A stretch of DNA of 64,000 nt from Channallabes apus (taxonomy: Eukaryota; Chordata; Actinopteri; Siluriformes; Clariidae). Both the position numbers and the translations under genes were made by a program. Below the pieces are notes generated by a model. The model ran no database searches and was not told the DNA's origin. It saw only the letters and a list, made by a program, of their open reading frames with translations. This document shows, one piece after another, positions 1 through 64,000 of the stretch. The stretch is taken from the NCBI GenBank assembly GCA_030522415.1, contig CM060112.1:5596501-5660500 (forward strand), in the 5' to 3' direction. The number at the start of each line of letters is the position of its first letter. Positions within the stretch are counted from its first letter, which is position 1.

Positions 1-240
1 TTGTGGGTAATCGTCTCCCATGCACGCTCTCAGTGTGCGTGCACCACTCGTATAGTCAACATCCGTGCGCAAATGTACTATTTACTATAACACTGTAACC
101 ACATGTTGCGTGTGTACTGTTTATTATAACGTGTGTGTGGTTCCTTGTTTCTCTCTCTCTCTCTCTGTCTGTCTTTCTTACAGAGAGATAGACTTTGGAT
201 CTTTAACAAGGGACCTCTTTAATTAGGGCCCAATCCCTAT
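1..240. repeat. Fragment of the mariner-like MITE also at 31126
   Basis: The opening of the window (GTGGGTAAT..TCCCATG, then CACTCGTATAGTCAACAT and GGATCTTTAACAAGGGACC) matches the interior of the repeat at 31270-31550. The element is cut by the window edge, so its left end is not visible. Confidence 0.5.
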
Positions 241-1072
241 CACATCAGCCCTATGTGGGCATAGTCTGTGAAGGGCTGATGTCATAGTGTGTAAAGGGCC
301 CTATTGTTTTCCTAAATATTTTTTTCCCACCATTTAGGGCATTCTGGAGTGATATGTTTAAAAACTTTATACAAGGTTGGAATCTGCTGCCATTAGGATG
401 CCTGAGAGTCTGTTAAATTAAAGTAGTTAATAACTTTCTGTGGGACATCATATTGAGTGACATCACCTTGAATGACATTATAGGGTGATGCTTGTTTCCA
501 GCATCTGGAGTTTCTTGGCAGTCTAAACATAAAATTCCCCCTTTTCTACAATTATAATGGTATTGGGATATCCCCCTTAAATGCACGTGCCCGCTGTCTT
601 TCTGATGTTCCCGGGTGGCAATGGCACAGGGTGCAAGGGCCCACTCATCGTTGCTTGCAACCTTATTTTACTTTCCACCAGATGGGCATTTATGGGGGTG
701 TTAACATGCTCAGGGCCCTCACAGAAGATTGTACACGAAAACCGGTACACATTTAGAGCTGAACAACTTTCACACTGCATGTCATGGGCTTAACTCAATA
801 GGAACTCAGCTTGGATTGTTCGCAAAATGCACCCGAAGGAATTTTATACACTCTCCATAGGGAATTTATGCGGTCGCCACCAAACTGGGCCTAAATGATC
901 TAAAGACACCGAGGTTACGAAAGTGTAGAGGGATTTTAAACGTATCGGCCGTGACGATGCCTTAAACTTCAGCTGAAAAGCGGTTAATAACTTTCTGTGA
1001 CATTTACATTCAATGACATCATATTGAGTGACCATATTGGACATCATAACATAAAATTCCCCCTATTCTAAA
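240..1072. repeat. Unassigned sequence with two copies of one motif block
   Basis: No gene recognised. A block with TTAATAACTTTCTGTG, CATCATATTGAGTGA and ACATAAAATTCCCCC occurs at about 425-545 and again at about 985-1065, so a diverged direct duplication is present. Confidence 0.45.
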
Positions 1073-1073
1073 C

Positions 1074-1271
1074 ACACACATCAAATGAAAACACAGACTC
1101 ACACGCCACGCATACAAACATGCACAAACACATTCACTCTCTCACTCACACACACACACACACACACACTTCCCACTAACACCTACATGTGATACACTCA
1201 GACAATTCCCCATATTCTACACACTCACACATCACAAATGTTAACACTTACACACTCACATCTCTCTCTTT

Positions 1272-1328
<57 letters not shown>

Positions 1329-1440
1329 GTTACATGTCTCACATACACACATCACAACTTACTACTGTAACACGCATCACAAATGTTAACACACAGACAC
1401 AACACAAACACCGTATACGCACAGACTGACACACCTACAT
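1074..1440. repeat. (CA)n microsatellite region
   Basis: CA-rich tract with uninterrupted (CA)n at about 1144-1168 and 1274-1327. Open frames here are only His/Thr repeats and are not genes. Confidence 0.9.
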
Positions 1441-1609
1441 ACACACACTAGAAATACTCCGAAATATCCAAATTGTAGTGTGCATTTCAAGTAATCATCA
1501 GGACTATGTGGTTGAGTACTACTATGTTGAGTAACTTAGACCTAGGGCAGAAACAATTCCCTAAGCATTGCACAGACATGGTCTGGATGTTCTGGAGAAG
1601 CTCAGCTCA

Positions 1610-2095
1610 AATTCAAATTCAAATTTTATTTGTCACATACACAGTCATACACAGTATAATATGCAGTGAAATGCTTTATACGACCGCCAGTGACCTTAAA
1701 AAAAGAAAATAAAAGCTTGTACGTAAAATAAATAATCAATAAAAAGGAAATACTAAAGAAATAAATTTAACTAGTAAAATTAACTGTACAATAAGGGCAT
1801 AATAAAATATTGCAAAATATAGAATTTAAAGTGTCAGTGGTTGTGCAAATATGCATGAAAGGTGACTAATGAAAGTGACATGTGAAATTGTCCAGATGTA
1901 TGAGTATTTAGTGCAAGTGTGTATGAATGTGTCCATGATTGTCCAGTCAGTGTTGTGAGCTTAAAAAGATGTTATTAGTCCTGTGTGGAGGTGTGATTGT
2001 GATTGTGATTGAGAGACCTTATCGCCTGCGGGAAGAAGCTCCTCCTCAGCCTCTCTGTGTTGGCCTCCTTTACTCTTACTGGCTTTGGGATTGTG
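1610..2095 (-). mobile_element. 5'-truncated CR1-like LINE, 3' end
   Basis: Reverse complement of the 3' end of the LINE at 47063-50395: it begins with the ATTTTATTTGTCACATAC tail and runs back through the 3' UTR to the CTTATCGCCTGCGGGAAGAA coding end. Only about 485 bases survive, as is common for LINE insertions primed at the 3' end. Confidence 0.75.
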
Positions 2096-2952
2096 TGTTA
2101 TGATCAATGCAGCAAAAAACACCACAACCAAATTCCCATGTTGCGTTACAACTTTACAACCATTTGGGACTGCTACTGTATGTAGAGGCCCAATGTAAGT
2201 CAAAATTGCTTTGCTCCTCTATTCAGTCGACATCTGATGTCCATCTTCTTACATTAACTAATATTACACACAGAAACATACTTCACTATTTTCCTGAACC
2301 CTCATACTATCACTGAATTGATTCCTGAATGCAGTTCCGTTCAGGAGAAACAGGAAGAGCAGGCAGCAGTTTGTGATGTGGTTATGCGGGTTTAAGGGTC
2401 AAAGGGAGACTTTGGCAAGTTAAGAATCTCAGTTACAGGCTATGATTTATTGTACACTGTTAAACTGATAAACAAACTGCAAGCAAAGAAAGCGAAAGTA
2501 ATGTGCCGAAGGCTTCTAACCAAGATTAAAAGCACAAAAAGCTTACTAAGGTTTCAGCAGCATCTCCCTTTTTTAATCACTTGTCACGTTTCTTCTTTTT
2601 TCAACAAAGTCTAAAATAGCGCCTAGATAAAAAGTGACATTTAGCTTTCACTTGCAGCAGTCTGTAAACACTTAAGTTACTTTCTTTCAAGTACAAAACT
2701 CCTCTCATGTGCTAAAGCTCCTCCACAGCTCCTAGTATTTCTCCATTAGCTAATATTCTGCTGTTTACCTAGCTGTGTAACCGCTGTTAAATTAATCATG
2801 AAGTAGAACAGCAACAAGGATGCTAATACTGTAATTATAGCAGGTTTTATTGTCTTCTAGAGCTGTAACTGTCAGGGATGACCCCTGGGGGACACTTTGT
2901 GCTCATGGACTGATTTGCACTTTGGTTGTTGAACTCTTATATTGACCTATAT
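2096..2952. other. Unassigned intergenic sequence
   Basis: No convincing gene, RNA gene or recognised repeat. Short frames on both strands have no family features. Confidence 0.4.
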
Positions 2953-4466
2953 CAGGCACGTGCAGAGGGGGGGGGTGCTTGAGCACCTGCCCCTTTCCTC
3001 CAGGATGCCTCAAGTGCCCTTTTCTTGTTTTTTAAATTTATATTTACATTTATTTATTTATTTTTAATGTGTATGTGCGTATGGAGCCCTGTCTTTGCCC
3101 CTCAACAATAAAATGTAACTTTTAATCTCAATTTTGCTAAATAAAAGGATCTGGTTTGCATCAGTCACATGACTGCCATTAACCAATGCCCGCCCTTGAG
3201 GGCAGAGCGTGCTTGTTACAAGCCGGGTACGAGCTCGCAAAGTGCACGCGCATTTTCTGCAAGCTGGGTGGTGCGGAGCTGGAGGAGAAGCAGGCAAATT
3301 AATTGGAAGGTGCAGCAATAAAACAGTAAATATTGTGTACAACGCACACTATAGTCTATACCCGGGGTACTCAATAGGCGGACTCCGGTCTGCATCCGGA
3401 CCCAAATACGGTTAAATCTGGACAGACGCCAAAACAAACATGCTAATTTAATCATAATCCAAATGAGTTCTCAATGAAGTGCGCAACTGTGTTTCCGCGC
3501 GATATATCATTGAAGTGATGGGTCGTTCATGAATGATTTGTTCTTTTTGAACGAATCTTTAACGTGACTCAGAAGAATGAGTCATCTCCGAGAGTGATTC
3601 GTTAATTTTCTACTGGGTGCGCATGCGCAAATCATCGCAAAACCTCCGTAGGTTATGTACAGGAAACAGAATTGAAACAGCGAATTTAAGAGTGAGTGGA
3701 CAGAAAAATATGCACTCGTGCTCCACATGCGAAGCAGAAAACCAATGTGCTTAATCTAGCAATCAAAAGTGGTCACCTTCTCACCTTCTGGACAAAGATG
3801 GTTATTGCAGCAGGTGTTCCTGTCCTGCAGAAAATGGCCCTTCAAATTCTCAACTCTCGGACTGAATACATTTTTGGCAAGTGGACCTTTCAAATTTATA
3901 TTTGAGTACCACTGGTCTATAACAACAAATGAATTTAAATAAATGAGCGTGCTGTTTGTGCAATAGCGCAAACATTACCTGTCCTTTTATGAACTGCACA
4001 AGTAGTGGTGGTCATTAACTGCTAGCTAACTGGGTAAGGGTGTTACAAGGGGATCTGTAGCTCTGTCCACCATTTTAGGGAATATGTTTTGTTTTAAAGT
4101 AAGTTACAGGACTTTTCCCTTCTTTTCTGGAGAGCTTTTATTTCACTAAAACAATCTAATATGGATATCTACATAATTATGGATTATTATATTTATGATA
4201 TAAAAAAACACAGTCTCAGAACAACACAGCCCTGCCCTTCAGCACTATCAGCAACAGGAGCAGCAGTAATCCTTTATCAGCAACATTGTACGCCATCAGG
4301 TAAAGCATAGGCTACATTTGCTTTGCATTGTCCCCATCTGATGATATTCATACAGTATGATGCAATTCCATATTAGATTTGTCATGAATGTTAGTTGTTA
4401 TTCAGCCTGTTCTATCTTTTTTAACTTTGAGCACCCGCCCCCATTAAACGTCTCTGCATGGCCCTG
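2953..4466. mobile_element. hAT-like non-autonomous element
   Basis: The left end CAGGCACGTGCAGAGG and the right end (reading inward CAGGGCCATGCAGAGA) form imperfect terminal inverted repeats. The flanks are ACCTATAT (2945-2952) and ACTTATAT (4467-4474), an 8-bp target duplication with one mismatch, as made by hAT transposases. No transposase is visible; another hAT-like element sits inside (3362-3914). Confidence 0.62.
3362..3914. mobile_element. Nested hAT-like element
   Basis: Ends CCGGGGTACTCAA and, inward from the right, CAGTGGTACTCAA; flanks GTCTATAC and GTCTATAA give an 8-bp duplication with one mismatch. It lies wholly inside the element at 2953-4466, so it is the younger of the two. 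No intact coding region. Confidence 0.6.
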
Positions 4467-4668
4467 ACTTATATATATAGATTCAGCTTAATTTTTTTTG
4501 TGTCTCTATGACAAAAAAAAACTTTCTATGAAGTTTACTGTTTTTTTTTTTTTGCCGTTTCCTGATCCTATTTTTTTAGTTTATGTTTTCATTTTTTAAA
4601 ATAAATGTCCTCATTATTCCTTGTCTGCATCACATCACTTTCCTGACAGTAACATTAAAATATTATAA

Positions 4669-5310
4669 TTCAATTCAATTCAATTCAATTTTATTTGTAT
4701 AGCGCTTTTAGCAATTGACATTGCCTCAAAGCAGCTTTACACAATCAAAAGAATTAATTAAGTTTGTATGGAATGTGAATGTGTATGAATCAGAATGTTC
4801 AGATAGTCCCTGGTGAGCAAGCCGAGGGCGACAGTGGCAAGGAAAAACTCCCTGAGATGGTGATAGGAAGAAACCTTGAGAGGAACCAGACTCAACAGGG
4901 AACCCATCCTCATTTGGGTGAAACAGATAGCAGGAAATGATCTGCATTCATACTGTGTGTGTAGGTGGCAGTCAGTTCAGCATAACAGTTGATGTTGATT
5001 TATGTTAATATGAAGTCCAGGTAGTTATTGGAGACTCAGGTAGACTTGCATCCAGATGCATCCCAAGAGACACATAAGGCATCCATATGACGAGATCTCC
5101 AACCAGAAGCGGTACATCAGGACGAGTCAGACAGGTCCAGGCGGCAGAGGGAGTCTGGATCACTGGTGGCTCAGGAACGACATGTGTAGTTCGACAGAGA
5201 GAGGGAAAGAGAGAGAGGGAAGAGAGAGAGAGGGAAAGAGAGAAAATGAGAGGGGAGAGCAGAAGAGAAGGAGAGATAACAGTTAGGTATGGTCACAGTC
5301 ACATACAGTA
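4669..5310 (-). mobile_element. L2-like LINE 3' UTR, inverted
   Basis: Starts with CAATT repeats and TTTTATTTGTATAGCGCTTT, the reverse of the 3' end seen at about 8100-8140. It includes the GA-rich tract at 5195-5275, the complement of the CT-rich tract at 7495-7585. No coding sequence remains. Confidence 0.75.
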
Positions 5311-5330
5311 ATGTATAAAAGATGTTCCAA

Positions 5331-6019
5331 GATGGCGCCGGTGAGGTCGGCTGCCGTCACGACTGCTCCGACCACCTTTTCTTTGTTTTTGTTCTTTAAG
5401 TTAGTTTTCAGTGTTTTAAAATCGGCAAAATCATCACCATTGAGTACATTAGGTATGATAGAGACACTCTTGTTTCTATTCGTATACAATGTACTCACAA
5501 TTCGACGTTTTTAACTCCGGATCCGAGCTGGCCGAGTGAGATCCTGAGGGAGAACAATGGGCGCAACGCGAAGCGGCGGCCCCGAGGAAAACGAGCCGGC
5601 GTGAGGAACAGGCTCAGAGCCCGTGCACACCGCACACCTCTGCCTAGTATCCTGCTCGCCAACGTCCAGTCACTGGAGAACAAACTCAATGACCTCAGGG
5701 CCAGGATAAAGTTCCAGAGAGACATTCGGGACTGCAGTCTGCAATCCTCTGCTTCACCGAGACATGGCTGAATCCAGCGGTGCCAGACCACGCCATACAA
5801 CCAGCCGAGTTCATCTCGGTTCACCGCATGGACAGGACGCGGGACTCGAGAAAGTCAAGAGGAGGCGGCGTGTGTTTAATGGTGAACAACAGCTGGTGCA
5901 ACAGCGCGAGCGTTGTTCCTCTCACACGCTCCTGCACACCAAATCTGGAACTACTGTCCATCATGTGTCGCCCTTTTTATCTTCCACGGGAGTTCACATC
6001 GGTCATAATCAGTGCCGTT
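5331..6019 (+). pseudogene. LINE 5' region with endonuclease start (broken)
   Basis: Matches the start of the LINE at 47063: a short frame beginning MAPVRSAAVTTAPTTFSLF, then the N-terminal part of an APE-type endonuclease (LANVQSLENKL, CFTETWLNPAVPDHA, SRGGGVCLMVNNSW). A small indel near 5740 breaks the endonuclease frame, and the copy stops abruptly at 6019 against an inverted L2 piece. The 3' half is missing, which is unusual for a LINE and points to rearrangement. Confidence 0.7.
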
Positions 6020-6028
6020 TAAAAAAAG

Positions 6029-6290
6029 GGGAAAAACTCCCTGAGATGGCATTAGGAAGAAACCTTGAGAGGATCCAGACTCAACAGGGAACCCATCCTC
6101 ATTTGGGTGATAACAGATAGAAATTATATAACATCTTGTGTGTTGTGCAGGTGAAAATTCAATATGACAGAAATTATTTAAATTGACATGAAGACCAGTT
6201 CAGCATAGGGACGAGTCAGTAGGTGCAGAGGGCAGATGAGGTCTGGATCACTGGAAGCACAGGAGCAGCATGTGTAGCTCCAACCATCAT
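6029..6290 (-). mobile_element. L2-like LINE 3' UTR fragment, inverted
   Basis: AAAAACTCCCTGAGATGGC through CCTCATTTGGGTGA matches 4850-4925 and 24975-25055. It belongs to a diverged subfamily, and the junction to sense L2 coding sequence is at about 6290. Confidence 0.65.
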
Positions 6291-8143
6291 AAAGCTTTTT
6301 TCCCTTTACATGCTTCCTCTGGGCAACATAATCCGTAAGCATGGTATTAATTTTCATTGTTATGCTGACGACACACAGCTATACGTCTCAACAAAACCTG
6401 ATGAGAAAAACCATCTTACTAAAGTTGAGCAATGTGTGCAGGACATAAGAAATTGGATGCTAATTAACTTCCTTCTGCTTAATCCGGATAAGACAGAAGT
6501 TCTAGTCATAGGACCGCATACAGCTAGAAGTAAAATCTTAGATCACACCATAACTTTAGATGGCCTTTCTGTTCCGTCAAGTGCAACAGTAAAAGACCTC
6601 GGCGTGATTATAGATTCCAGCCTTTCATTTGAAGCTCATGTAGATAATATCACCAGGATAGCATTCTTTCACCTCAGAAATATCGCCAAAATAAGAAATA
6701 TATTGTCGCTAAACGATGCAGAAAAACTAGTTCATGCTTTTATCACTTCTAGGTTGGACTATTGTAATGCCTTACTGTCTGGTTGTACAGTTAGGTGCAT
6801 AAACAAGCTTCAGCTAGTCCAGAATGCAGCAGCGAGAGTCCTCACTAGAACCAGAAGATATGAGCACATCACTCCTATCCTATCTTCACTGCATTGGCTC
6901 CCTGTGAAATTTCGCATTGATTTTAAAATACTACTCTTGACATATAAGGCATTAAATGGTCTCGCCCCGCAGTATCTGAGCGAATTGCTAGTGTCTTACG
7001 ATCCGCCACGCCTACTTCGGTCAAAGGATGCAGGCTGCTTATCAGTACCGCGTATTATGAAAACTACAGCTGGGGGCGGAGCTTTTTCTTACAAAGCCCC
7101 AAAATTATGGAAAATTCTTCCAAATAGTGTTTGGGACTCAGACACAGTCTCAGTGTTTAAGTCTAGGCTCAAAACCTATTTATTTAGCCAAGCATTTTTA
7201 TAAATAGATTTGCCATAAGGTAAAGGAGCAGATCTGGGGGACTCATGGACGTAGAGTATTATGGTGAACTGGTATGTTTTAGATGCTGTCTTCCTCAGTC
7301 TCATTTGATCACTCAGGTTTGTTGACGGTGAGGTGATTGTTTGCTTTACATCTCAGGGAGCCCTCATGTTTGTGTTTCCTTCTGGCTCTCCCTTTTAGTT
7401 ATGCTGTCATAGTTAGTCCTGCCGGAGTCCCTGCTTGCACTCTACAGTAAATATACATTCACATTAGACATTGTGACTGTGACCATACCTAATTGCAATC
7501 TCTCCTCCTCTTCTCTTCCTCCCCCTCTTTCTCTTTCCTCTCTCCCCCTGTCGCCCCCTTTCACTCTTTCTCTCTCTCTCTCTGTCGAGCTACACATGTG
7601 GTTCCTGAGCTGCCAGTGATCCAGACTCCCTCTGCCCTCCGGACCTGTCTGATCCATCCTGGTGCCCGGTTTCTGGTTGGAGGTCTCATCGCATGGATGC
7701 CCCGTGTGTCTCTTTAGGATGCGCCTGGTGTCTGGGGATGATTCTATCTACTTAGAAGACGGTTCTGGCCTCGACTGGTGTTGTCAGCTGTTTCTCTGAG
7801 GACTTGACAATTCGATAGTTCAGGACTGGAACTTTCTATCTGTGTCTATCTGAATCTCGAATAACTACTGGACTCCATTTTACATCAACTATTATAACAT
7901 CAATTAACATCAACTATTATAGCTGAACCTAACACTTAACACTGTATAAATGCAGATAATTTCCTGCACTGTCGCCCTCGGGCTTGCTCACCAGGGACTA
8001 TCTGAACATTTTGATTCATACACATTCACATTCCATACAACTTAAATAATTCTTTTGATTGTGTAAAGCTGTTTTGAGACAATGTCAATTGTTAAAAACG
8101 CTATACAAATAAAACTGAATTTAATTGAATTGAATAAAGCTGA
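6291..8143 (+). mobile_element. L2-like LINE, ORF2 C-terminus plus 3' UTR
   Basis: 5'-truncated copy. Coding to 7203 (TAA) covers the end of reverse transcriptase, with MLPLGNII and the catalytic YADDTQLY box, then [34 protein letters not shown] and [11 protein letters not shown], the typical C-terminus of fish L2 elements. The frame is open for about 300 codons in this copy, but endonuclease and most of the RT palm are absent. The 3' UTR holds a CT-rich stretch and ends in ATACAAATAAAACTGAATTTAATTG-type tail repeats. Confidence 0.85.
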
Positions 8144-8145
8144 AT

Positions 8146-10490
8146 CCAGCTGGAGCTGGTCCTTCTCTGGATGCCTCAGGAACCTCACAGGGTCGGCCTT
8201 TGTCTACTGAAGCTGGCACAATCTCCCGATGCCTCGGGATGGGTAGAGAAATACAGAACAGATGGGGAGAATTAGCGTAGTTGCCATTCGGGATAGGTGT
8301 ACTGGAGTATGAGGTTATGGGATGAGTTATGTGTATGCCAGATTATGAGGTTATGGAATGAGTTATGTGATTGCCAGATTAAAAAGATGCGTCTTGAGTC
8401 TACTTTTGAACTGGGAAACCGTGTCTGCTCCCCGAACACTGTCTAGAATATTCCAAAGCTTTGGAGCTAAATATGAAAATGCCCTACCCCCTTTTGTAAA
8501 TTTTTTAATTCTGGGAACTACCAGAAGTCCGGAGCTTTGTGATCTTAAGGCGCGTGGTGGATTGTAGCGTATCAGAAGACTGGTTAGGTATGTGGGAGCT
8601 AAACCATTTAAGGCCTTGTATGTAAGTAATATTATTTTGTAATTTATTCTAAACTGAACAGGTAGCCAGTGCAGGGATGATAATATTGGGGTTATATGAT
8701 CATATTTTCTCGATCTAGTGAGAACCCTGGCGGCTGCATTTTGGACTAACTGAAGCTTGTTTATTGCGGATGCAGGACAACCACCTAGTAATGCATTACA
8801 ATAGTCCAGTCTGGAGGTCATGAATGCATGAACTAGCTTTTCTGCATCAGATACGGATAAGATGTTCCTAAGTTTGGCAATATTTCTAAGATGGAAAAAG
8901 GCTGTTTTGTGATATTTGAAATGTGATTTTCAAAAGACAAGTTACTGTCTAATATTACGCCTAGGTCTTTTACTGCTGAGCTGGTAGTAACAGTACATCC
9001 TTCTAAGCGCATGCTGAATTGTGAAAGCTGTTGTGTGCTGGTTTTTGGGCCAATAAGTAATATCTCCGTCTTATCTGAATTTAATAAAAGAAAGTTATTG
9101 GTCATCCAATCTTTTATGTCCTGGACACACTCAGTTAATCTAGACAACTTAGGTATTTCGTCTAGTTTTGTTGAGATATATAATTGGGTATCATCAGCAT
9201 AACAATGGAAACCAATCCCATGTCTTCTAATGATGTTACCCAAGGGAAGCATGTATATTGAGAACAGCAGAGGTCCTGGCATTGCACCAGACGGTTCTCC
9301 ATTTAGATCTACAAAATGGTATCGATCAGACAGGTAAGATCTAAACCATTTTAATGTCTGTCCCTGAATACCTATATAATTTTGTAAGCGATCTATGAGA
9401 ATATTATGATCTACAGTGTCGAATGCAGCACTAAGATCGAGCAGGACTAGCAATGAGATGCAGCCTTGTTCTGAAGCTAAAAACAAGTCATTTGTAATCT
9501 TAACTAGTGCAGTTTCTGTGCTATGATGGGGCCTGAAACCTGACTGAAATTCTTCAAGGATGTTGTTATCCTGCAAGAATGTGCATATTTGAGCTGATAC
9601 TACTTTTTCTAGTATTTTTGATATGAACGGGAGGTTTGAAATCGGTCTGTAATTAGTTATTTCATTCGCGTCCAAATTAGATTTTTTAAGAAGGCTTAAT
9701 AACTTAACGGCTTAATAACTGCTAACTTGTAAGGTTTAGGACGTGACCTAGATATAATGAAGAATTAATAATGTTTAGAAGTGGCTCTCCAACCGTAAGC
9801 ATCACTTCTTTTAAAAATCTGGTTGGGATTGGGTCTAACAGGCACGTTGTTGATTTAGCCGAGGTGATAAGTTTATACAGCTCTTCCTGTCCTATACTGG
9901 TAAAGCACTGAAATATCTAAATGTGAAGCTATAGGCTGAACTGGATCGTGAGATACTATTAGAGGTTGAACCTCCGTTATTTTCTTCCTGATATTATTGA
10001 TTTTTTTCATTAAAGAAGTCCATAAAGTCTTCATTTCTAAACTGTGATGGGATACTCTCTGCGGGCATCTTAGGTTTTGTTAGGCGAGCCACTGTACTAA
10101 ATAAGAACCTGGGATTGTTTTGGTTTCTTGCTATCAGTTAGCTAAGATGCTCAGTCCTAGCAGTTTTTAGAGCCTGTCTATAGCTGCACATACTGTCTTT
10201 ATACGCAATTCTAAGAACTTCTAGTTTAGTTTTTCTCCATTTTCGCTCGAGGTTACGGGGTTGCTCTCTTTAGGGCGCGAGTATGACTGTTGTACCACGG
10301 TGCAAGTGTTTTATCTCTGACTTTTTTTAATCTGATGGGAGCAACAGTGTCTAATGTACTGGTAAAAAATAGTGCCCATGCTGCTAGTCACTTCATCTAG
10401 ATCATCTGCATTTAGGGGTCTAATAAGAAATTGGAACAGATCGGGCAGATTACTTGTGAATCTGTCTTTAGTAGTCAAACAGCCACTTGG
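8146..10490 (-). pseudogene. L2-like LINE ORF2, antisense copy (broken)
   Basis: Minus-strand L2 reverse transcriptase. Reading from right to left: a degraded linker (9680-10330), [56 protein letters not shown], then the C-terminal part ([12 protein letters not shown] to the TAA near 8363). A deletion has removed the [13 protein letters not shown] segment near 9285, and a frameshift lies between the pieces at 8363-8821 and 8833-9675. It abuts the sense copy tail-to-tail at about 8144. No endonuclease is visible. Confidence 0.83.
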
Positions 10491-11075
10491 AGCATGATGG
10501 ATCCATGGCAGGACCATGAAGGGTGAATGCACGGTCCGTGCACGGAATGTGATCCCCCGCGATGACGCAGTTAACGATGCCCCACCCCATAAATGCCCCC
10601 ATGCGCTTTCTAAAAAGATGGTTGCAATGCTGTATAATTCCGCCAGATGGAGCATTGACTGGCACAGTTAACTGCAGGAAGCCCAATACTGTATCTTTAA
10701 TATACAGACAGTTCTTGTATTGTCAACATAATTTCATAAATAGATGACGTGGTAAAAAACAACAACAAACCGATTAATAAAACAGATTTGTTAAATCACT
10801 CAATACACAACCCATGATGATTATTCTATTTATTATTTAATAATGACTTAATAAAACTAGTTAGTGAAATATTTTTTAAGATATCCTGAAATGATCCTTA
10901 AAGACGCGGTAGCGTCTGTAATTTGTCTATACCGATCATTGTAGGTACAGAATAAAAACGAGGGCTATGTACAGTATTTTATGTAGTGCATTTTAATATC
11001 CAGATATTATGCATCTAAAATTATTACAATTAGGGGTATTATTATCATTAGAGAGTATACTGTAATTCTGCTTAC
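10491..11075. other. Unassigned sequence
   Basis: No gene recognised. The CGCCAGATGG-type motif at about 10640 also occurs near 35735 and may mark a dispersed repeat. Confidence 0.35.
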
Positions 11076-11077
11076 CA

Positions 11078-11579
11078 TTAATGGGACACCTGATGTTGTC
11101 GGGAGCCGACCAATTTGGTGAAATTCGGCTCAAAAGGAGTAACAGCACAATGAAGTTGTGACTGTGTTGTAGTCTGTAAGACTTGATGCACTTCATTGCA
11201 GAAAATGTGTGTTCGCAAATGAATGTGGATCCAAATATGGAAAGCACTTTTGAACTTAATAATCTTAGGTTTTGTCCAGAGATGTTTCGCCACATTTCTG
11301 CAACTGAGGATGACTGCTGCGCGGTTTGGCTACTGTATGTCCTCTTGCCTGAACATCCATCAGTTCATCTTCGAGCGCGCGGCGAGGCAAACCGAAAGTT
11401 GCAGCCAAGTCCTTGATTTTTTCCACAGGGAAAGTGAATGGCTCTCTGATGAAATGTCCTGCATATTTTATTTTCTCAAAATCAGAAAAACGAGAGATGA
11501 ATTTTTCTTGCATTTGACTGACAGTTTTAACGAATCGTTCCTCACATCTTTTTTCTCCTCTAATAACAAATTTGTCCAT
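11078..11579 (-). pseudogene. hAT-family transposase C-terminal remnant
   Basis: On the minus strand, fragments in two frames read like the C-terminal part of a hAT transposase (Charlie/Buster or GTF2IRD2/ZBED-like group): FISRFSDFEKIKYAGHFIREPF, then LWTKPKIIKFKSAF, THIFCNEVHQVLQ (the CExxFSxMK region of the hATC dimerisation domain) and NFTKLVGSRQHQVSH. Frameshifts break it. A CAGGTTGAGAACCACTG end at 11861-11877 resembles a Charlie-type terminal repeat. The N-terminal zinc finger and catalytic core are not seen. Confidence 0.6.
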
Positions 11580-11860
11580 TTTGATCGTTAGTTGATGACT
11601 GTTTTAAATCTGTCAGAGCGAGTGCACTTGTAATTGTGTGCACGTTAACTGTGTAATTGCATCAGTTCATAGTTGCGTCAGTTCTGCGCATACTGTATGA
11701 AAACATGATCACCAAAATTATTTTATGTGACAAAAATATAGTTCAAAGTTTGTTTAATACATTTATTTGTTTAATTATTTTTTTTTAATGAATTGTAAAA
11801 CCATTTATGTTTATTTTATTTATTTTTAATAAATGCCGCATTTGAATTTGTGACAGGCCG

Positions 11861-11877
11861 CAGGTTGAGAACCACTG
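11861..11877. mobile_element. Charlie-type hAT terminal repeat
   Basis: CAGGTTGAGAACCACTG is the usual outer end of Charlie-like hAT elements in inverse. It follows the transposase remnant; the opposite end was not found. Confidence 0.45.
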
Positions 11878-12291
11878 ACTTAGAGTGTAATATTGCTTAA
11901 ATATGCAACATACTGTATAACATACAGTATAATAATTCATTCTTTTTCAGCCTCTTTTTTTGTGCTCAAGGTGGCAGTAGATCTGGAACCTACACGGACA
12001 CACAATTTATCCACATTGTAAAATGCAGCAGAAATATGATATAAGATATTTTTGTTTAAGATGAATGGACATCCAGGGAGTAAAAATCTAATAATTTGAT
12101 TATACTTTTTTACCTCATTCAGTTAGCTTAAAATACTGTGTGTAAATATGAAGTGATGCGTGGCAACTACTAATCTTTAGATTCATTTTTGGATTCCTGT
12201 GTATTGCAGTTAGCCTCAAAGTCATATGTGCAATTTCTGTCTCACGCATTTCACACATTTCTTCTGAGACTGCAAATTAATCACACATTAG

Positions 12292-12302
12292 AAAAGGAAG
12301 TG
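12292..12302 (+). promoter_or_regulatory. ETS/PU.1-like motif upstream of gene A
   Basis: AAAAGGAAGTG lies about 83 bases before the start codon and is kept at the same place before gene B. GGAA cores of this form are bound by ETS factors such as PU.1 in TATA-less myeloid promoters (known). Binding here is inference. Confidence 0.4.
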
Positions 12303-12384
12303 GTCATTGCAAGAGAGAAAGACTCAGGGTAAAAGAACAGAACAATTCATATCTTTTCGAAGTGAGTTTAAATGTGAACTGACG

Positions 12385-12424
12385 ATGAAGATCCTCCTCA
12401 TCTTTACCCTCTGCCTGATCTCAG
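12385..12424 (+). CDS. Gene A exon 1: signal peptide
   Basis: Short exon starting at the ATG after a conserved leader. It reads [14 protein letters not shown], a hydrophobic signal peptide, and ends in phase 1 at a strong GTAAAG donor. The matching exon of gene B differs by one residue, which supports both the start and the donor. It acts in ER targeting of a type I membrane protein. Confidence 0.85.
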
Positions 12425-15400
12425 GTAAAGAAATGCACTTCAGAATAATCCTCACTCTCAGCAGCAGTGTTACATGAAGGAAGGTTTTGCTCAGATGGAT
12501 GTTTGGTGTTTTGTTAGATGGAGGAGATTCCAAGGCAGTAACAGGATATTCAGGAGGAGGAGTCCTTATCAAGTGCGAGTATCATACAAACTACACCAAG
12601 GATGATGAATATTTCTGTAAGGGTTCAGCACCAAACTGTTATGACCAAATAAAGTCAGAAAATAATTCAGGAAGATTCTCACTGTATCATGACAACAAAT
12701 CATCAGAGTTCAGGGTGATGATCAGAGAGCTCACTGTACAGGACACTGGGATGTATTACTGTGCGGTTGGTAGAAATCCAGGGACAAACATTTTCACACC
12801 AGTGGAACTGAAGATAAAGGAAGGTGAGTTTCAGACCACACCCAGGTGAAAAAAAAAGTATGCAAAATACTTTGTATTAAATCCTAGCATGCTTGGACTT
12901 GCAGCCAGACTAATGATTAGCATACTTGAAATTTGTTCTATACTACTGTATTGCAAATGTTACACACAACAAAACAATACATAACACATTTAACAATACA
13001 TTCTATAGTTTAAATCTACTTATATAAATCATGTAAAATATCCTAAATTATTTAGCCAGATACATGATGATTTTAACATTATTAGTGGAATAATCTTTTT
13101 TAGTTTAAGCAGATAAAACAAAAGGTACTCATATGTATTAAGGAAAATTACTTAATAATATAAAAAACATTTTATAATGAAATGAATATATAATGCATTT
13201 TGGTGTTAAACATGCTTTTATTTCATGTTTCACTGGTATTAAAATATTAAACACTGTGTAAAATAGTGTATATAACATTTACAGCAGATTTAAGATCTGT
13301 AAAACAATTTGTAAAACAGTTTGTAACTGACAATTTCTATTGAAATCAACATTGAAAACTGTTTAGCATTATATGCTAGCATCTTTTCTTGTGGGTATAG
13401 TCACATTCTGTACTAAAACCTGAGAGAACTTGTATAGTAAACCATTTCTAGGTTCATATCTTTGTAACAGTACCCTATTTACAGTACATGTACATTTAGG
13501 CATTTGGCAGATGCTCTTATCCAGAGCGACTTAATAAAACCCTATTTCCCGTATGCGGTTTGACTCAGATGCCAATTCTCAGATGCCAATTCTCTTAAAA
13601 TAAATATGAAGCCTTTTTTCCTAAAATTTTTTTTACTAAATGGTTCCTCAAATTAAGCCTAATAATTGCACTTATTTCCTTAAATAAATAGGTAAAATTT
13701 ATTTCTTAATTTTATTAGTGAAATGTTCTCAATATATTATAAAAAACACAGAAAACCATTTTTAAAAATGAAATATGCACATTATTTTTAATTATTACAT
13801 AAATTTTTTAATGAAAATTACAAGCCACATGATTCATTTTTTACAGTGTAACATAAACAATGATGGAGCATTCTAGCCAGTATATTCAAAACCAGAAGTA
13901 TAGGACAATGTTTATTGTTAAAAGGCATCTGCACAAATAAAATTTATAATTGAATTAAAACAGGCAGAAAGTGCCCTTCGCCAGTAGTCTCTGTTTGGCT
14001 GGACGTGTGGCAGAGTCATAGCGCTGCAACAATTCAAGCAAGCATAGCTTCGTGATATTGAGCACACGCAAAAGATAGTGTTCAATGAGTTTAATAGGCA
14101 TGAGTCAAGACAACGCAGCTGGGATATGTGAAATGTGGGGTAGATTCGCTGCATAGTAGAGGGGAGCAAAAGCTTTACAGAGCAGGATTTGACAATCTTG
14201 GTGAACAGGCAGAGAGTTTGTGGGGGGTGCTTTTTCGAGCAATATCTCTGGCGGTGAGCATGACTCACTGTCCCACCCTGTATTTTGGAGCCTGAGAATG
14301 CCTATGATCTGCTTGCTTCTTGTAGGCTTTGTTAGCTTGAAGCACTGTCGGATAAAGGATTGAGGAAATGGGATGTTGACCTCCTCCTCCTGGGAAGGAA
14401 CAAGGGTGGTTGGTAATATCCCTTTCTCACCTATGCGGTTTCGCGCGGTGGCCGTAAGTACGGTTCATTATGATTCACCGCGAGTTTTTGGTGCTGTGAG
14501 TACGTTTCCATCTTTCCGCGTGAAAAATTAAACATGTTTAATTTTTTTGCCGGCCCTCACGGAAGCTTGCAGTCCTTACAGAACTTCGCGGAGCACCAGC
14601 GGAACGTCGGCGGGCAATCGTGGTGGCTCACTGTGCCTGACACCGCATCTCACCGTGAGTCAAACCGCATAGGTGAGATACTGTAGGGGTATTACCTAAG
14701 CAGCACTGGAAGGGGGACAGAATGGTTGATGATGAGATTTGGGAGTTGGTGCTCAACCATGGCGACCACATTAGGTGTGTGGCACTATAACTATAGACTA
14801 AAGACTTAAGAGTGAGACATATCTAAAAGGTCGTATTAAAAAAATCGGGAATCAAAGAGCAAGGCAATAAATCCGAATCATGAGGCAAAAGCGAGAAAAT
14901 GAGAGAACAAAGCAAACTTGGCAATGTGATAATCATAAAACAAAAAAATTTAAAAATTGAGTGAGAAGCCACAATAATCTGGCATTGAATCAGCGCTCAG
15001 CAAGTGCTTAAATGTTGGAGTGATCAGCATGAGATGAGAGATCAGTGTGGAGATGGAGCGGAAATGGGCCATGGGAAAAACACATGACAGACTAGGAAAA
15101 ACATGAACATGTGGGGAGAATGTGACAGCTTGGGAAAATTGGCATACCAGTCATGGATTGATGGTGAGCCTCGCCAGCGTGCCTTTGCGCTTCAATGCGT
15201 CCAAAAAACTGGTTAAATTTTAGTAGTCTCCAGAGGCTTATTGCATTTTCTGCCATTAAGCGTACTCTGCATTGTGTGATTCAGATCTATCCGTAGATTA
15301 GTTTCTTGTCTATTGAATAGGTTCGACTTATGCGTGTGTGTTTACACTGAACGTGTTGGAGTTTAGTTTGTCTTATTACATTCCAAGCTCAAGTTTAACT

Positions 15401-18400
15401 TCAAGAGGCATTTTGGTGCTTTAATTTCCTCAAGCATTTAATTAATATTAGATCAATTCACTGTTAGATTAGGTTGAGTGTTACGTCCCATTCTTGGCAG
15501 TTGCATAGCCGGTGGCAGAGTTATGGGATTGTTAGAAGTTTGTGATACACCTGAGTTGTCTACAATTTTGGAAGTTTTTCCTGTCTGTGCCATTACGCAT
15601 GCTTGAGGTCGTAAATTTGCTGATGCAGATGAATTAGTCTCTACTTTTATGGCCCCTATGTTTGTGAATGATTCGTTGATGATAAGTTTAAAGGGAAATC
15701 TGTTTTAATTTCAGACAATCTGCAATTGCACATAACGCGTGATAACCTTACCGCTGCTCAAAAAGATGACTTCACTTTGCGTAAATGTGTTTATTTTGTT
15801 CTTTCCCCAGAGGTGACACAGGAGAGAAAAAACTGCTTTTTGCATGGTGCATGAAGTGTTGATGCGTACGTGGTGCCTTGACACTTCAGATGATGCTGAA
15901 TTGAATGTGGCAAGCCAAATTGTCATTCCTGTTTGTTACAGACAGACCATACTGTCTTTGGTTCATGACCATGATTTATCTGGGCACCTGGGTATCAAGA
16001 AAACATATCACCATATTTTAAAACACCTTTTTTGGCCTTGGTTAAAGACTGATGTAACGAAGTACTGTAGAATGTGTCAGACCTGTCAAGTTTTGAGTAA
16101 GCCAAACCAGACTATTCCGCGTGCTCCATTAGTTCCCATACCTGTTTTGGAGGAGCCTTTTGAGCATGTTTTTGTCGATTGTGTGGGTCCCTTGCCCAAA
16201 ACAAAAGCCGGTAATCAATACCTATTGACGATAATGCGCGTAGCGACTCGTTTTCCTGAATTCCACTTCAGAAAATAACAGCACCCATGATAATTCAAGC
16301 ACTACTGAAGGTTTTTTTTTTCATTATTTGGCCTGCCCACAGTTGTACAGACTGACCAAGGTACAAATTTCATGTCAGACGTTTTTGCTCAAGTGTTAAA
16401 AACTTCTCACAGGACTTTGAGTGCTTATCACCCAGACAGCCAAGGAGCCGTGAAACGCTTTCACCAGACTCTAAAGGCTATGCTTTGCAAATATTGTCTG
16501 GATACAGGCAAGGATTGGAACGAGGGTACACAGTTGGTTTTGTTTGCTGTAAGAGAAGCAGTGCAAGATACAGTAGTTTGGGAATTAGTCCTGCAGATCT
16601 TGTGTTTGGTCACAGTGTGAGAGGTCCACTTAAGATGCTTAAAGAGGACATGTCTGTAGAGACAAGTGACAAAATGAACAAGCTGAATTATGTAAGTAAA
16701 TTTTGTGAACGACTGTAAAAGGTCCTTTTAGTAGCGACAGAGACGTTGGTAAATGCAGAACTCATAATGAAGGGTCACGTTGATCGAAAATCTGTTTCGC
16801 GTGATTTTAAAGAAGGGAACCAGGTGCTAGTTTTATTGCCGGTTGTCGGTTCTGCTTTTTCTGCACGTTATTCAGGACTGAAATATGCTAAAGAAATTGA
16901 GTGATACAGATTACATACTGTAATTTGTACCCCTGATCGGCGAAAGAAATCACGCGTATGTCATGTGAACATGCTGAAGGCATATCACATTTGAGAACCT
17001 ATATTAAAGAATATCGCAGAGATAAAACAACCCGAGATGGTTAAGGTACCTATTGCTGCGTTGTCTTGTGGTGTGACTCCTGATAGTGAAGATGATAAAG
17101 TGATAATCCGACTCACGTACCAACAGTGTACTAGGTTTAAAAACTCTGAGATTTTAGCTGATTTGGATTTTCCTTTGTCTCATCTCTCTGACTCTCAGGG
17201 CCATGATATCAAAGAGTTGATTAGCACATTTCCCTCACCTTTTTACAATGTTCCTTTTTGCACCATTGTACTTCAACACGATATTGATGTTGGTAATGCT
17301 GCCCCAGTGAAACAACATGCATACAGGGTTAATGCTCTGAAACGCTCTGTGATGAAAACCGAACTAGGGTATTTGCTTGAAAATGGTATGGCGAAGCCAA
17401 GTTGCAGCCCATGGAGTTCACCATGCTTACTTGTAACTAAGAGCGATGGATCAGCCAGATTTTGTACCGATTAGCGGAAGGTAAATGCATTAACCGTACT
17501 TGACTGTTTTCCATTGCCGCGCATGGAGGATTGCGTATATACCCTGGGTTCTGCAAAATTCGTCAGTAAGTTAGACTTATTAAAAGGGTACTGGCAAGTG
17601 CCTTTAACAGCTCGTGCTTCAGACATTTCTGCATTTGTAACCCCAGATTACTTTACGCAATATTGTGTAATTGCTTTTTGGGATGTGCAATGCGCCAGCC
17701 ATGTTTCAGAGACTTATAAACAACGTACTTGCAGGAGTTTATAACTGTAATGCTTACTTGGATGACCTTGTGAACTATTCTACTGATTGGTCAAGACACA
17801 TTGCAACGCTTAGGAAAGTATTTACTCACCTTGAGAAGGCGTCCTTTACGTTGAATCTTGCCAATTGTGAATTCGGACAAGCCACAATCACATATTTAGG
17901 TAGAGAAGTGGGGCAAGGCCAAGTGAGACCTGTAATGGAGAATGTAAGCGCTATTGCAGAATTCCCAGTTCCTATTTCTCGAAAGGAACTTTGCAGATTC
18001 TTGGGGATGGCTGGATATTACCAGAAGTTTTGTAGAAATTTCTCTACTGTCGTTAGCCCTCTGACATCACTGTTAAGCCCGCCACACAAATTTGTATGGT
18101 CTGACGAATGCCAAAATGCTTTTGAGAATGTTAAAGCCCTACTGTGTAGTGCTCCTGTTTTAGCAGCACCGGTGTATGAAGAGGCCTTCAAACTGGAGAT
18201 TGATGCAAGCTCAGTCGGTGTTGGTGCAGTGCTTATGTAGGAGTACGTCCATGGTATTGACCATTCTATTTCCTACTTCTCTCGTAGGTTCAACCAAAGT
18301 CAGTTGAATTATTCAACAATTGAGGAAGAAACTTTGGCTTTAGTTGAAGTTTAGTTTGTCTTATTACATTCCAAGCTCAAGTTTAACTTGAAGAGGCGTT

Positions 18401-21400
18401 TCAGTCCTTTAATTTCTTCAAGCATTTAATTACTATTAGATCAATTCACTGTTTTCACATTCTCCCATACTTTGGGGTTTTCTCTGTGTGCTTCAGTTCC
18501 CTCCTGCAGTCCAAAGACATGCAGATTAGGCTAATTGACACAGAAGTGTGTGAGTGGGTGTGTGAGTGTTAAACACTTGTGTCCCCTGAGGTGGATTGGC
18601 ACCCCATCCAGAATGTAACTCCAATAAAAGCAAGGGGCTCTGCATCGGATACGCTGGTCCAAGCATTCTAAAAAATCTAATCATTCAATTATTCACCACT
18701 GTGATGAGCAGATAAGTGCACAAACCGTAATTGTTTAACCATAAAGCGGTGAAGTCACAGTAGCAGAAAATCACACTGGGATCAGTCCAGACCACTCATC
18801 CATTATTCCAGTCTTTTAGGTCTTTATTAAGAACACTGAGTAATCAATCACAGTGCAGGATGGAAAAAGTAAGTGAACCCTTGTGTAAGAACAGAAGATC
18901 TGTGGTTGCAATCAAGGAAATGCAACTGGAAGTGTGGGTTCTACAGTGGCTTTGCTCTTTAAATAAGGGGAAAAATCAAAGGTAATTAAAATACATTACA
19001 GAGATCTACAAAACTGAAGGTTTTTTAACTGAATTGCATTGAATTAAATTATATTGAATCTTTACTGAAACATTCATAAATGAGTCCCAAAATTAGCATG
19101 TTTGTCAATTGCTTTTAACAGGAGTGACGATCTCTAGAGAAGTGACTGCGTATGCTGGGACAAGAAGCAACATCAAGTGCAAATATGAGAATGAATATAA
19201 GAATAACTCCAAATATTTTTATAAGATTGACAAAGATCAGTGGCATTTCAATCACATGAGAACAAAACAAAAGAGAGAATGGGAACATGAAGACAGATTC
19301 TCAATTCATGACTACAAAAGTGCAGAATTCTTCAGTGTGTTTATCAAAGAGTTGACTGTGAACGACACTGGAACATACGCATGTGCTGTTGCTGTGTCTG
19401 ATGAAATAGAGATCTTCACAGTAGTGAAGCTGAATGTTATAAAAGGTGAGTAACTAATGCAATTATGTGAATCTGAACATTATATCTGAACATATACGTG
19501 TTAAACGTTCATTAATCAGAGAAACATACTGATGCATCATGCAGCCAAGATGGAGCATCTTTGCTCCATGAATTTAACACTAGAACAGAGTGTATTATAT
19601 TCATACAGTTACCATGCTACTGTATCAGAATGTGACGTAATTACTGTATCATATATATACTGATGTGATTGCTTGTGATGTACAGACCTGTCCAATCAGG
19701 AGCCCATTAAAAAGACCATCTATGTAGGCGAAGATCTGAAGGTCAGCTGTAAATACCCAGAATCCCACAGGAAGGACGCCAAGTTTCTCTGCAAGAGGCC
19801 TAAGATTGCTGCTTGTTTGTATACTGTAACAGTTAAAGAAAGTAGAAAACATGTGGATACCTGGAATTTCTCCCTGTATGATGACAGAGAAAATCATATT
19901 TTCTATGCAAGATTCAGTCATGTGACTGAGCAGGACTCTGGTGAATACTGGTGTGGAGCTGAAGTCAACTGGACATCTAATCATGGATACAAGGTTTATT
20001 TCACACGGATCATCCTGACAGTTACTAGTAAGTTTGTATAAGTAATGCTGCCATTTTTTAAACTTGCGATTACTGTGCTGTGAAAAAGTATTTGCCCCCT
20101 TCCTGAGAGTTGGATTTTTTTTTTTTTTTTTTTTGATTTTTTTAAACTATCTAATAATTTTATTTGTCAAACTTAAATGATTTAGATTATCAAACTAATT
20201 TTAGTTTTGCACAAACATAACTTGAGTAAATGCGACATGCAGTTTTTAAACAATGATTTTATTTATTTATGGAAAAAGCTGTCAAAACCTGAATGACCCT
20301 ATGTGAAAAAGAAAATCAAATAACTGGTTGTGCCACCCTCACTGCAATTAAATGTTCGCAATAACTGGCAAAAAAATCTGATTAACGTCTGGACTAGGCT
20401 GCTCCAAAACGTTAATTTTTGAGCAATTTAGAGATTTACTTTCTAGTGGTTCTTGTACTGCTGCATAACTGAAAGACACTTGAGCTTGTGGTCACAAAGT
20501 CATTTAGGTCCTGAATGTAATGTAACGGGACAACTTCCAATAAGTTAAACTTTTGTGTCATCAGTCAACAGAATATTTGTGCAAAATCTTGGGAATAATC
20601 AAGATATTTTGGGCAAAGTTCAGACAAGCCTTTGTGTTCTTTTTGGTCAGAGGAACATGGATACCATTTTTGTCCAGGCTCTTTCTTTCTGTTGAATCAT
20701 GAAAACTGACCTTAACTGAGGCAAGCAAGACTGCAGTTCTTTAGATGTTCTGGGGTTCTTATGAGCTCCTGAATACATTGTTGTTCGACTCTTGGAGTAA
20801 TTTTGGTAGGCGTGTCACTCCTGGAAGGTTCACTACTGTTCCATGTTTTCCCCATTTGTGGATAATGGCTCTCAATCTGGTTCGCTGCAGACTCAAAGCC
20901 TAAAAATGGCTTTGTAACCCTTTCCAGACTTATAAATTCCAATTACTTTGCTCCTCATCTGTTCGTGAATTTCTTTAGACAATGCCATGATGTATTGCTT
21001 TTTGAGATCTTTTAATGTGATTGATTGGTCCGACAGCACTCCAGTTGTAATGTCTTAAATCCATCCACGGTAACACTAAAGAAGATATTTTCCATAATTT
21101 TGGACTCTATGGTCCATTGTAAGTTTTTGAACCACTTGTCAACCACTACAATAGTTTTTTTTTATTTTAGTTAGTAATTTTATTTGTATACTGTATAGTT
21201 AGTTCATTTTATTTGTCACATACACAGTTCTTTTGTTAGTGACTACATAAAAAAAAGTCTGAGCATGGATGAAATTTTTGATACCTAGGATTTTTCCTAC
21301 AGCATGGCACGCATGGCACGCATGGCATGTCAAACTCTGATTAAGTTTTGAATGGGGAGCCTTCAATTTTCTATGACCATGTTTAATCCTATATTATACT

Positions 21401-21547
21401 TGTTTTAAATGATTTATTGCATTGTGTTTCTTCCAGAGTATTCACCACCAGTATATACCATGATCATTGTGTGTGCGAGTGTGCTGATGCTTCTGATTGG
21501 AATATTATTTTTCATTGCAACTGTCCATATGAGACACAAGATGCAAG

Positions 21548-21594
<47 letters not shown>

Positions 21595-22004
21595 AGGCTC
21601 TGTTTCCCACATTCTAAAAACCCAGATACCGTCTTATGTGGAATACAGAGACCTTCACCTGTCACAAGGTACATTAAATACATTGACGCAACCCTTGAGA
21701 TCATTATTTGATTTACAAGACCACAAGAAAGGAGCACTAGTACTCCGACATGTCTGTCCATCCTTTAACCTTCCACACTACAGCCATGCCAAGCCATTTT
21801 CCTTATAGATACTGTAGATACAGTTTGTCCCTTCATTTGCTACCCATATACCACAGCTACTAGCATTCACATGCCTGGAGCATATGTGCTACTCCATTAC
21901 CATTGCTAGTTCCGTGTCATCATCTACAGGCTAGTGAGCCTTTAATTAACTATGGCTTTAATTGCGGTGTGAACTTTCATTAATTTTTGCAACACAAACC
22001 GGCA

Positions 22005-22042
<38 letters not shown>

Positions 22043-25000
22043 CAAAGCCATACTAGCATGAGTGGAACCATCCTGCCAATGTTACACTGGATGAACGTGC
22101 AGGATGATTTTGATGTTTACTCAGATGAATGATTAGGTGTGGGACCCACCAGAAAATCTGCTCCTGTGACGTTGGCCTCTTTGACCAGCAAGCAATGCAT
22201 CAAAGCAGCTCTGAAAGCGATCCTTAAGGGTTCTCTAAAGGGTTAAATAGAGAATTTTTCACATTAGATGGCACTATTCTAGGCAGTTACTCCTGCCTGC
22301 CTCTGTGAATTTGGTCTGAACAGCATCAGGGCACCGTGAACAGTTACGGGACTGAGAGATATAAAGCACTTGTCAGAGAAAATACAGAAATGGCAGAACA
22401 CATATGAAAAATTCTGTCTATATATACACTATCGTTCAAAAGTTTGGGGTCACTTGCAAATTTCTTTGTTTTTGTTTAGTGATTTATTTTCTACATTCTA
22501 CAACATACGTTTTGAGAAAAGGGATCCTGCGACTTGCCCCGACTGCGTGCGGCAAGCTGTGACAATGCCCTTCATTACCTGTAGAGGGCAGTCATGTTTC
22601 AGCCTAAAGTATTGTGAGTCCACCGAAGCCGAAAATGTGTTATCTCTCTTCGGCACCCATTGACAGCAAGCGACAGAGCGCATAAACGTGTCGAGCTCAA
22701 ACTGTAAATACTGATATGTATTTATTCTTAAAATAAATAGCTTTAAATGGTACTTCAGCGTGGTAAAAGTACCCTAGCATGAGTTTGATAAATTGAAACC
22801 TATCGTGAATGAAAGGTGAGAAGAGATTCCGCAGAATCTTCTGACACAATGCTTGCTCTGAAGGACTATACTTGACAAGAATATATAGAATAAGAATCAT
22901 ATTTATAATGAGATAATTAATTAAATAATAAAGTTATATCAAGTAAGGACTTTATCTAAAAGTCACCCACGTTTCTCTTATTATTATTAATTTATTGTGT
23001 ATATTTAACTTTATTCAGGTATTTAAGTTATATGAAAAATAACGTTCCTTCCAGCCCACTATTATTCTCTGTTCAAATTTAAAGATGCCCACGCGTGTGT
23101 GCAAAAAGACGAAGTACAACAAGGAATACAAAAGTATATAATAGTGTAATAATGTATCTTTAATAGAGTAAGCCCAATACAATATTGTTTCCAATGCTGA
23201 AGCAAACATGATTTTGTTTTAGTCTATTCTCTGAATACAACGTGACAGCGTGCTCCGAGGTGAACCCCCACAGAACCCCAGTTACTGTAATCCCTCTTGT
23301 CACCTTTCATTCATGATAGGTGTGAAGTTATCAAACCGGTTTTGTTGATGGGGGAATTATGAACTGGATGAAGTGCCTGTTCCAAGCCCAGATAAAATGG
23401 GAGGGTTGTGTCAGGAAGTGCATTTGGCATAAAACCTGTGTCACGGTTGTGTGCAGACCGGATTGTCTGCTGTAGCGACCCATTGCTGGGAGCAGACAAA
23501 AGACCAACAAAAATTAATTAGATTTAAGGCATTTCATCCAGTTGTTGGGAATCAAATCCGGGTCTTTCGCATGGCAGTACTTACAGACACTTAAAATATC
23601 AAATTTGTTCAACTGAATTGATGTAATTTATTACCTCATTTTTTGGGTGTTTTACTAACTTATTCAGATTTATAGTGCATTAAATATTTTCAAAAATTAA
23701 TTTAAAACCGGCGTGGTTAAACCTGTGCCTCGCACTTTCACTTCACGTTTACGTTTAAGTTTAATCAAATAAACACAACATACGGCAAATATATAATCTC
23801 AAAGCTTTTATTTTTTGGGTCATAAATTCAGAGTTCAGTTACATTCCAGTGTGTCTACTGAAATGAATCTCAGACACCTGTGATAATTACTTTGGCAGAT
23901 AAGCCCAATTAAAGGAAAAGTACTGAAAAAGGTTGTTCCACATTATTAAGAAGGCCACAGATTTCAAGCAATATAGGAAAGAAAAAGGATCTCTCTTTTG
24001 CCGAAATACCTTGCAATACCTTGGACAAGGTATGAAAACATTAGATATTTCACGAAAACGTAAGCGTGATCATCATACTGTGAAGACATTTGTGGCTGAT
24101 TCAGAGCACAGACGGGTTTGTGCAGATAAAGGCAGAATGAGGAAGGTTTCTGCCAGACAAATTCATCGGATTAAGAGAGCAGCTGCAAAAAAGCCCATTA
24201 CAAAGCAGCAAACAGGTATTTGAAGCCGCTGGTGCCTCTGGAGTCCCGCAAACCTCAAGGCTGCGATGTCAACCAGGAGGTGGTGGGGTCTTGTTTTGGG
24301 CCGGAATCATGGGGAGAGTGCTGGTAGGCCCCTTTAGGGTCCCTGAAGGTGTGAAAATTACCTCTACAAAGTATACAGTATAGAGTTTTTGACTTTCTTC
24401 CATGGTACAAAAAGTAGAACCGTTCCTTTTGTAGCAAAATCTTCATGCATGACAATGCACCATCTCATGCTCCAAAGAATACCTCTGTGTCATTGGCTGC
24501 GATGGGCATAAAAGATGAGAAACTCATGGTGTGGCCACCATCCTCCCCTGACCTCAAACCCATTGAGAACCTTTGGAGCATCCTCAAGCAAAAGATCTAG
24601 GATAGGAGGCAGTTCACATCAAAACAGCAGCTCTGGGAGGCTATTCTGACATCCTGCAAAAACAATTCAAGCAGAAACTGTCCAAAAACTCCCACGTTCA
24701 ATGAATGCAAGAATTGTGAAGGTGATATCAAAGAAGGGGTGCTATGTTGAGATGTAACATGCCCTGTTAGGATGTTTTTTTATTTAAATAGGTTTTGATT
24801 TCAGTAAATATTCTATATTCAATTTTATTTGTATAGCGCTTTTAGCAATTGTCATTGTCGCAAAGCAGCTTTACACAATCAAAATAATTATTTAAGTTTG
24901 TATGGAATGTGAATGTGTATGAATCAGAATGATCAGATTGTCCCTGGTGAGCCAGCCGAGGGCGACAGTGGCAAGGAAAAACTCCCTGAGATGGTAATAG

Positions 25001-28000
25001 GAAGAAACCTTGAGAGGAACCGGACTCAACAGGGAACCCATCCTCATTTGGGTGAAACAGGATGCAGGAGTTGATCTGCATTTATGATATAACAGTTGAT
25101 GTTAATTGATGTTAATATGGAGTCCAGGTAGTTTATTGGAGACTCGTAGGTAGACTTGTAGGAAATTCCATTCTTGAACTATCGAGCAACTGCAGCCAAG
25201 TCAAGTCCTCAGAGCAACAGCTGTCAACACCAGTCGAGGCCAGAACCATCTTCATAGTAGAGTGAAATCCCCACCAGACGCATCCCAAAGAAACACACGG
25301 GGCATCTGTAAATATGATCTCATAATGCTGCAAATTCAACAAAAGCATATTTTCAGTTCTTTACAACCTATCTTCTTTGTCTTTCGGCTGTTCCCTTTCA
25401 GGGGTCGCCACAGCGAATCATCTGCCTCCATCTAACCCTATCCTCTGCATCCTCTTCTCTCACACCAACTAACTTCATGTCCTCTCTCACTGCATCCATA
25501 AATCTTCTCTTTGGTCTTCCTCTAGACCTCCTGCCTGGCAGTTCCAACCTCAGCATCCTTCTACCGATATATTCACACTCTCTCCTCTGAACATGTCCAA
25601 ACCACCTCAATCTGGCCTCTCTGACTTTATCTCCAAAACATCTAACATGGGTTGTCCCTCTGATGAACTCATTCCTGATCCTATCCATCCTTGTCACTCC
25701 CAAAGAGAACCTCAACATCTTCAGCTCTGCTACCTCCAGCTCTGCCTCCTGTCTTTTCTTCAGTGCCACTGTCTCTAAGCCATAGAGCATCGCTGGTCTC
25801 AGTTCTTTACAACCTATAAAATGTTTTAACTCTGTTGTGCATAATAATTTGGAACAGTGCGTTTTTATTTATTTATTTATAAATATTATCATTAGGAGGT
25901 TTGTTCAATACAATTTGAATTATACCCTAATGGTTGATGACTTGAAAATTATACTGACTGTCATTTGCATTGACTAATTACTGTATGAAAATCAGAGAAA
26001 GATATCATTTGCGTAATAATTTGTAACACAGTGTATGTATTTATTATATGCCTCTTCTGTATCTCAAAAGTATCTCAAACCAGAATTTATTAATGGCAGC
26101 AATTAAATAGATTTTGTAGTATTTCATAGCATGCCACGCCATTCCAATGGGATTCATGACAGGAGATTTGGCGGGTGCCTTCACCCAGTTAATTCCCTCT
26201 TCACCGATCACTGTTTCCTGCAGCAGTGTGCTTCGGGTCATTGTCCTGGAAAAAACGGTGATGAATACCGAAGGTTTCCTTAATTTTTGGGCAGCGATTC
26301 CATTTATAATCGCCTCTTCGAAAAAAAGACCGTGCATACACACCTACTGTACAGTATGAGACGCGCGGACACAGACAATCTCTCCGTACAGATACACCAT
26401 GCAGGCAACAACTGAACAACAGGTCATAAATACACCTGGCCATAAATAAAAATGAATATTTAGGCCTAAAAAAGGTGCTTTAAAATTCATCTAAAATTCA
26501 TTCGTCGGCGTGTGTAAACCCTCAGCCTTAACAAAAGGCAGCGCTTTGATCAAAAGGATGATAAATGCTTGCGATTTATTGATAAAAATTCCGGCAGCGC
26601 GTATGTAAATCCAATTCATTCGTAAGTCTAACAAATTGAGTCTTATACACCTTTGACACGAATATTTTACAATGTAAAGAATAAAAATAAACACACATAC
26701 ACAAGTTTGGTGTTTTGGTTCCTCATTATACTCTCGCCTCCAAATAACAAGAACAATCATGGTGACATGGTGGGGATCCTGTGACAATGCTACATAGTGT
26801 TTACTGTGCGCTTGAACGGAAACCATTTTGTCTCAGAGCTGTTTCAAAATGTGAACTCTGTCTTGTTGAGGATTTTCCGAAACTAGGATAATTCACAATC
26901 AGGACAGCTTTACAGGACAAACATTTTCTATCATGTTGTCCTGGACTGATTCATTGAAACCAGTGAGGCCGACTCATTTCTCCCATAGGATGAAATATAC
27001 CAAATATACAATATACATCACTTTTGACATGTTATACATTCACTTACACATTAAAAATATTGCATATAATTGCAAATATTGGTATCTGTGTCTACGTTTT
27101 TGTACAATATATTTGAGCAACTTCTGCAATTTGTTTGCATCTACGAATGTCTGTTCATATTTGCAGAAAATGTAACTCAATGGTTCATAAGTCAGGGACG
27201 TACTGTATTTTAGTGTTGCAGTGTTAAAGTGAAACAAAAAGATGCCTATGGATATATTTATTCCAGTTGGAGCAACTGACATTTGAATATTCACCCAAAC
27301 AAACAAAATAAAATAGGGCCTACCTTACCCCAAGCAGCTCCATCTACAGCCAAAAGTTTTGAGAAGGACACACATTTTACACAACGTCTACTGTCTCAGT
27401 TTTTATCTTATGTTATGAAGAGTGATCAGATGAATTGAAATTAATTGAAATCAAAGTCCCCCTTTGCCATGAAAATAAACTTAATCCTCTGCCCCCAAAA
27501 ATAAATTTCTATTGCGTTTCAGCCCTGCCTGTTTAGGAACAGCTGACATAATGCCAGCGATTCTCTCGTTAACACAGGTGAGAGTGTTGACAAGCTCAAG
27601 GCTGGAGATTACTCTGTCATGCTGATTGAGTTAGCATAGAAGCTTTAACACCATCTCTCCACAGACACTAGTACTAAAGCTCTCCTCTCTTGGATTAAGC
27701 CCTACAGTGGGGAACTGGGTCCTCGACTTCCTGACCAACAGGTCTCAAACTGTCAGGATCTACGATACCATCTCCTCCTCCATCACTCTCAGCACAGGCT
27801 CGCCTCAAGGGTGCGTGCTGAGCCCCCTCCTGTTCACTCTATTGAGTGTATGACTGCATAGCGAGACACTCCAGCTGCCATATAGTCAAATTCGCAGATG
27901 ACACAGCAGTAGTGGGATGCATCATTAACAACGATGAATCCTATTACAGAGAGGAGGTGGAACAACTGGTACAGTGGTGTAGGGATAACAACCTGTGCAT

Positions 28001-29512
28001 CAATGTAAATAAGACCAAAGAGATGGTGGTGGACTTCAGGAAGGAGAAGCAAACTCCTCTCCCCCTACACATTGATGGAGCCCTGCAGAGAGTAGTTAAG
28101 GCTGCACAGAGGACAGTGGGGAGCAGGCTCCCCTCTATCACTGAACTGTACACTGCAAGATGCAGAGGAAGAGCTCTCCGCATTATTAAGGACTCCACTC
28201 ACCCTGCACACAGTCTATTTCAACCTCTTCCCTCAGGCAGAAGGCTGAGGAGCCTTCAGTGCAAGACCACCAGGCTCAAAAACAGCTTTTACCCTGAGGC
28301 AATTAGACTGCTGAACTCTAGTCATGCTCTGTAGGTCCTCTCCCATCAAACACAATCATACACAATCACAAGCTGCTAACAATAGATAGTATTTAATTAC
28401 AATATATCTCTATATTTTTAAGTGCAATATATAATCCTATGGTGCAATACATTTATAACTCTATAAGCCCAATGTACAAAGTGTAAAATATAGTTTCTGT
28501 AAATGTGCAATACACTATATATAGCTTACATCTTAATTCTTGCATAATATATCTGACTGCTCTTATTTATATTAATGTATTTACACATACACATCCTCAT
28601 ATTTACCACCCTGTTATTATGTGGCTTATACGGGACCTGGGTAATAATTTCGTACCATAACATGGAAGTGTGCTGGTATGACAATAAAGAATCCTTGAAT
28701 CCTTGAATCACATAACCTCGTGCTTTTGCATCAACGATATTCGCATAAAACGAAGTTGATGGTACAAAAATACGGGAAGAATAAGGCTTACTCCAAGAAC
28801 GAGTTAATTCGTTGTGGAGGTCGCCAAAAAAAGGGAGAGAGCGGCGTTGTGGCTCCATTTCCTGGCCACCCGACCGGAATCTGTCGTCTTATTTAGAATG
28901 TTTGGGGAAGGCTTGCTCCTGCTGCCAATCAATGTACAGCCGTTCGACTGCACGCATTATGACTTCAAGCAGCTCCTCAAATTCTCTATCCTCCTTAGAG
29001 GAGCATTCTGAGGTAGCTACTTCCATTTCTACAGAAACAAGAGAGCGAGTCTCTTCTACACACTCACAAGAAGCACCGGAGCGCACTTGTGAAGTGGAAG
29101 TAGAGACTTTCCGATCGGAAGAGAGGGCGAGACAAAGGAGAGGAGAATCCATCTCGTGGGCCTCGGCCAGATCTGCTTGTGAGTCCCAGGATCTGCTTGT
29201 GAGCCCCACTTTCACGCAGCATCGAGTGTAGCCTTTGAAAGGAAACAACAAAACACACAAAATATTAATAAATACAAATTAACACAAAAAATATGTAAAA
29301 TGCAACAGTCATGCAGAAGGCATGGAATAAAGTGAATAAGTGAGGGTTCCTGCTTACATTTGTATTACCAAAGCTTAAAATAAATAGATTCTAGACTCAT
29401 TTAACTGAAATGATATTGTATTATATTAAAATAATAATATTAATATTAATATTAAAATAGTAATATTAACAATAATATTAATACTACTACTACTAACAAG
29501 AACAACAACAAC

Positions 29513-29546
<34 letters not shown>

Positions 29547-31048
29547 TGAATGAATGAAAGCAATGAAAGTGCTACAAGATTAAACTCTGTACAAATATTT
29601 TAATGTCCCAGTAAATACTGACATGTTTTTCCCCTTTTTGGCTAATCCTGGGTGGCACAGTGGCGTATTGGTTAGCCTTGTCTCCTTGTACCTCCATGGT
29701 CTGGGTTTGATTCCCGGGGAGGTTCGATTCCCACCTCTACAGTATGTGCATGGAGTTTGCATGTTCTCCCTGTGCTTTGTGGACAGATTGGGCTAATTGG
29801 CATTCCTACTGTAAATTGACTGTTTTGTGTGTCTTTGTGTGCATTGCCTTGCCTTGTGCCCTAAATCTCCTTGGATAGGCTCCAGGCCCCCAGCCATCCT
29901 GGATAAAGCAGTATAGATGATGAGTGAATGGATAATACTGTCACTTACTCTGTAATGCTCCAGCTTGTGTGTAATTTTTCTGCATAATTAAACTCGGTAC
30001 AAATATTTTAATGTCAATTTATTTTATTATATTATTGATCAGTTCAGCACTATTAAGATTGTTTAAATTATTATCGCTTCTTTTGCCTCATGCAGCTGTA
30101 AATGTGAAATATTATGTGAAAAATATTATGTGAATATTACGTCTTCCACAGACAGTTGTTTTGAATATAGAAGAATAATAAAATGGAAATGTTGCTTGAC
30201 AGCTTGTGAAGATCAGTGATTGCATGTCTTACACTCGATGCATGAGAGTTGTCAGCTTATATTATGAGAAAGAATCTGAAATAAACACAACAGATTTGTC
30301 TGCATTTGTTGGAGCTTTTAACATTAGTCTTACTTTCTCTTTTTAAACATACCCGTTTTTAGTCAATGTGGCACAGCCTCATCGACTACATTTTCCACCA
30401 GTTGTGACTGCTCTATATGAACACAAACTACATTTCAATCTGAAATTGGTATCAATTTAGATATCTTTTTACTGTTGGGCAAAAAGGGTGGGGGAACTGA
30501 CACGTTTGCTTCCCAAGTGGACATAACTGCATTGCTTGAATTGAATTGAATTGAATTGAATTGAATGGGACACACAGATACTAGGACACAAAAAAAGCAC
30601 AGAGGTGCAGAGAATAAAAAATACAAAAATGTTGTACATTCATGCATCATTCATCATGTCAAAAGAGTCATATACAGTATGTGATGTGTTTAATTATGTT
30701 CTCTTTATTTTCCTCATGTCATTTTAGTGACACAGTATTCCAGAGAGGTGAGTCCACCCTGACATCAATAGTACTTATTCACACGATTTGTGCTGGTAAT
30801 TTATTTGACAAAACATTTCTAGACTGTCACACTTCTAAAATGTTTTTCTCCCCATACAATTCCAGACTAATGGAGACAATGAAAGTGAATCAGAGCCTAT
30901 TTATGAGATTATGAGCCCCATCATCTTCAAGTTAGAAGCAGTGCAAGAGAATCGCAATGACGAAGCCGACCAGCCAGATTCAGTCCCCCAGAATCTACAA
31001 CACTCGATTAGACTGCACTGCTCTTCATCAGAAAGCCTGCAAGAATAA
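12385..31048 (+). CDS. Gene A: CD300/pIgR-like three-Ig-domain receptor (7 coding exons)
   Basis: Predicted exons: 12385-12424, 12518-12823, 19122-19445, 19686-20027, 21437-21547, 30728-30747 and 30866-31048, joining to 441 codons plus TAA without a stop. All junctions are GT-AG; phases are 1,1,1,1,1,0. Protein: signal peptide (about residues 1-14), three V-type Ig domains (about 14-115, 116-223, 224-337), a transmembrane helix without charged residues (about 346-368) and a tail of about 70 residues. Domains 1 and 3 show the extra cysteine pair and the DSGxYWC/DTGxYYC signature typical of CD300, CMRF35-like and pIgR-like V domains. The tail has YEIM at Tyr394, which fits YxxM (PI3K-type), but its ITIM-like unit has Pro422 in place of tyrosine. 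There is no stalk exon as in gene B. Family assignment is solid; ligand and signalling are inferred. No expression data exist here, and exon 6 (20 nt) is supported mainly by phase and homology. Confidence 0.82.
12518..12823 (+). CDS. Gene A exon 2: Ig V domain 1
   Basis: Exon between a TTGTTAG acceptor and a GTGAGT donor, phase 1 at both ends. It encodes about 102 residues: B-strand cysteine (IKCEY), an extra cysteine pair (YFC...NC) typical of CD300/pIgR domains, RFSLYHD, and DTGMYYCAV with the F-strand cysteine. N-glycosylation sequons are visible (NYT, NNS, NKS). It is nearly the same as the gene B exon at 45435-45740. Confidence 0.88.
13493..13533 (-). repeat. SINE 3' tail fragment
   Basis: Reverse of the conserved tail (AAGTCGCTCTGGATAAGAGC) found in the SINE copies at 41001, 44771 and 62399. 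No tRNA-like head here. Confidence 0.55.
14417..14690. mobile_element. Palindromic fold-back MITE, copy 1
   Basis: The ends CTCACCTATGCGGTT and AACCGCATAGGTGAG are inverted repeats, and internal arms (CACGG/CCGTG-rich, with ATTAAACATGTTTAAT inside) extend the fold. Surrounding TAATA/TATTA bases could be a short AT target. A second copy lies at 32100-32341. It resembles Harbinger-type MITEs in style, but the family is not proven. Confidence 0.6.
15361..15465 (+). repeat. Direct repeat flanking gypsy element, left copy
   Basis: 105 bases nearly identical to 18349-18453, starting GTTTAGTTTGTCTTATTACA and ending TCAATTCACTGTT. The two lie either side of the IN-RT region, so they may be LTR remnants. 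Confidence 0.6.
15715..16718 (+). pseudogene. Gypsy integrase (broken)
   Basis: Pre-integrase region, then an HHCC zinc-binding domain ([10 protein letters not shown] ... CRMCQTCQ, about 15967-16090), then the core: [19 protein letters not shown] with the first Asp and [12 protein letters not shown] with the second. The third catalytic residue, expected as Glu in the GAxER motif, is Lys (GAVKRFHQ, codon 16453-16455). There is a stop at 16276-16278, a T-rich insertion at about 16312 and frame changes after 16560. The integrase cannot be active. Confidence 0.78.
17037..18348 (+). pseudogene. Gypsy reverse transcriptase and RNase H (broken)
   Basis: Fragments in two frames: [12 protein letters not shown], the RT entry segment ([31 protein letters not shown], stop at 17472), [17 protein letters not shown], the polymerase box YLDD (17755-17766), [35 protein letters not shown], then the start of RNase H ([16 protein letters not shown], stop at 18238, then [20 protein letters not shown]). 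RNase H is cut short. The signature is Ty3/gypsy. Confidence 0.85.
18349..18453 (+). repeat. Direct repeat flanking gypsy element, right copy
   Basis: Pairs with 15361-15465 (a few substitutions). It joins the RNase H frame directly, so it is either the start of a 3' LTR or a deletion junction. Confidence 0.6.
18460..18640 (+). repeat. tRNA-SINE body fragment
   Basis: CAGTCCAAAGACATGCAG, TTAGGCTAATTG and GGATTGGCACCC match the middle of the SINEs at 40074, 46389 and 59360; the tRNA-like head is missing. Confidence 0.55.
19122..19445 (+). CDS. Gene A exon 3: Ig V domain 2
   Basis: Exon with a TTTTAACAG acceptor and GTGAGT donor, phase 1 at both ends, encoding about 108 residues. The canonical Ig cysteines are present (IKCKYE and DTGTYACAV), but the second cysteine pair is missing: the KYFC position is KYFY. 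The same holds for the paralogue at 50747-51067, so domain 2 lost that disulfide before the duplication. It follows a 6.3-kb intron that holds a decayed gypsy-like element. Confidence 0.87.
19686..20027 (+). CDS. Gene A exon 4: Ig V domain 3
   Basis: Exon from a GTACAG acceptor to ACTA|GTAAG, phase 1 at both ends, about 114 residues. It carries the most typical CD300/CMRF35-like signature: SCKYPES, FLCK...AAC extra pair, [22 protein letters not shown]. It is very close to gene B exon 4, with substitutions mainly in the middle (for example LYTV versus SYIV). Confidence 0.9.
20073..21010 (-). pseudogene. Tc1-like transposon remnant
   Basis: Starts next to a TA with the GTGAAAAAGTATTTGCCCCC end also found at 41558. 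Antisense stretches match the intact transposase at 41771-42793, for example the part for CTTTAGATGTTCTGGGG, TAATTTTGGTAGGCGTG and TTCACTACTGTTCCATG, up to the start codon region near 20990. It is interrupted and the right end is gone. It lies in intron 4 of gene A, roughly where gene B has its stalk exon. Confidence 0.7.
21437..21547 (+). CDS. Gene A exon 5: transmembrane segment
   Basis: Exon after a TTTCTTCCAG acceptor. It encodes a short KYSPPVYT linker and a hydrophobic helix, then HMRHKMQ at the cytoplasmic side. No acidic or basic residue lies within the helix, so pairing with DAP12-type adaptors is not suggested. The donor is GTACAC and runs directly into a (CA)n microsatellite (21550-21591). 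Reading through the donor would give a Thr/His-repeat tail. Confidence 0.82.
21550..21591. repeat. (CA)n at the gene A transmembrane-exon donor
   Basis: About 20 CA units beginning within the 5' splice site GTACAC of exon 5. Length variation could influence splicing. Confidence 0.9.
22008..22040. repeat. (AAT)n microsatellite
   Basis: Pure AAT/TAA units within a 1.8-kb stretch (21.6-23.4 kb) of gene A intron 5 with no recognised gene. Confidence 0.85.
22425..22510 (+). mobile_element. Tc1-like MITE end
   Basis: CACTATCGTTCAAAAGTTTGG followed by GTGATTTATTTTCTACATTC matches the left end of the complete MITE at 55179-55486; the rest is missing. Confidence 0.55.
22510..23350. repeat. Dispersed repeat shared with 35.7-36.0 kb
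   Basis: Segments such as AAGGACTTTATCTAAAAG, TTTCCAATGCTGAAGCAAAC and CAGTTACTGTAATCC recur near 35757-35960. No coding sequence; family unknown. Confidence 0.45.
23880..24760 (+). pseudogene. Tc1/mariner-type transposase remnant
   Basis: Sense fragments: a helix-turn-helix-like part ([32 protein letters not shown]) and, past stops, a degraded catalytic half with [15 protein letters not shown] and [21 protein letters not shown] segments (24440-24600). Frameshifts break the middle. The third acidic residue is visible in PIENLW. It is a different family from the element at 41558. Confidence 0.65.
24816..25318 (-). mobile_element. L2-like LINE 3' UTR, inverted
   Basis: TTTTATTTGTATAGCGCTTT, AAAGCAGCTTTACACAATC and the CCCTGAGATGG block match 4690-4930. 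Only the 3' UTR remains. Confidence 0.75.
25353..25817 (-). mobile_element. 5'-truncated LINE insertion with 19-bp target duplication
   Basis: The 19-bp TCAGTTCTTTACAACCTAT stands at 25353-25371 and again at 25799-25817. Between them is the 3' end of a non-LTR element on the minus strand, open for about 130 codons (25398-25790): [50 protein letters not shown] and [12 protein letters not shown], the basic C-terminus common in fish LINE ORF2 fragments. The clade was not settled (RTE-, L1- or R1-like). Catalytic domains are absent. Confidence 0.8.
25835..26445 (-). pseudogene. Tc1-like transposase remnant with terminal motifs
   Basis: Minus-strand pieces: [18 protein letters not shown] (second catalytic Asp), then in another frame [22 protein letters not shown], where the usual PDLNPIE is PVMNPIG, so the third acidic residue is lost. 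Two copies of a CATAATAATTTGGAACA-like motif (25847, 26009) resemble inner and outer repeats of the element end. Confidence 0.65.
27662..28716 (+). pseudogene. CR1-like LINE (Rex1/Babar-type?), truncated
   Basis: Starts inside RT ([32 protein letters not shown]), has a stop and frame change at about 27850, then [16 protein letters not shown] and [15 protein letters not shown]. After IDGA (about 28080) it jumps to [17 protein letters not shown], so about 80 residues are deleted. The C-terminus ends at TAG 28332 and the 3' end is a GACAATAAAGAATCCTTGAA tail with repeated AATCCTTG. Same general group as 47063-50395 but another subfamily. Confidence 0.78.
28717..29260 (-). pseudogene. DIRS-like retroelement gag-type ORF remnant
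   Basis: One minus-strand frame with a single TAA (about 28889): a Ser/Glu-rich part, [21 protein letters not shown], then [10 protein letters not shown] and [42 protein letters not shown]. This pattern is familiar from the first ORF of fish DIRS/tyrosine-recombinase retroelements (memory-based, not searched). No RT or recombinase is nearby. Confidence 0.5.
29511..29546. repeat. (AAT)n microsatellite
   Basis: ATA/AAT triplets in a longer AT-rich stretch from 29410. Confidence 0.85.
29650..29930 (+). repeat. tRNA-derived SINE, copy with Pol III boxes
   Basis: Head GGTGGCACAGTGGCGTATTGG with an A-box-like and a GGGTTTGATTCCC B-box-like motif; the body has GGCTAATTGGC and the end GGATAAAGCAGTATAGATGA. 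Same family as 40074-40388 in reverse. Confidence 0.65.
30533..30567. repeat. (TTGAA)n short tandem repeat
   Basis: Five to six TTGAA units; they resemble L2 tail repeats but no element body is attached. Confidence 0.6.
30728..30747 (+). CDS. Gene A exon 6: juxtamembrane mini-exon
   Basis: A 20-nt exon between CATTTTAG and GTGAGT. With the carried-over G it encodes VTQYSRE and converts phase 1 to phase 0, exactly as the 29-nt exon of gene B (54298-54326) does. It lies 9.2 kb after the transmembrane exon because of transposon insertions. The assignment rests on phase, position and homology of the next exon. Confidence 0.6.
30866..31048 (+). CDS. Gene A exon 7: cytoplasmic tail with YxxM and dead ITIM unit
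   Basis: Final exon after an ATTCCAG acceptor, 60 codons plus TAA. It starts [11 protein letters not shown], matching TNGDYENDSN in gene B, which fixes the homology. Then comes PIYEIM (Tyr394). This is not a standard ITIM because the -2 residue is Pro, but it fits YxxM. Further on, [10 protein letters not shown] lines up with one gene B repeat unit (NQSDSVYQSL), with codon CCC at 30986-30988 in place of TAC. No AATAAA is seen before a MITE begins at about 31126. Confidence 0.75.
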   Translation, partial: TNGDNESESEPIYEIMSPIIFKLEAVQENRNDEADQPDSVPQNLQHSIRLHCSSSESLQE

Positions 31049-31125
31049 CACATCTGCCATCCAAAGCCTTTACCAATCCATCAACATTTGTTCAGCAGCT
31101 TAGTCTTTTAATAGACACTCTAATA

Positions 31126-31934
31126 CAGTGGATCCTTGGATTGCAAGTAAGCACTTTGCAAGACAGGCAAAAAAAAAAAGATATACTGATATTGATATAC
31201 TGTACAAGTAGTACGCACACACTTTGTATCCGTCACGTGATCACAACTGAACCAATGGTTTTTCTCTCTCACGCGCTATGGGATTGTGGGTAATTGTTTC
31301 CCATGGTCAGTGCGTGTGCATCACTTGTACAGTCAACATTCAATGCGCGTGTACTGTTTTATTCCCTGTTAACATTGTGACCGCATGTATGCACATGTGT
31401 AAAGCAAAAGCAAGGATCATAAGAGAAGTTCCTTGTTAAAGATTCTGTTTCCAGAGTTTCTCTCTATCAGAAAGCAATGATTCTGTTAGTGTATGTGTGC
31501 GCAAATGTCATTAGAGAGGTTCCTTGTTAAAGATAGAGCAGTGTTCAGGGGTAGCTCTGTGGTTAAGGCATACGACCACTGTTTGGAAAATCCCAGGTTC
31601 AAACCCAAGCACCACCAACCTGCCATGATACGCATGCACATGCAAGTGTGAAAGTCAAGGTACACAGTAGCCTCCTCATCTCATCTAATTTTACTTACAC
31701 ACACATACTAACAGAAAAGCTGCTCTGTCAGGATTCTTTTCAAAGATAAAGTCCAGGTTATTTTTTTATATTTTTACTTTACATTTTGTATTAATTATTT
31801 TTATATGAGTATTTTTGGGTTGAGGAATGAATCTTCGGAGTTTCCATTATTTCATATTTGCTTTGCTACACGAATGCTTTGATATACAAGCATGCTTCCG
31901 GAACAAATTATGTTTGTAATCCAAGGTTTAACCA
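31126..31934. mobile_element. Mariner-like MITE with nested SINE fragment
   Basis: Left end CAGTGGATCCTTGGATTGCAAG after a TA; right end TTGTAATCCAAGGTTTAACCA followed by TA. The inner right part (CGAATGCTTTGATATACAAG, TTCCGGAACAAATTATG) suits a mariner-type MITE. A tRNA-SINE head (GGGGTAGCTCTGTGGTTAAGG) sits at 31555-31640. It begins 78 bases after the gene A stop codon, probably within the original 3' UTR. Confidence 0.6.
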
Positions 31935-32099
31935 TACTTCTTAAGTCAGGAAATTTGACCAAAAAGAGATACTAAAAGCACATTACATACCATGGACCTT
32001 TTTTTTTTTTTTTTTCAAAAAGCTTGAAGAAAGCTTGTTAAATGATGTTCAAAGGTTTGTTTTATGGCTGTAAAGAGCCAGCCTTTACCCTGATACTTA

Positions 32100-32341
32100 T
32101 ACCACTATCTCACCTTTGCGGTTCACAGTGAGATGCGGTGTTAGGCAGAGTTCTGCAATGTCCGCAAGCTTCCACGAGGACCGGCTAAAAAATTAAACAT
32201 GTTTAAAATTCTAAATTAAACATGTTTAATTTTCACGCGGAAAGATGGAAACGTACTCGCAGTGCCAAAACTCACGGTTAATCATGATGAACCGTACTTA
32301 CGCCCACCGCAAGAAACCGCGTAGGTGAGATAGGGGTATTA
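32100..32341. mobile_element. Palindromic fold-back MITE, copy 2
   Basis: CTCACCTTTGCGGTT at the left and AACCGCGTAGGTGAG-like at the right; the inside holds two ATTAAACATGTTTAA palindromes. Matches 14417-14690 in the inverted sense. Confidence 0.6.
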
Positions 32342-32749
32342 ATCTTAAGGTCCAAAAATCAAAGATATCATATGTTGTGTGACTGTCTGTGTTGAAAGCT
32401 TGTGTTGTAAAACAATATGAACTTCTATAAGTTTGAAAAAATCTTTTTTTTTTTTTTTTATGTTCTACTTTAATCATTTCATCATTTTAATATTACAAAC
32501 ATTTTCATATTAATGCTATAATTATGCATCTGCCTTCTCATGTTTTTAGACCTTTAGGATGAGGAAGTTTAGCCACTTCAATCAAAGAAGAGCCCTTCCT
32601 TATTTTAAATGACCCACTTCTATAACTGACTTTGAGTCACAGAAGTTGGGGTACAAACCTCGCAATGGAGATAGTATATGTGGACAGTCACTTCAGCAAA
32701 AGCAATGTGAGTTAGATGTGGATAACTAAGTGTTCAATAATGGTGCTAA

Positions 32750-34530
32750 ATAAAATAAATGAGTACTATGACTGCCAAGGCTTCAGATCAAAATCCCAGT
32801 CGAACAGATCTTCTTATATACCCTGGTCTTATGATTCATATTCTTATAGCATGTTCTTCAGCTTCATAAGATCGTTCCTTCAGATTCTCAGCATCGAAAG
32901 TTCTGAAATGGTCGCTATGGGTTGTAACCAAAATACATAAATTCAAAGGAAATTTACACAGAAGTAGCGAAACCTACAGATTATTATCAGCTGTGGGTAA
33001 CCACTATGACCCAGGCAGTTCACAGATTCTCTGTGTTGCTGATTGCATCACCATTTTCCTGCTTGATCCTGTGCACACACTCAATGAGAAGCTGCTTCTC
33101 TCACTGCAGATGTTGTTCCAGCTCGGGAATGTGGCATCAATTCTCAAGTACCTGCTGCAAGCCCTTTGCAAAGCTTCTAGAGAGCTTTGCTTTTCTTCAT
33201 AATCACTTTCCTTTGGGCACGTATTTCAGCAAGATGTTCAGTTTGACGCAGAACTTATTTTATGATTAGGAGGGACATACAGTACAGTATGACAACTTAG
33301 GACATTAGCCTGATTTACAACAAAGTCATTAGTGAACAGCCCCAATCCTGTCTGAGATGTGATTAATGTATTTTTAGTCAATGAATTAATGTCTTTTTTC
33401 ATGATCATTTTTAATACATGAGTTGTCTAAAAAAACTAAAGTTGTCTTAAAGTCTCAATTTGCTGACACCTAGTGCTGTAATGTAAAACTAATCATTATA
33501 AATGAATTTCAATGAATGAATTGTAAAACTGTAGTAAAATGATAGCCTTTAAAAAAATTTATTTATATATACTGTAGTACATATATTGTTTTGCACATGA
33601 AAACAGGATTCAGGTACATTTTGCATGAAAAATGCTTTTAGTGGAATGATGATCATGGTAAGTAAACTTAGTTTAAGTATGAAATCATTCAGAGAAGTAA
33701 TACAAACATGTTATAGACCAAAATGTCGTGTGCAATTGCTCGTTCCTGGTAAACCAAAGCAGATCTCGCCTTAATACTGTATGTTTCAGACTCAGTTTTT
33801 GAAAACTACTTTTTTGAAAGTTTGTTTAAGTAAAAAATAATTAAACCATTATATCTCTTCTATCCATCGATTAACTACTTCAAACCGATCCTAATCACAA
33901 TTTTTTCGAAATGGCCCAAGATATCATACTGCAGGTGATTCAGGCTACTCATCAATGCTGCGACTGTGGTGTTTTCCATAATGACACAAGCCTGGGAATG
34001 TTCTCATTAACACAGAAATGCTGCAGATTAAGCTGCTAGACTTTGGGTTTGATGATTTTCTTAAAGACACCACGCACAAGTATTGCCAGCTACAAAGATA
34101 TGGAATATCACTTAGAGCATGGATACTGAATTAAAAATGTATTTAAAAAATAAAAAGAATTTTAATTTAAGGTCTGGTCAAAAAAAAAATTCCTCAATGT
34201 GAGGTCAGAATTTCATTCTTGTGGTAGGGTTCAGATCTCTATATATGTAGTCATAAAAAAGTTTATATATAAAAAAAATAATAAAATTGCAATTTGTAAT
34301 TTCAATAGCATTTCGATAATATTTATTGACAATTTTATATGTAGACAGATGGAATTTTGATGGCCTTGTATATTTCCTTGTATTTGTATGGAATACAAAC
34401 AACAATCTTTAATCCATCTTTATTGAATCTCATTTGCCCACTGTGGGGCTAAGTTAATGTGAAAGGACTCTGGTTGCTCTGTCATACCGGGCTCTTAGTA
34501 ATTTTTTCACACTCTGACATTTAAAGACAA
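32750..34530. repeat. Segmental duplication block, copy A
   Basis: Unique-looking sequence downstream of gene A that matches 56365-57865 downstream of gene B over long stretches, for example GAAATGGTCGCTATGGGTTG, GTAACCACTATGACCCAGGC and TTTGCTGACACCTAGTG. The duplication of the receptor gene included this flank. Confidence 0.8.
33005..33250 (-). pseudogene. Possible coiled-coil gene remnant, copy A
   Basis: Minus-strand reading gives LRQTEHLAEIRAQRKVIMKK and, in a shifted frame, ELEQHLQ stop EKQLLIECVHRIKQEN, heptad-like and rich in charged residues. The matching copy at 56630-56870 shares the in-frame TGA after ELxxHLQ. The parent gene was not recognised. Confidence 0.3.
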
Positions 34531-35039
34531 TACAGTGTAATCAATAAAAAAAGAGTTTTTAAAAAGATATAATGACAGCCTGGAATAGACAACATATTCA
34601 CTTCAAGTACAATGTTTTTGTAATTTAAAATCAAAGACTATTGAAGACATCTGTCTGTGACCTGAGAGCTACTGTATATTTGTAATGGACAGAAGTCAAA
34701 AGCAAGACATGAACCAAAACATGTGTACATGCCGTGAGAGAAAATTACTCAATAATGGGGTGGTGTGATGTGGCCTGACGCAAAGCAGGATTACTCATAC
34801 CACCCTGAAGATTATTATCTCCTACAACAGAGTTTTTCAAATATTTAATTTCCTTTATAACACAGCAATCTTCCATACAGTACATCTAAAATGGTTCGTT
34901 ATAGAACACTCTGCATGTGGACTATGATTTGACAATGGAGAATTACACTGTAAGCCATAACACATTTGTAACACACTTTGTGTTTTTGATGTTAATGTAA
35001 TATTCTGGATCTAAATTATTTACCTTGTTCTTGTAAGGG

Positions 35040-35640
35040 TTTGCCACTAGAGAGAACTGTTGTGTTTGTAGTTTTGGTTTGCAGACTCAGTTTCCCAGAA
35101 GGCACCTTAAATCTTCTATAAATAGCTGGTTAGTCTGGGAAACTGGGTCGAGCATTGTTGGTTTATAATCACTGTAATGTAAGTGGGCATTTTGTTTTAT
35201 TTTGTATACTTTGTATTTTCCTTTATATGTGAATTTACATTCTGTTCAATGTTGAGTAAAAGAGGCTCAAGTGTAGTAATTGTTACATGTCCGTTGAGTT
35301 TCAGTGTGTGTGTGTGTGTGGAGTTGATTTGGTGTCGTGAAATGTTGTGTTTTGTGCTAGAATTTAGGTAAGTATTGTTGAGCATGTTCCCCCATTTGTG
35401 TTATTCTAGTGTGTTTAGCTATAGGTAAGGATTGTCTGTGGGGCTAAGTACATGTTTAGCTAAGTGAACCTGTAGCTAATTGCCATGTGTAGCTACTAGC
35501 TATGATTAGCTAGTTATCATGTTTAGCTAAGGGAATGTGTAGCTTATAGCCATGTGTAGCTAATAGCCATGGTTAGCTAGTTATCATGTTTAGCTAATAG
35601 CCATGCTTAGCTGATTGCCATGTACCTACAGATCTGGCCG
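35040..35640 (+). repeat. Dispersed repeat with TAGCTAA arrays
   Basis: CAGTTTCCCAGAAGGCACC, TCTATAAATAGCTGG and GGGAAACTGGGTCGAGCATT, then repeated TTTAGCTAA/TAGCCATG units. A reverse copy spans about 58220-59200. The TATA-like CTATAAATA suggests a promoter-bearing element; class unknown. Confidence 0.55.
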
Positions 35641-36540
35641 TTAAGACTGCGTGTGTTTTCCCGCGAGATGCCTCAATTTAGCGCACGGCGTGCCGCGACT
35701 TGCCATAAGCAACATTGGCAGTGAATCTGAAACTGAATTTCCGCCAGATGGCGCATGGAAGGACTTTATCTAAAAGCCAGACAAAGTACAATGAAGAATT
35801 GTGTATAATTAGTTAGCCTAAAACAATATTGTTTCCAATGCTGATGCAAACATGAATTTTATTTTGTTTTACAACAGATCTTTCATGATGAATGTATGTG
35901 CTTCATATTATATACAACGCGACAGCATGCTCAGTTACTGTAATCCCACTTCTCACCTTTCATGTAGGTCTGCTCGGACTTATTAATTCGTTTTAAACCC
36001 TTTAAAAATGTGTGTGTATACAGCTCAAAACCTCCATCAGTTATTAAAGATAGCGTCTATTTAGAAAAAATGCCCAAGAGATTTCAGAGCTTCCGGAAAT
36101 CTCCCGTCGCTCTGTGCATAAGACCAGGCCAACTCACGTCGGAAAGAATTTATAAATGTTTTCTAAGCATGGACTATTGTTTATTTACTTATAATATTTG
36201 TTAATTTAATTTAAATGAGGTTTGGGCTCAGGACTTCGATTCGGCATCGTGATCCCCTCTTAAATTTACTACGAAGCCTAATCAGAGCTCCGCCGCACAC
36301 AAAAAGTTTTTCAGAGCGCACAGGCAGAAGTATACTAATGATTATGAATGCGTCGGGAAAACAGCAAGCAGACTGAGTCTGACCATTTTAAAAAATGTTT
36401 GCGTTCATTTTCTGACGTGTTCAAGTTCACCAAAAACGATACAGAACAGCACACCTTATTTGCTTTCAAACATTTACAAAATCATAAAGTTTTTTTGTTA
36501 TTGTGAGTGCGCTTAAATAAAAGTTGAGTTTTTTTCAGCC
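35640..36540. repeat. Mixed dispersed repeats
   Basis: Partly shared with 22.5-23.3 kb and, from about 36220, with 37055-37170 and 38170-38270 (GGTTTGGGCTC, CATCGTGATCC, CCGCACACA). No gene recognised. The short LTR copy at 36541 adjoins its right side. Confidence 0.45.
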
Positions 36541-36856
36541 TGTCACGGCGTGCGCCTAAATGCATATCGCTTCTCGTTCACTAGTTAGGTCTCCTCTCCG
36601 TCAGATATGCAAAGGAGCGGGGCCACGGAATTAGGCACAGCTGGTGAGCTATCCTTGCTAATGATCCCGGGCTTGCACCCCACGCTATAAAATACTCTGG
36701 ATTTGTTGGGTTACAGTGGATTTTACTACGCGGTGTGAGTGCGCAGCAACGCGGAAGTGCGGCATGCAAGCAGGTCAAATGGAACGCGCCCCAGGGACTT
36801 CAAAGAAGTCCATGCTTCATGGTGCCGTCCGTGCACTTAGGGTTGAACCCGTTACA
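36541..36856 (+). mobile_element. Solo LTR, internally deleted copy
   Basis: Begins TGTCACGGCGTGCGCC, has GGGCTTG...TATAAAATACTC and ACGCGCCCCAGGGACTT, and ends GGTTGAACCCGTTACA, as in the longer LTR at 38370. The middle is missing and no target duplication is kept. Confidence 0.65.
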
Positions 36857-38369
36857 CGGCCCAAATGTAGTCAACAATATTGAAAAAAAAAAAAAAAAAA
36901 ACGTTTTATTCTTGTTTTACTGTTATTTTGAAGTAAATGAAACAGTAATAGCTAAAATAGTAAAATTAATAGCTAAAATATTAAAAAGGGGAATGTTTGA
37001 TGTCATGTGGGCATTATAAGATTTGTATTGAAAACTTCTAACTAAAAAGTGGCAGCTGGCACGCCTAAAAATAGACTCAGGTAAATTTTTTAATAGTCTA
37101 AATAAAAATCCTCCCCTTTAATTTCCTATAGTCTAATCAGCGCTCGACCGCACGAAAAAAGTTTTCAAGAACGCAGAGGAATTTTGTTGTGCTAAAACAT
37201 ATTTGTGCAGAATCATAAGGGCCTCTTATTCCTATTAATCCTAGGTTGTTGTTCTTTTAGTGTCACTGTGTGTGCTTTACAATGCCAGACAACATTCAAA
37301 TGCAAATTATTCACCCTCCCCAGGTGTGAATCAGCTGTTCTCACCTATACATTCAGAGAAACTGAAATGTACCCCTCTCCACTTTAAAAACCACTTGAAT
37401 CTGAGGCTCTCCTGAAGACTTTCAGTGATTAAAGCCTCTTTTTAAATTTGTGTAAATTTAATCTTCTGGATTCTAGATTCTAAAGTTGACATTGTTACTG
37501 TTTTTAATCATTGGAATGGAATAAATTGCGATTGTCCTTATGATAGCATGAATTGCATTGTTTTTAATCAGTCCATACAATTCTTTGGTATTTTTATAAA
37601 ATAAAATAAAAACGGGTATGGGGCTACCTTGGTTTATTAATCCTTGTGCCTGTTTTAGGTTTAGTATTCTGTGTGCACCGTTTGTACATCTGTTATTTTA
37701 CAACTATATCATAACACTCAGAAAGACCTTTAATTTGGGGTTAAGTGACTGATGTGCCTAACAATTTTTCAAGTGAGACTCTGTTTACCTGAATAATCCA
37801 TGACTTTTCATGAGTATGTAAGACCTCTTAACAACCCTCTCTCTCTTACACACACACAGCAGCCCAAATCATTAGCACGTCCTTCCCCCAAACAGCGCAG
37901 CCATTTACTTTCTTTCCATTTACATCTGAACTGAGTCATTTACATAAGTCACTGATCAATAGCTCATCATATAAATTTATTCATACAGATGTACTTGTTT
38001 TACATGGAAATTTACAGGCTTGGTACTGAATGATTTACTCTGACAGAGCCATAAGAACAGTGGCAGCTGGAACACCTAAAACAGATGCAGGATTATTATT
38101 TTTATAACCTAAATAAAAATGCTTTTCTAAACATGGGCTATTGTTATTTACTGACAATATTTGTTAATGTAATTTACAGGGGTTTGGGCTCTGGGATGTT
38201 GAGCATCGTGATCCTCCTCTTTACTTTCCTACATAGAATCAGCGATTAACCGCACACATAAAGTTTTGAAAATTAATTTAATGTTTAACTTGTATTTATT
38301 AAGGTTTTGCCAGCTATGGTACAGCGCAACGGGGGTCATTATTTACTATTAAAGAAAATTATGATGATC

Positions 38370-38973
38370 TGTCACGGCGTGCGCCTGTGATGGGTGTGCG
38401 CCCAAATCTACTATCGCTACTCGCTCACTCTGTAGGCTCCCTGAATAGGTGGCAAAGGGACGGAGCCGCCTATTCGTTCTGCCTGGTGATAATTAACTTT
38501 AATATGATCTCGGGCTTGCTCCACAGTATAAAAGCAAGGCACGGAGTTTAGTCCGAGGTCTGGGAGGTACGTGATGTGGTGGAGAATAGGAGAGTGGCAT
38601 GTGAGTGGGGCGTTGTGACGCGCCCCAGGTACTTTAAACAAGGACATTGGAATTCCGCCCTTTGATCCCTGTGCTGAAGACAGCGCAAGAAAGAGCTGCG
38701 CGAGCTCCCGCGGCATCTTCACTCCCGCACTGTGCCTGCCTTTGCAGCCCCGCTGCCCAAGAGGAACACCAGGCCAACTCATGTCGGAAAGAATGCCATG
38801 TGGGACCCGCGGCACTGCACATGCACAACCTTTATCCCCTTCACTTTCTTTCCAGTCTCCCACCTTCAACCATTTCCTTCCCCATTTTACCTAAATAAAT
38901 TACCCCTTTTCCCATAAGACCTCGCCTCATGTTTTATGGTGCTGCCCATGCAACATGGGTCGAACCCGTTACA
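38370..38973 (+). mobile_element. Solo LTR with 4-bp target duplication
   Basis: 604 bases from TGTCACGG to CGTTACA, i.e. TG...CA ends, flanked on both sides by GATC (38366-38369 and 38974-38977). It has a TATA box (CAGTATAAAAGCAAGG, near 38525) and an AATAAA (about 38894), as expected for U3-R-U5. No internal retrotransposon sequence, so it is a solo LTR left by recombination. Superfamily not determined. Confidence 0.8.
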
Positions 38974-39953
38974 GATCATAACATCCTACTGCATTTCATT
39001 CTTATAATAACACAAAAACACAAGCGGGGCTGAATAACCAACATCTGCTGACGCAGTAGAATGTCCTGACAATGTTAAAATTTTATGGTCATTTATTTCA
39101 GTTAATAAATCTACTACGAATTTAAAGAACACAAGATATAAGATGACACAAAACCCTGCACGTGTCTTTTCTAATTACATGTGATAAAATCTAAATGCTC
39201 ACTGTGTTAACATTTATTTTGCTTAAATTTGATCCTAATAAGATTTAATTTATAATGTAATATAATGTAATTTTAGTACTGTGATTATGAATTCGTTTAA
39301 CTTCAGTGTTTCACTTGATTTTATCCGCTACTATGTGCAGCTCTAAAGGAGCACGGCTCATTAATCCTGCAGAGAATGAACTAAGGCATGAGGCGTCAGT
39401 CTGTAGCTATATAGCGCCACTCAGCGGTAAAAGCCAGCAAACGCACAGATCCAAATGCTGTCGCCGAGCACCGCGACGGTAAAACCAACATTCCGATTAG
39501 GTAACCACTGTAAGATTAAGAAAATACACAAAGAATAAGAAATAAGATGCCATACAGGGTCTTAGTTTCATCACACTCTTCACACATTTGAGGTGAACAG
39601 CTTCCTCACAGAGTGAGACGAGGAAGTGGACAAGTTTCATATAAAGTCAAAGAATGGCAGAAAGATTTTGACAGACTCATAAACTAGCCTTTAACACAAG
39701 AAGCACCGAGCACGGTCATTTCTACCGCAATGGGTGAAAAAAAAAAAAAACTTCACACTTTATCAAATTCCAGGACCCTCCTTTCATGACTTTTCCTAGA
39801 TCTGCGAGCTTAATCACCCAGCATGCTTACATTTTCAAAATCACACAAGTAAAAGCCAGTATAAAGCTTTTTTCATATTCTAATTTCTCTCAGCAGATGG
39901 CGCAAGGGATCACGCATACTATCTACGCGTCATTCAGTGCGTATATGTAACTA

Positions 39954-39956
<3 letters not shown>

Positions 39957-39996
<40 letters not shown>
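39957..39996. repeat. (TA)n microsatellite
   Basis: About 20 TA units; the surrounding 39.0-40.0 kb has no recognised gene. Confidence 0.9.
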
Positions 39997-40001
<5 letters not shown>

Positions 40002-40073
40002 TTTTATAATATTTAAACTGCATATATATACATGCATATATTAAATTTTCCATTCATTCCAGCGTTGATAATC

Positions 40074-40388
40074 ATTCATTCATCTTCTATACCGCTTTAT
40101 CCTCTATTCAGGGTCGTGGGGACCTGGAGCCTATCCCAGGAGGCTTAGGGCACAAGGTGGGGTACACCCTGGACAGGGTACCAATCAAACGCACACTACG
40201 GTCAATTTGGGAACACCAATTAGCCTAATCTGCATATCTTTGGACTGTGGGAGGAAACCGGAGGAAACCCACCAAGAACATGCAAACTCACATGCACACA
40301 CAGACGGGAATCGAGCCTGGCCGGGGAATCGAACCCAGACCCTGGAGGTGCAAGGCGACAGTGCTAACCACTATACCACCGTGCCGCC
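40074..40388 (-). repeat. tRNA-derived SINE with 12-bp target duplication
   Basis: Reverse-strand element: head GGCGGCACGGTGGTATAGTGG and B box GGGTTCGATTCC (read on the minus strand), tail of ATGAATGA units. The flanks GCGTTGATAATC at 40062-40073 and 40389-40400 are identical, showing retroposition. Confidence 0.82.
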
Positions 40389-41000
40389 GCGTTGATAATC
40401 AGCAATATTTTATAAGGAGATTTAGGGGATTTACAGTAGCTCTACTTAATTTTATATCGTTGTGAGAAAATTTTGTTCATTCAATTTGAAGCTTCTGAAC
40501 GTCTTGGAGCAGCAATTTAATTCTGAACTCGCTAAAACAGTTTTGAATTTGAATAAATCAGATCTACCACAGCAGATAATAAACCATGCTATGTCAAAAC
40601 CAAAGCAAATACCACTATTATGCCTCGTTTCGTTCATTGTTGCTAGGAAATGGACCACGCACGTATTCGGCGGGAACGTGGTTCACTTGGCTGTGGTCTA
40701 TTATAAACCTGCAGATTGTTTCACTGTTTATGATCACATAAGATTCACGTAATAAAAGCGAGGGAAATGTGGAAGTGATGTGTAGCCACTCGATTAGAAC
40801 TAAACCAAAGAATCCGGTAACTCCACTGAGTGTAACATCTGCATAGTGACACTAAACAGCTGAACAACTTCACTTTTCCATTTACCTCTGATGAAAAAAA
40901 AAAAGCTGTATTTTGTTTGTTTAGACGCGAGCGCACACACACACACCTCCCCTGAGCCCTCTGTAAACATCCAATCACCATTGGTATGCAAATGCAAATG

Positions 41001-41184
41001 GGCTAGGGGTAGCTCAGTGGTTAAGGCATTGGACTACGGTTTGGAAGATCCCAGGTTCAGACCCCACAACCTCCAAGTTGCCACTGTTGGGCCCTTGAGC
41101 AAGGCCCTTAACCCTCAACTGCTCAGATGTGTAATGAGATAAAATATGTAAGTCGCTCTGGATAAGAGCGTCTGCCAAATGCCT
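41001..41184 (+). repeat. tRNA-derived SINE (second family), copy 1
   Basis: Head GGGGTAGCTCAGTGGTTAAG (A box) and CCCAGGTTCAGACCC (B box); tail AAGTCGCTCTGGATAAGAGC. Flanked by AAATGCAAATG at 40990-41000 and 41185-41195. Not a functional tRNA gene: no cloverleaf 3' half follows. Confidence 0.82.
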
Positions 41185-41557
41185 AAATGCAAATGAGTCA
41201 AGACGTAGCCTAACGTGGTGTCATGTCGGATTTCAGCGGTCACGGAGTGGAAAGACTTTGAAGAAATTGCAGCGTTTTTTCAGTTACAACAAGCACATCG
41301 ATGACTCCATGTCCGCTGAATTCGGCAAACTGAAGAAAAATTACCGTTGCCTGACAGACCCCTACGGTAAAGCCTAAGTAAATGAATATAGTCAAATTTA
41401 CCTCATGTTTTCTACTATAAGATAAACCAATGACTATATTCATCTACTTATCTAGTACTGTACCTGTATATTCTAAAGTATATTTGTATTAACCTCAAAG
41501 TGTACGAGGAAAAAAAAAGTATGCTCTGTATAGCATTCCAATGCATACTTAAATGTA

Positions 41558-43176
41558 CAGTGGTGTGAAAAACTATTTGCCCCCTCCTGATTTCTTATTC
41601 TTTTGCATGTTTGTCACACAAAATGTTTCTGATCATCAAACACATTTAACTATTAGTCAAAGATAACACAAGTAAACACAAAATGCAGTTTTTAAATGAG
41701 GGGTTTTATTATTTAGGGATAAAATCCAAACCTACATGGCCCTGTGTGAAAAAGTAATTGCCCCCTGAACCTAATAACTGGTTGGGCCACCCTTAGCAGC
41801 AATAACTGCAATCAAGCATTTGCGATAACTTGCAACGAGTCTTTTACAGCGCTCTGGAGGAATTTTGACCCACTCATCTTTGCAGAATTGTTGTAATTCA
41901 GCTTTATTTGAGGGTTTTCTAGCATGAACCGCCTTTTTAAGGTCATGCCACAACATCTCAATAGGATTCAGGTCAGGACTTTGACTAGGCCACTCCAAAG
42001 TCTTCGTTTTGTTTTTCTTCAGCCATTCAGAGGTGGATTTGCTGGTGTGTTTTGGGTCATTGTCCTGCTGCAGCACCCAATATCGCTTCAGCTTGAGTTG
42101 ACGAACAGATGGCCGGACATTCTCCTTCAGGATTTTTTGGTAGACAGTAGAATTCATGGTTCCATCTATCACAGCAAGCCTTCCAGGTCCTGAAGCAGCA
42201 AAAGAACCCCAGGCCATCACACTCCCACCACCATATTTTACTGTTGGTATGATGTTCTTTTTCTGAAATGCTGTGTTACTTTTACGCCAGATGTAATGGG
42301 ACACGCACCTTCCAAAAAGTTCAACTTTTGTCTCGTCGGTCCACAAGGTATTTTCCCAAAAGTCTTGGCAGTCATTGAGATGTTTTTTAGCAAAATTGAG
42401 ACGAGCCTTAATGTTCTTTTTGCTTAAAAGTGGTTTGTGCCTTGGAAATCTGCCATGCAGGCCATTTTTGCCCAGTCTCTTTCTTATGGTGGAGTCGTGA
42501 ACACTGACCTTAATTAAGGCAAGTGAGGCCTGCAGTTCTTTAGATGTTGTCCTGGGGTCTTTTGTGGCCTCTCGGATGAGTTGTCTCTGCGCTCTTGGGG
42601 TAATTTTGGTCGGCCGGCCACTCCTGGGAAGGTTCACCACTGTTCCATGTTTTTGCCATTTGTGGATAAAAGCTCTCACTGTGGTTCGCTGGAGTCCCAA
42701 AGCTTTAGAAATGGCTTTATAACCTTTACCAGACTGATAGATCTCAATTACTTTTGTTCTCATTTGTTCCTGAATTTCTTTGGATCTTCGCATGATGTCT
42801 AGCTTTTGAGGTGCTTTTGGTCTACTTCTCTGTGTCAGGTAGCTCCTATTTAAGTGATTTTTTGATTGAAACAGGTGTGGCAGTAATCAGGCCTGGGGGT
42901 GACTACAGAAATTGAACTGAGGTGTGATAAACCACAGTTACTGTAAGTTATTTTTTAACAAGGGGGGCAATTACTTTTTCACACAGGGCCATGTAGATTT
43001 GGAGTTTTTTTCTCCCTTAATAACGTAAAGCTTCATTTAAAAAATGCATTTTGTGTTCAAATATGTTATCTTGGACTAATAGTTAACGGTTTTTGATGAG
43101 CAGAAACATTTAAGTGTGACAAACATGCAAAAGAATAAGAAATCAGGAAGGGGGCAAATAATTTTTCACACCACTG
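41558..43176 (-). mobile_element. Structurally complete Tc1-like transposon
   Basis: 1,619 bases flanked by TA (41556-41557 and 43177-43178). Both ends begin CAGTGGTGTGAAAAA and are inverted repeats of about 210 bases with few mismatches. Each holds an outer and an inner copy of a GTGTGAAAAA(C/G)TA..TTGCCCCC motif, the IR/DR layout of Sleeping Beauty-type elements. The single gene inside is unbroken. It lies between the two receptor genes. Confidence 0.9.
41771..42793 (-). CDS. Tc1-like transposase, 340 aa, uninterrupted
   Basis: Full-length DD34E transposase: paired-like DNA-binding domain with two helix-turn-helix units (about 1-110; KGYKAISKALGL, a GRPTKI hook at 59-64), then the catalytic domain with Asp153 (WTDETK), Asp244 ([10 protein letters not shown]) and Glu279 (PDLNPIEMLW), 34 residues between the last two. 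A Gly-rich box (KYGGGSVMAWGSF) is present. The length of 340 residues is normal for the family and no stop or frameshift is present. It cuts and pastes the element at TA sites. Activity is possible but untested. Confidence 0.92.
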   Translation of the reverse strand: MRRSKEIQEQMRTKVIEIYQSGKGYKAISKALGLQRTTVRAFIHKWQKHGTVVNLPRSGRPTKITPRAQRQLIREATKDPRTTSKELQASLALIKVSVHDSTIRKRLGKNGLHGRFPRHKPLLSKKNIKARLNFAKKHLNDCQDFWENTLWTDETKVELFGRCVSHYIWRKSNTAFQKKNIIPTVKYGGGSVMAWGSFAASGPGRLAVIDGTMNSTVYQKILKENVRPSVRQLKLKRYWVLQQDNDPKHTSKSTSEWLKKNKTKTLEWPSQSPDLNPIEMLWHDLKKAVHARKPSNKAELQQFCKDEWVKIPPERCKRLVASYRKCLIAVIAAKGGPTSY

Positions 43177-43179
43177 TAC

Positions 43180-44760
43180 TGTACTTGCTCCAGACTAATG
43201 ACTAGTAAACTTGAAGTTTGCTATTTTGGAACAACTAATTTTGTACTAAGTGTATTTAAGTAGTAATTAAATTGTACAAAAGCACAATTCTAAGTGTATT
43301 AAGTATACTTTTGTGTGCTAAAGTGGAACAACTTTAAGTATACTTAGTACATTTAAAGTATATGGCTGTGTGTACTAAAGTACATACCTGAATGAGTAAT
43401 GAATGAAATGTAAGTATATATTTAATGCATTATAAGTACATTACAGCTATTTCTACTGTATTACATATACATGATTAATATACTATGAGTATATTCTTAT
43501 TGCAGCAGTAGCATGCTGTTATACTTCTGGACAATTACAAATACTAAAAAAGTACACTTTCTGGTTAATACAAATTAACTTTATTATATCATACAGTACA
43601 CTCAACCTTCTATAATACTGTATTGCAAATGTGTTACCAGTACATTAAGTATTTAGGATAATTTACAAATGCTAAATGTATTTTCTACACTATAACATGT
43701 TTTTGAAAAGCATTAAATCAGTAATTATGAGGCAGATTTTATTCATGAGTTCAACAGATTTAATTTGCACAAGGTTACAAAAAAGCACTACTATAGTTTA
43801 TTTGTGTTCAACAAAAGTCAGGTTGTCTTACAAACACACAAACTAAAATTTAAACCTGGTGTGTGAACACAGACAGACATTAGTATTAGAATCTACAGGT
43901 ACAGTATTAGTTGAAACCTGGTGTGTTGATTCTGTTACACAGAGACTGAAAACAGGCCGAGAGTTACGGAGCCATTATACCACAAGCAAAGTACATACTG
44001 TAAGATTTAGCAACAACACATTACACAATACATACTACAGATTAAAGTATGTACTTAATGACAAATTACCTAACAAAAACCGTTAAATTTACTTTATGCC
44101 GATGAAAATAAAATAATAACGATACGAACTAACGTACACAATGATGATTTCAGGAAACAGACAGGCTGAAACTGCCCGCCTCCAGTCTCTGATTGGTTGA
44201 TGTTGCGCCAATTCTAGTCTCCGTTTGGCTGGAATAGTTGTATGTTGACAACGCTGCTGCAGTTTGTGCAAGTGTCGCTTTATGACGGTGAGCGCACAGA
44301 AGAGTGAGAGAGTGCAAACATAAATTATCTTGAACGCGCAAAAGTGATTTTTCGGCACACAAAAATAAGTTTGAGAGCACGCGCGCGAGAGCGTGCGACA
44401 AATGAGTCTAAAGGCACACGTGCACGAGAGAGTACTGCACTAAATATGGTATAAGAATAAATAAGTATATATAAATAATTACATTTAAATTTAAATGAAA
44501 ATATACTGAAAACTACCGTATATTAAAATTTGTATTCTAAAGTGTACTTTCTGTACATTTGTACAATGATTATTTCAAGCATATTTAAAAATATATATAT
44601 ACACAAAAAATTTACTGAAAAAGTGTTATTGAAAAGTGTATTAAATAAGTGTGCTTTGGAAATTAGACCAATCTTTCACTTAAAGTATATGTTCCTATAA
44701 TATATCTTTGAAAAGTGTACTATAATACAATTATTTTGAAGTATATTTAAAGTTTAATTC
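43180..44760. repeat. AT-rich repeat with AAGTATACTT motifs
   Basis: GTACTAA, AAGTATACTTAGTACA and AAAGTATATGGCTGTGTGT recur here and at 45830-46030 in gene B intron 2; a short related piece follows gene A exon 2 (12895-12970). The part at 44090-44400 resembles 13920-14270 and 46750-46960, another dispersed repeat. No gene recognised. Confidence 0.5.
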
Positions 44761-44770
44761 CAAAATTTGG

Positions 44771-44959
44771 GGCCAGGGATAGCTCAGTGGTTAAGGCATT
44801 GGACTACGGTTCGGAAGATCCCTGGTTCAAATCCCACAACCACCAAGTTGCCCCTGTTGGGCCCTTGAGCAAGGCCCTTAACCCTCAACTGCTCAGATGT
44901 ATAATGAGATAAAAATGTAAGTCGCTCTGGATAAGAGCGTCTGCCAAATGCCTAAATGT
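44771..44959 (+). repeat. tRNA-derived SINE (second family), copy 2
   Basis: Nearly identical to 41001-41184, with an AAATTTGG duplication at 44763-44770 and 44960-44967. It lies about 340 bases upstream of gene B. Confidence 0.82.
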
Positions 44960-45203
44960 AAATTTGGTAAAAGCATGACGTTAGTACACTTTTTATATAT
45001 TAACTGATGGTACAACTTTTTGTTAGTAAATTTGCAATGTACTATCGAAGATTTTAATATATTTGTAACACACTAAAGTGTATTTTTTTTTCCACTGGGG
45101 ATTACTACATAATAAGGTCATATCTTAAATTTCTGTCTCACACATCTGTCTCTATCTCACACACTTTTTTTTCTAACACGTTTGCAACTTTCAGACACAC
45201 GAG

Positions 45204-45214
45204 AAAAGGAAGTG
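45204..45214 (+). promoter_or_regulatory. ETS/PU.1-like motif upstream of gene B
   Basis: Same AAAAGGAAGTG as upstream of gene A, about 88 bases before the ATG, within a flank conserved between the paralogues. No TATA box is evident near it. Confidence 0.4.
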
Positions 45215-45301
45215 GCCATGCAAGAGAGAATGTCTCAGGGTAAAAGAACATAAAATTTAGATCTTTTTGAAGTGGAGCTGCAGTTTAAATGTGAACTGAA
45301 G

Positions 45302-45341
45302 ATGAAGATCCTCCTCATCTTCATCCTCTGCCTGATCTCAG
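45302..45341 (+). CDS. Gene B exon 1: signal peptide
   Basis: Encodes MKILLIFILCLISG and ends in phase 1 at GTAAAG. Leader and 5' flank match gene A over roughly 100 bases, so start and promoter were duplicated together. Confidence 0.86.
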
Positions 45342-48300
45342 GTAAAGAAATGCACTTCAGAATAATCCTCACTCTCAGCAGCAGTGTTACATGAAGGAAG
45401 GTTTTGCTCAGATGGATGTTTGGTGTTTTGTTAGATGGAGGAGATTCCAAGGAAGTAACAGGATATTCAGGAGGAGGAGTCCTTATCAAGTGCGAGTATC
45501 ATACAAACTACACCAAGGATGATAAATATTTCTGTAATGGTTCTGGACCAAACTGTTCTGACCAAATAAAGACAAAAAATAATTCTGGAAGGTTCTCACT
45601 GTTTGATGACAAAACATCTGCAGAGATCAAGGTAATGATGAGAGAGCTCAATGTACAGGACACTGGGACGTATTACTGTGCGGTTGGTAGAAATCCATGG
45701 ACAAACATTTCCACACCAGTAGAACTGAAGATAAAGGAAGGTGAGTTTCAGACCACACCCATGTGAAATTGTTAAGTATATTAAATCCTAGCATTTCAAA
45801 GCATACTGAAGTGTGTTTGCAGTCAGACTAATGATTAGTATACTTGAATGTTACTATTTTGGAACAACCCATTTTGTACTAACTGCATTTAAGTTGTAAC
45901 TAAATTATACAAAATATCATTTTGAAGTATATTAAACATAGTTTTATGTCATGAAAAAACACTTCAGGTAAAAACAGCTTTAAGTATACATAGTACACTT
46001 AAAGTATATGGCTGTGTGTATTAACAACACACAGCCATATAGGAAAAAGTATTCATAGTGGAGCATTTTTTCCGCTCACATGGAAGTTGTCGTGAACGGG
46101 AGACTGAGTATGAAAAACATTGCAGAACAATTCCTCCCCATACCCGTCCCATTTCTCCGATCTTACACCTGATGCCTACTTGTGGAGAATGTTAAAGGAA
46201 AGTGTGTTTAACTTTAAAGATTCACCAAAAAATGCGTCTGCATCACGCGAACATTCATTAATATTCTAACTATTCTATTCTATTCTATTGTAGGCTGAAA
46301 TAGTGGCAGATAAGGCTGCCACATAACAATTTAAGCAAGTGTAGCTTTGTGATGTTGACCACACACAAGAGACAGTTCAAATATACTTCATTCATTCATT
46401 CATCTTCTTTACCACTTTATCCTGTATTTAGGGTCGCGGGGACCTGGAGTCTATTCCAGGAGACTCTGGGCACGAGGCAGGGTACACCCTGGACAGCATG
46501 TCAATCCATCGCAGAGCACACACACACTCATTCACACAATATGGTCAATGTGGGAACGCCAAACCTGCATATCTTTGGACTGTGGGAGGAAACCAGAGTA
46601 CCCGGAGAAAACCCACGAAGCACGGGGAGAACATACAAATTCCATGTACACAGAGGCGGGAATCGAGCCTGGCCGGGAATCGAACCCAGACCCTTGAGGT
46701 GCAAAGCGACAGTGCTAACCACTACACCACCGTGCCGCCTTGAATATACTTATTCATGCTTATATTTTAGTGCAGTTAATCTCTCTTGCCTGCGCTCAAA
46801 CTTATTTTTGCACAGAAACTCACTTTTGCGTATTCAAGTTCAATTTTGCATGTTTGAACTAAATTTCTTGTGTGCGCTCAACAAAGCACAAAGCTACAAT
46901 TGTGTGAACTGCAGCAGCCTTATAGTTCTGCCACAATTCCAATCAACCAGAGACTAGAGTAAAGTCAATACCAGTCAGTCAGAAACTGGAAGAGTGCACA
47001 TTCTCACTGCCTGCACAAGAAAGCACAGCAACACACATATACGAGATGTATATGAGATCGACAAGATGGCGCCGGTGAGGTTGGCTGCCGTCACGACTGC
47101 TCCGACCACCTTTTCTTTGTTTTTGTTCTTTAAGTTAGTTTTCAGGGTTTTACAATCGGCAAAATCACCACCATTGAGTACATTAGGTACGATAGAGACA
47201 CTCTTGTTTCTATTGGTATACAATGTACTCACAATTCGACGTTTTTAACTCCGGATCTGAGCTGGCCGAGTGAGATCCTGAGGGAGAACAATGGACGCGA
47301 CACGAAGTGACAGCCCCGAGGGAAACGAGCTGGCGTGAGGAACCGGCTGAGAGCCCGTGCATACCGCACACCTCTGCCCAGCATCCTGCTCGCCAATGTC
47401 CAGTCACTGGAGAACAAACTCGATGACCTCAGGGCCAGGATAAAGTTCCAGAGAGACATTCGGGACTGCAACCTTCTCTGCTTCACCGAGACATGGCTGA
47501 ACCCAGCGGTGCCAGACCACGCCATACAACCAACCGAGTTCTTCTCGGTTCACCGCATGGACAGGACGCGGGACTCGGGGAAGTCAAGAGGAGGCGGCGT
47601 GTGTTTAATGGTGAACAACAGCTGGTGCAACAGGGCGAGCGTTGTTCCTCTTACACGCTCCTGCACACCAAATCTAGAACTACTGTCCATCATGTGTTGC
47701 CCTTTTTACTGTATCTTCCACGGGAGTTCACATCGGTCATAATCAGTGCCATTTACATCCCACCACAAGCGGACACTGAAACTGCCTTATGCGAGCTGCA
47801 TGAGGCGCTCACACAGCACCAGACACAACACCGGGGACTTTAATAGTGCCAACACTAGATCACTGTTACACAACGGTCAAGGACGGCTACAAGGTGCAAT
47901 CTCGTCCAGCATTTGGTAAATCCGACCACGCCGCCATCTTCCTCATGCCAAAATATAAACAAAGGCTGAAACAGGAAGTTTCCGTTCAGAGGGAGGTCGC
48001 GCGCTGGACGGACCAATCAGTGGCCGCGTTACAGGATGCACTCGATGACGCAGACTGGGACATGTTCAGAAACAGCTTCGATGATGACGTCAGCGTGTTT
48101 ACGGAAGCGGTTGTGTGATTTATTGGGAAGCTAGTGGACGATACTGTGGAGAAAAAGACTATCAGAACGTTTCCCAACCAGAAGCTGTGGGTGGATAAAA
48201 CCATCCGCGACGCTCTGAGATCTCGCACCGCTGCCTACAACACGGGACTTGCGTCGGGGACCATGGAACCATACAAGGCTGCGTCATACAACGTCCGGAA

Positions 48301-51300
48301 GGCGGTGATAGAGGCGAAGCAGCGCTATGGGAGAAAACTAGAGTCACAGCTTCAGCAGAGTGACTCTAAGAGCCTGTGGCAGGGACTAAGGACAATAACG
48401 GACTATAAAGCACCAACATCCGGTATGACGAACGCAGACGCGACTCTGGCAGACGAGCTCAACACATTCTACGCTTGCTTCGAGGCTGCAGCTAAAGACG
48501 CTAGCGATGCTAATGCTAACGGCGCTAATGCTAACGGCGCTAATGCTAATGGCGCTAACGGCTGCAGACAGAAGGACACTGCCAGCACCGGGAACGCGCT
48601 CATCATCTCCGAGCACGACGTGAGGAGAGCCTTCAAGAGAGTGAACACCAGGAAAGCAGCAGGACCAGACGGCATCTCAGGCCGTATTCTTAGATCCTGC
48701 GCAGACCAGCTAGCACCTGTGTTCACTGAGATATTCAACATCTCTTTATCTCAGTCGGTGATCCCCACGTGCTTCAAAGAGTCCATCATTGTTCCTGTCC
48801 CGAAGAAACCTCATCCTGCCTCTCTTAATGACTATCGCCCTGTAGCCCTCACCTCGGTAGTGATGAAGTGCTTTGAACGCCTTATCAGAGACTTCATCAT
48901 TTCTTTACTACCCGACACACTGGACCCACTACAGTTTGCATACCGTCAGAACCGCTCCACAGACGATGTAATCTCTCATCTCCTCCACACATCACTCACT
49001 CACCTGGACACTAGGAAAGGGAATTATGTTATAATGCTCTTCATCGACTACAGCTCTGCATTTAATACCATAATTCCCTCCACACTCACCACCAAGCTGG
49101 AGCACCTGGGACTCAGCTCATCTATATGTCAGTGGATCTCCAATTTTCTGACTGGCAGACCACAGGCAGTAAGAATGGGCGGACATGTCTCAGCTACACT
49201 CACTCTCAGCACTGGAGCCCCCCAGGGTTGTGTTCTGAGCCCCCTGCTTTACTCTTTGTACACCCACGACTGCGTGGCCACTACCAACTCCACATCCATC
49301 ATCAAGTTTGCTGACGACACCGTCGTGACTGATCACCAACAATGATGAGTCGGACTACCTAGAGGAGATTGGAAATCTGGAGAACTGGTGCCAGAGGAAC
49401 AATCTCCTCCTGAACGTCAGTAAGACAAAGGAGCTGATAGTGGACTTTTGTACAAAGCAGGAGAGGAACTACCAGACCCATGTCATCAACAGGAGTCCAG
49501 TGGAGAGAGTGGACAGCTTCAGATACCTCGGTGTTCACATTACTCAGGACCTGTCATGGTCCTGTCACATCAACACCGTGGTGAAAAAAGCCCGGCAGCG
49601 TCTGTACCACCTCAGACGCTTGAGAGACTTTAGACTGCCCTCCAAGGTGCTCAGGAACTTCTACTCCTGCACCATAGAGAGCATCCTGACGGGAAACATC
49701 ACAACCTGGTTCGGGAACAGCACCATGCAGGACAGACAAGCTCTACAGAGGGTGGTGCGATCAGCCGAGCGCATCATCCGCACTGAGCTCCCTGACCTGC
49801 ACTCGATCTACGGCAAGCGGTGCTGGACTAAGGCCAGGAAGATCATGAAGGACCTCAGTCATCCCAGTAATGGACTGTTCTCTTTGTTGCGGTCTGGGAA
49901 GCGATTCCGCTCCCTAAAGGCCAACACAGAGAGGCTGAGGAGGAGCTTCTTCCCGCAGGCGATAAGGTCTCTCAATCATAATCACACCTCCACACAGGAC
50001 TAATAACATCTTTTTAAGCTCACAACACTGACTGGACAATCATGGACACATTCATACACACTTGCACTAAATATTTATACATCTGGACAATTGCACATGT
50101 CACTTTCACTAGTCACCTTTCATGCATATTTGCACAACCACGGTCACTTTAAATTCTATATATATATACTCCCCCCCCCTATATTTCTATATTTTGCAAT
50201 ATTTTATTATGCCCTTACTGTACAGTTAATTTTACTAGTTAAATTTATTTCTTTAGTATTTCCTTTTATTGATATTTATTTTACGTACAAGCTTTTATTT
50301 TCTTTTTAAGGTCACTGGCGGTCGTGTAAGCATTTCACTGCATATTATACTGTGTATGACTGTGTATGTGACAAATAAAATTTGAATTTGATTTACAAAA
50401 CATGTACAGTGACCAACATCTTGCAGGTTGTAACACTATCCAGTTCTCCATGGGTGAATTCCACCATAGACCACACACCACTTCATGCTTATTAGTAGTC
50501 ATTTTATACTTTCCAATCTGTAAGCTTAGCCTTTTATGGAGTTTTGCAGGTGTCATGAAATGCAAAATCAGCTGTCTGCTTATTTTCCAGAGATTACCAT
50601 TGATCAACACATGACTCCAATCAAGAATAGTGTTTCCCAAATCTTTATCAAAATCTATGTTACACATAGTTGTTCTTCGAAAATCTATACTGAAATATTC
50701 ATAAATGATGCTCATAATTATCATGTTTGTCAATTGCGCTTAACAGAAGTGTCGGTCTCTAGAGAAGTGACTGCGTATGCTGGGACAAGAAGCAACATCA
50801 AGTGCAAATATGAGAATGAATATAAGTTCAATCCTAAATCTTTCTATAAGATCGACGCAGATCAGTGGCATTTTAATCACATGACAACAAAAAAGAGAGA
50901 ATGGGCACATGAAGACAGATTCTCAATTCATGACAACAGAAGTGCAGAATTCTTCAGTGTGTTTATCAGAGAGCTGAGTGTGGATGACACTGGAACATAC
51001 GCGTGTGCTGTTGGTGTGTCTGATGAAATAGAGATCTTCACAATAGTGAAGCTGAATGTTACAGAAGGTGAGAAACTAATACACAAACATGTGATCCTGA
51101 ACTTTATACCTGAACATATACTTGTTAAACTCTAACTAATCAGAGTAACATACTGATGCATTTCATATTAGCTTTGTTATAGGATGATGTGGATAGGTTT
51201 GTGGTCTTTATTTGTGTTTGCTTCATGAGTTTAACAGTAGAACAGAATGTATTATATTCACACAGTTACTGTACCATGCTACTGTCTCAAGAATGTGATG

Positions 51301-53352
51301 TAATGAATGTATTATATATAAACTGATGTGATTGCTTGTGATGTACAGACCTGCCCAATCAGGAGCCCATTAAACAGACCATCTATGTAGGTGAAGATCT
51401 GAATGTCAGCTGTAAATACCCAGAATCCCACAGGAAGGACGCCAAGTTTCTCTGCAAGAGGCCTAAGATTGCTGCCTGTTCTTATATTGTCACAGTTAAA
51501 GAAAATAGAAAACATGTGGATACCTGGAATCTTTCCCTGTATGATGACCGAGAAAAACAAATTTTCAATGCGAGATTTAATAATGTGACTGAGCAGGACT
51601 CTGGTGAATACTGGTGTGGAGCTGAAGTCAACTGGACATCTGAATATGGATACAAGGTTTATTTCACACAGATCATCCTGACAGTTACTAGTAAGTCTGT
51701 ATGGGTATTCCATACTATATGAGAGTCTCTAATTTAATATCATTTTGAAAGCTCGAAAGCTGTAGTGTAGCCACTCCACTTCTTAGCATGTTTGTGGGAG
51801 TGAGAGGAAAACCCTGAGGAATTGCACAAGGTCAGTGGGAGAGCAACAGATTGACTGTAACAGACTGTAACAAATATTTTAGTTTTATTTTTTGCGTTAG
51901 TAGGTCTGTATGTAAAAAAAAATTATGATGACAAGTACTATACTGTATTTATGGCCACATTTTTTCTGTGTCAGTGCTGCTATCTGTCTCTGTCTCTCTC
52001 TCTTAACAGATAACAGAAAGCTCAGTATCATTGCTAAATTCTTACACATTTAAGAATACTTCTTGGGCTCTTAAGAATTAAAAAAATAATTATTATTATT
52101 ACTATTATTAATAATTAATGATTCAATGCTATGCTGGATTTAATTCATCATACGTACTAACTAAATACGCATGTGCTTTAGATGTCTCTCTTTCAACCTT
52201 AGTGCCAACACAATATTCATCACCATCTTTACCATCTTCACCATCAACATCATCATGGTCTACCCACTTCAGAACATCTTCTGAAAGAGGTGATTGTGTA
52301 CTATTGTGGCAGCAGAAATATTTTTACAACTGACTGTTTCTGACTGTCTTTCAATCGTTTTGCGTTTAGCTAGGGTCAGTGTCACTATAATACCTGTAGA
52401 CTACAGAGGTTACACAGGCAGTCCAACTCCTCTAGTCCAATCTTTAGTCCATCCATTGCCAGAAGGTTTGCTATTCTCCCAGTACAATCTGATGAGCATG
52501 TAGGAGATTCCAGGACACAGGCATTTACTCTAAGAGAGCAGGACAGCATGTCAGCATGAATGATTTGGTGGTGGGTCAGGTCCTATCATAGTGCACTAGG
52601 TTCTCGGTTTCTCCTGGTGCTTGACAATGTCCATTGTCCATTGTGCAGAGGTGGAAAGTAACGAATTACATTTACTCGCGTTACTGTAATTGAGTAGCTT
52701 TTTTGTGTATTTCTACTTTTTAAAGTAGTTTTAAAAATCTGTAATTTTACTTTTACTTAAGTACGTTTTGTTTGAAGTATTGTAATTCGCTACATTTTAA
52801 ATCATATTCGCTACTGAGTAAAAAATAAATGAATAAAAATGCTAAAATAATGAAAATGTTATGCTTTGTATAAATGCTCCGTTGCGCCGCGCGTGTGTGT
52901 ATCATGTGCTGGTCGCGCGCCGCTCCAGACTCCACTCCAGGTTTTCTGACATCGGCATCACCTGACCTTCCACACGGTCGCTTCCGCCCTGAGTGACGTC
53001 ATCGACTAGCGCGACCATGTACAGTATAACCCGGAGAGACGCGGGAAAGATGAAAGAGGTTGTGATTTTGGCGTTTTGATATTTGGTTGTGTATTCTGGT
53101 TTTGACTTTTTGCCTCCAATTGACTTTGATTATTGCTTTGTCCCTTTGGTTTGGTTGGTCTTTGTATATATTTGTAGATAATTTCACTGTTTTTGGTTTA
53201 GGGAGTCCGGGAAGGTACCTGTATTTTTGTTTCTGGGGTTTTTTTGTTGTTGTTTCTTTTTGCAGGTAATCTACCTACTAAATATACAGTAAATACCATT
53301 TTGTTTGTTATTTTGGCCTGGGTCCATCCTGAATCTGATCCTCCTCCTCCTG

Positions 53353-53395
<43 letters not shown>

Positions 53396-54774
53396 CAAAC
53401 CTCATTATTTCATCAGTTAATGATTGGATCTAGTTCTTTCTGCCATATACCACCATTTCCATACAGTTTAAAATAGAACCCTGAACCATTCTTTTGCTGT
53501 TTGGCCCTAGACTGGGACGTAACACCATATTTAAGTGACCACTTTATTATGCAAAGGTGTTCCTTCAGTTAAAAACAACTAGTTTGAGATTTATATCTGC
53601 TCATCTTTTTTGAACTATGCTAGAATGCCTCATCCCACCCCCGCTGTGTGTGTTTTTTTTTTATATTTAACAAAAAAAAAAAAAAAAGCAGAGCCAGATC
53701 AATATACAATCGACACCCACAGCAAACATTTAAAAACAAACAATAATCTGTTAATATAAGAGTGAACATGGAAACACCCAAGGGCAAAACAATTCAGCAA
53801 AAGAATCACCCCCACTGTTAAAAAAATTAAAATAAAAAAGTAACTCGGTAACTTTTACTCTGAGTAAATTTTTTAATGAGCTACTTTTTACTTTTATTTG
53901 AGTAGATTTTTATAAGAGTAACTTTACTTGTACTTAAGTGAAATTTCACTGAAGTAACAGTACTTGTACTTGAGTACAACATTTTATTACTCTTTCCACC
54001 TCTGCCATTGTGGTATGCGTTCTCAAAGTGCTCATTAATTAATTTTTTTTTTTTTTACATAAATATATAATGCTAAATGTGCCTGACTGACCTTTCCTAG
54101 GGTTTCCAGTTTCCACTGTGATCACTGTGTCTGTGAGTCTGCTGGTGCTTCTGATTGGAATCATATTCCTCATTGTGACGCTACGTAAAAGACACAAAAT
54201 GCAGGGTACTGCCTCCCATACAGTCATACATGTGGCGTCTGCATTTGTAAAGGTGAAAGTATTAATTACTGTTTTTGTCACTCTCATCTCTCTGCAGGCC
54301 GAAAAACAATCACACGACCCAGAGACGTGAGTATAAAGTTAAAGCAAAACTACTCACTCAAATAATTTACTCCTTTATCAATTCGGACAAACCATTTGAT
54401 GTCCACTAAAACCTTACATTTTCTTATAATTCCAGACAAATGGAGATTATGAAAATGACTCAAATGTGCTTAATTTCCAGTCAAGTCAAATGACCAACCA
54501 ATCAGATTCAGTCTACCAAAGTCTGAACCCCAAGACCAACCAATCAGATTCAGTCTACCAAAGTCTGAACCCCAAGACCAACCAATCAGATTCAGTCTAC
54601 CAAAGTCTGAACCCCAAGACCAACCAATCAGATTCAGTCTACCAAAGTCTGAACCCCAAGACCAACCAATCAGATTCAGTCTACCAAAGTCTAAACCCCA
54701 ACCAATCAGATTCAGTCTACCAAAGTCTAAACCCCAACCAATCAGATTCAGTCTACCAAATCCTTAAATGTTAA
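45302..54774 (+). CDS. Gene B: CD300/pIgR-like receptor with seven tandem ITIMs (8 coding exons)
   Basis: Predicted exons: 45302-45341, 45435-45740, 50747-51067, 51349-51690, 52203-52289, 54101-54205, 54298-54326 and 54436-54774, joining to 522 codons plus TAA. All junctions are GT-AG; phase 1 up to the mini-exon, then phase 0. Order: signal peptide, three V-type Ig domains (about 14-115, 116-222, 223-336), Ser/Thr/Pro stalk (337-365), uncharged transmembrane helix (about 370-393), basic juxtamembrane segment (RKRHKMQGRK), then a tail with seven SVYQ(S/I)L motifs at Tyr437, 451, 465, 479, 493, 505 and 517. Known ITIM biology predicts recruitment of SHP-1/SHP-2-type phosphatases and an inhibitory leukocyte receptor. 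Tyr415 in DYEND also fits a YxN (Grb2-type) site. No frame break is seen. The next paralogue upstream is gene A. The family is certain; inhibitory function is inferred. Confidence 0.88.
45435..45740 (+). CDS. Gene B exon 2: Ig V domain 1
   Basis: Same length (306 nt), phase and splice sites as gene A exon 2. Canonical cysteines in IKCEY and DTGTYYCAV, plus the extra pair in YFCNGSGPNC. Differences from gene A cluster around the C'-to-E region (NGSGPNCSDQ, FDDKTSAEIKV), which may affect ligand contact (inference). Five possible sequons (NYT, NGS, NCS, NNS, NIS). Confidence 0.9.
46389..46738 (-). repeat. tRNA-derived SINE in gene B intron 2
   Basis: Same family as 40074-40388, minus strand: GGCGGCACGGTGGTGTAGTGG head, GGGTTCGATTCCCGGCC B-box region, and a tail of ATGAATGA units. 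Confidence 0.75.
47335..50003 (+). pseudogene. LINE ORF2: endonuclease and reverse transcriptase (broken)
   Basis: Endonuclease start (LLANVQSLENKLDDL, CFTETWLNPAVPDHA, SRGGGVCLMVNNSW) to about 47800, with frame changes and loss of the rest of the domain before SRPAFGKSDHAAIFL. Then one frame from 47846 with TGA at 48116-48118, open again to 49345: [74 protein letters not shown] and the catalytic FADDTVV. A 1-base frameshift at about 49330 leads to the C-terminus (LNVSKTKELIVDF, VDSFRYLGVHI, ending HNHTSTQD, TAA 50001-50003). Few lesions, so the insertion is fairly young. Confidence 0.85.
48503..48563 (+). repeat. Asn-Ala-Asn-Gly microrepeat inside LINE ORF2
   Basis: In-frame repeats of GCTAATGCTAACGGC-like units give ANANGANANGANANGANG between the endonuclease and RT domains. 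A slippage product not seen in the other copies here. Confidence 0.75.
50747..51067 (+). CDS. Gene B exon 3: Ig V domain 2
   Basis: Acceptor CTTAACAG, donor GTGAGA, phase 1 at both ends, about 107 residues. Like gene A domain 2 it keeps only the canonical disulfide (KCKYE and TYACAV); the site of the extra cysteine reads SFYKI. It lies 5 kb after exon 2 because a LINE occupies the intron. Confidence 0.88.
51349..51690 (+). CDS. Gene B exon 4: Ig V domain 3
   Basis: Acceptor TGTACAG, donor GTAAGT, 342 nt as in gene A. Typical CD300/pIgR-like V domain: SCKYPES, FLCK...[25 protein letters not shown]. It is spaced about 280 bases from exon 3, the same compact arrangement as in gene A (about 240 bases). 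Confidence 0.9.
52203..52289 (+). CDS. Gene B exon 5: Ser/Thr/Pro-rich stalk
   Basis: An 87-nt open exon between TTCAACCTTAG and a GTGATT donor, phase 1 at both ends, so it can be included or skipped without changing frame. It encodes PTQYSSPSLPSSPSTSS followed by WSTHFRTSSER, a mucin-like stalk likely to be O-glycosylated. No equivalent was found in gene A. The weak donor makes alternative inclusion possible. Confidence 0.68.
52646..54004. mobile_element. hAT-like element in gene B intron 5
   Basis: Ends CAGAGGTGGAAAG at left and, inward, at right; the 8-bp CCATTGTG stands on both sides (52638-52645 and 54005-54012), perfect. Sub-terminal stretches repeat GTTACTGTAAT/TGAGTA-type motifs. It contains a (GT)n tract at 53354-53390 and A-rich runs, but no transposase. 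Confidence 0.85.
53354..53390. repeat. (GT)n microsatellite
   Basis: About 18 GT units inside the hAT-like element. Confidence 0.9.
54101..54205 (+). CDS. Gene B exon 6: transmembrane segment
   Basis: Acceptor CTTTCCTAG, donor GTACTG. It encodes GFPVSTVITV, a Leu/Ile/Val-rich helix, then LRKRHKMQ as a basic stop-transfer. The helix has no charged residue, consistent with signalling through its own tail rather than through an adaptor. Confidence 0.87.
54298..54326 (+). CDS. Gene B exon 7: juxtamembrane mini-exon
   Basis: A 29-nt exon between CTCTGCAG and GTGAGT. With the carried-over G it encodes GRKTITRPRD and shifts the phase from 1 to 0. The basic composition suits the inner membrane face. 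Confidence 0.78.
54436..54774 (+). CDS. Gene B exon 8: tail with seven tandem ITIMs
   Basis: Final exon after ATTCCAG: 112 codons plus TAA at 54772-54774. After TNGDYENDSNVLNFQSSQM come seven repeat units of NQSDSVYQSLNPKT, the last two spaced 12 rather than 14 residues apart; the last reads SVYQIL and ends in KC. Each unit has the ITIM pattern S-x-Y-x-x-L. The early units look identical at DNA level (42 bp), a sign of recent expansion or homogenisation. Confidence 0.92.
   Translation, partial: TNGDYENDSNVLNFQSSQMTNQSDSVYQSLNPKTNQSDSVYQSLNPKTNQSDSVYQSLNPKTNQSDSVYQSLNPKTNQSDSVYQSLNPNQSDSVYQSLNPNQSDSVYQILKC
54493..54765 (+). repeat. In-frame ITIM minisatellite
   Basis: Tandem array in the last exon of gene B: about five 42-bp units, then 36-bp units lacking the KT codons. 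All periods are multiples of three, so copy number can change without breaking the frame. Early units differ from later ones by a synonymous CTG/CTA change and the 6-bp deletion. Confidence 0.93.
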
Positions 54775-54934
54775 ACAGACCAACTGGACTCAGGCTAAAT
54801 ATACTTGCACAGAACAGGGCTAAATTTGCCTGAGCAACTGCCTATTTGCCCGCTTTGGCTGAGCTGCCCCTAGAGAGTCAAGAACACCTTTTTGCTGTTG
54901 TGTCTGCATAAAAATATCTAGCCTATAATCAGTA

Positions 54935-54940
54935 AATAAA
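54935..54940 (+). terminator. Candidate polyadenylation signal of gene B
   Basis: AATAAA about 160 bases after the gene B stop codon, the first canonical signal seen downstream. Use is not shown. Confidence 0.45.
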
Positions 54941-55178
54941 TTGCTACTAATTGTTAAGGTAACCCAAATTACCAAATGAAATTATTATATACTGCAAGGT
55001 CTTACAGGTTTTTAAGTGCCTACTACTAAGTGTTCTTGAAAATGTAAGCAGCTTTTAGATTCATGTGATTTTAATTCATGGTTAATTATTCCTCATTCTT
55101 TGTCAAAATTATTATTTATCTTTTTTACTATTTCAAACATTCATTTATGCAGCTGAGTTTTAATTATACACTACCGCT

Positions 55179-55486
55179 CAAAAGTTTGGGATCACCTGCA
55201 AATTAATTTATTTTTATTTAGTGATTTTCTACATCCTACAACAATACTGGCGATTTCAAAACTATGAAATAACGCATATGGGATTAGGTAACAACAACAA
55301 CAACAGTCAGTTGTTATTTTAAGAGCAGGTCAGCCTTTCTGGAATAGTTCTTGCAAGAACAGCATGTCAAGTGCATTTGCAAAACCCATCAAGCACGATT
55401 ATGAAACTGGCTCTCAAGCAAGACCAAAACTTACCTCTGAGCAACCATGGAGTTAGAAAGTGACCCTAAACCTTTGAGCGGTAGTG
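55179..55486. mobile_element. Complete Tc1-type MITE
   Basis: 308 bases from CACTACCGCTCAAAAGTTTGG to its inverse, CCTAAACCTTTGAGCGGTAGTG, flanked by TA. No transposase; a deletion derivative. It lies 400 bases after the gene B stop. Confidence 0.8.
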
Positions 55487-55489
55487 TAT

Positions 55490-56365
55490 ATCCTGATTCC
55501 ACATCACAATTTTGATTGCATTCTGTAATCTATTTTATTATTTGCTTTTCTATTTGCATAATCTTATTATTTTTATTATAATTTTATTATTGTTACAGTT
55601 CAATTATTGACTTTATATTTGCGTCATACACAATTTCTGCCTGTAGAAACCAGAAATCTAAATCTTGTCTTATTTTATGCATTAAAACACTTTGTTTATC
55701 TACATCTGTTATCTGTGCTTGTGGTCCCCCTATGTCATATTTCAGAGTACTGTTTTGTTACTCAATTGTTTGTATTCCACCTGTTTACATGTTCATTTCC
55801 AAACGTCATTTTCACAAGTTACCCCACACATAATCTGCTTAAATATACAATTCAAAGTTCCCTTGCAAAATGGGCGTAGGGGTTTTTAGAGTGCATCTGT
55901 GATATTATATGTTCCCCCACATACTGTAATATGGTCCCCTAACTGAACTGTGATTATTCCTCCAGTAGTGCAGGGTGAATCTCTACTTGGATGTGTTCTG
56001 AGGTTTGCTGCTCAGTTTCTTGGTTTAACTGAAATGTTCCTACAGTAGGTGCATTTGTCTTCTTAGCATATAAGTGGAGTGCAGTTTGAGTCCTGTATAA
56101 GCGCCTAGAGGATATTCCTCGACATCTGCATATTGTGCCTAAATACCATGCAACACTACTATGTCCTTTTTAACGATAGGGTATGTGCTAGTCAGTGGCT
56201 CTTCTAGTTCACAGTAGGCCAAGTCTGTTGCTAATTGTTGCTACTGTAGGCTTTCTTTGGTACCTTATTTTTCTGCACCCTCAGCTCTCTGCATATTATG
56301 CACTTTACTGCACTAACCTCGCAAGTGGAGGTAGTGCTTTGATTTATGTTTATATGTAAAATAAA
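55490..56365. other. Unassigned AT-rich sequence downstream of gene B
   Basis: No gene or familiar repeat recognised. A 90-codon frame (55607-55879) has no family feature and is probably chance. Confidence 0.4.
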
Positions 56366-57865
56366 TATAAGAAAAATAAAGCAATGTGACTCATGTATGC
56401 CAAGGCTTCAGAGCAAAATCCCAGATCAACAGAGTTCCTTATATACCCTGGCCCTGTGATTCATATTCTTACAAGATGTCCTTCATAGATTATCTTCAGC
56501 TTCATCAACAGGTTCTTAAGATATGAGTTCCGAAATGGTCGCTATGGGTTGTAACCAAAATACATAAATTCAAAGGAAATTTACACAGAAGTAGCAGAAA
56601 CCTATTATTATCAGTTGTGGGTAACCACTATGACCCAGGCACTTCACAGGTTCTCTGTGCTGCTGATTGCATCACCAGTTTCCTGCTTGATCCCGTGCAC
56701 GCACGCAATGAGGAGCTGCTACTCTCACTGCAGATGTTCGTCCAGCTCGAGGATGTGGCATCAATTCTCGAGTACGCTTTGCAAAGCTTCTAGAGAGCTT
56801 TCCTTTTCTTCATAATCACTTTCCTTTGGGCGTGTATTTCAGCAAAGTGTTCAGCTCGACACAGAACGTCTCCCATGGTTAGGCAGGCCATATGACAACT
56901 TAGGACCTTAGCCTGATTTACAACAAGGTCATTAGAGAACAGCCCAAATCCTCTACAAAAAAACACAACTAAAATTCACACACACATTAATTAATAAGGG
57001 GCTGAAAGCAGGAGAAGGTCTGTGCTGATGCCATGGTAGCGGTGAGAGTGGCTTGATGTCATTAATGTCAACTCAGTCTCAAACGTCTAAGGGAATCAGT
57101 ATGCATGAGGCTAATTATTCATGCAATATTTGACCTAATGTTTGAGATGTTAAATACCTGCTGTGATTAATGTATGATTATTCAATTAATTAATCTTTTT
57201 GCATGATCATTCCCTGAAAACGGAAGGTTGTCTTAAAACCTCGATTTGCTGACACCTAGTGGCTGTAATACCTAATTATTATAAATTAATCATGAATTAA
57301 TTATAAAACAGTGGTAAAATGATAGCTTTTTGAATTCATTAATATGTATTGTTTTGCACATGCAAACATTTTGCTATTAACACTGAAATGCTGCAAATTA
57401 GGCTGATAGACCTATTTGATTAAAGACACCCTGCACATGTATCACCCAGGTACGAAGATAGGAGATATTGCTTAAATCAGGGGTACTAACTTAAAATCTC
57501 ATTCATCAAAAAAAAAAGTAATAAAAATTAAGGTCCAGTCAATAAACTTGTTTTCAAACCAATGTCAGAATTTCAGATCTCCATATATGTAGTCATTTTA
57601 AGTTTATAGAAATAATAAAGTAATTATAAGCAAAAAAAATAAGCTATTTATTATTTCCATAGCATTTCAGTAATATTTCTCTGTAACTACATTAAACATG
57701 TGGCCAATTTAAAATTTGATGGCAATGTATATTTTCATGTATGGAATACAAACAACAATCTTTATTCAATCTCATTTGCACTCTGCTGGACTGTAAATAA
57801 ATGTGAAATGGCCTTGGTTGCTCTGTTATACCATGCTTTCAGTTATATTATAGTTATTTTGTCAT
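56365..57865. repeat. Segmental duplication block, copy B
   Basis: Pairs with 32750-34530. It begins around ATGCCAAGGCTTCAG and ends around GTTGCTCTGTTATACC. Copy A is longer because of small insertions. Confidence 0.8.
56630..56870 (-). pseudogene. Possible coiled-coil gene remnant, copy B
   Basis: Minus-strand reading: MGDVLCRAEHFAEIHAQRK, stop, then in another frame ELDEHLQ stop E stop QLLIACVHGIKQE. Shares the TGA after HLQ with copy A, so the lesion is older than the duplication; an extra TAG is private to this copy. Confidence 0.3.
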
Positions 57866-57869
57866 GACC

Positions 57870-59280
57870 TGGGCTGTTGCTGATGTGAGCAGATTGGGCA
57901 GGCATAGGCACAGAGGGTATTTAAAGTAAAGAGTCTTTTATTTACAATAATAAAGAAACTTAAACAAAAAACTCTTTAGCGAAACACAGGGTTAGAGCTT
58001 TACACAGGCCTAACCAAACACACATGGAGCTGAACTAAATGAAAACGAGACAGACCAGAGACAAGACAAACCAGACACAATAGAGATTCGAGACAGGAGA
58101 GGCTAATGATTGCTCGGGTTAGTAGTAACTCGGGTTAGTATCTAAACTGGTTATTGTCGAAATGGATAATGACCTAAATGGGTTAGTATCTAAAGGGGTT
58201 ATTACCTAAAAAGGTTAGGATCTGAACCTACAAGGGGACTAACACACACAAGGCTAATCCGAACTAGGGGCTAACCTACTAGCAGCTAAACCTACTAGAG
58301 GCTAAGCACTCCAGTGGCTAAACATACAATTAACTAAACGTACGAGTACCTAAACATATCAGTGGCTAAACATACAAAAGGTAAATACATCGGAGAGGCA
58401 CACAGACATTGGGAACACACTGAACAATACTTACACGTAACAAGAGATGAACTAACTATTTCATTTAACAAAAACAGCTCCATAAATCCAAAGCAAAACG
58501 AATATAAACATAACAAAACTAGAGCCTACTTAAAACACTTTACACAACATAACTCAAACTAAATACAAAACAACACAAAATAAAATAAATGCCCACATAG
58601 CATAAACAGTGGTGTCAAAAGTATTCACATTCATTACTTGAGTAGAAGTAGGGTTCAAAAATACTTCTTTAGAAGTTGAAGTATCAACCCAAGCTTTTTA
58701 CTCAAGTAAAAGTGTAAAAGTACTGGTTTCAAAACTACTTAAAGTATAAAAGTAAAAGTACTGCGAGGGGCGACAAAAGCATTACGGTCTCGCTTTCAGA
58801 TCATGCGACGGGGTGGGGGGGGTTCTGCGTCATGCGCTTTCTTATCATGTGAGGGGGTTGCGCATTCTGATCATAAAAATAGAGTAACGAGGCTATTTTT
58901 AAAATGTAAGGAGTAGAAAGTACAGATAATTGCTTAAAAATGTAAGGAGTAGAAGTAAAAAGTCGGCTGAAAAATAATTACTCCAGTAAAGTATAGATAC
59001 CCAAAATTTCTACTTAAGTAAGGTAACGAAGTAGTTGTACTTCGTTACTTGACACCTCTGAGCATAAATAATGCTCGACCCAGTTTCCAAGAACAAACAG
59101 CTTTTTATAATGGATCTAATGAGCCACCTTGGTTCAGGTGAGCGCCCTCATCACCTGACCGAGTTGCCTTCTGGGAAACTGAACAAAAAAACTACACAAA
59201 ATTTTAAAAAAGGGGTGATCCCTCACATATTTATCCTCCTCATCTTCATCTTCTTTCAAATCAAATTATCAAATAAACAC
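57870..59280 (-). repeat. Dispersed repeat related to 35.0-35.6 kb, inverted
   Basis: Contains repeated CTAAACATAC/GGCTAA units (58230-58380) and, at 59070-59190, ATGCTCGACCCAGTTTCC and GCCTTCTGGGAAACTGAAC, the reverse of 35080-35155. It is interrupted by the hAT MITE at 58607. Confidence 0.55.
58607..59060. mobile_element. hAT-type MITE with perfect 8-bp duplication
   Basis: 454 bases with ends CAGTGGTGTCAAAAGTA and GTTACTTGACACCTCTG (inverse CAGAGGTGTCAAGTAAC), flanked by AGCATAAA at 58599-58606 and 59061-59068. The interior is rich in AAGTA/TACTT. It sits within the dispersed repeat of this region. Confidence 0.87.
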
Positions 59281-59359
59281 AGAAGTACAACCCCCTCAAA
59301 CCTAAAAAACTTAAAATAAAAAAAATATATAACTGAAATTAATCACAGAGAAAGCTGAA

Positions 59360-59635
59360 TCATTAGTGGTTGGCACTGTCGCCTTCCACCTCTGTGTGCA
59401 TGAAGTTTGCATGTTCTCCCCATACATTGGTGGGTTTCCATCGAGTACTCCTCCGGTTTCCTCCCACAGTCCAAAGACATACAGATAAGGGTAAATGGCG
59501 TTCCCAAATTGCCCGTAGTGTGTAAATGAGAGTGATTGGCACCCTGTCCAGGGTGTACCCGGCCTCGTTCACTAAGTCTCCTCAGATAGGCTCCAGGTCC
59601 CCTGCGACCATGAATAGAGGATACAGCAGTCACAA
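59360..59635 (+). repeat. tRNA-derived SINE, shortened copy
   Basis: GTGGTTGGCACTGTCGCC, then a jump to the body (CCTCTGTGTGCATGAAGTTTG, ACAGTCCAAAGACATACAG) and the CCTCAGATAGGCTCCAGG tail. The B-box region is deleted. Confidence 0.65.
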
Positions 59636-59789
59636 ATATTTGAGACTATATATTATGAGTTATAGCCTTATTCAAAAATTTATTAAATTCATTATTTTAC
59701 TAAAACTTCTACAAACAGCAACCCCTAATGAGAATGTGAAAGGAGTTTCTTTAAAATCTTTGTAAATTTAATACAAATAAAAAATCACA

Positions 59790-60130
59790 TGTACATACGT
59801 ATTCACAGCCTTTACCATGACACTCAAAATTAAGTTCAGGTGCATCATTTTTCCACTGATAATCATTGAGATGTTTATAAAACTGGATTGGAGTCGACCA
59901 GTGGTGAATTCAGTTGATTGGACGAGATTTGGAAAGACACACATGTCTATAAAAGGTCCCACAGTTATTACACAAACCAAGCCATGAAGTCATAATAATT
60001 GTCTGTGGACCACCAAGACAGCATTTTATAGAGGCACAGATCTAGGGAAGGGTAAAGAGAAATTTCTGCAGCATTTAAGGTCCAGATGAGCACAGTGACC
60101 TCCATCGTCCATAAATGGAAGAAGTGTGGA
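59790..60130 (+). pseudogene. Tc1-like transposon 5' fragment
   Basis: Carries the leader and start of a Sleeping Beauty/Tdr1-like transposase: CATGAAGTCATAATAATTGT, GAGGCACAGATCTAGGGAAG, TTTCTGCAGCATTTAAGGTC and CATAAATGGAAGAAGTGTGG, corresponding to the first DNA-binding domain. It is cut at about 60131 by the L2 sequence. Confidence 0.65.
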
Positions 60131-61330
60131 ACGTCTTGAGTCTACTTTTGAACTGAGAAACCATGTCTGCTCCCCGAACACTGTCTGGAAGGCTATTCCA
60201 AAGCGTTGGAGCTAAATATGAAAATGCCCTACCCCCTTTTGTAGATTTTGAAATTCTGGGAACTACCAGAAGTCCGGAGCTTTGTGATCTTAAGGCGCGT
60301 GGTGGATTGTAGCGCCTCAGAAGACTGGTTAGATATGTGGGAGCTAAACCATTTAAGGCCTTGTATGTAAGTAATACTATTTTGTAATTTATTCTAAACT
60401 GAACAGGTAGCCAGTGCAGGGATGATAATATTGGGGTTATATGATCATATTTTCTGGATCTAGTGAGAACCCTGGCAGCTGCATTTTGGATTAACTGAAG
60501 CTTGTTTATTGAGGATGCAGGACAACCACCTAGTAATGCATTACAATAGTCCAGTCTGGAGGTCATGAATGCATGAACTAGTTTTTCTGCATCAGATACG
60601 GATAAGATGTTCCTAAGTTTAGCAATATTTCGAAGATGGAAAAAGGCTGTTATTGTGATATTTGAAATGTGAAGTTACTGTCTAATATTACGCCCAGGTC
60701 TTTTACTGCTGAGCTGGTAGTAACAGTACATCCTTCTAAACGCAGGCTGAATTGTGAAAGCTGTTGTGTGCTGGTTTTTGGGCCAATAAGTAATATCTCT
60801 GTCTTATCTGAATTTAATAAAAGAAAGTTATTGGTCATCCAATCTTTTATGTCCTGGACACACTCAGTTAATCTAGACAACTTAGGTATTTCGTCTGGTT
60901 TATATAAGATATAAATTTATAATAATTATATCATTATAAAATAGATATATAATTGGGTATCATCAGCATAACAATGGAAATTAAGCCCATGTCTTCTAAT
61001 GATGTTACCCAAGGGAAGCATGTATATTGAGAACAACAGAGGTCCTAAAACTGACCCTTGTGGGACCCCATATTTCACTGGCATTACTCCAGACGGTTCT
61101 CCATTTAGATCTACAAAATGGTAGCGATCAGACAGGTAAGATCTAAACCATTTTAATGCCTGTCCCTGAATACCTATATAATTTTGTAAGCGATCTATGA
61201 GAATATTATGATCTATAGTGTCGAATGCAGCACTAAGATCGAGCAGGACTAGCAATGAGATGCAGCCTTGGTCTGAAGCTAAAAACAAGTCATTTGTAAT
61301 CTTAACTAGTGCAGTTTCTGTGCTATGAAG
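60131..61330 (-). pseudogene. L2-like LINE ORF2, antisense, truncated
   Basis: Minus strand, right to left: [51 protein letters not shown] (kept here, deleted in the 8.1-10.5 kb copy), YADDTQLY, a 50-base AT-rich insertion at about 60905-60950, then LLNSDKTEILLIGPK and [12 protein letters not shown] to SRLKTFH. The 3' UTR is missing; 5' truncated next to a short duplication of AGTGCAGTTTCTGTGCTATG (61309-61348). Confidence 0.82.
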
Positions 61331-61439
61331 TGCAGTTTCTGTGCTATGCTATGTTGTGTTTATAACACAACAATCTTTCACGCATCAAAATGTTTAATTT
61401 ATTATAGAATAGCATACATTTTATCTCTTCACACACATA

Positions 61440-61475
61440 TTATTATTATTATTATTGTTGTTGTTGTTGTTTGTG
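61440..61475. repeat. ATT/GTT trinucleotide repeat
   Basis: (ATT)n followed by (GTT)n units. Confidence 0.8.
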
Positions 61476-61639
61476 CAATACATAAAATTACTTTTGATTA
61501 GTATAATAAAAGTTAAAATATTACATACAATTGGGGTGTTGAAAGTTCTCTGGTTTGTTAACAGAACAAAAGCGGTACTGTATATAGGCCTAAAACTATA
61601 GTAAAACCTGAGTAAACACAAAGTAAAGATATCCCCAGA

Positions 61640-61850
61640 TAGCAAGGCGACATTGATTCAATGTTGAAATTTCATCAGAATCATCATTTTGGTTGAGGTT
61701 GATTTTTCAATGCTAAATAATGTTGAATCAATGTTGATAATTCAATGCTTTTCTGTGTTGAAAAGACAAACATTGAATCAATGTTGATTTTTGGTTTTGG
61801 AACCCATCCTCATTCAACAATGTAAGGCAAATTAAATTAACTAAGTGCAT
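61640..61850. repeat. Repeats of TTGATTCAATGTTGA
   Basis: ATTGATTCAATGTTGA, GTTGAATCAATGTTGA and CATTGAATCAATGTTGA occur in about 200 bases; each is partly palindromic. Probably the end of an unnamed DNA transposon. Confidence 0.5.
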
Positions 61851-61937
61851 TTCTATAAAAATGTGTATGCATGTGTGTATGTGTTTAAAACAGGTTAAAA
61901 ATTGACTACGAGAGATTTGCCATGATGCTTAAAAAAA

Positions 61938-61939
<2 letters not shown>

Positions 61940-62004
<65 letters not shown>
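61940..62004. repeat. (TA)n microsatellite
   Basis: About 30 TA units with a single C interruption. Confidence 0.9.
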
Positions 62005-62008
<4 letters not shown>

Positions 62009-62354
62009 TTGAGGAAAAAAAATATTTGACGGTAAGTTTTGTGTATTTACCTTGCTGTCTAGTTTACTCACTTGAGAGCTTAATTCCTGTTTGCCGTTCA
62101 AAATTACTCAATTTTCAGCTCGCATTTAACATCGGAGGGTGTTTTTACACTGTCGCCACGTCATTATAATACACTCTACAGGCATGAGAATTCAATATGT
62201 TGTAGTCTGGAAGTTCCTGCCACTCACGGTGAAAGTATTTTGGCAATGCGACCTACGGTATTCTGTTGGGAAGCATTTGTTTGAGAGCTTAGTTCCTGTT
62301 TCCGTTGTCTGTGTCTGACCCAGAGCAGTGTGCGTGCCCCACATGGAAAGAACC

Positions 62355-62990
62355 TACAGTATATGAGTATATATGCGCATATAACCGCACCTATATGGGG
62401 CCAGGGGTAGCTCAGTGGTTAAGGCATTGGACTATGGTTCGGAAGATCCCAGGTTCAAACCCCACAACCACCAAGTTGCCACTGTTGGGCCCTTGAGCAA
62501 GGCCCTTAACCCTCAACTGCTCAGATGTATAATGAGATAAAAATGTAAGTCGCTCTGGATAAGAGCGTCTGCCAAATGCCTAAATGTAAATATGAGGATA
62601 TATGCGCATATACAGTATGAAACCTATATGCAGTATATATGCATATATATGATAATATATATGCTGCATATATGCGTATATATGCCACATGTAGGCAACA
62701 TTGAGGTGCATATATGTGCATATACAGGCCATATAGGTCTCCTGTATTGCTTCTTTATATCCACATATAAGCCCTATATGAACATACAAGATATGTCTCC
62801 TATGGCAGGATCTGGTCATTTTAGCTCATATCTCACTTTGGCAACTGTCATACATGATGCCTAGCTCATATTTTCTATTATCAAGGCAATAACTAAGAAC
62901 TAACAAAAAAAATGCAAAAAACTAATCCTAATTGGCCACATACAGTATATGAGGATATATGCACATATATGAAACCTCAGTCTCCGTGAA
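62355..62990. repeat. Palindromic ATATGCGCATAT-rich region
   Basis: Many overlapping TATATGCGCATATA, ATATGCATATAT and ATATGAGGATATATGC units, split by the SINE at 62399. Open frames here are Tyr/Ile/His repeats and not genes. Confidence 0.65.
62399..62588 (+). repeat. tRNA-derived SINE (second family), copy 3
   Basis: GGCCAGGGGTAGCTCAGTGG head, AGGTTCAAACCCC B box, AAGTCGCTCTGGATAAGAGC tail; nearly the same as 41001 and 44771. Confidence 0.82.
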
Positions 62991-63320
62991 AATCTTTTTG
63001 AAACACATCACTAAAATTAACTGAAATGAGAAATATATCTATATAAAGCTTAAAGTGTCTACTTTTAAATGATGCAAGTCACATTGAAAACAAATATTCT
63101 CAGTTTATGTAATCCGTATGAAGCCAAGGAGAGGCACAGAATTTCTGTCACACTTATATGCTAATGACCCGAGGCAGGACACGCCCATGCGCCAATCACA
63201 CGGAAATCAGTCCGGGTGATTTACATACTAGACCACGCCCCCGGACACCGGCATGAAAAACGAAGACAGAGACAGGTTTGAAAATACTCCGATTCAGTGA
63301 GTTTTCAGCACGTTTTGGAA

Positions 63321-63469
63321 GATGGCACGCGCTTACACATCCGAGGAAACTCTTCAGAATGTTCTGGAAAGTGGGAGGAGTTTACATTTACCTCAGAAGA
63401 AGACTGTGTGACTCCGATGACGAACGGGAGCCTTTTGAACAGAGAATAGACCCATGCTACACTGGGTAA
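63321..63469 (+). pseudogene. Possible piggyBac-like transposase N-terminus
   Basis: ATG at 63321 opens MARAYTSEETLQNVLESG and stops after 29 residues. In other frames come FTSEEDC and CDSDDEREPFEQRIDPCYTG followed by GTAAGT (63470), a good donor. An acidic Ser/Asp/Glu-rich N-terminus is usual in piggyBac-type proteins. The similarity is weak, so this could be chance or another gene's first exon. The sequence after it (to 64000) shows nothing recognisable. Confidence 0.25.
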
Positions 63470-64000
63470 GTTATTAAGTCTTATATAACTCTTATTCTGA
63501 TAATATTAAACTAATATTAGTAAATATTTTCCTCACTACAGCTAGCTCTTGTCAGCTTGTGTGACACATTGGCTTTCAATGCCATTTATATAGTTTAGGT
63601 AAATCATGCTAACATGCTGCCTCATGTAGCACAAACATGATATTTCCCGGTGGCTAAGCTAATGCCTTATGGAGTTTACAGATGTTTATATTCACCTTGT
63701 TTTGGATAGCTTTAGATTATGGTTGCTAATGTGTATTTGGCTCCATTTTGGTTAGCTTATAACACTGCTATCGGTAATGTTATTTAGCACAAACAAGCAA
63801 GTTCCAGGTGGCTAAAAATACTGCCTTATGTAGCTAAGTGATGCTTATGAATATTTCTTTGGTGTAAATGTATATAATCCCTTTTGTTTAGCGTGTATTT
63901 ACAAATACCTGATAAGATGTAATTGTTTAGAATGTGTTCAATATGTGTGTAATGTCCAGTGGATGGTGTTTTTTAAAACTCAAATTGAATTATGGCAGCA

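Follow-up and report, generated by a model that had tools for sequence, protein, structure and literature searches.

A receptor is generally assumed to have a set number and spacing of ITIMs. In the available part of PMC3031540, CD300 receptors are defined by a single V-type Ig domain. Channel catfish LITRs, as described in the accessible text of PMC4810170, are Ig receptors whose ITIM tails recruit SHP-1 and SHP-2; one of them, IpLITR 1.1b, has six tail tyrosines, with its two ITIM tyrosines, Y477 and Y499, lying 22 residues apart. The NILTs of Atlantic salmon are encoded by leader-Ig-stalk-TM-Cyt1-Cyt2 exons, with introns of phase 1 except for the last, which is of phase 0 and precedes the ITIM exon, and have four to five motifs by a looser rule that also accepts YxxI/V/L (accessible sections of PMC3022915, in which the word "repeat" does not occur).

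The window analysed here, a 64-kb stretch (64,000 nucleotides) of Channallabes apus DNA, contains two tandem receptor genes, A and B, on the same strand (Table 1). Gene B (45302–54774) is predicted to consist of eight exons, whose GT-AG borders agree in phase, and to encode an intact protein of 522 aa. Its order is signal peptide, three V-type Ig domains, stalk, transmembrane segment, short cytoplasmic exon, and array exon; the predicted model thus has a type I membrane layout, in which signal peptide, Ig domains and transmembrane segment are spliced to the tail. The hydrophobic stretch of exon 6 contains no charged residues. An alternative signal-like reading at 50450–50519, just upstream of exon 3, would yield a two-Ig protein. 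Since the Ig domains of gene B, three in all, recur in unchanged order in four relatives (P0004, P0013, P0030 and P0038), and gene A shares that order, the three-Ig model starting at 45302 was preferred.

Table 1. Features of the two receptor genes in the 64-kb window
Feature	Position	Strand	Basis or remark
Gene A	12385–31048 (12385–12424, 12518–12823, 19122–19445, 19686–20027, 21437–21547, 30728–30747, 30866–31048)	+	
Gene A last exon, with a single YEIM motif and a single decayed unit (QPDSVPQNL, Y replaced by P)	30866–31048	+	
Gene B exon 1, signal peptide MKILLIFILCLIS	45302–45341	+	donor gtaaag, phase 1; signal-like
Gene B exon 2, Ig domain 1 (V type)	45435–45740	+	GT-AG, phase 1-1; Pfam V-set E 5e-11 on exons 1–2 alone
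Gene B exon 3, Ig domain 2 (V type)	50747–51067	+	gene model, Pfam
Gene B exon 4, Ig domain 3 (V type)	51349–51690	+	gene model, Pfam (three V-set stretches in whole protein)
Gene B exon 5, Ser/Thr/Pro-rich stalk	52203–52289	+	inferred from splice sites and phase only
Gene B exon 6, transmembrane segment	54101–54205	+	gene model; 77% DNA match to gene A transmembrane exon
Gene B exon 7, short cytoplasmic exon, then phase 0 intron	54298–54326	+	gene model
Gene B exon 8, NGDYEND box, seven-ITIM array and stop codon	54436–54774	+	gene model, motif scan
Four identical 42-bp units (NQSDSVYQSLNPKT)	54496–54663	+	repeat comparison
Two identical 36-bp units (NQSDSVYQSLNP)	54664–54735	+	repeat comparison
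Terminal partial unit, NQSDSVYQILKC + stop	54736–54774	+	repeat comparison, reading frame
AATAAA polyadenylation-signal-like hexamer	54935–54940	+	starts 161 bp past gene B stop

The whole gene B protein matched Pfam V-set (E 2e-28) in three stretches. A PDB search, using Ig2–Ig3 plus stalk (without Ig1) as the query, returned pIgR as the best match (E 5e-27), followed by CMRF35-like molecule 6 (E 8e-14). In a protein search, the top six matches (of the best 120 listed out of 534) were siluriform proteins labelled pIgR-like. By these similarities, gene B is a three-Ig, pIgR-like receptor that most resembles siluriform proteins, and its V-type domains are nearest to those of pIgR and pIgR-like proteins, as is characteristic of the pIgR-like teleost multigene family. 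The original prediction had set gene B beside CD300-type receptors; strict CD300 membership was rejected, since three V-set domains were found where CD300 has one. An open reading frame at 49329–50003 resembles a fragment of a LINE reverse transcriptase.

The minisatellite in the last exon (54436–54774) encodes seven strict ITIMs, six SVYQSL and a seventh, SVYQIL; all seven lie in the predicted cytoplasmic tail and conform to S/I/V/L-x-Y-x-x-I/V/L. A 24-mer core occurs in seven exact copies, starting at 54496, 54538, 54580, 54622, 54664, 54700 and 54736, i.e., at spacings of 42, 42, 42, 42, 36 and 36 bp, and the corresponding Tyr-to-Tyr gaps are 14, 14, 14, 14, 12 and 12 residues. No match to the core with three or fewer mismatches was found outside the array anywhere in the 64-kb window, and the core did not occur in 100 shuffles of the sequence. 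TRF reported a period of 42, 6.7 copies and a score of 440 for the array, which is about 270–280 bp long. Units 1–4 are identical over 42 bp; units 5–6 are identical over 36 bp, lack the last 6 bp of the longer unit, and have CTA in place of CTG. The stop codon (54772–54774) is in frame with the array. The location, number and spacing of the motifs had thus all been predicted correctly, as judged by the core copies, the frame and the strict pattern. The proposal that the final exon of an Ig receptor contains a protein-coding minisatellite was borne out by the in-frame array and the predicted gene model, and the identity of units 1–4 supports the suggestion, originally made from their likeness, of a recent expansion. 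As by-products of the repeat, a second forward frame is open from 54474 to 54767 (+), and an antisense frame is open from 54470 to 54763 (-). In the +1 frame (from 54491, region 54490–54790), each of the six full units reads TNQIQSTKV followed by a stop.

Gene A, a tandem paralogue of gene B, is open throughout, encodes 441 residues, and has the same Ig arrangement as gene B; the DNA of the two genes is 86% identical across two blocks spanning the Ig exons. With few substitutions to count, dN/dS between the genes was 0.85 for Ig1, 0.36 for Ig2, 0.55 for Ig3 and 0.35 for the transmembrane segment, and gave no clear sign of positive selection. Given its intact frame and decayed tail, gene A is possibly an ITIM-poor partner of gene B. 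The window also contains long repeats of 90–94% identity (8390–9526 with 60132–61328, and 5328–6021 with 47062–47755), which probably represent transposable elements or belong to the tandem duplication.

The array had been taken for a peculiarity of one gene, with an unusual count of seven ITIMs. Neither idea survived the protein searches: the same tail was found across receptor families, and its own group spans from 2 units up to 23 chained motifs. The possibility that the array is a purely local curiosity was therefore rejected. Several of the 120 gene B relatives listed (of 534 matches) end in gene B's unit. A search with the gene B tail alone matched 140 proteins (120 listed), and one with a clupeid tail matched 96 (all listed). 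At least three copies of the 14-residue unit were present in 127 of 240 proteins (239 fetched plus gene B), with 844 units in total; by a second rule, which called for at least three chained YxxPhi motifs, there were 126 tails, and the longest chains had 23 motifs (P0225, Acnodon) and 17 motifs (P0226, Pygocentrus). By source label, the array comes from Siluriformes, Characiformes, Gymnotiformes and Clupeiformes, plus one salmonid, Oncorhynchus nerka; a taxonomy look-up covered one species per order for these four, and the other array-bearing species are placed in their usual orders. The unit was absent from the cypriniform relatives P0048, P0104 and P0112, which were among the gene B matches listed. 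Each search scored only the nearly 8000 candidates that shared most words, so the absence of the array from a taxon means little.

One relative, P0004, combines three Ig domains in gene B's order (56%, 71% and 56% identity) with an array. The C-terminus of another, P0055 from Ictalurus furcatus, is exactly TNQIQSTKV, the peptide that gene B encodes in the shifted frame. A frame-shifted terminal unit was found by a strict pattern in 13 of 124 proteins with at least two units, including clupeids, which have their own version; 8 of the 13 end in T-x-V, which resembles a class I PDZ ligand. These protein ends point to one DNA-level unit common to other species, where a one-base shift would simply terminate the protein. 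In the predicted protein P0162 (Bagarius yarrelli, labelled pim-1), which is probably a gene-model fusion, the array tail is combined with a V-set domain and a pim-1-like kinase.

To measure conservation within the unit, each column was left out of its own detection, since the initial unit counts favoured Y and L by the detection rule. The tyrosine was the most conserved of the 14 positions (789 of 823), and position +3 was L, I, V or M in 810 of 840 cases (L alone in 744), which makes YxxL the conserved core. The glutamines at +1 (761/827) and -5 (731/833) were also well kept, while the top residue at the other ten positions had a frequency of 0.48–0.77. A strict ITIM was present in 517 and YxxPhi in 796 of the 844 units, counts in which detection favours Y and L; selection therefore appears to hold YxxPhi, rather than the strict ITIM, across the cassette. 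The consensus residue at Y-2 was S in all 20 chosen ostariophysan arrays, and A or P in 15 of 18 chosen clupeiform ones. Mean identity of units was 0.72 within an array versus 0.60 between arrays, as would be expected from continuing turnover.

Length change by whole units, which the original prediction had envisaged, was seen between related receptors. In pairs that are 88–92% alike, and represent different loci or species, unit counts were 7 versus 4 (Neoarius P0145 and P0189, 92% over 288 ectodomain residues), 12 versus 5 (Tachysurus P0098 and P0185, 88%), and 10 versus 5 (Alosa P0125 and P0194, 92% over 232, different species). The tails of P0145 and P0189 are nearly identical except for 40 residues (14 + 14 + 12), or three whole units, inside the array. 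Three further pairs, each from a single species, were compared as possible alleles. Clarias gariepinus P0137 and P0153 have 9 and 7 units, although their gene-model ends and possibly their loci differ: P0153 ends early, and keeps the array without a transmembrane segment while being near-identical to P0137, so that it is either a different form or an annotation error. Astyanax mexicanus P0161 and P0163 (98.7% over 150 ectodomain residues; possibly separate loci) have 9 units each, with a 28-residue difference inside the array and another at the end. Pygocentrus nattereri P0166 and P0218 (97.6% over 332; possibly separate loci) have 5 and 3 units, one of the models ending early. For the array of gene B itself, copy-number polymorphism is predicted.

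The same tail is attached to different ectodomains. Six clupeid proteins, labelled CD22-like (two), sialoadhesin-like, siglec-like, JAM-B-like and nectin-1-like, matched the gene B tail with pairwise E-values of 1e-16 to 4e-38, while their match to the ectodomain gave only 0.004–0.05 (each E-value being for a single subject sequence). An A33-like piranha protein had a weak ectodomain match (22% identity, E 1e-13) and a strong tail match (70%, E 5e-26). A DYEN-like box, which could bind Grb2 (pYxN), was present upstream of the array in 76 of 126 tails (exactly DYEN in 65), compared to 0.9% of random ectodomain segments of equal length. Of 13 CD22-type proteins chosen from clupeids, four had the box. 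Since the box is missing from the other 50 of the 126 tails, the claim of a shared cassette leans mainly on the array.

For a comparison of clade and receptor family, 39 of the 240 proteins were chosen by source label, and 34 of them entered a label-shuffling test. Unit consensuses of clupeid CD300/pIgR-type proteins had a mean identity of 0.778 to those of clupeid CD22-type proteins and 0.642 to those of ostariophysan CD300/pIgR-type proteins. All five clupeid CD300/pIgR-type proteins were closer to the former, and the difference was reached in 1 of 10000 shuffles, a figure that is not a probability because the rows are related and hand-picked. Thus, within the 34 chosen proteins, unit sequence follows fish clade more than receptor family, which suggests exchange or homogenisation of tails among the receptor families of a clade. 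We propose, tentatively, that one minisatellite-encoded ITIM cassette exon, in which 14-residue units often follow a DYEN box, may have moved among unrelated Ig-receptor families inside fish clades through exon transfer or gene conversion. Its richness in repeats and its variable length would have been retained, allowing the strength of inhibition to evolve, and perhaps to vary from one individual to another, in steps of whole units. If true, a signalling tail would be evolving as a repeat common to receptor families, independently of the ligand-binding domains.

For gene B itself, we consider it probable that the protein is a pIgR-like receptor whose seven-ITIM tail is a multivalent phosphatase-docking inhibitory array that grows and shrinks by whole units. 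By analogy with catfish LITRs and salmon NILTs, a seven-unit tail should act as a multivalent phosphatase dock. In expressing cells, ligand binding or co-clustering would lead Src-family kinases to phosphorylate several of the evenly spaced tyrosines; the phosphotyrosines would recruit the SH2 phosphatases SHP-1 and SHP-2 with an avidity set by the number of units, and inhibition would then depend on copy-number dosage. Neighbouring tyrosines 12–14 residues apart may be too near for one tandem-SH2 phosphatase, while 24–28 residues would fit, and such an enzyme would more likely bridge alternate units. Because the units are 42 or 36 bp long, unequal exchange or slippage could alter the number of docking sites with the frame intact. 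The tail would itself be part of the cassette that several teleost Ig-receptor families appear to have in common. Besides this close spacing, three points count against the explanation: many units of the cassette keep YxxPhi without fitting the strict ITIM, with A or P at Y-2 in most of the chosen clupeiform consensuses; homogenisation of units can mimic selection; and one catfish LITR inhibits without requiring SHP-1 catalytic activity (accessible text of PMC4810170).

Alternatively, the YQSL array could serve as a YxxPhi sorting signal for AP-2 endocytosis or transcytosis of a pIgR-related receptor, with little or no phosphatase signalling. The excess of YxxPhi over strict ITIMs in the unit counts, subject to the detection bias noted above, and the pIgR structures found as best matches of Ig2–Ig3 plus stalk both fit this idea. 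We nevertheless consider it unlikely: all seven gene B motifs also fit the strict ITIM, Q+1 and Q-5 are conserved too, and the need for an endocytosis signal, for which a single YxxPhi is usually enough, leaves the repeated expansion unexplained. It is also conceivable, though still less probable, that the last exon is simply minisatellite-prone, that copy number is without consequence, and that function depends on just one or two motifs. The wide range of unit counts among relatives would agree with such neutrality, as would the fact that gene A still reads through with one decayed unit. However, the tyrosine is kept in nearly every unit while most of the unit drifts, and both unit lengths preserve the frame.

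The ITAM pattern is YxxL/I-x6-8-YxxL/I, and units 5–7, read as YxxL-x8-YxxL, might recruit Syk and activate, in which case the tail would be ITAM-like or mixed. Two of the six neighbouring pairs in gene B, those with the final gaps of 12, have the x8 spacing, but the other four gaps are 14 (x10), 14 is by far the commonest gap among the 129 relatives tabulated, and S at Y-2 is the ITIM form. We therefore regard an activating tail as unlikely, even though Syk recruitment to tandem ITIMs was proposed for a catfish LITR (accessible text of PMC4810170). Finally, identical units are of the sort that assemblers collapse, and the gene B array is known from one assembly, so its copy number could be wrong or the array itself a product of misassembly. 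This is very unlikely for an array of about 270–280 bp whose unit is placed likewise in proteins predicted for other species; in P0004, as in gene B, the last units are 12 residues long. Under the favoured interpretation, a phosphatase-docking array, the related receptors offer a natural copy-number series (2 to >20) of one motif, and the relation between docking-site number and inhibitory strength is therefore directly testable.

Among the open-licence papers listed, none was found to describe such ITIM arrays in its title or abstract opening; an earlier account elsewhere is possible. Four peptide strings of the unit did not occur in the open-licence papers searched.

Among known systems, the closest include the teleost pIgR-like proteins, mainly siluriform and annotated "polymeric immunoglobulin receptor-like", which share with gene B V-type Ig domains, one transmembrane segment and, in some, the array. 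They differ from it in the number and identity of units, and many listed members have other tyrosine tails; one of them, P0003, has 12 units and matches gene B at Ig1 and Ig3 separately only, with Ig2 falling on the stretch of Ig1. CD300/CMRF35-like receptors resemble gene B in their V-type Ig fold by sequence (CMRF35-like molecule 6 being the match noted above) and, in some, ITIM tails, but have one Ig domain versus three in gene B, whose seven tandem ITIMs come from one repeat. In exon order and phases, gene B is like the Atlantic salmon NILTs (accessible sections of PMC3022915). Its ITIM tyrosines are 14 or 12 residues apart compared to 22 in the available description of IpLITR 1.1b. Clupeid CD22-like, siglec-like, JAM-like and nectin-like proteins have gene B's 14-residue array (typical unit consensus TTQPDAVYQSLNPN) on ectodomains that are barely alike. 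We conclude that gene B adds a new receptor to a widespread group, and that the repeat tail of this group is a new form of the known multi-ITIM receptor.
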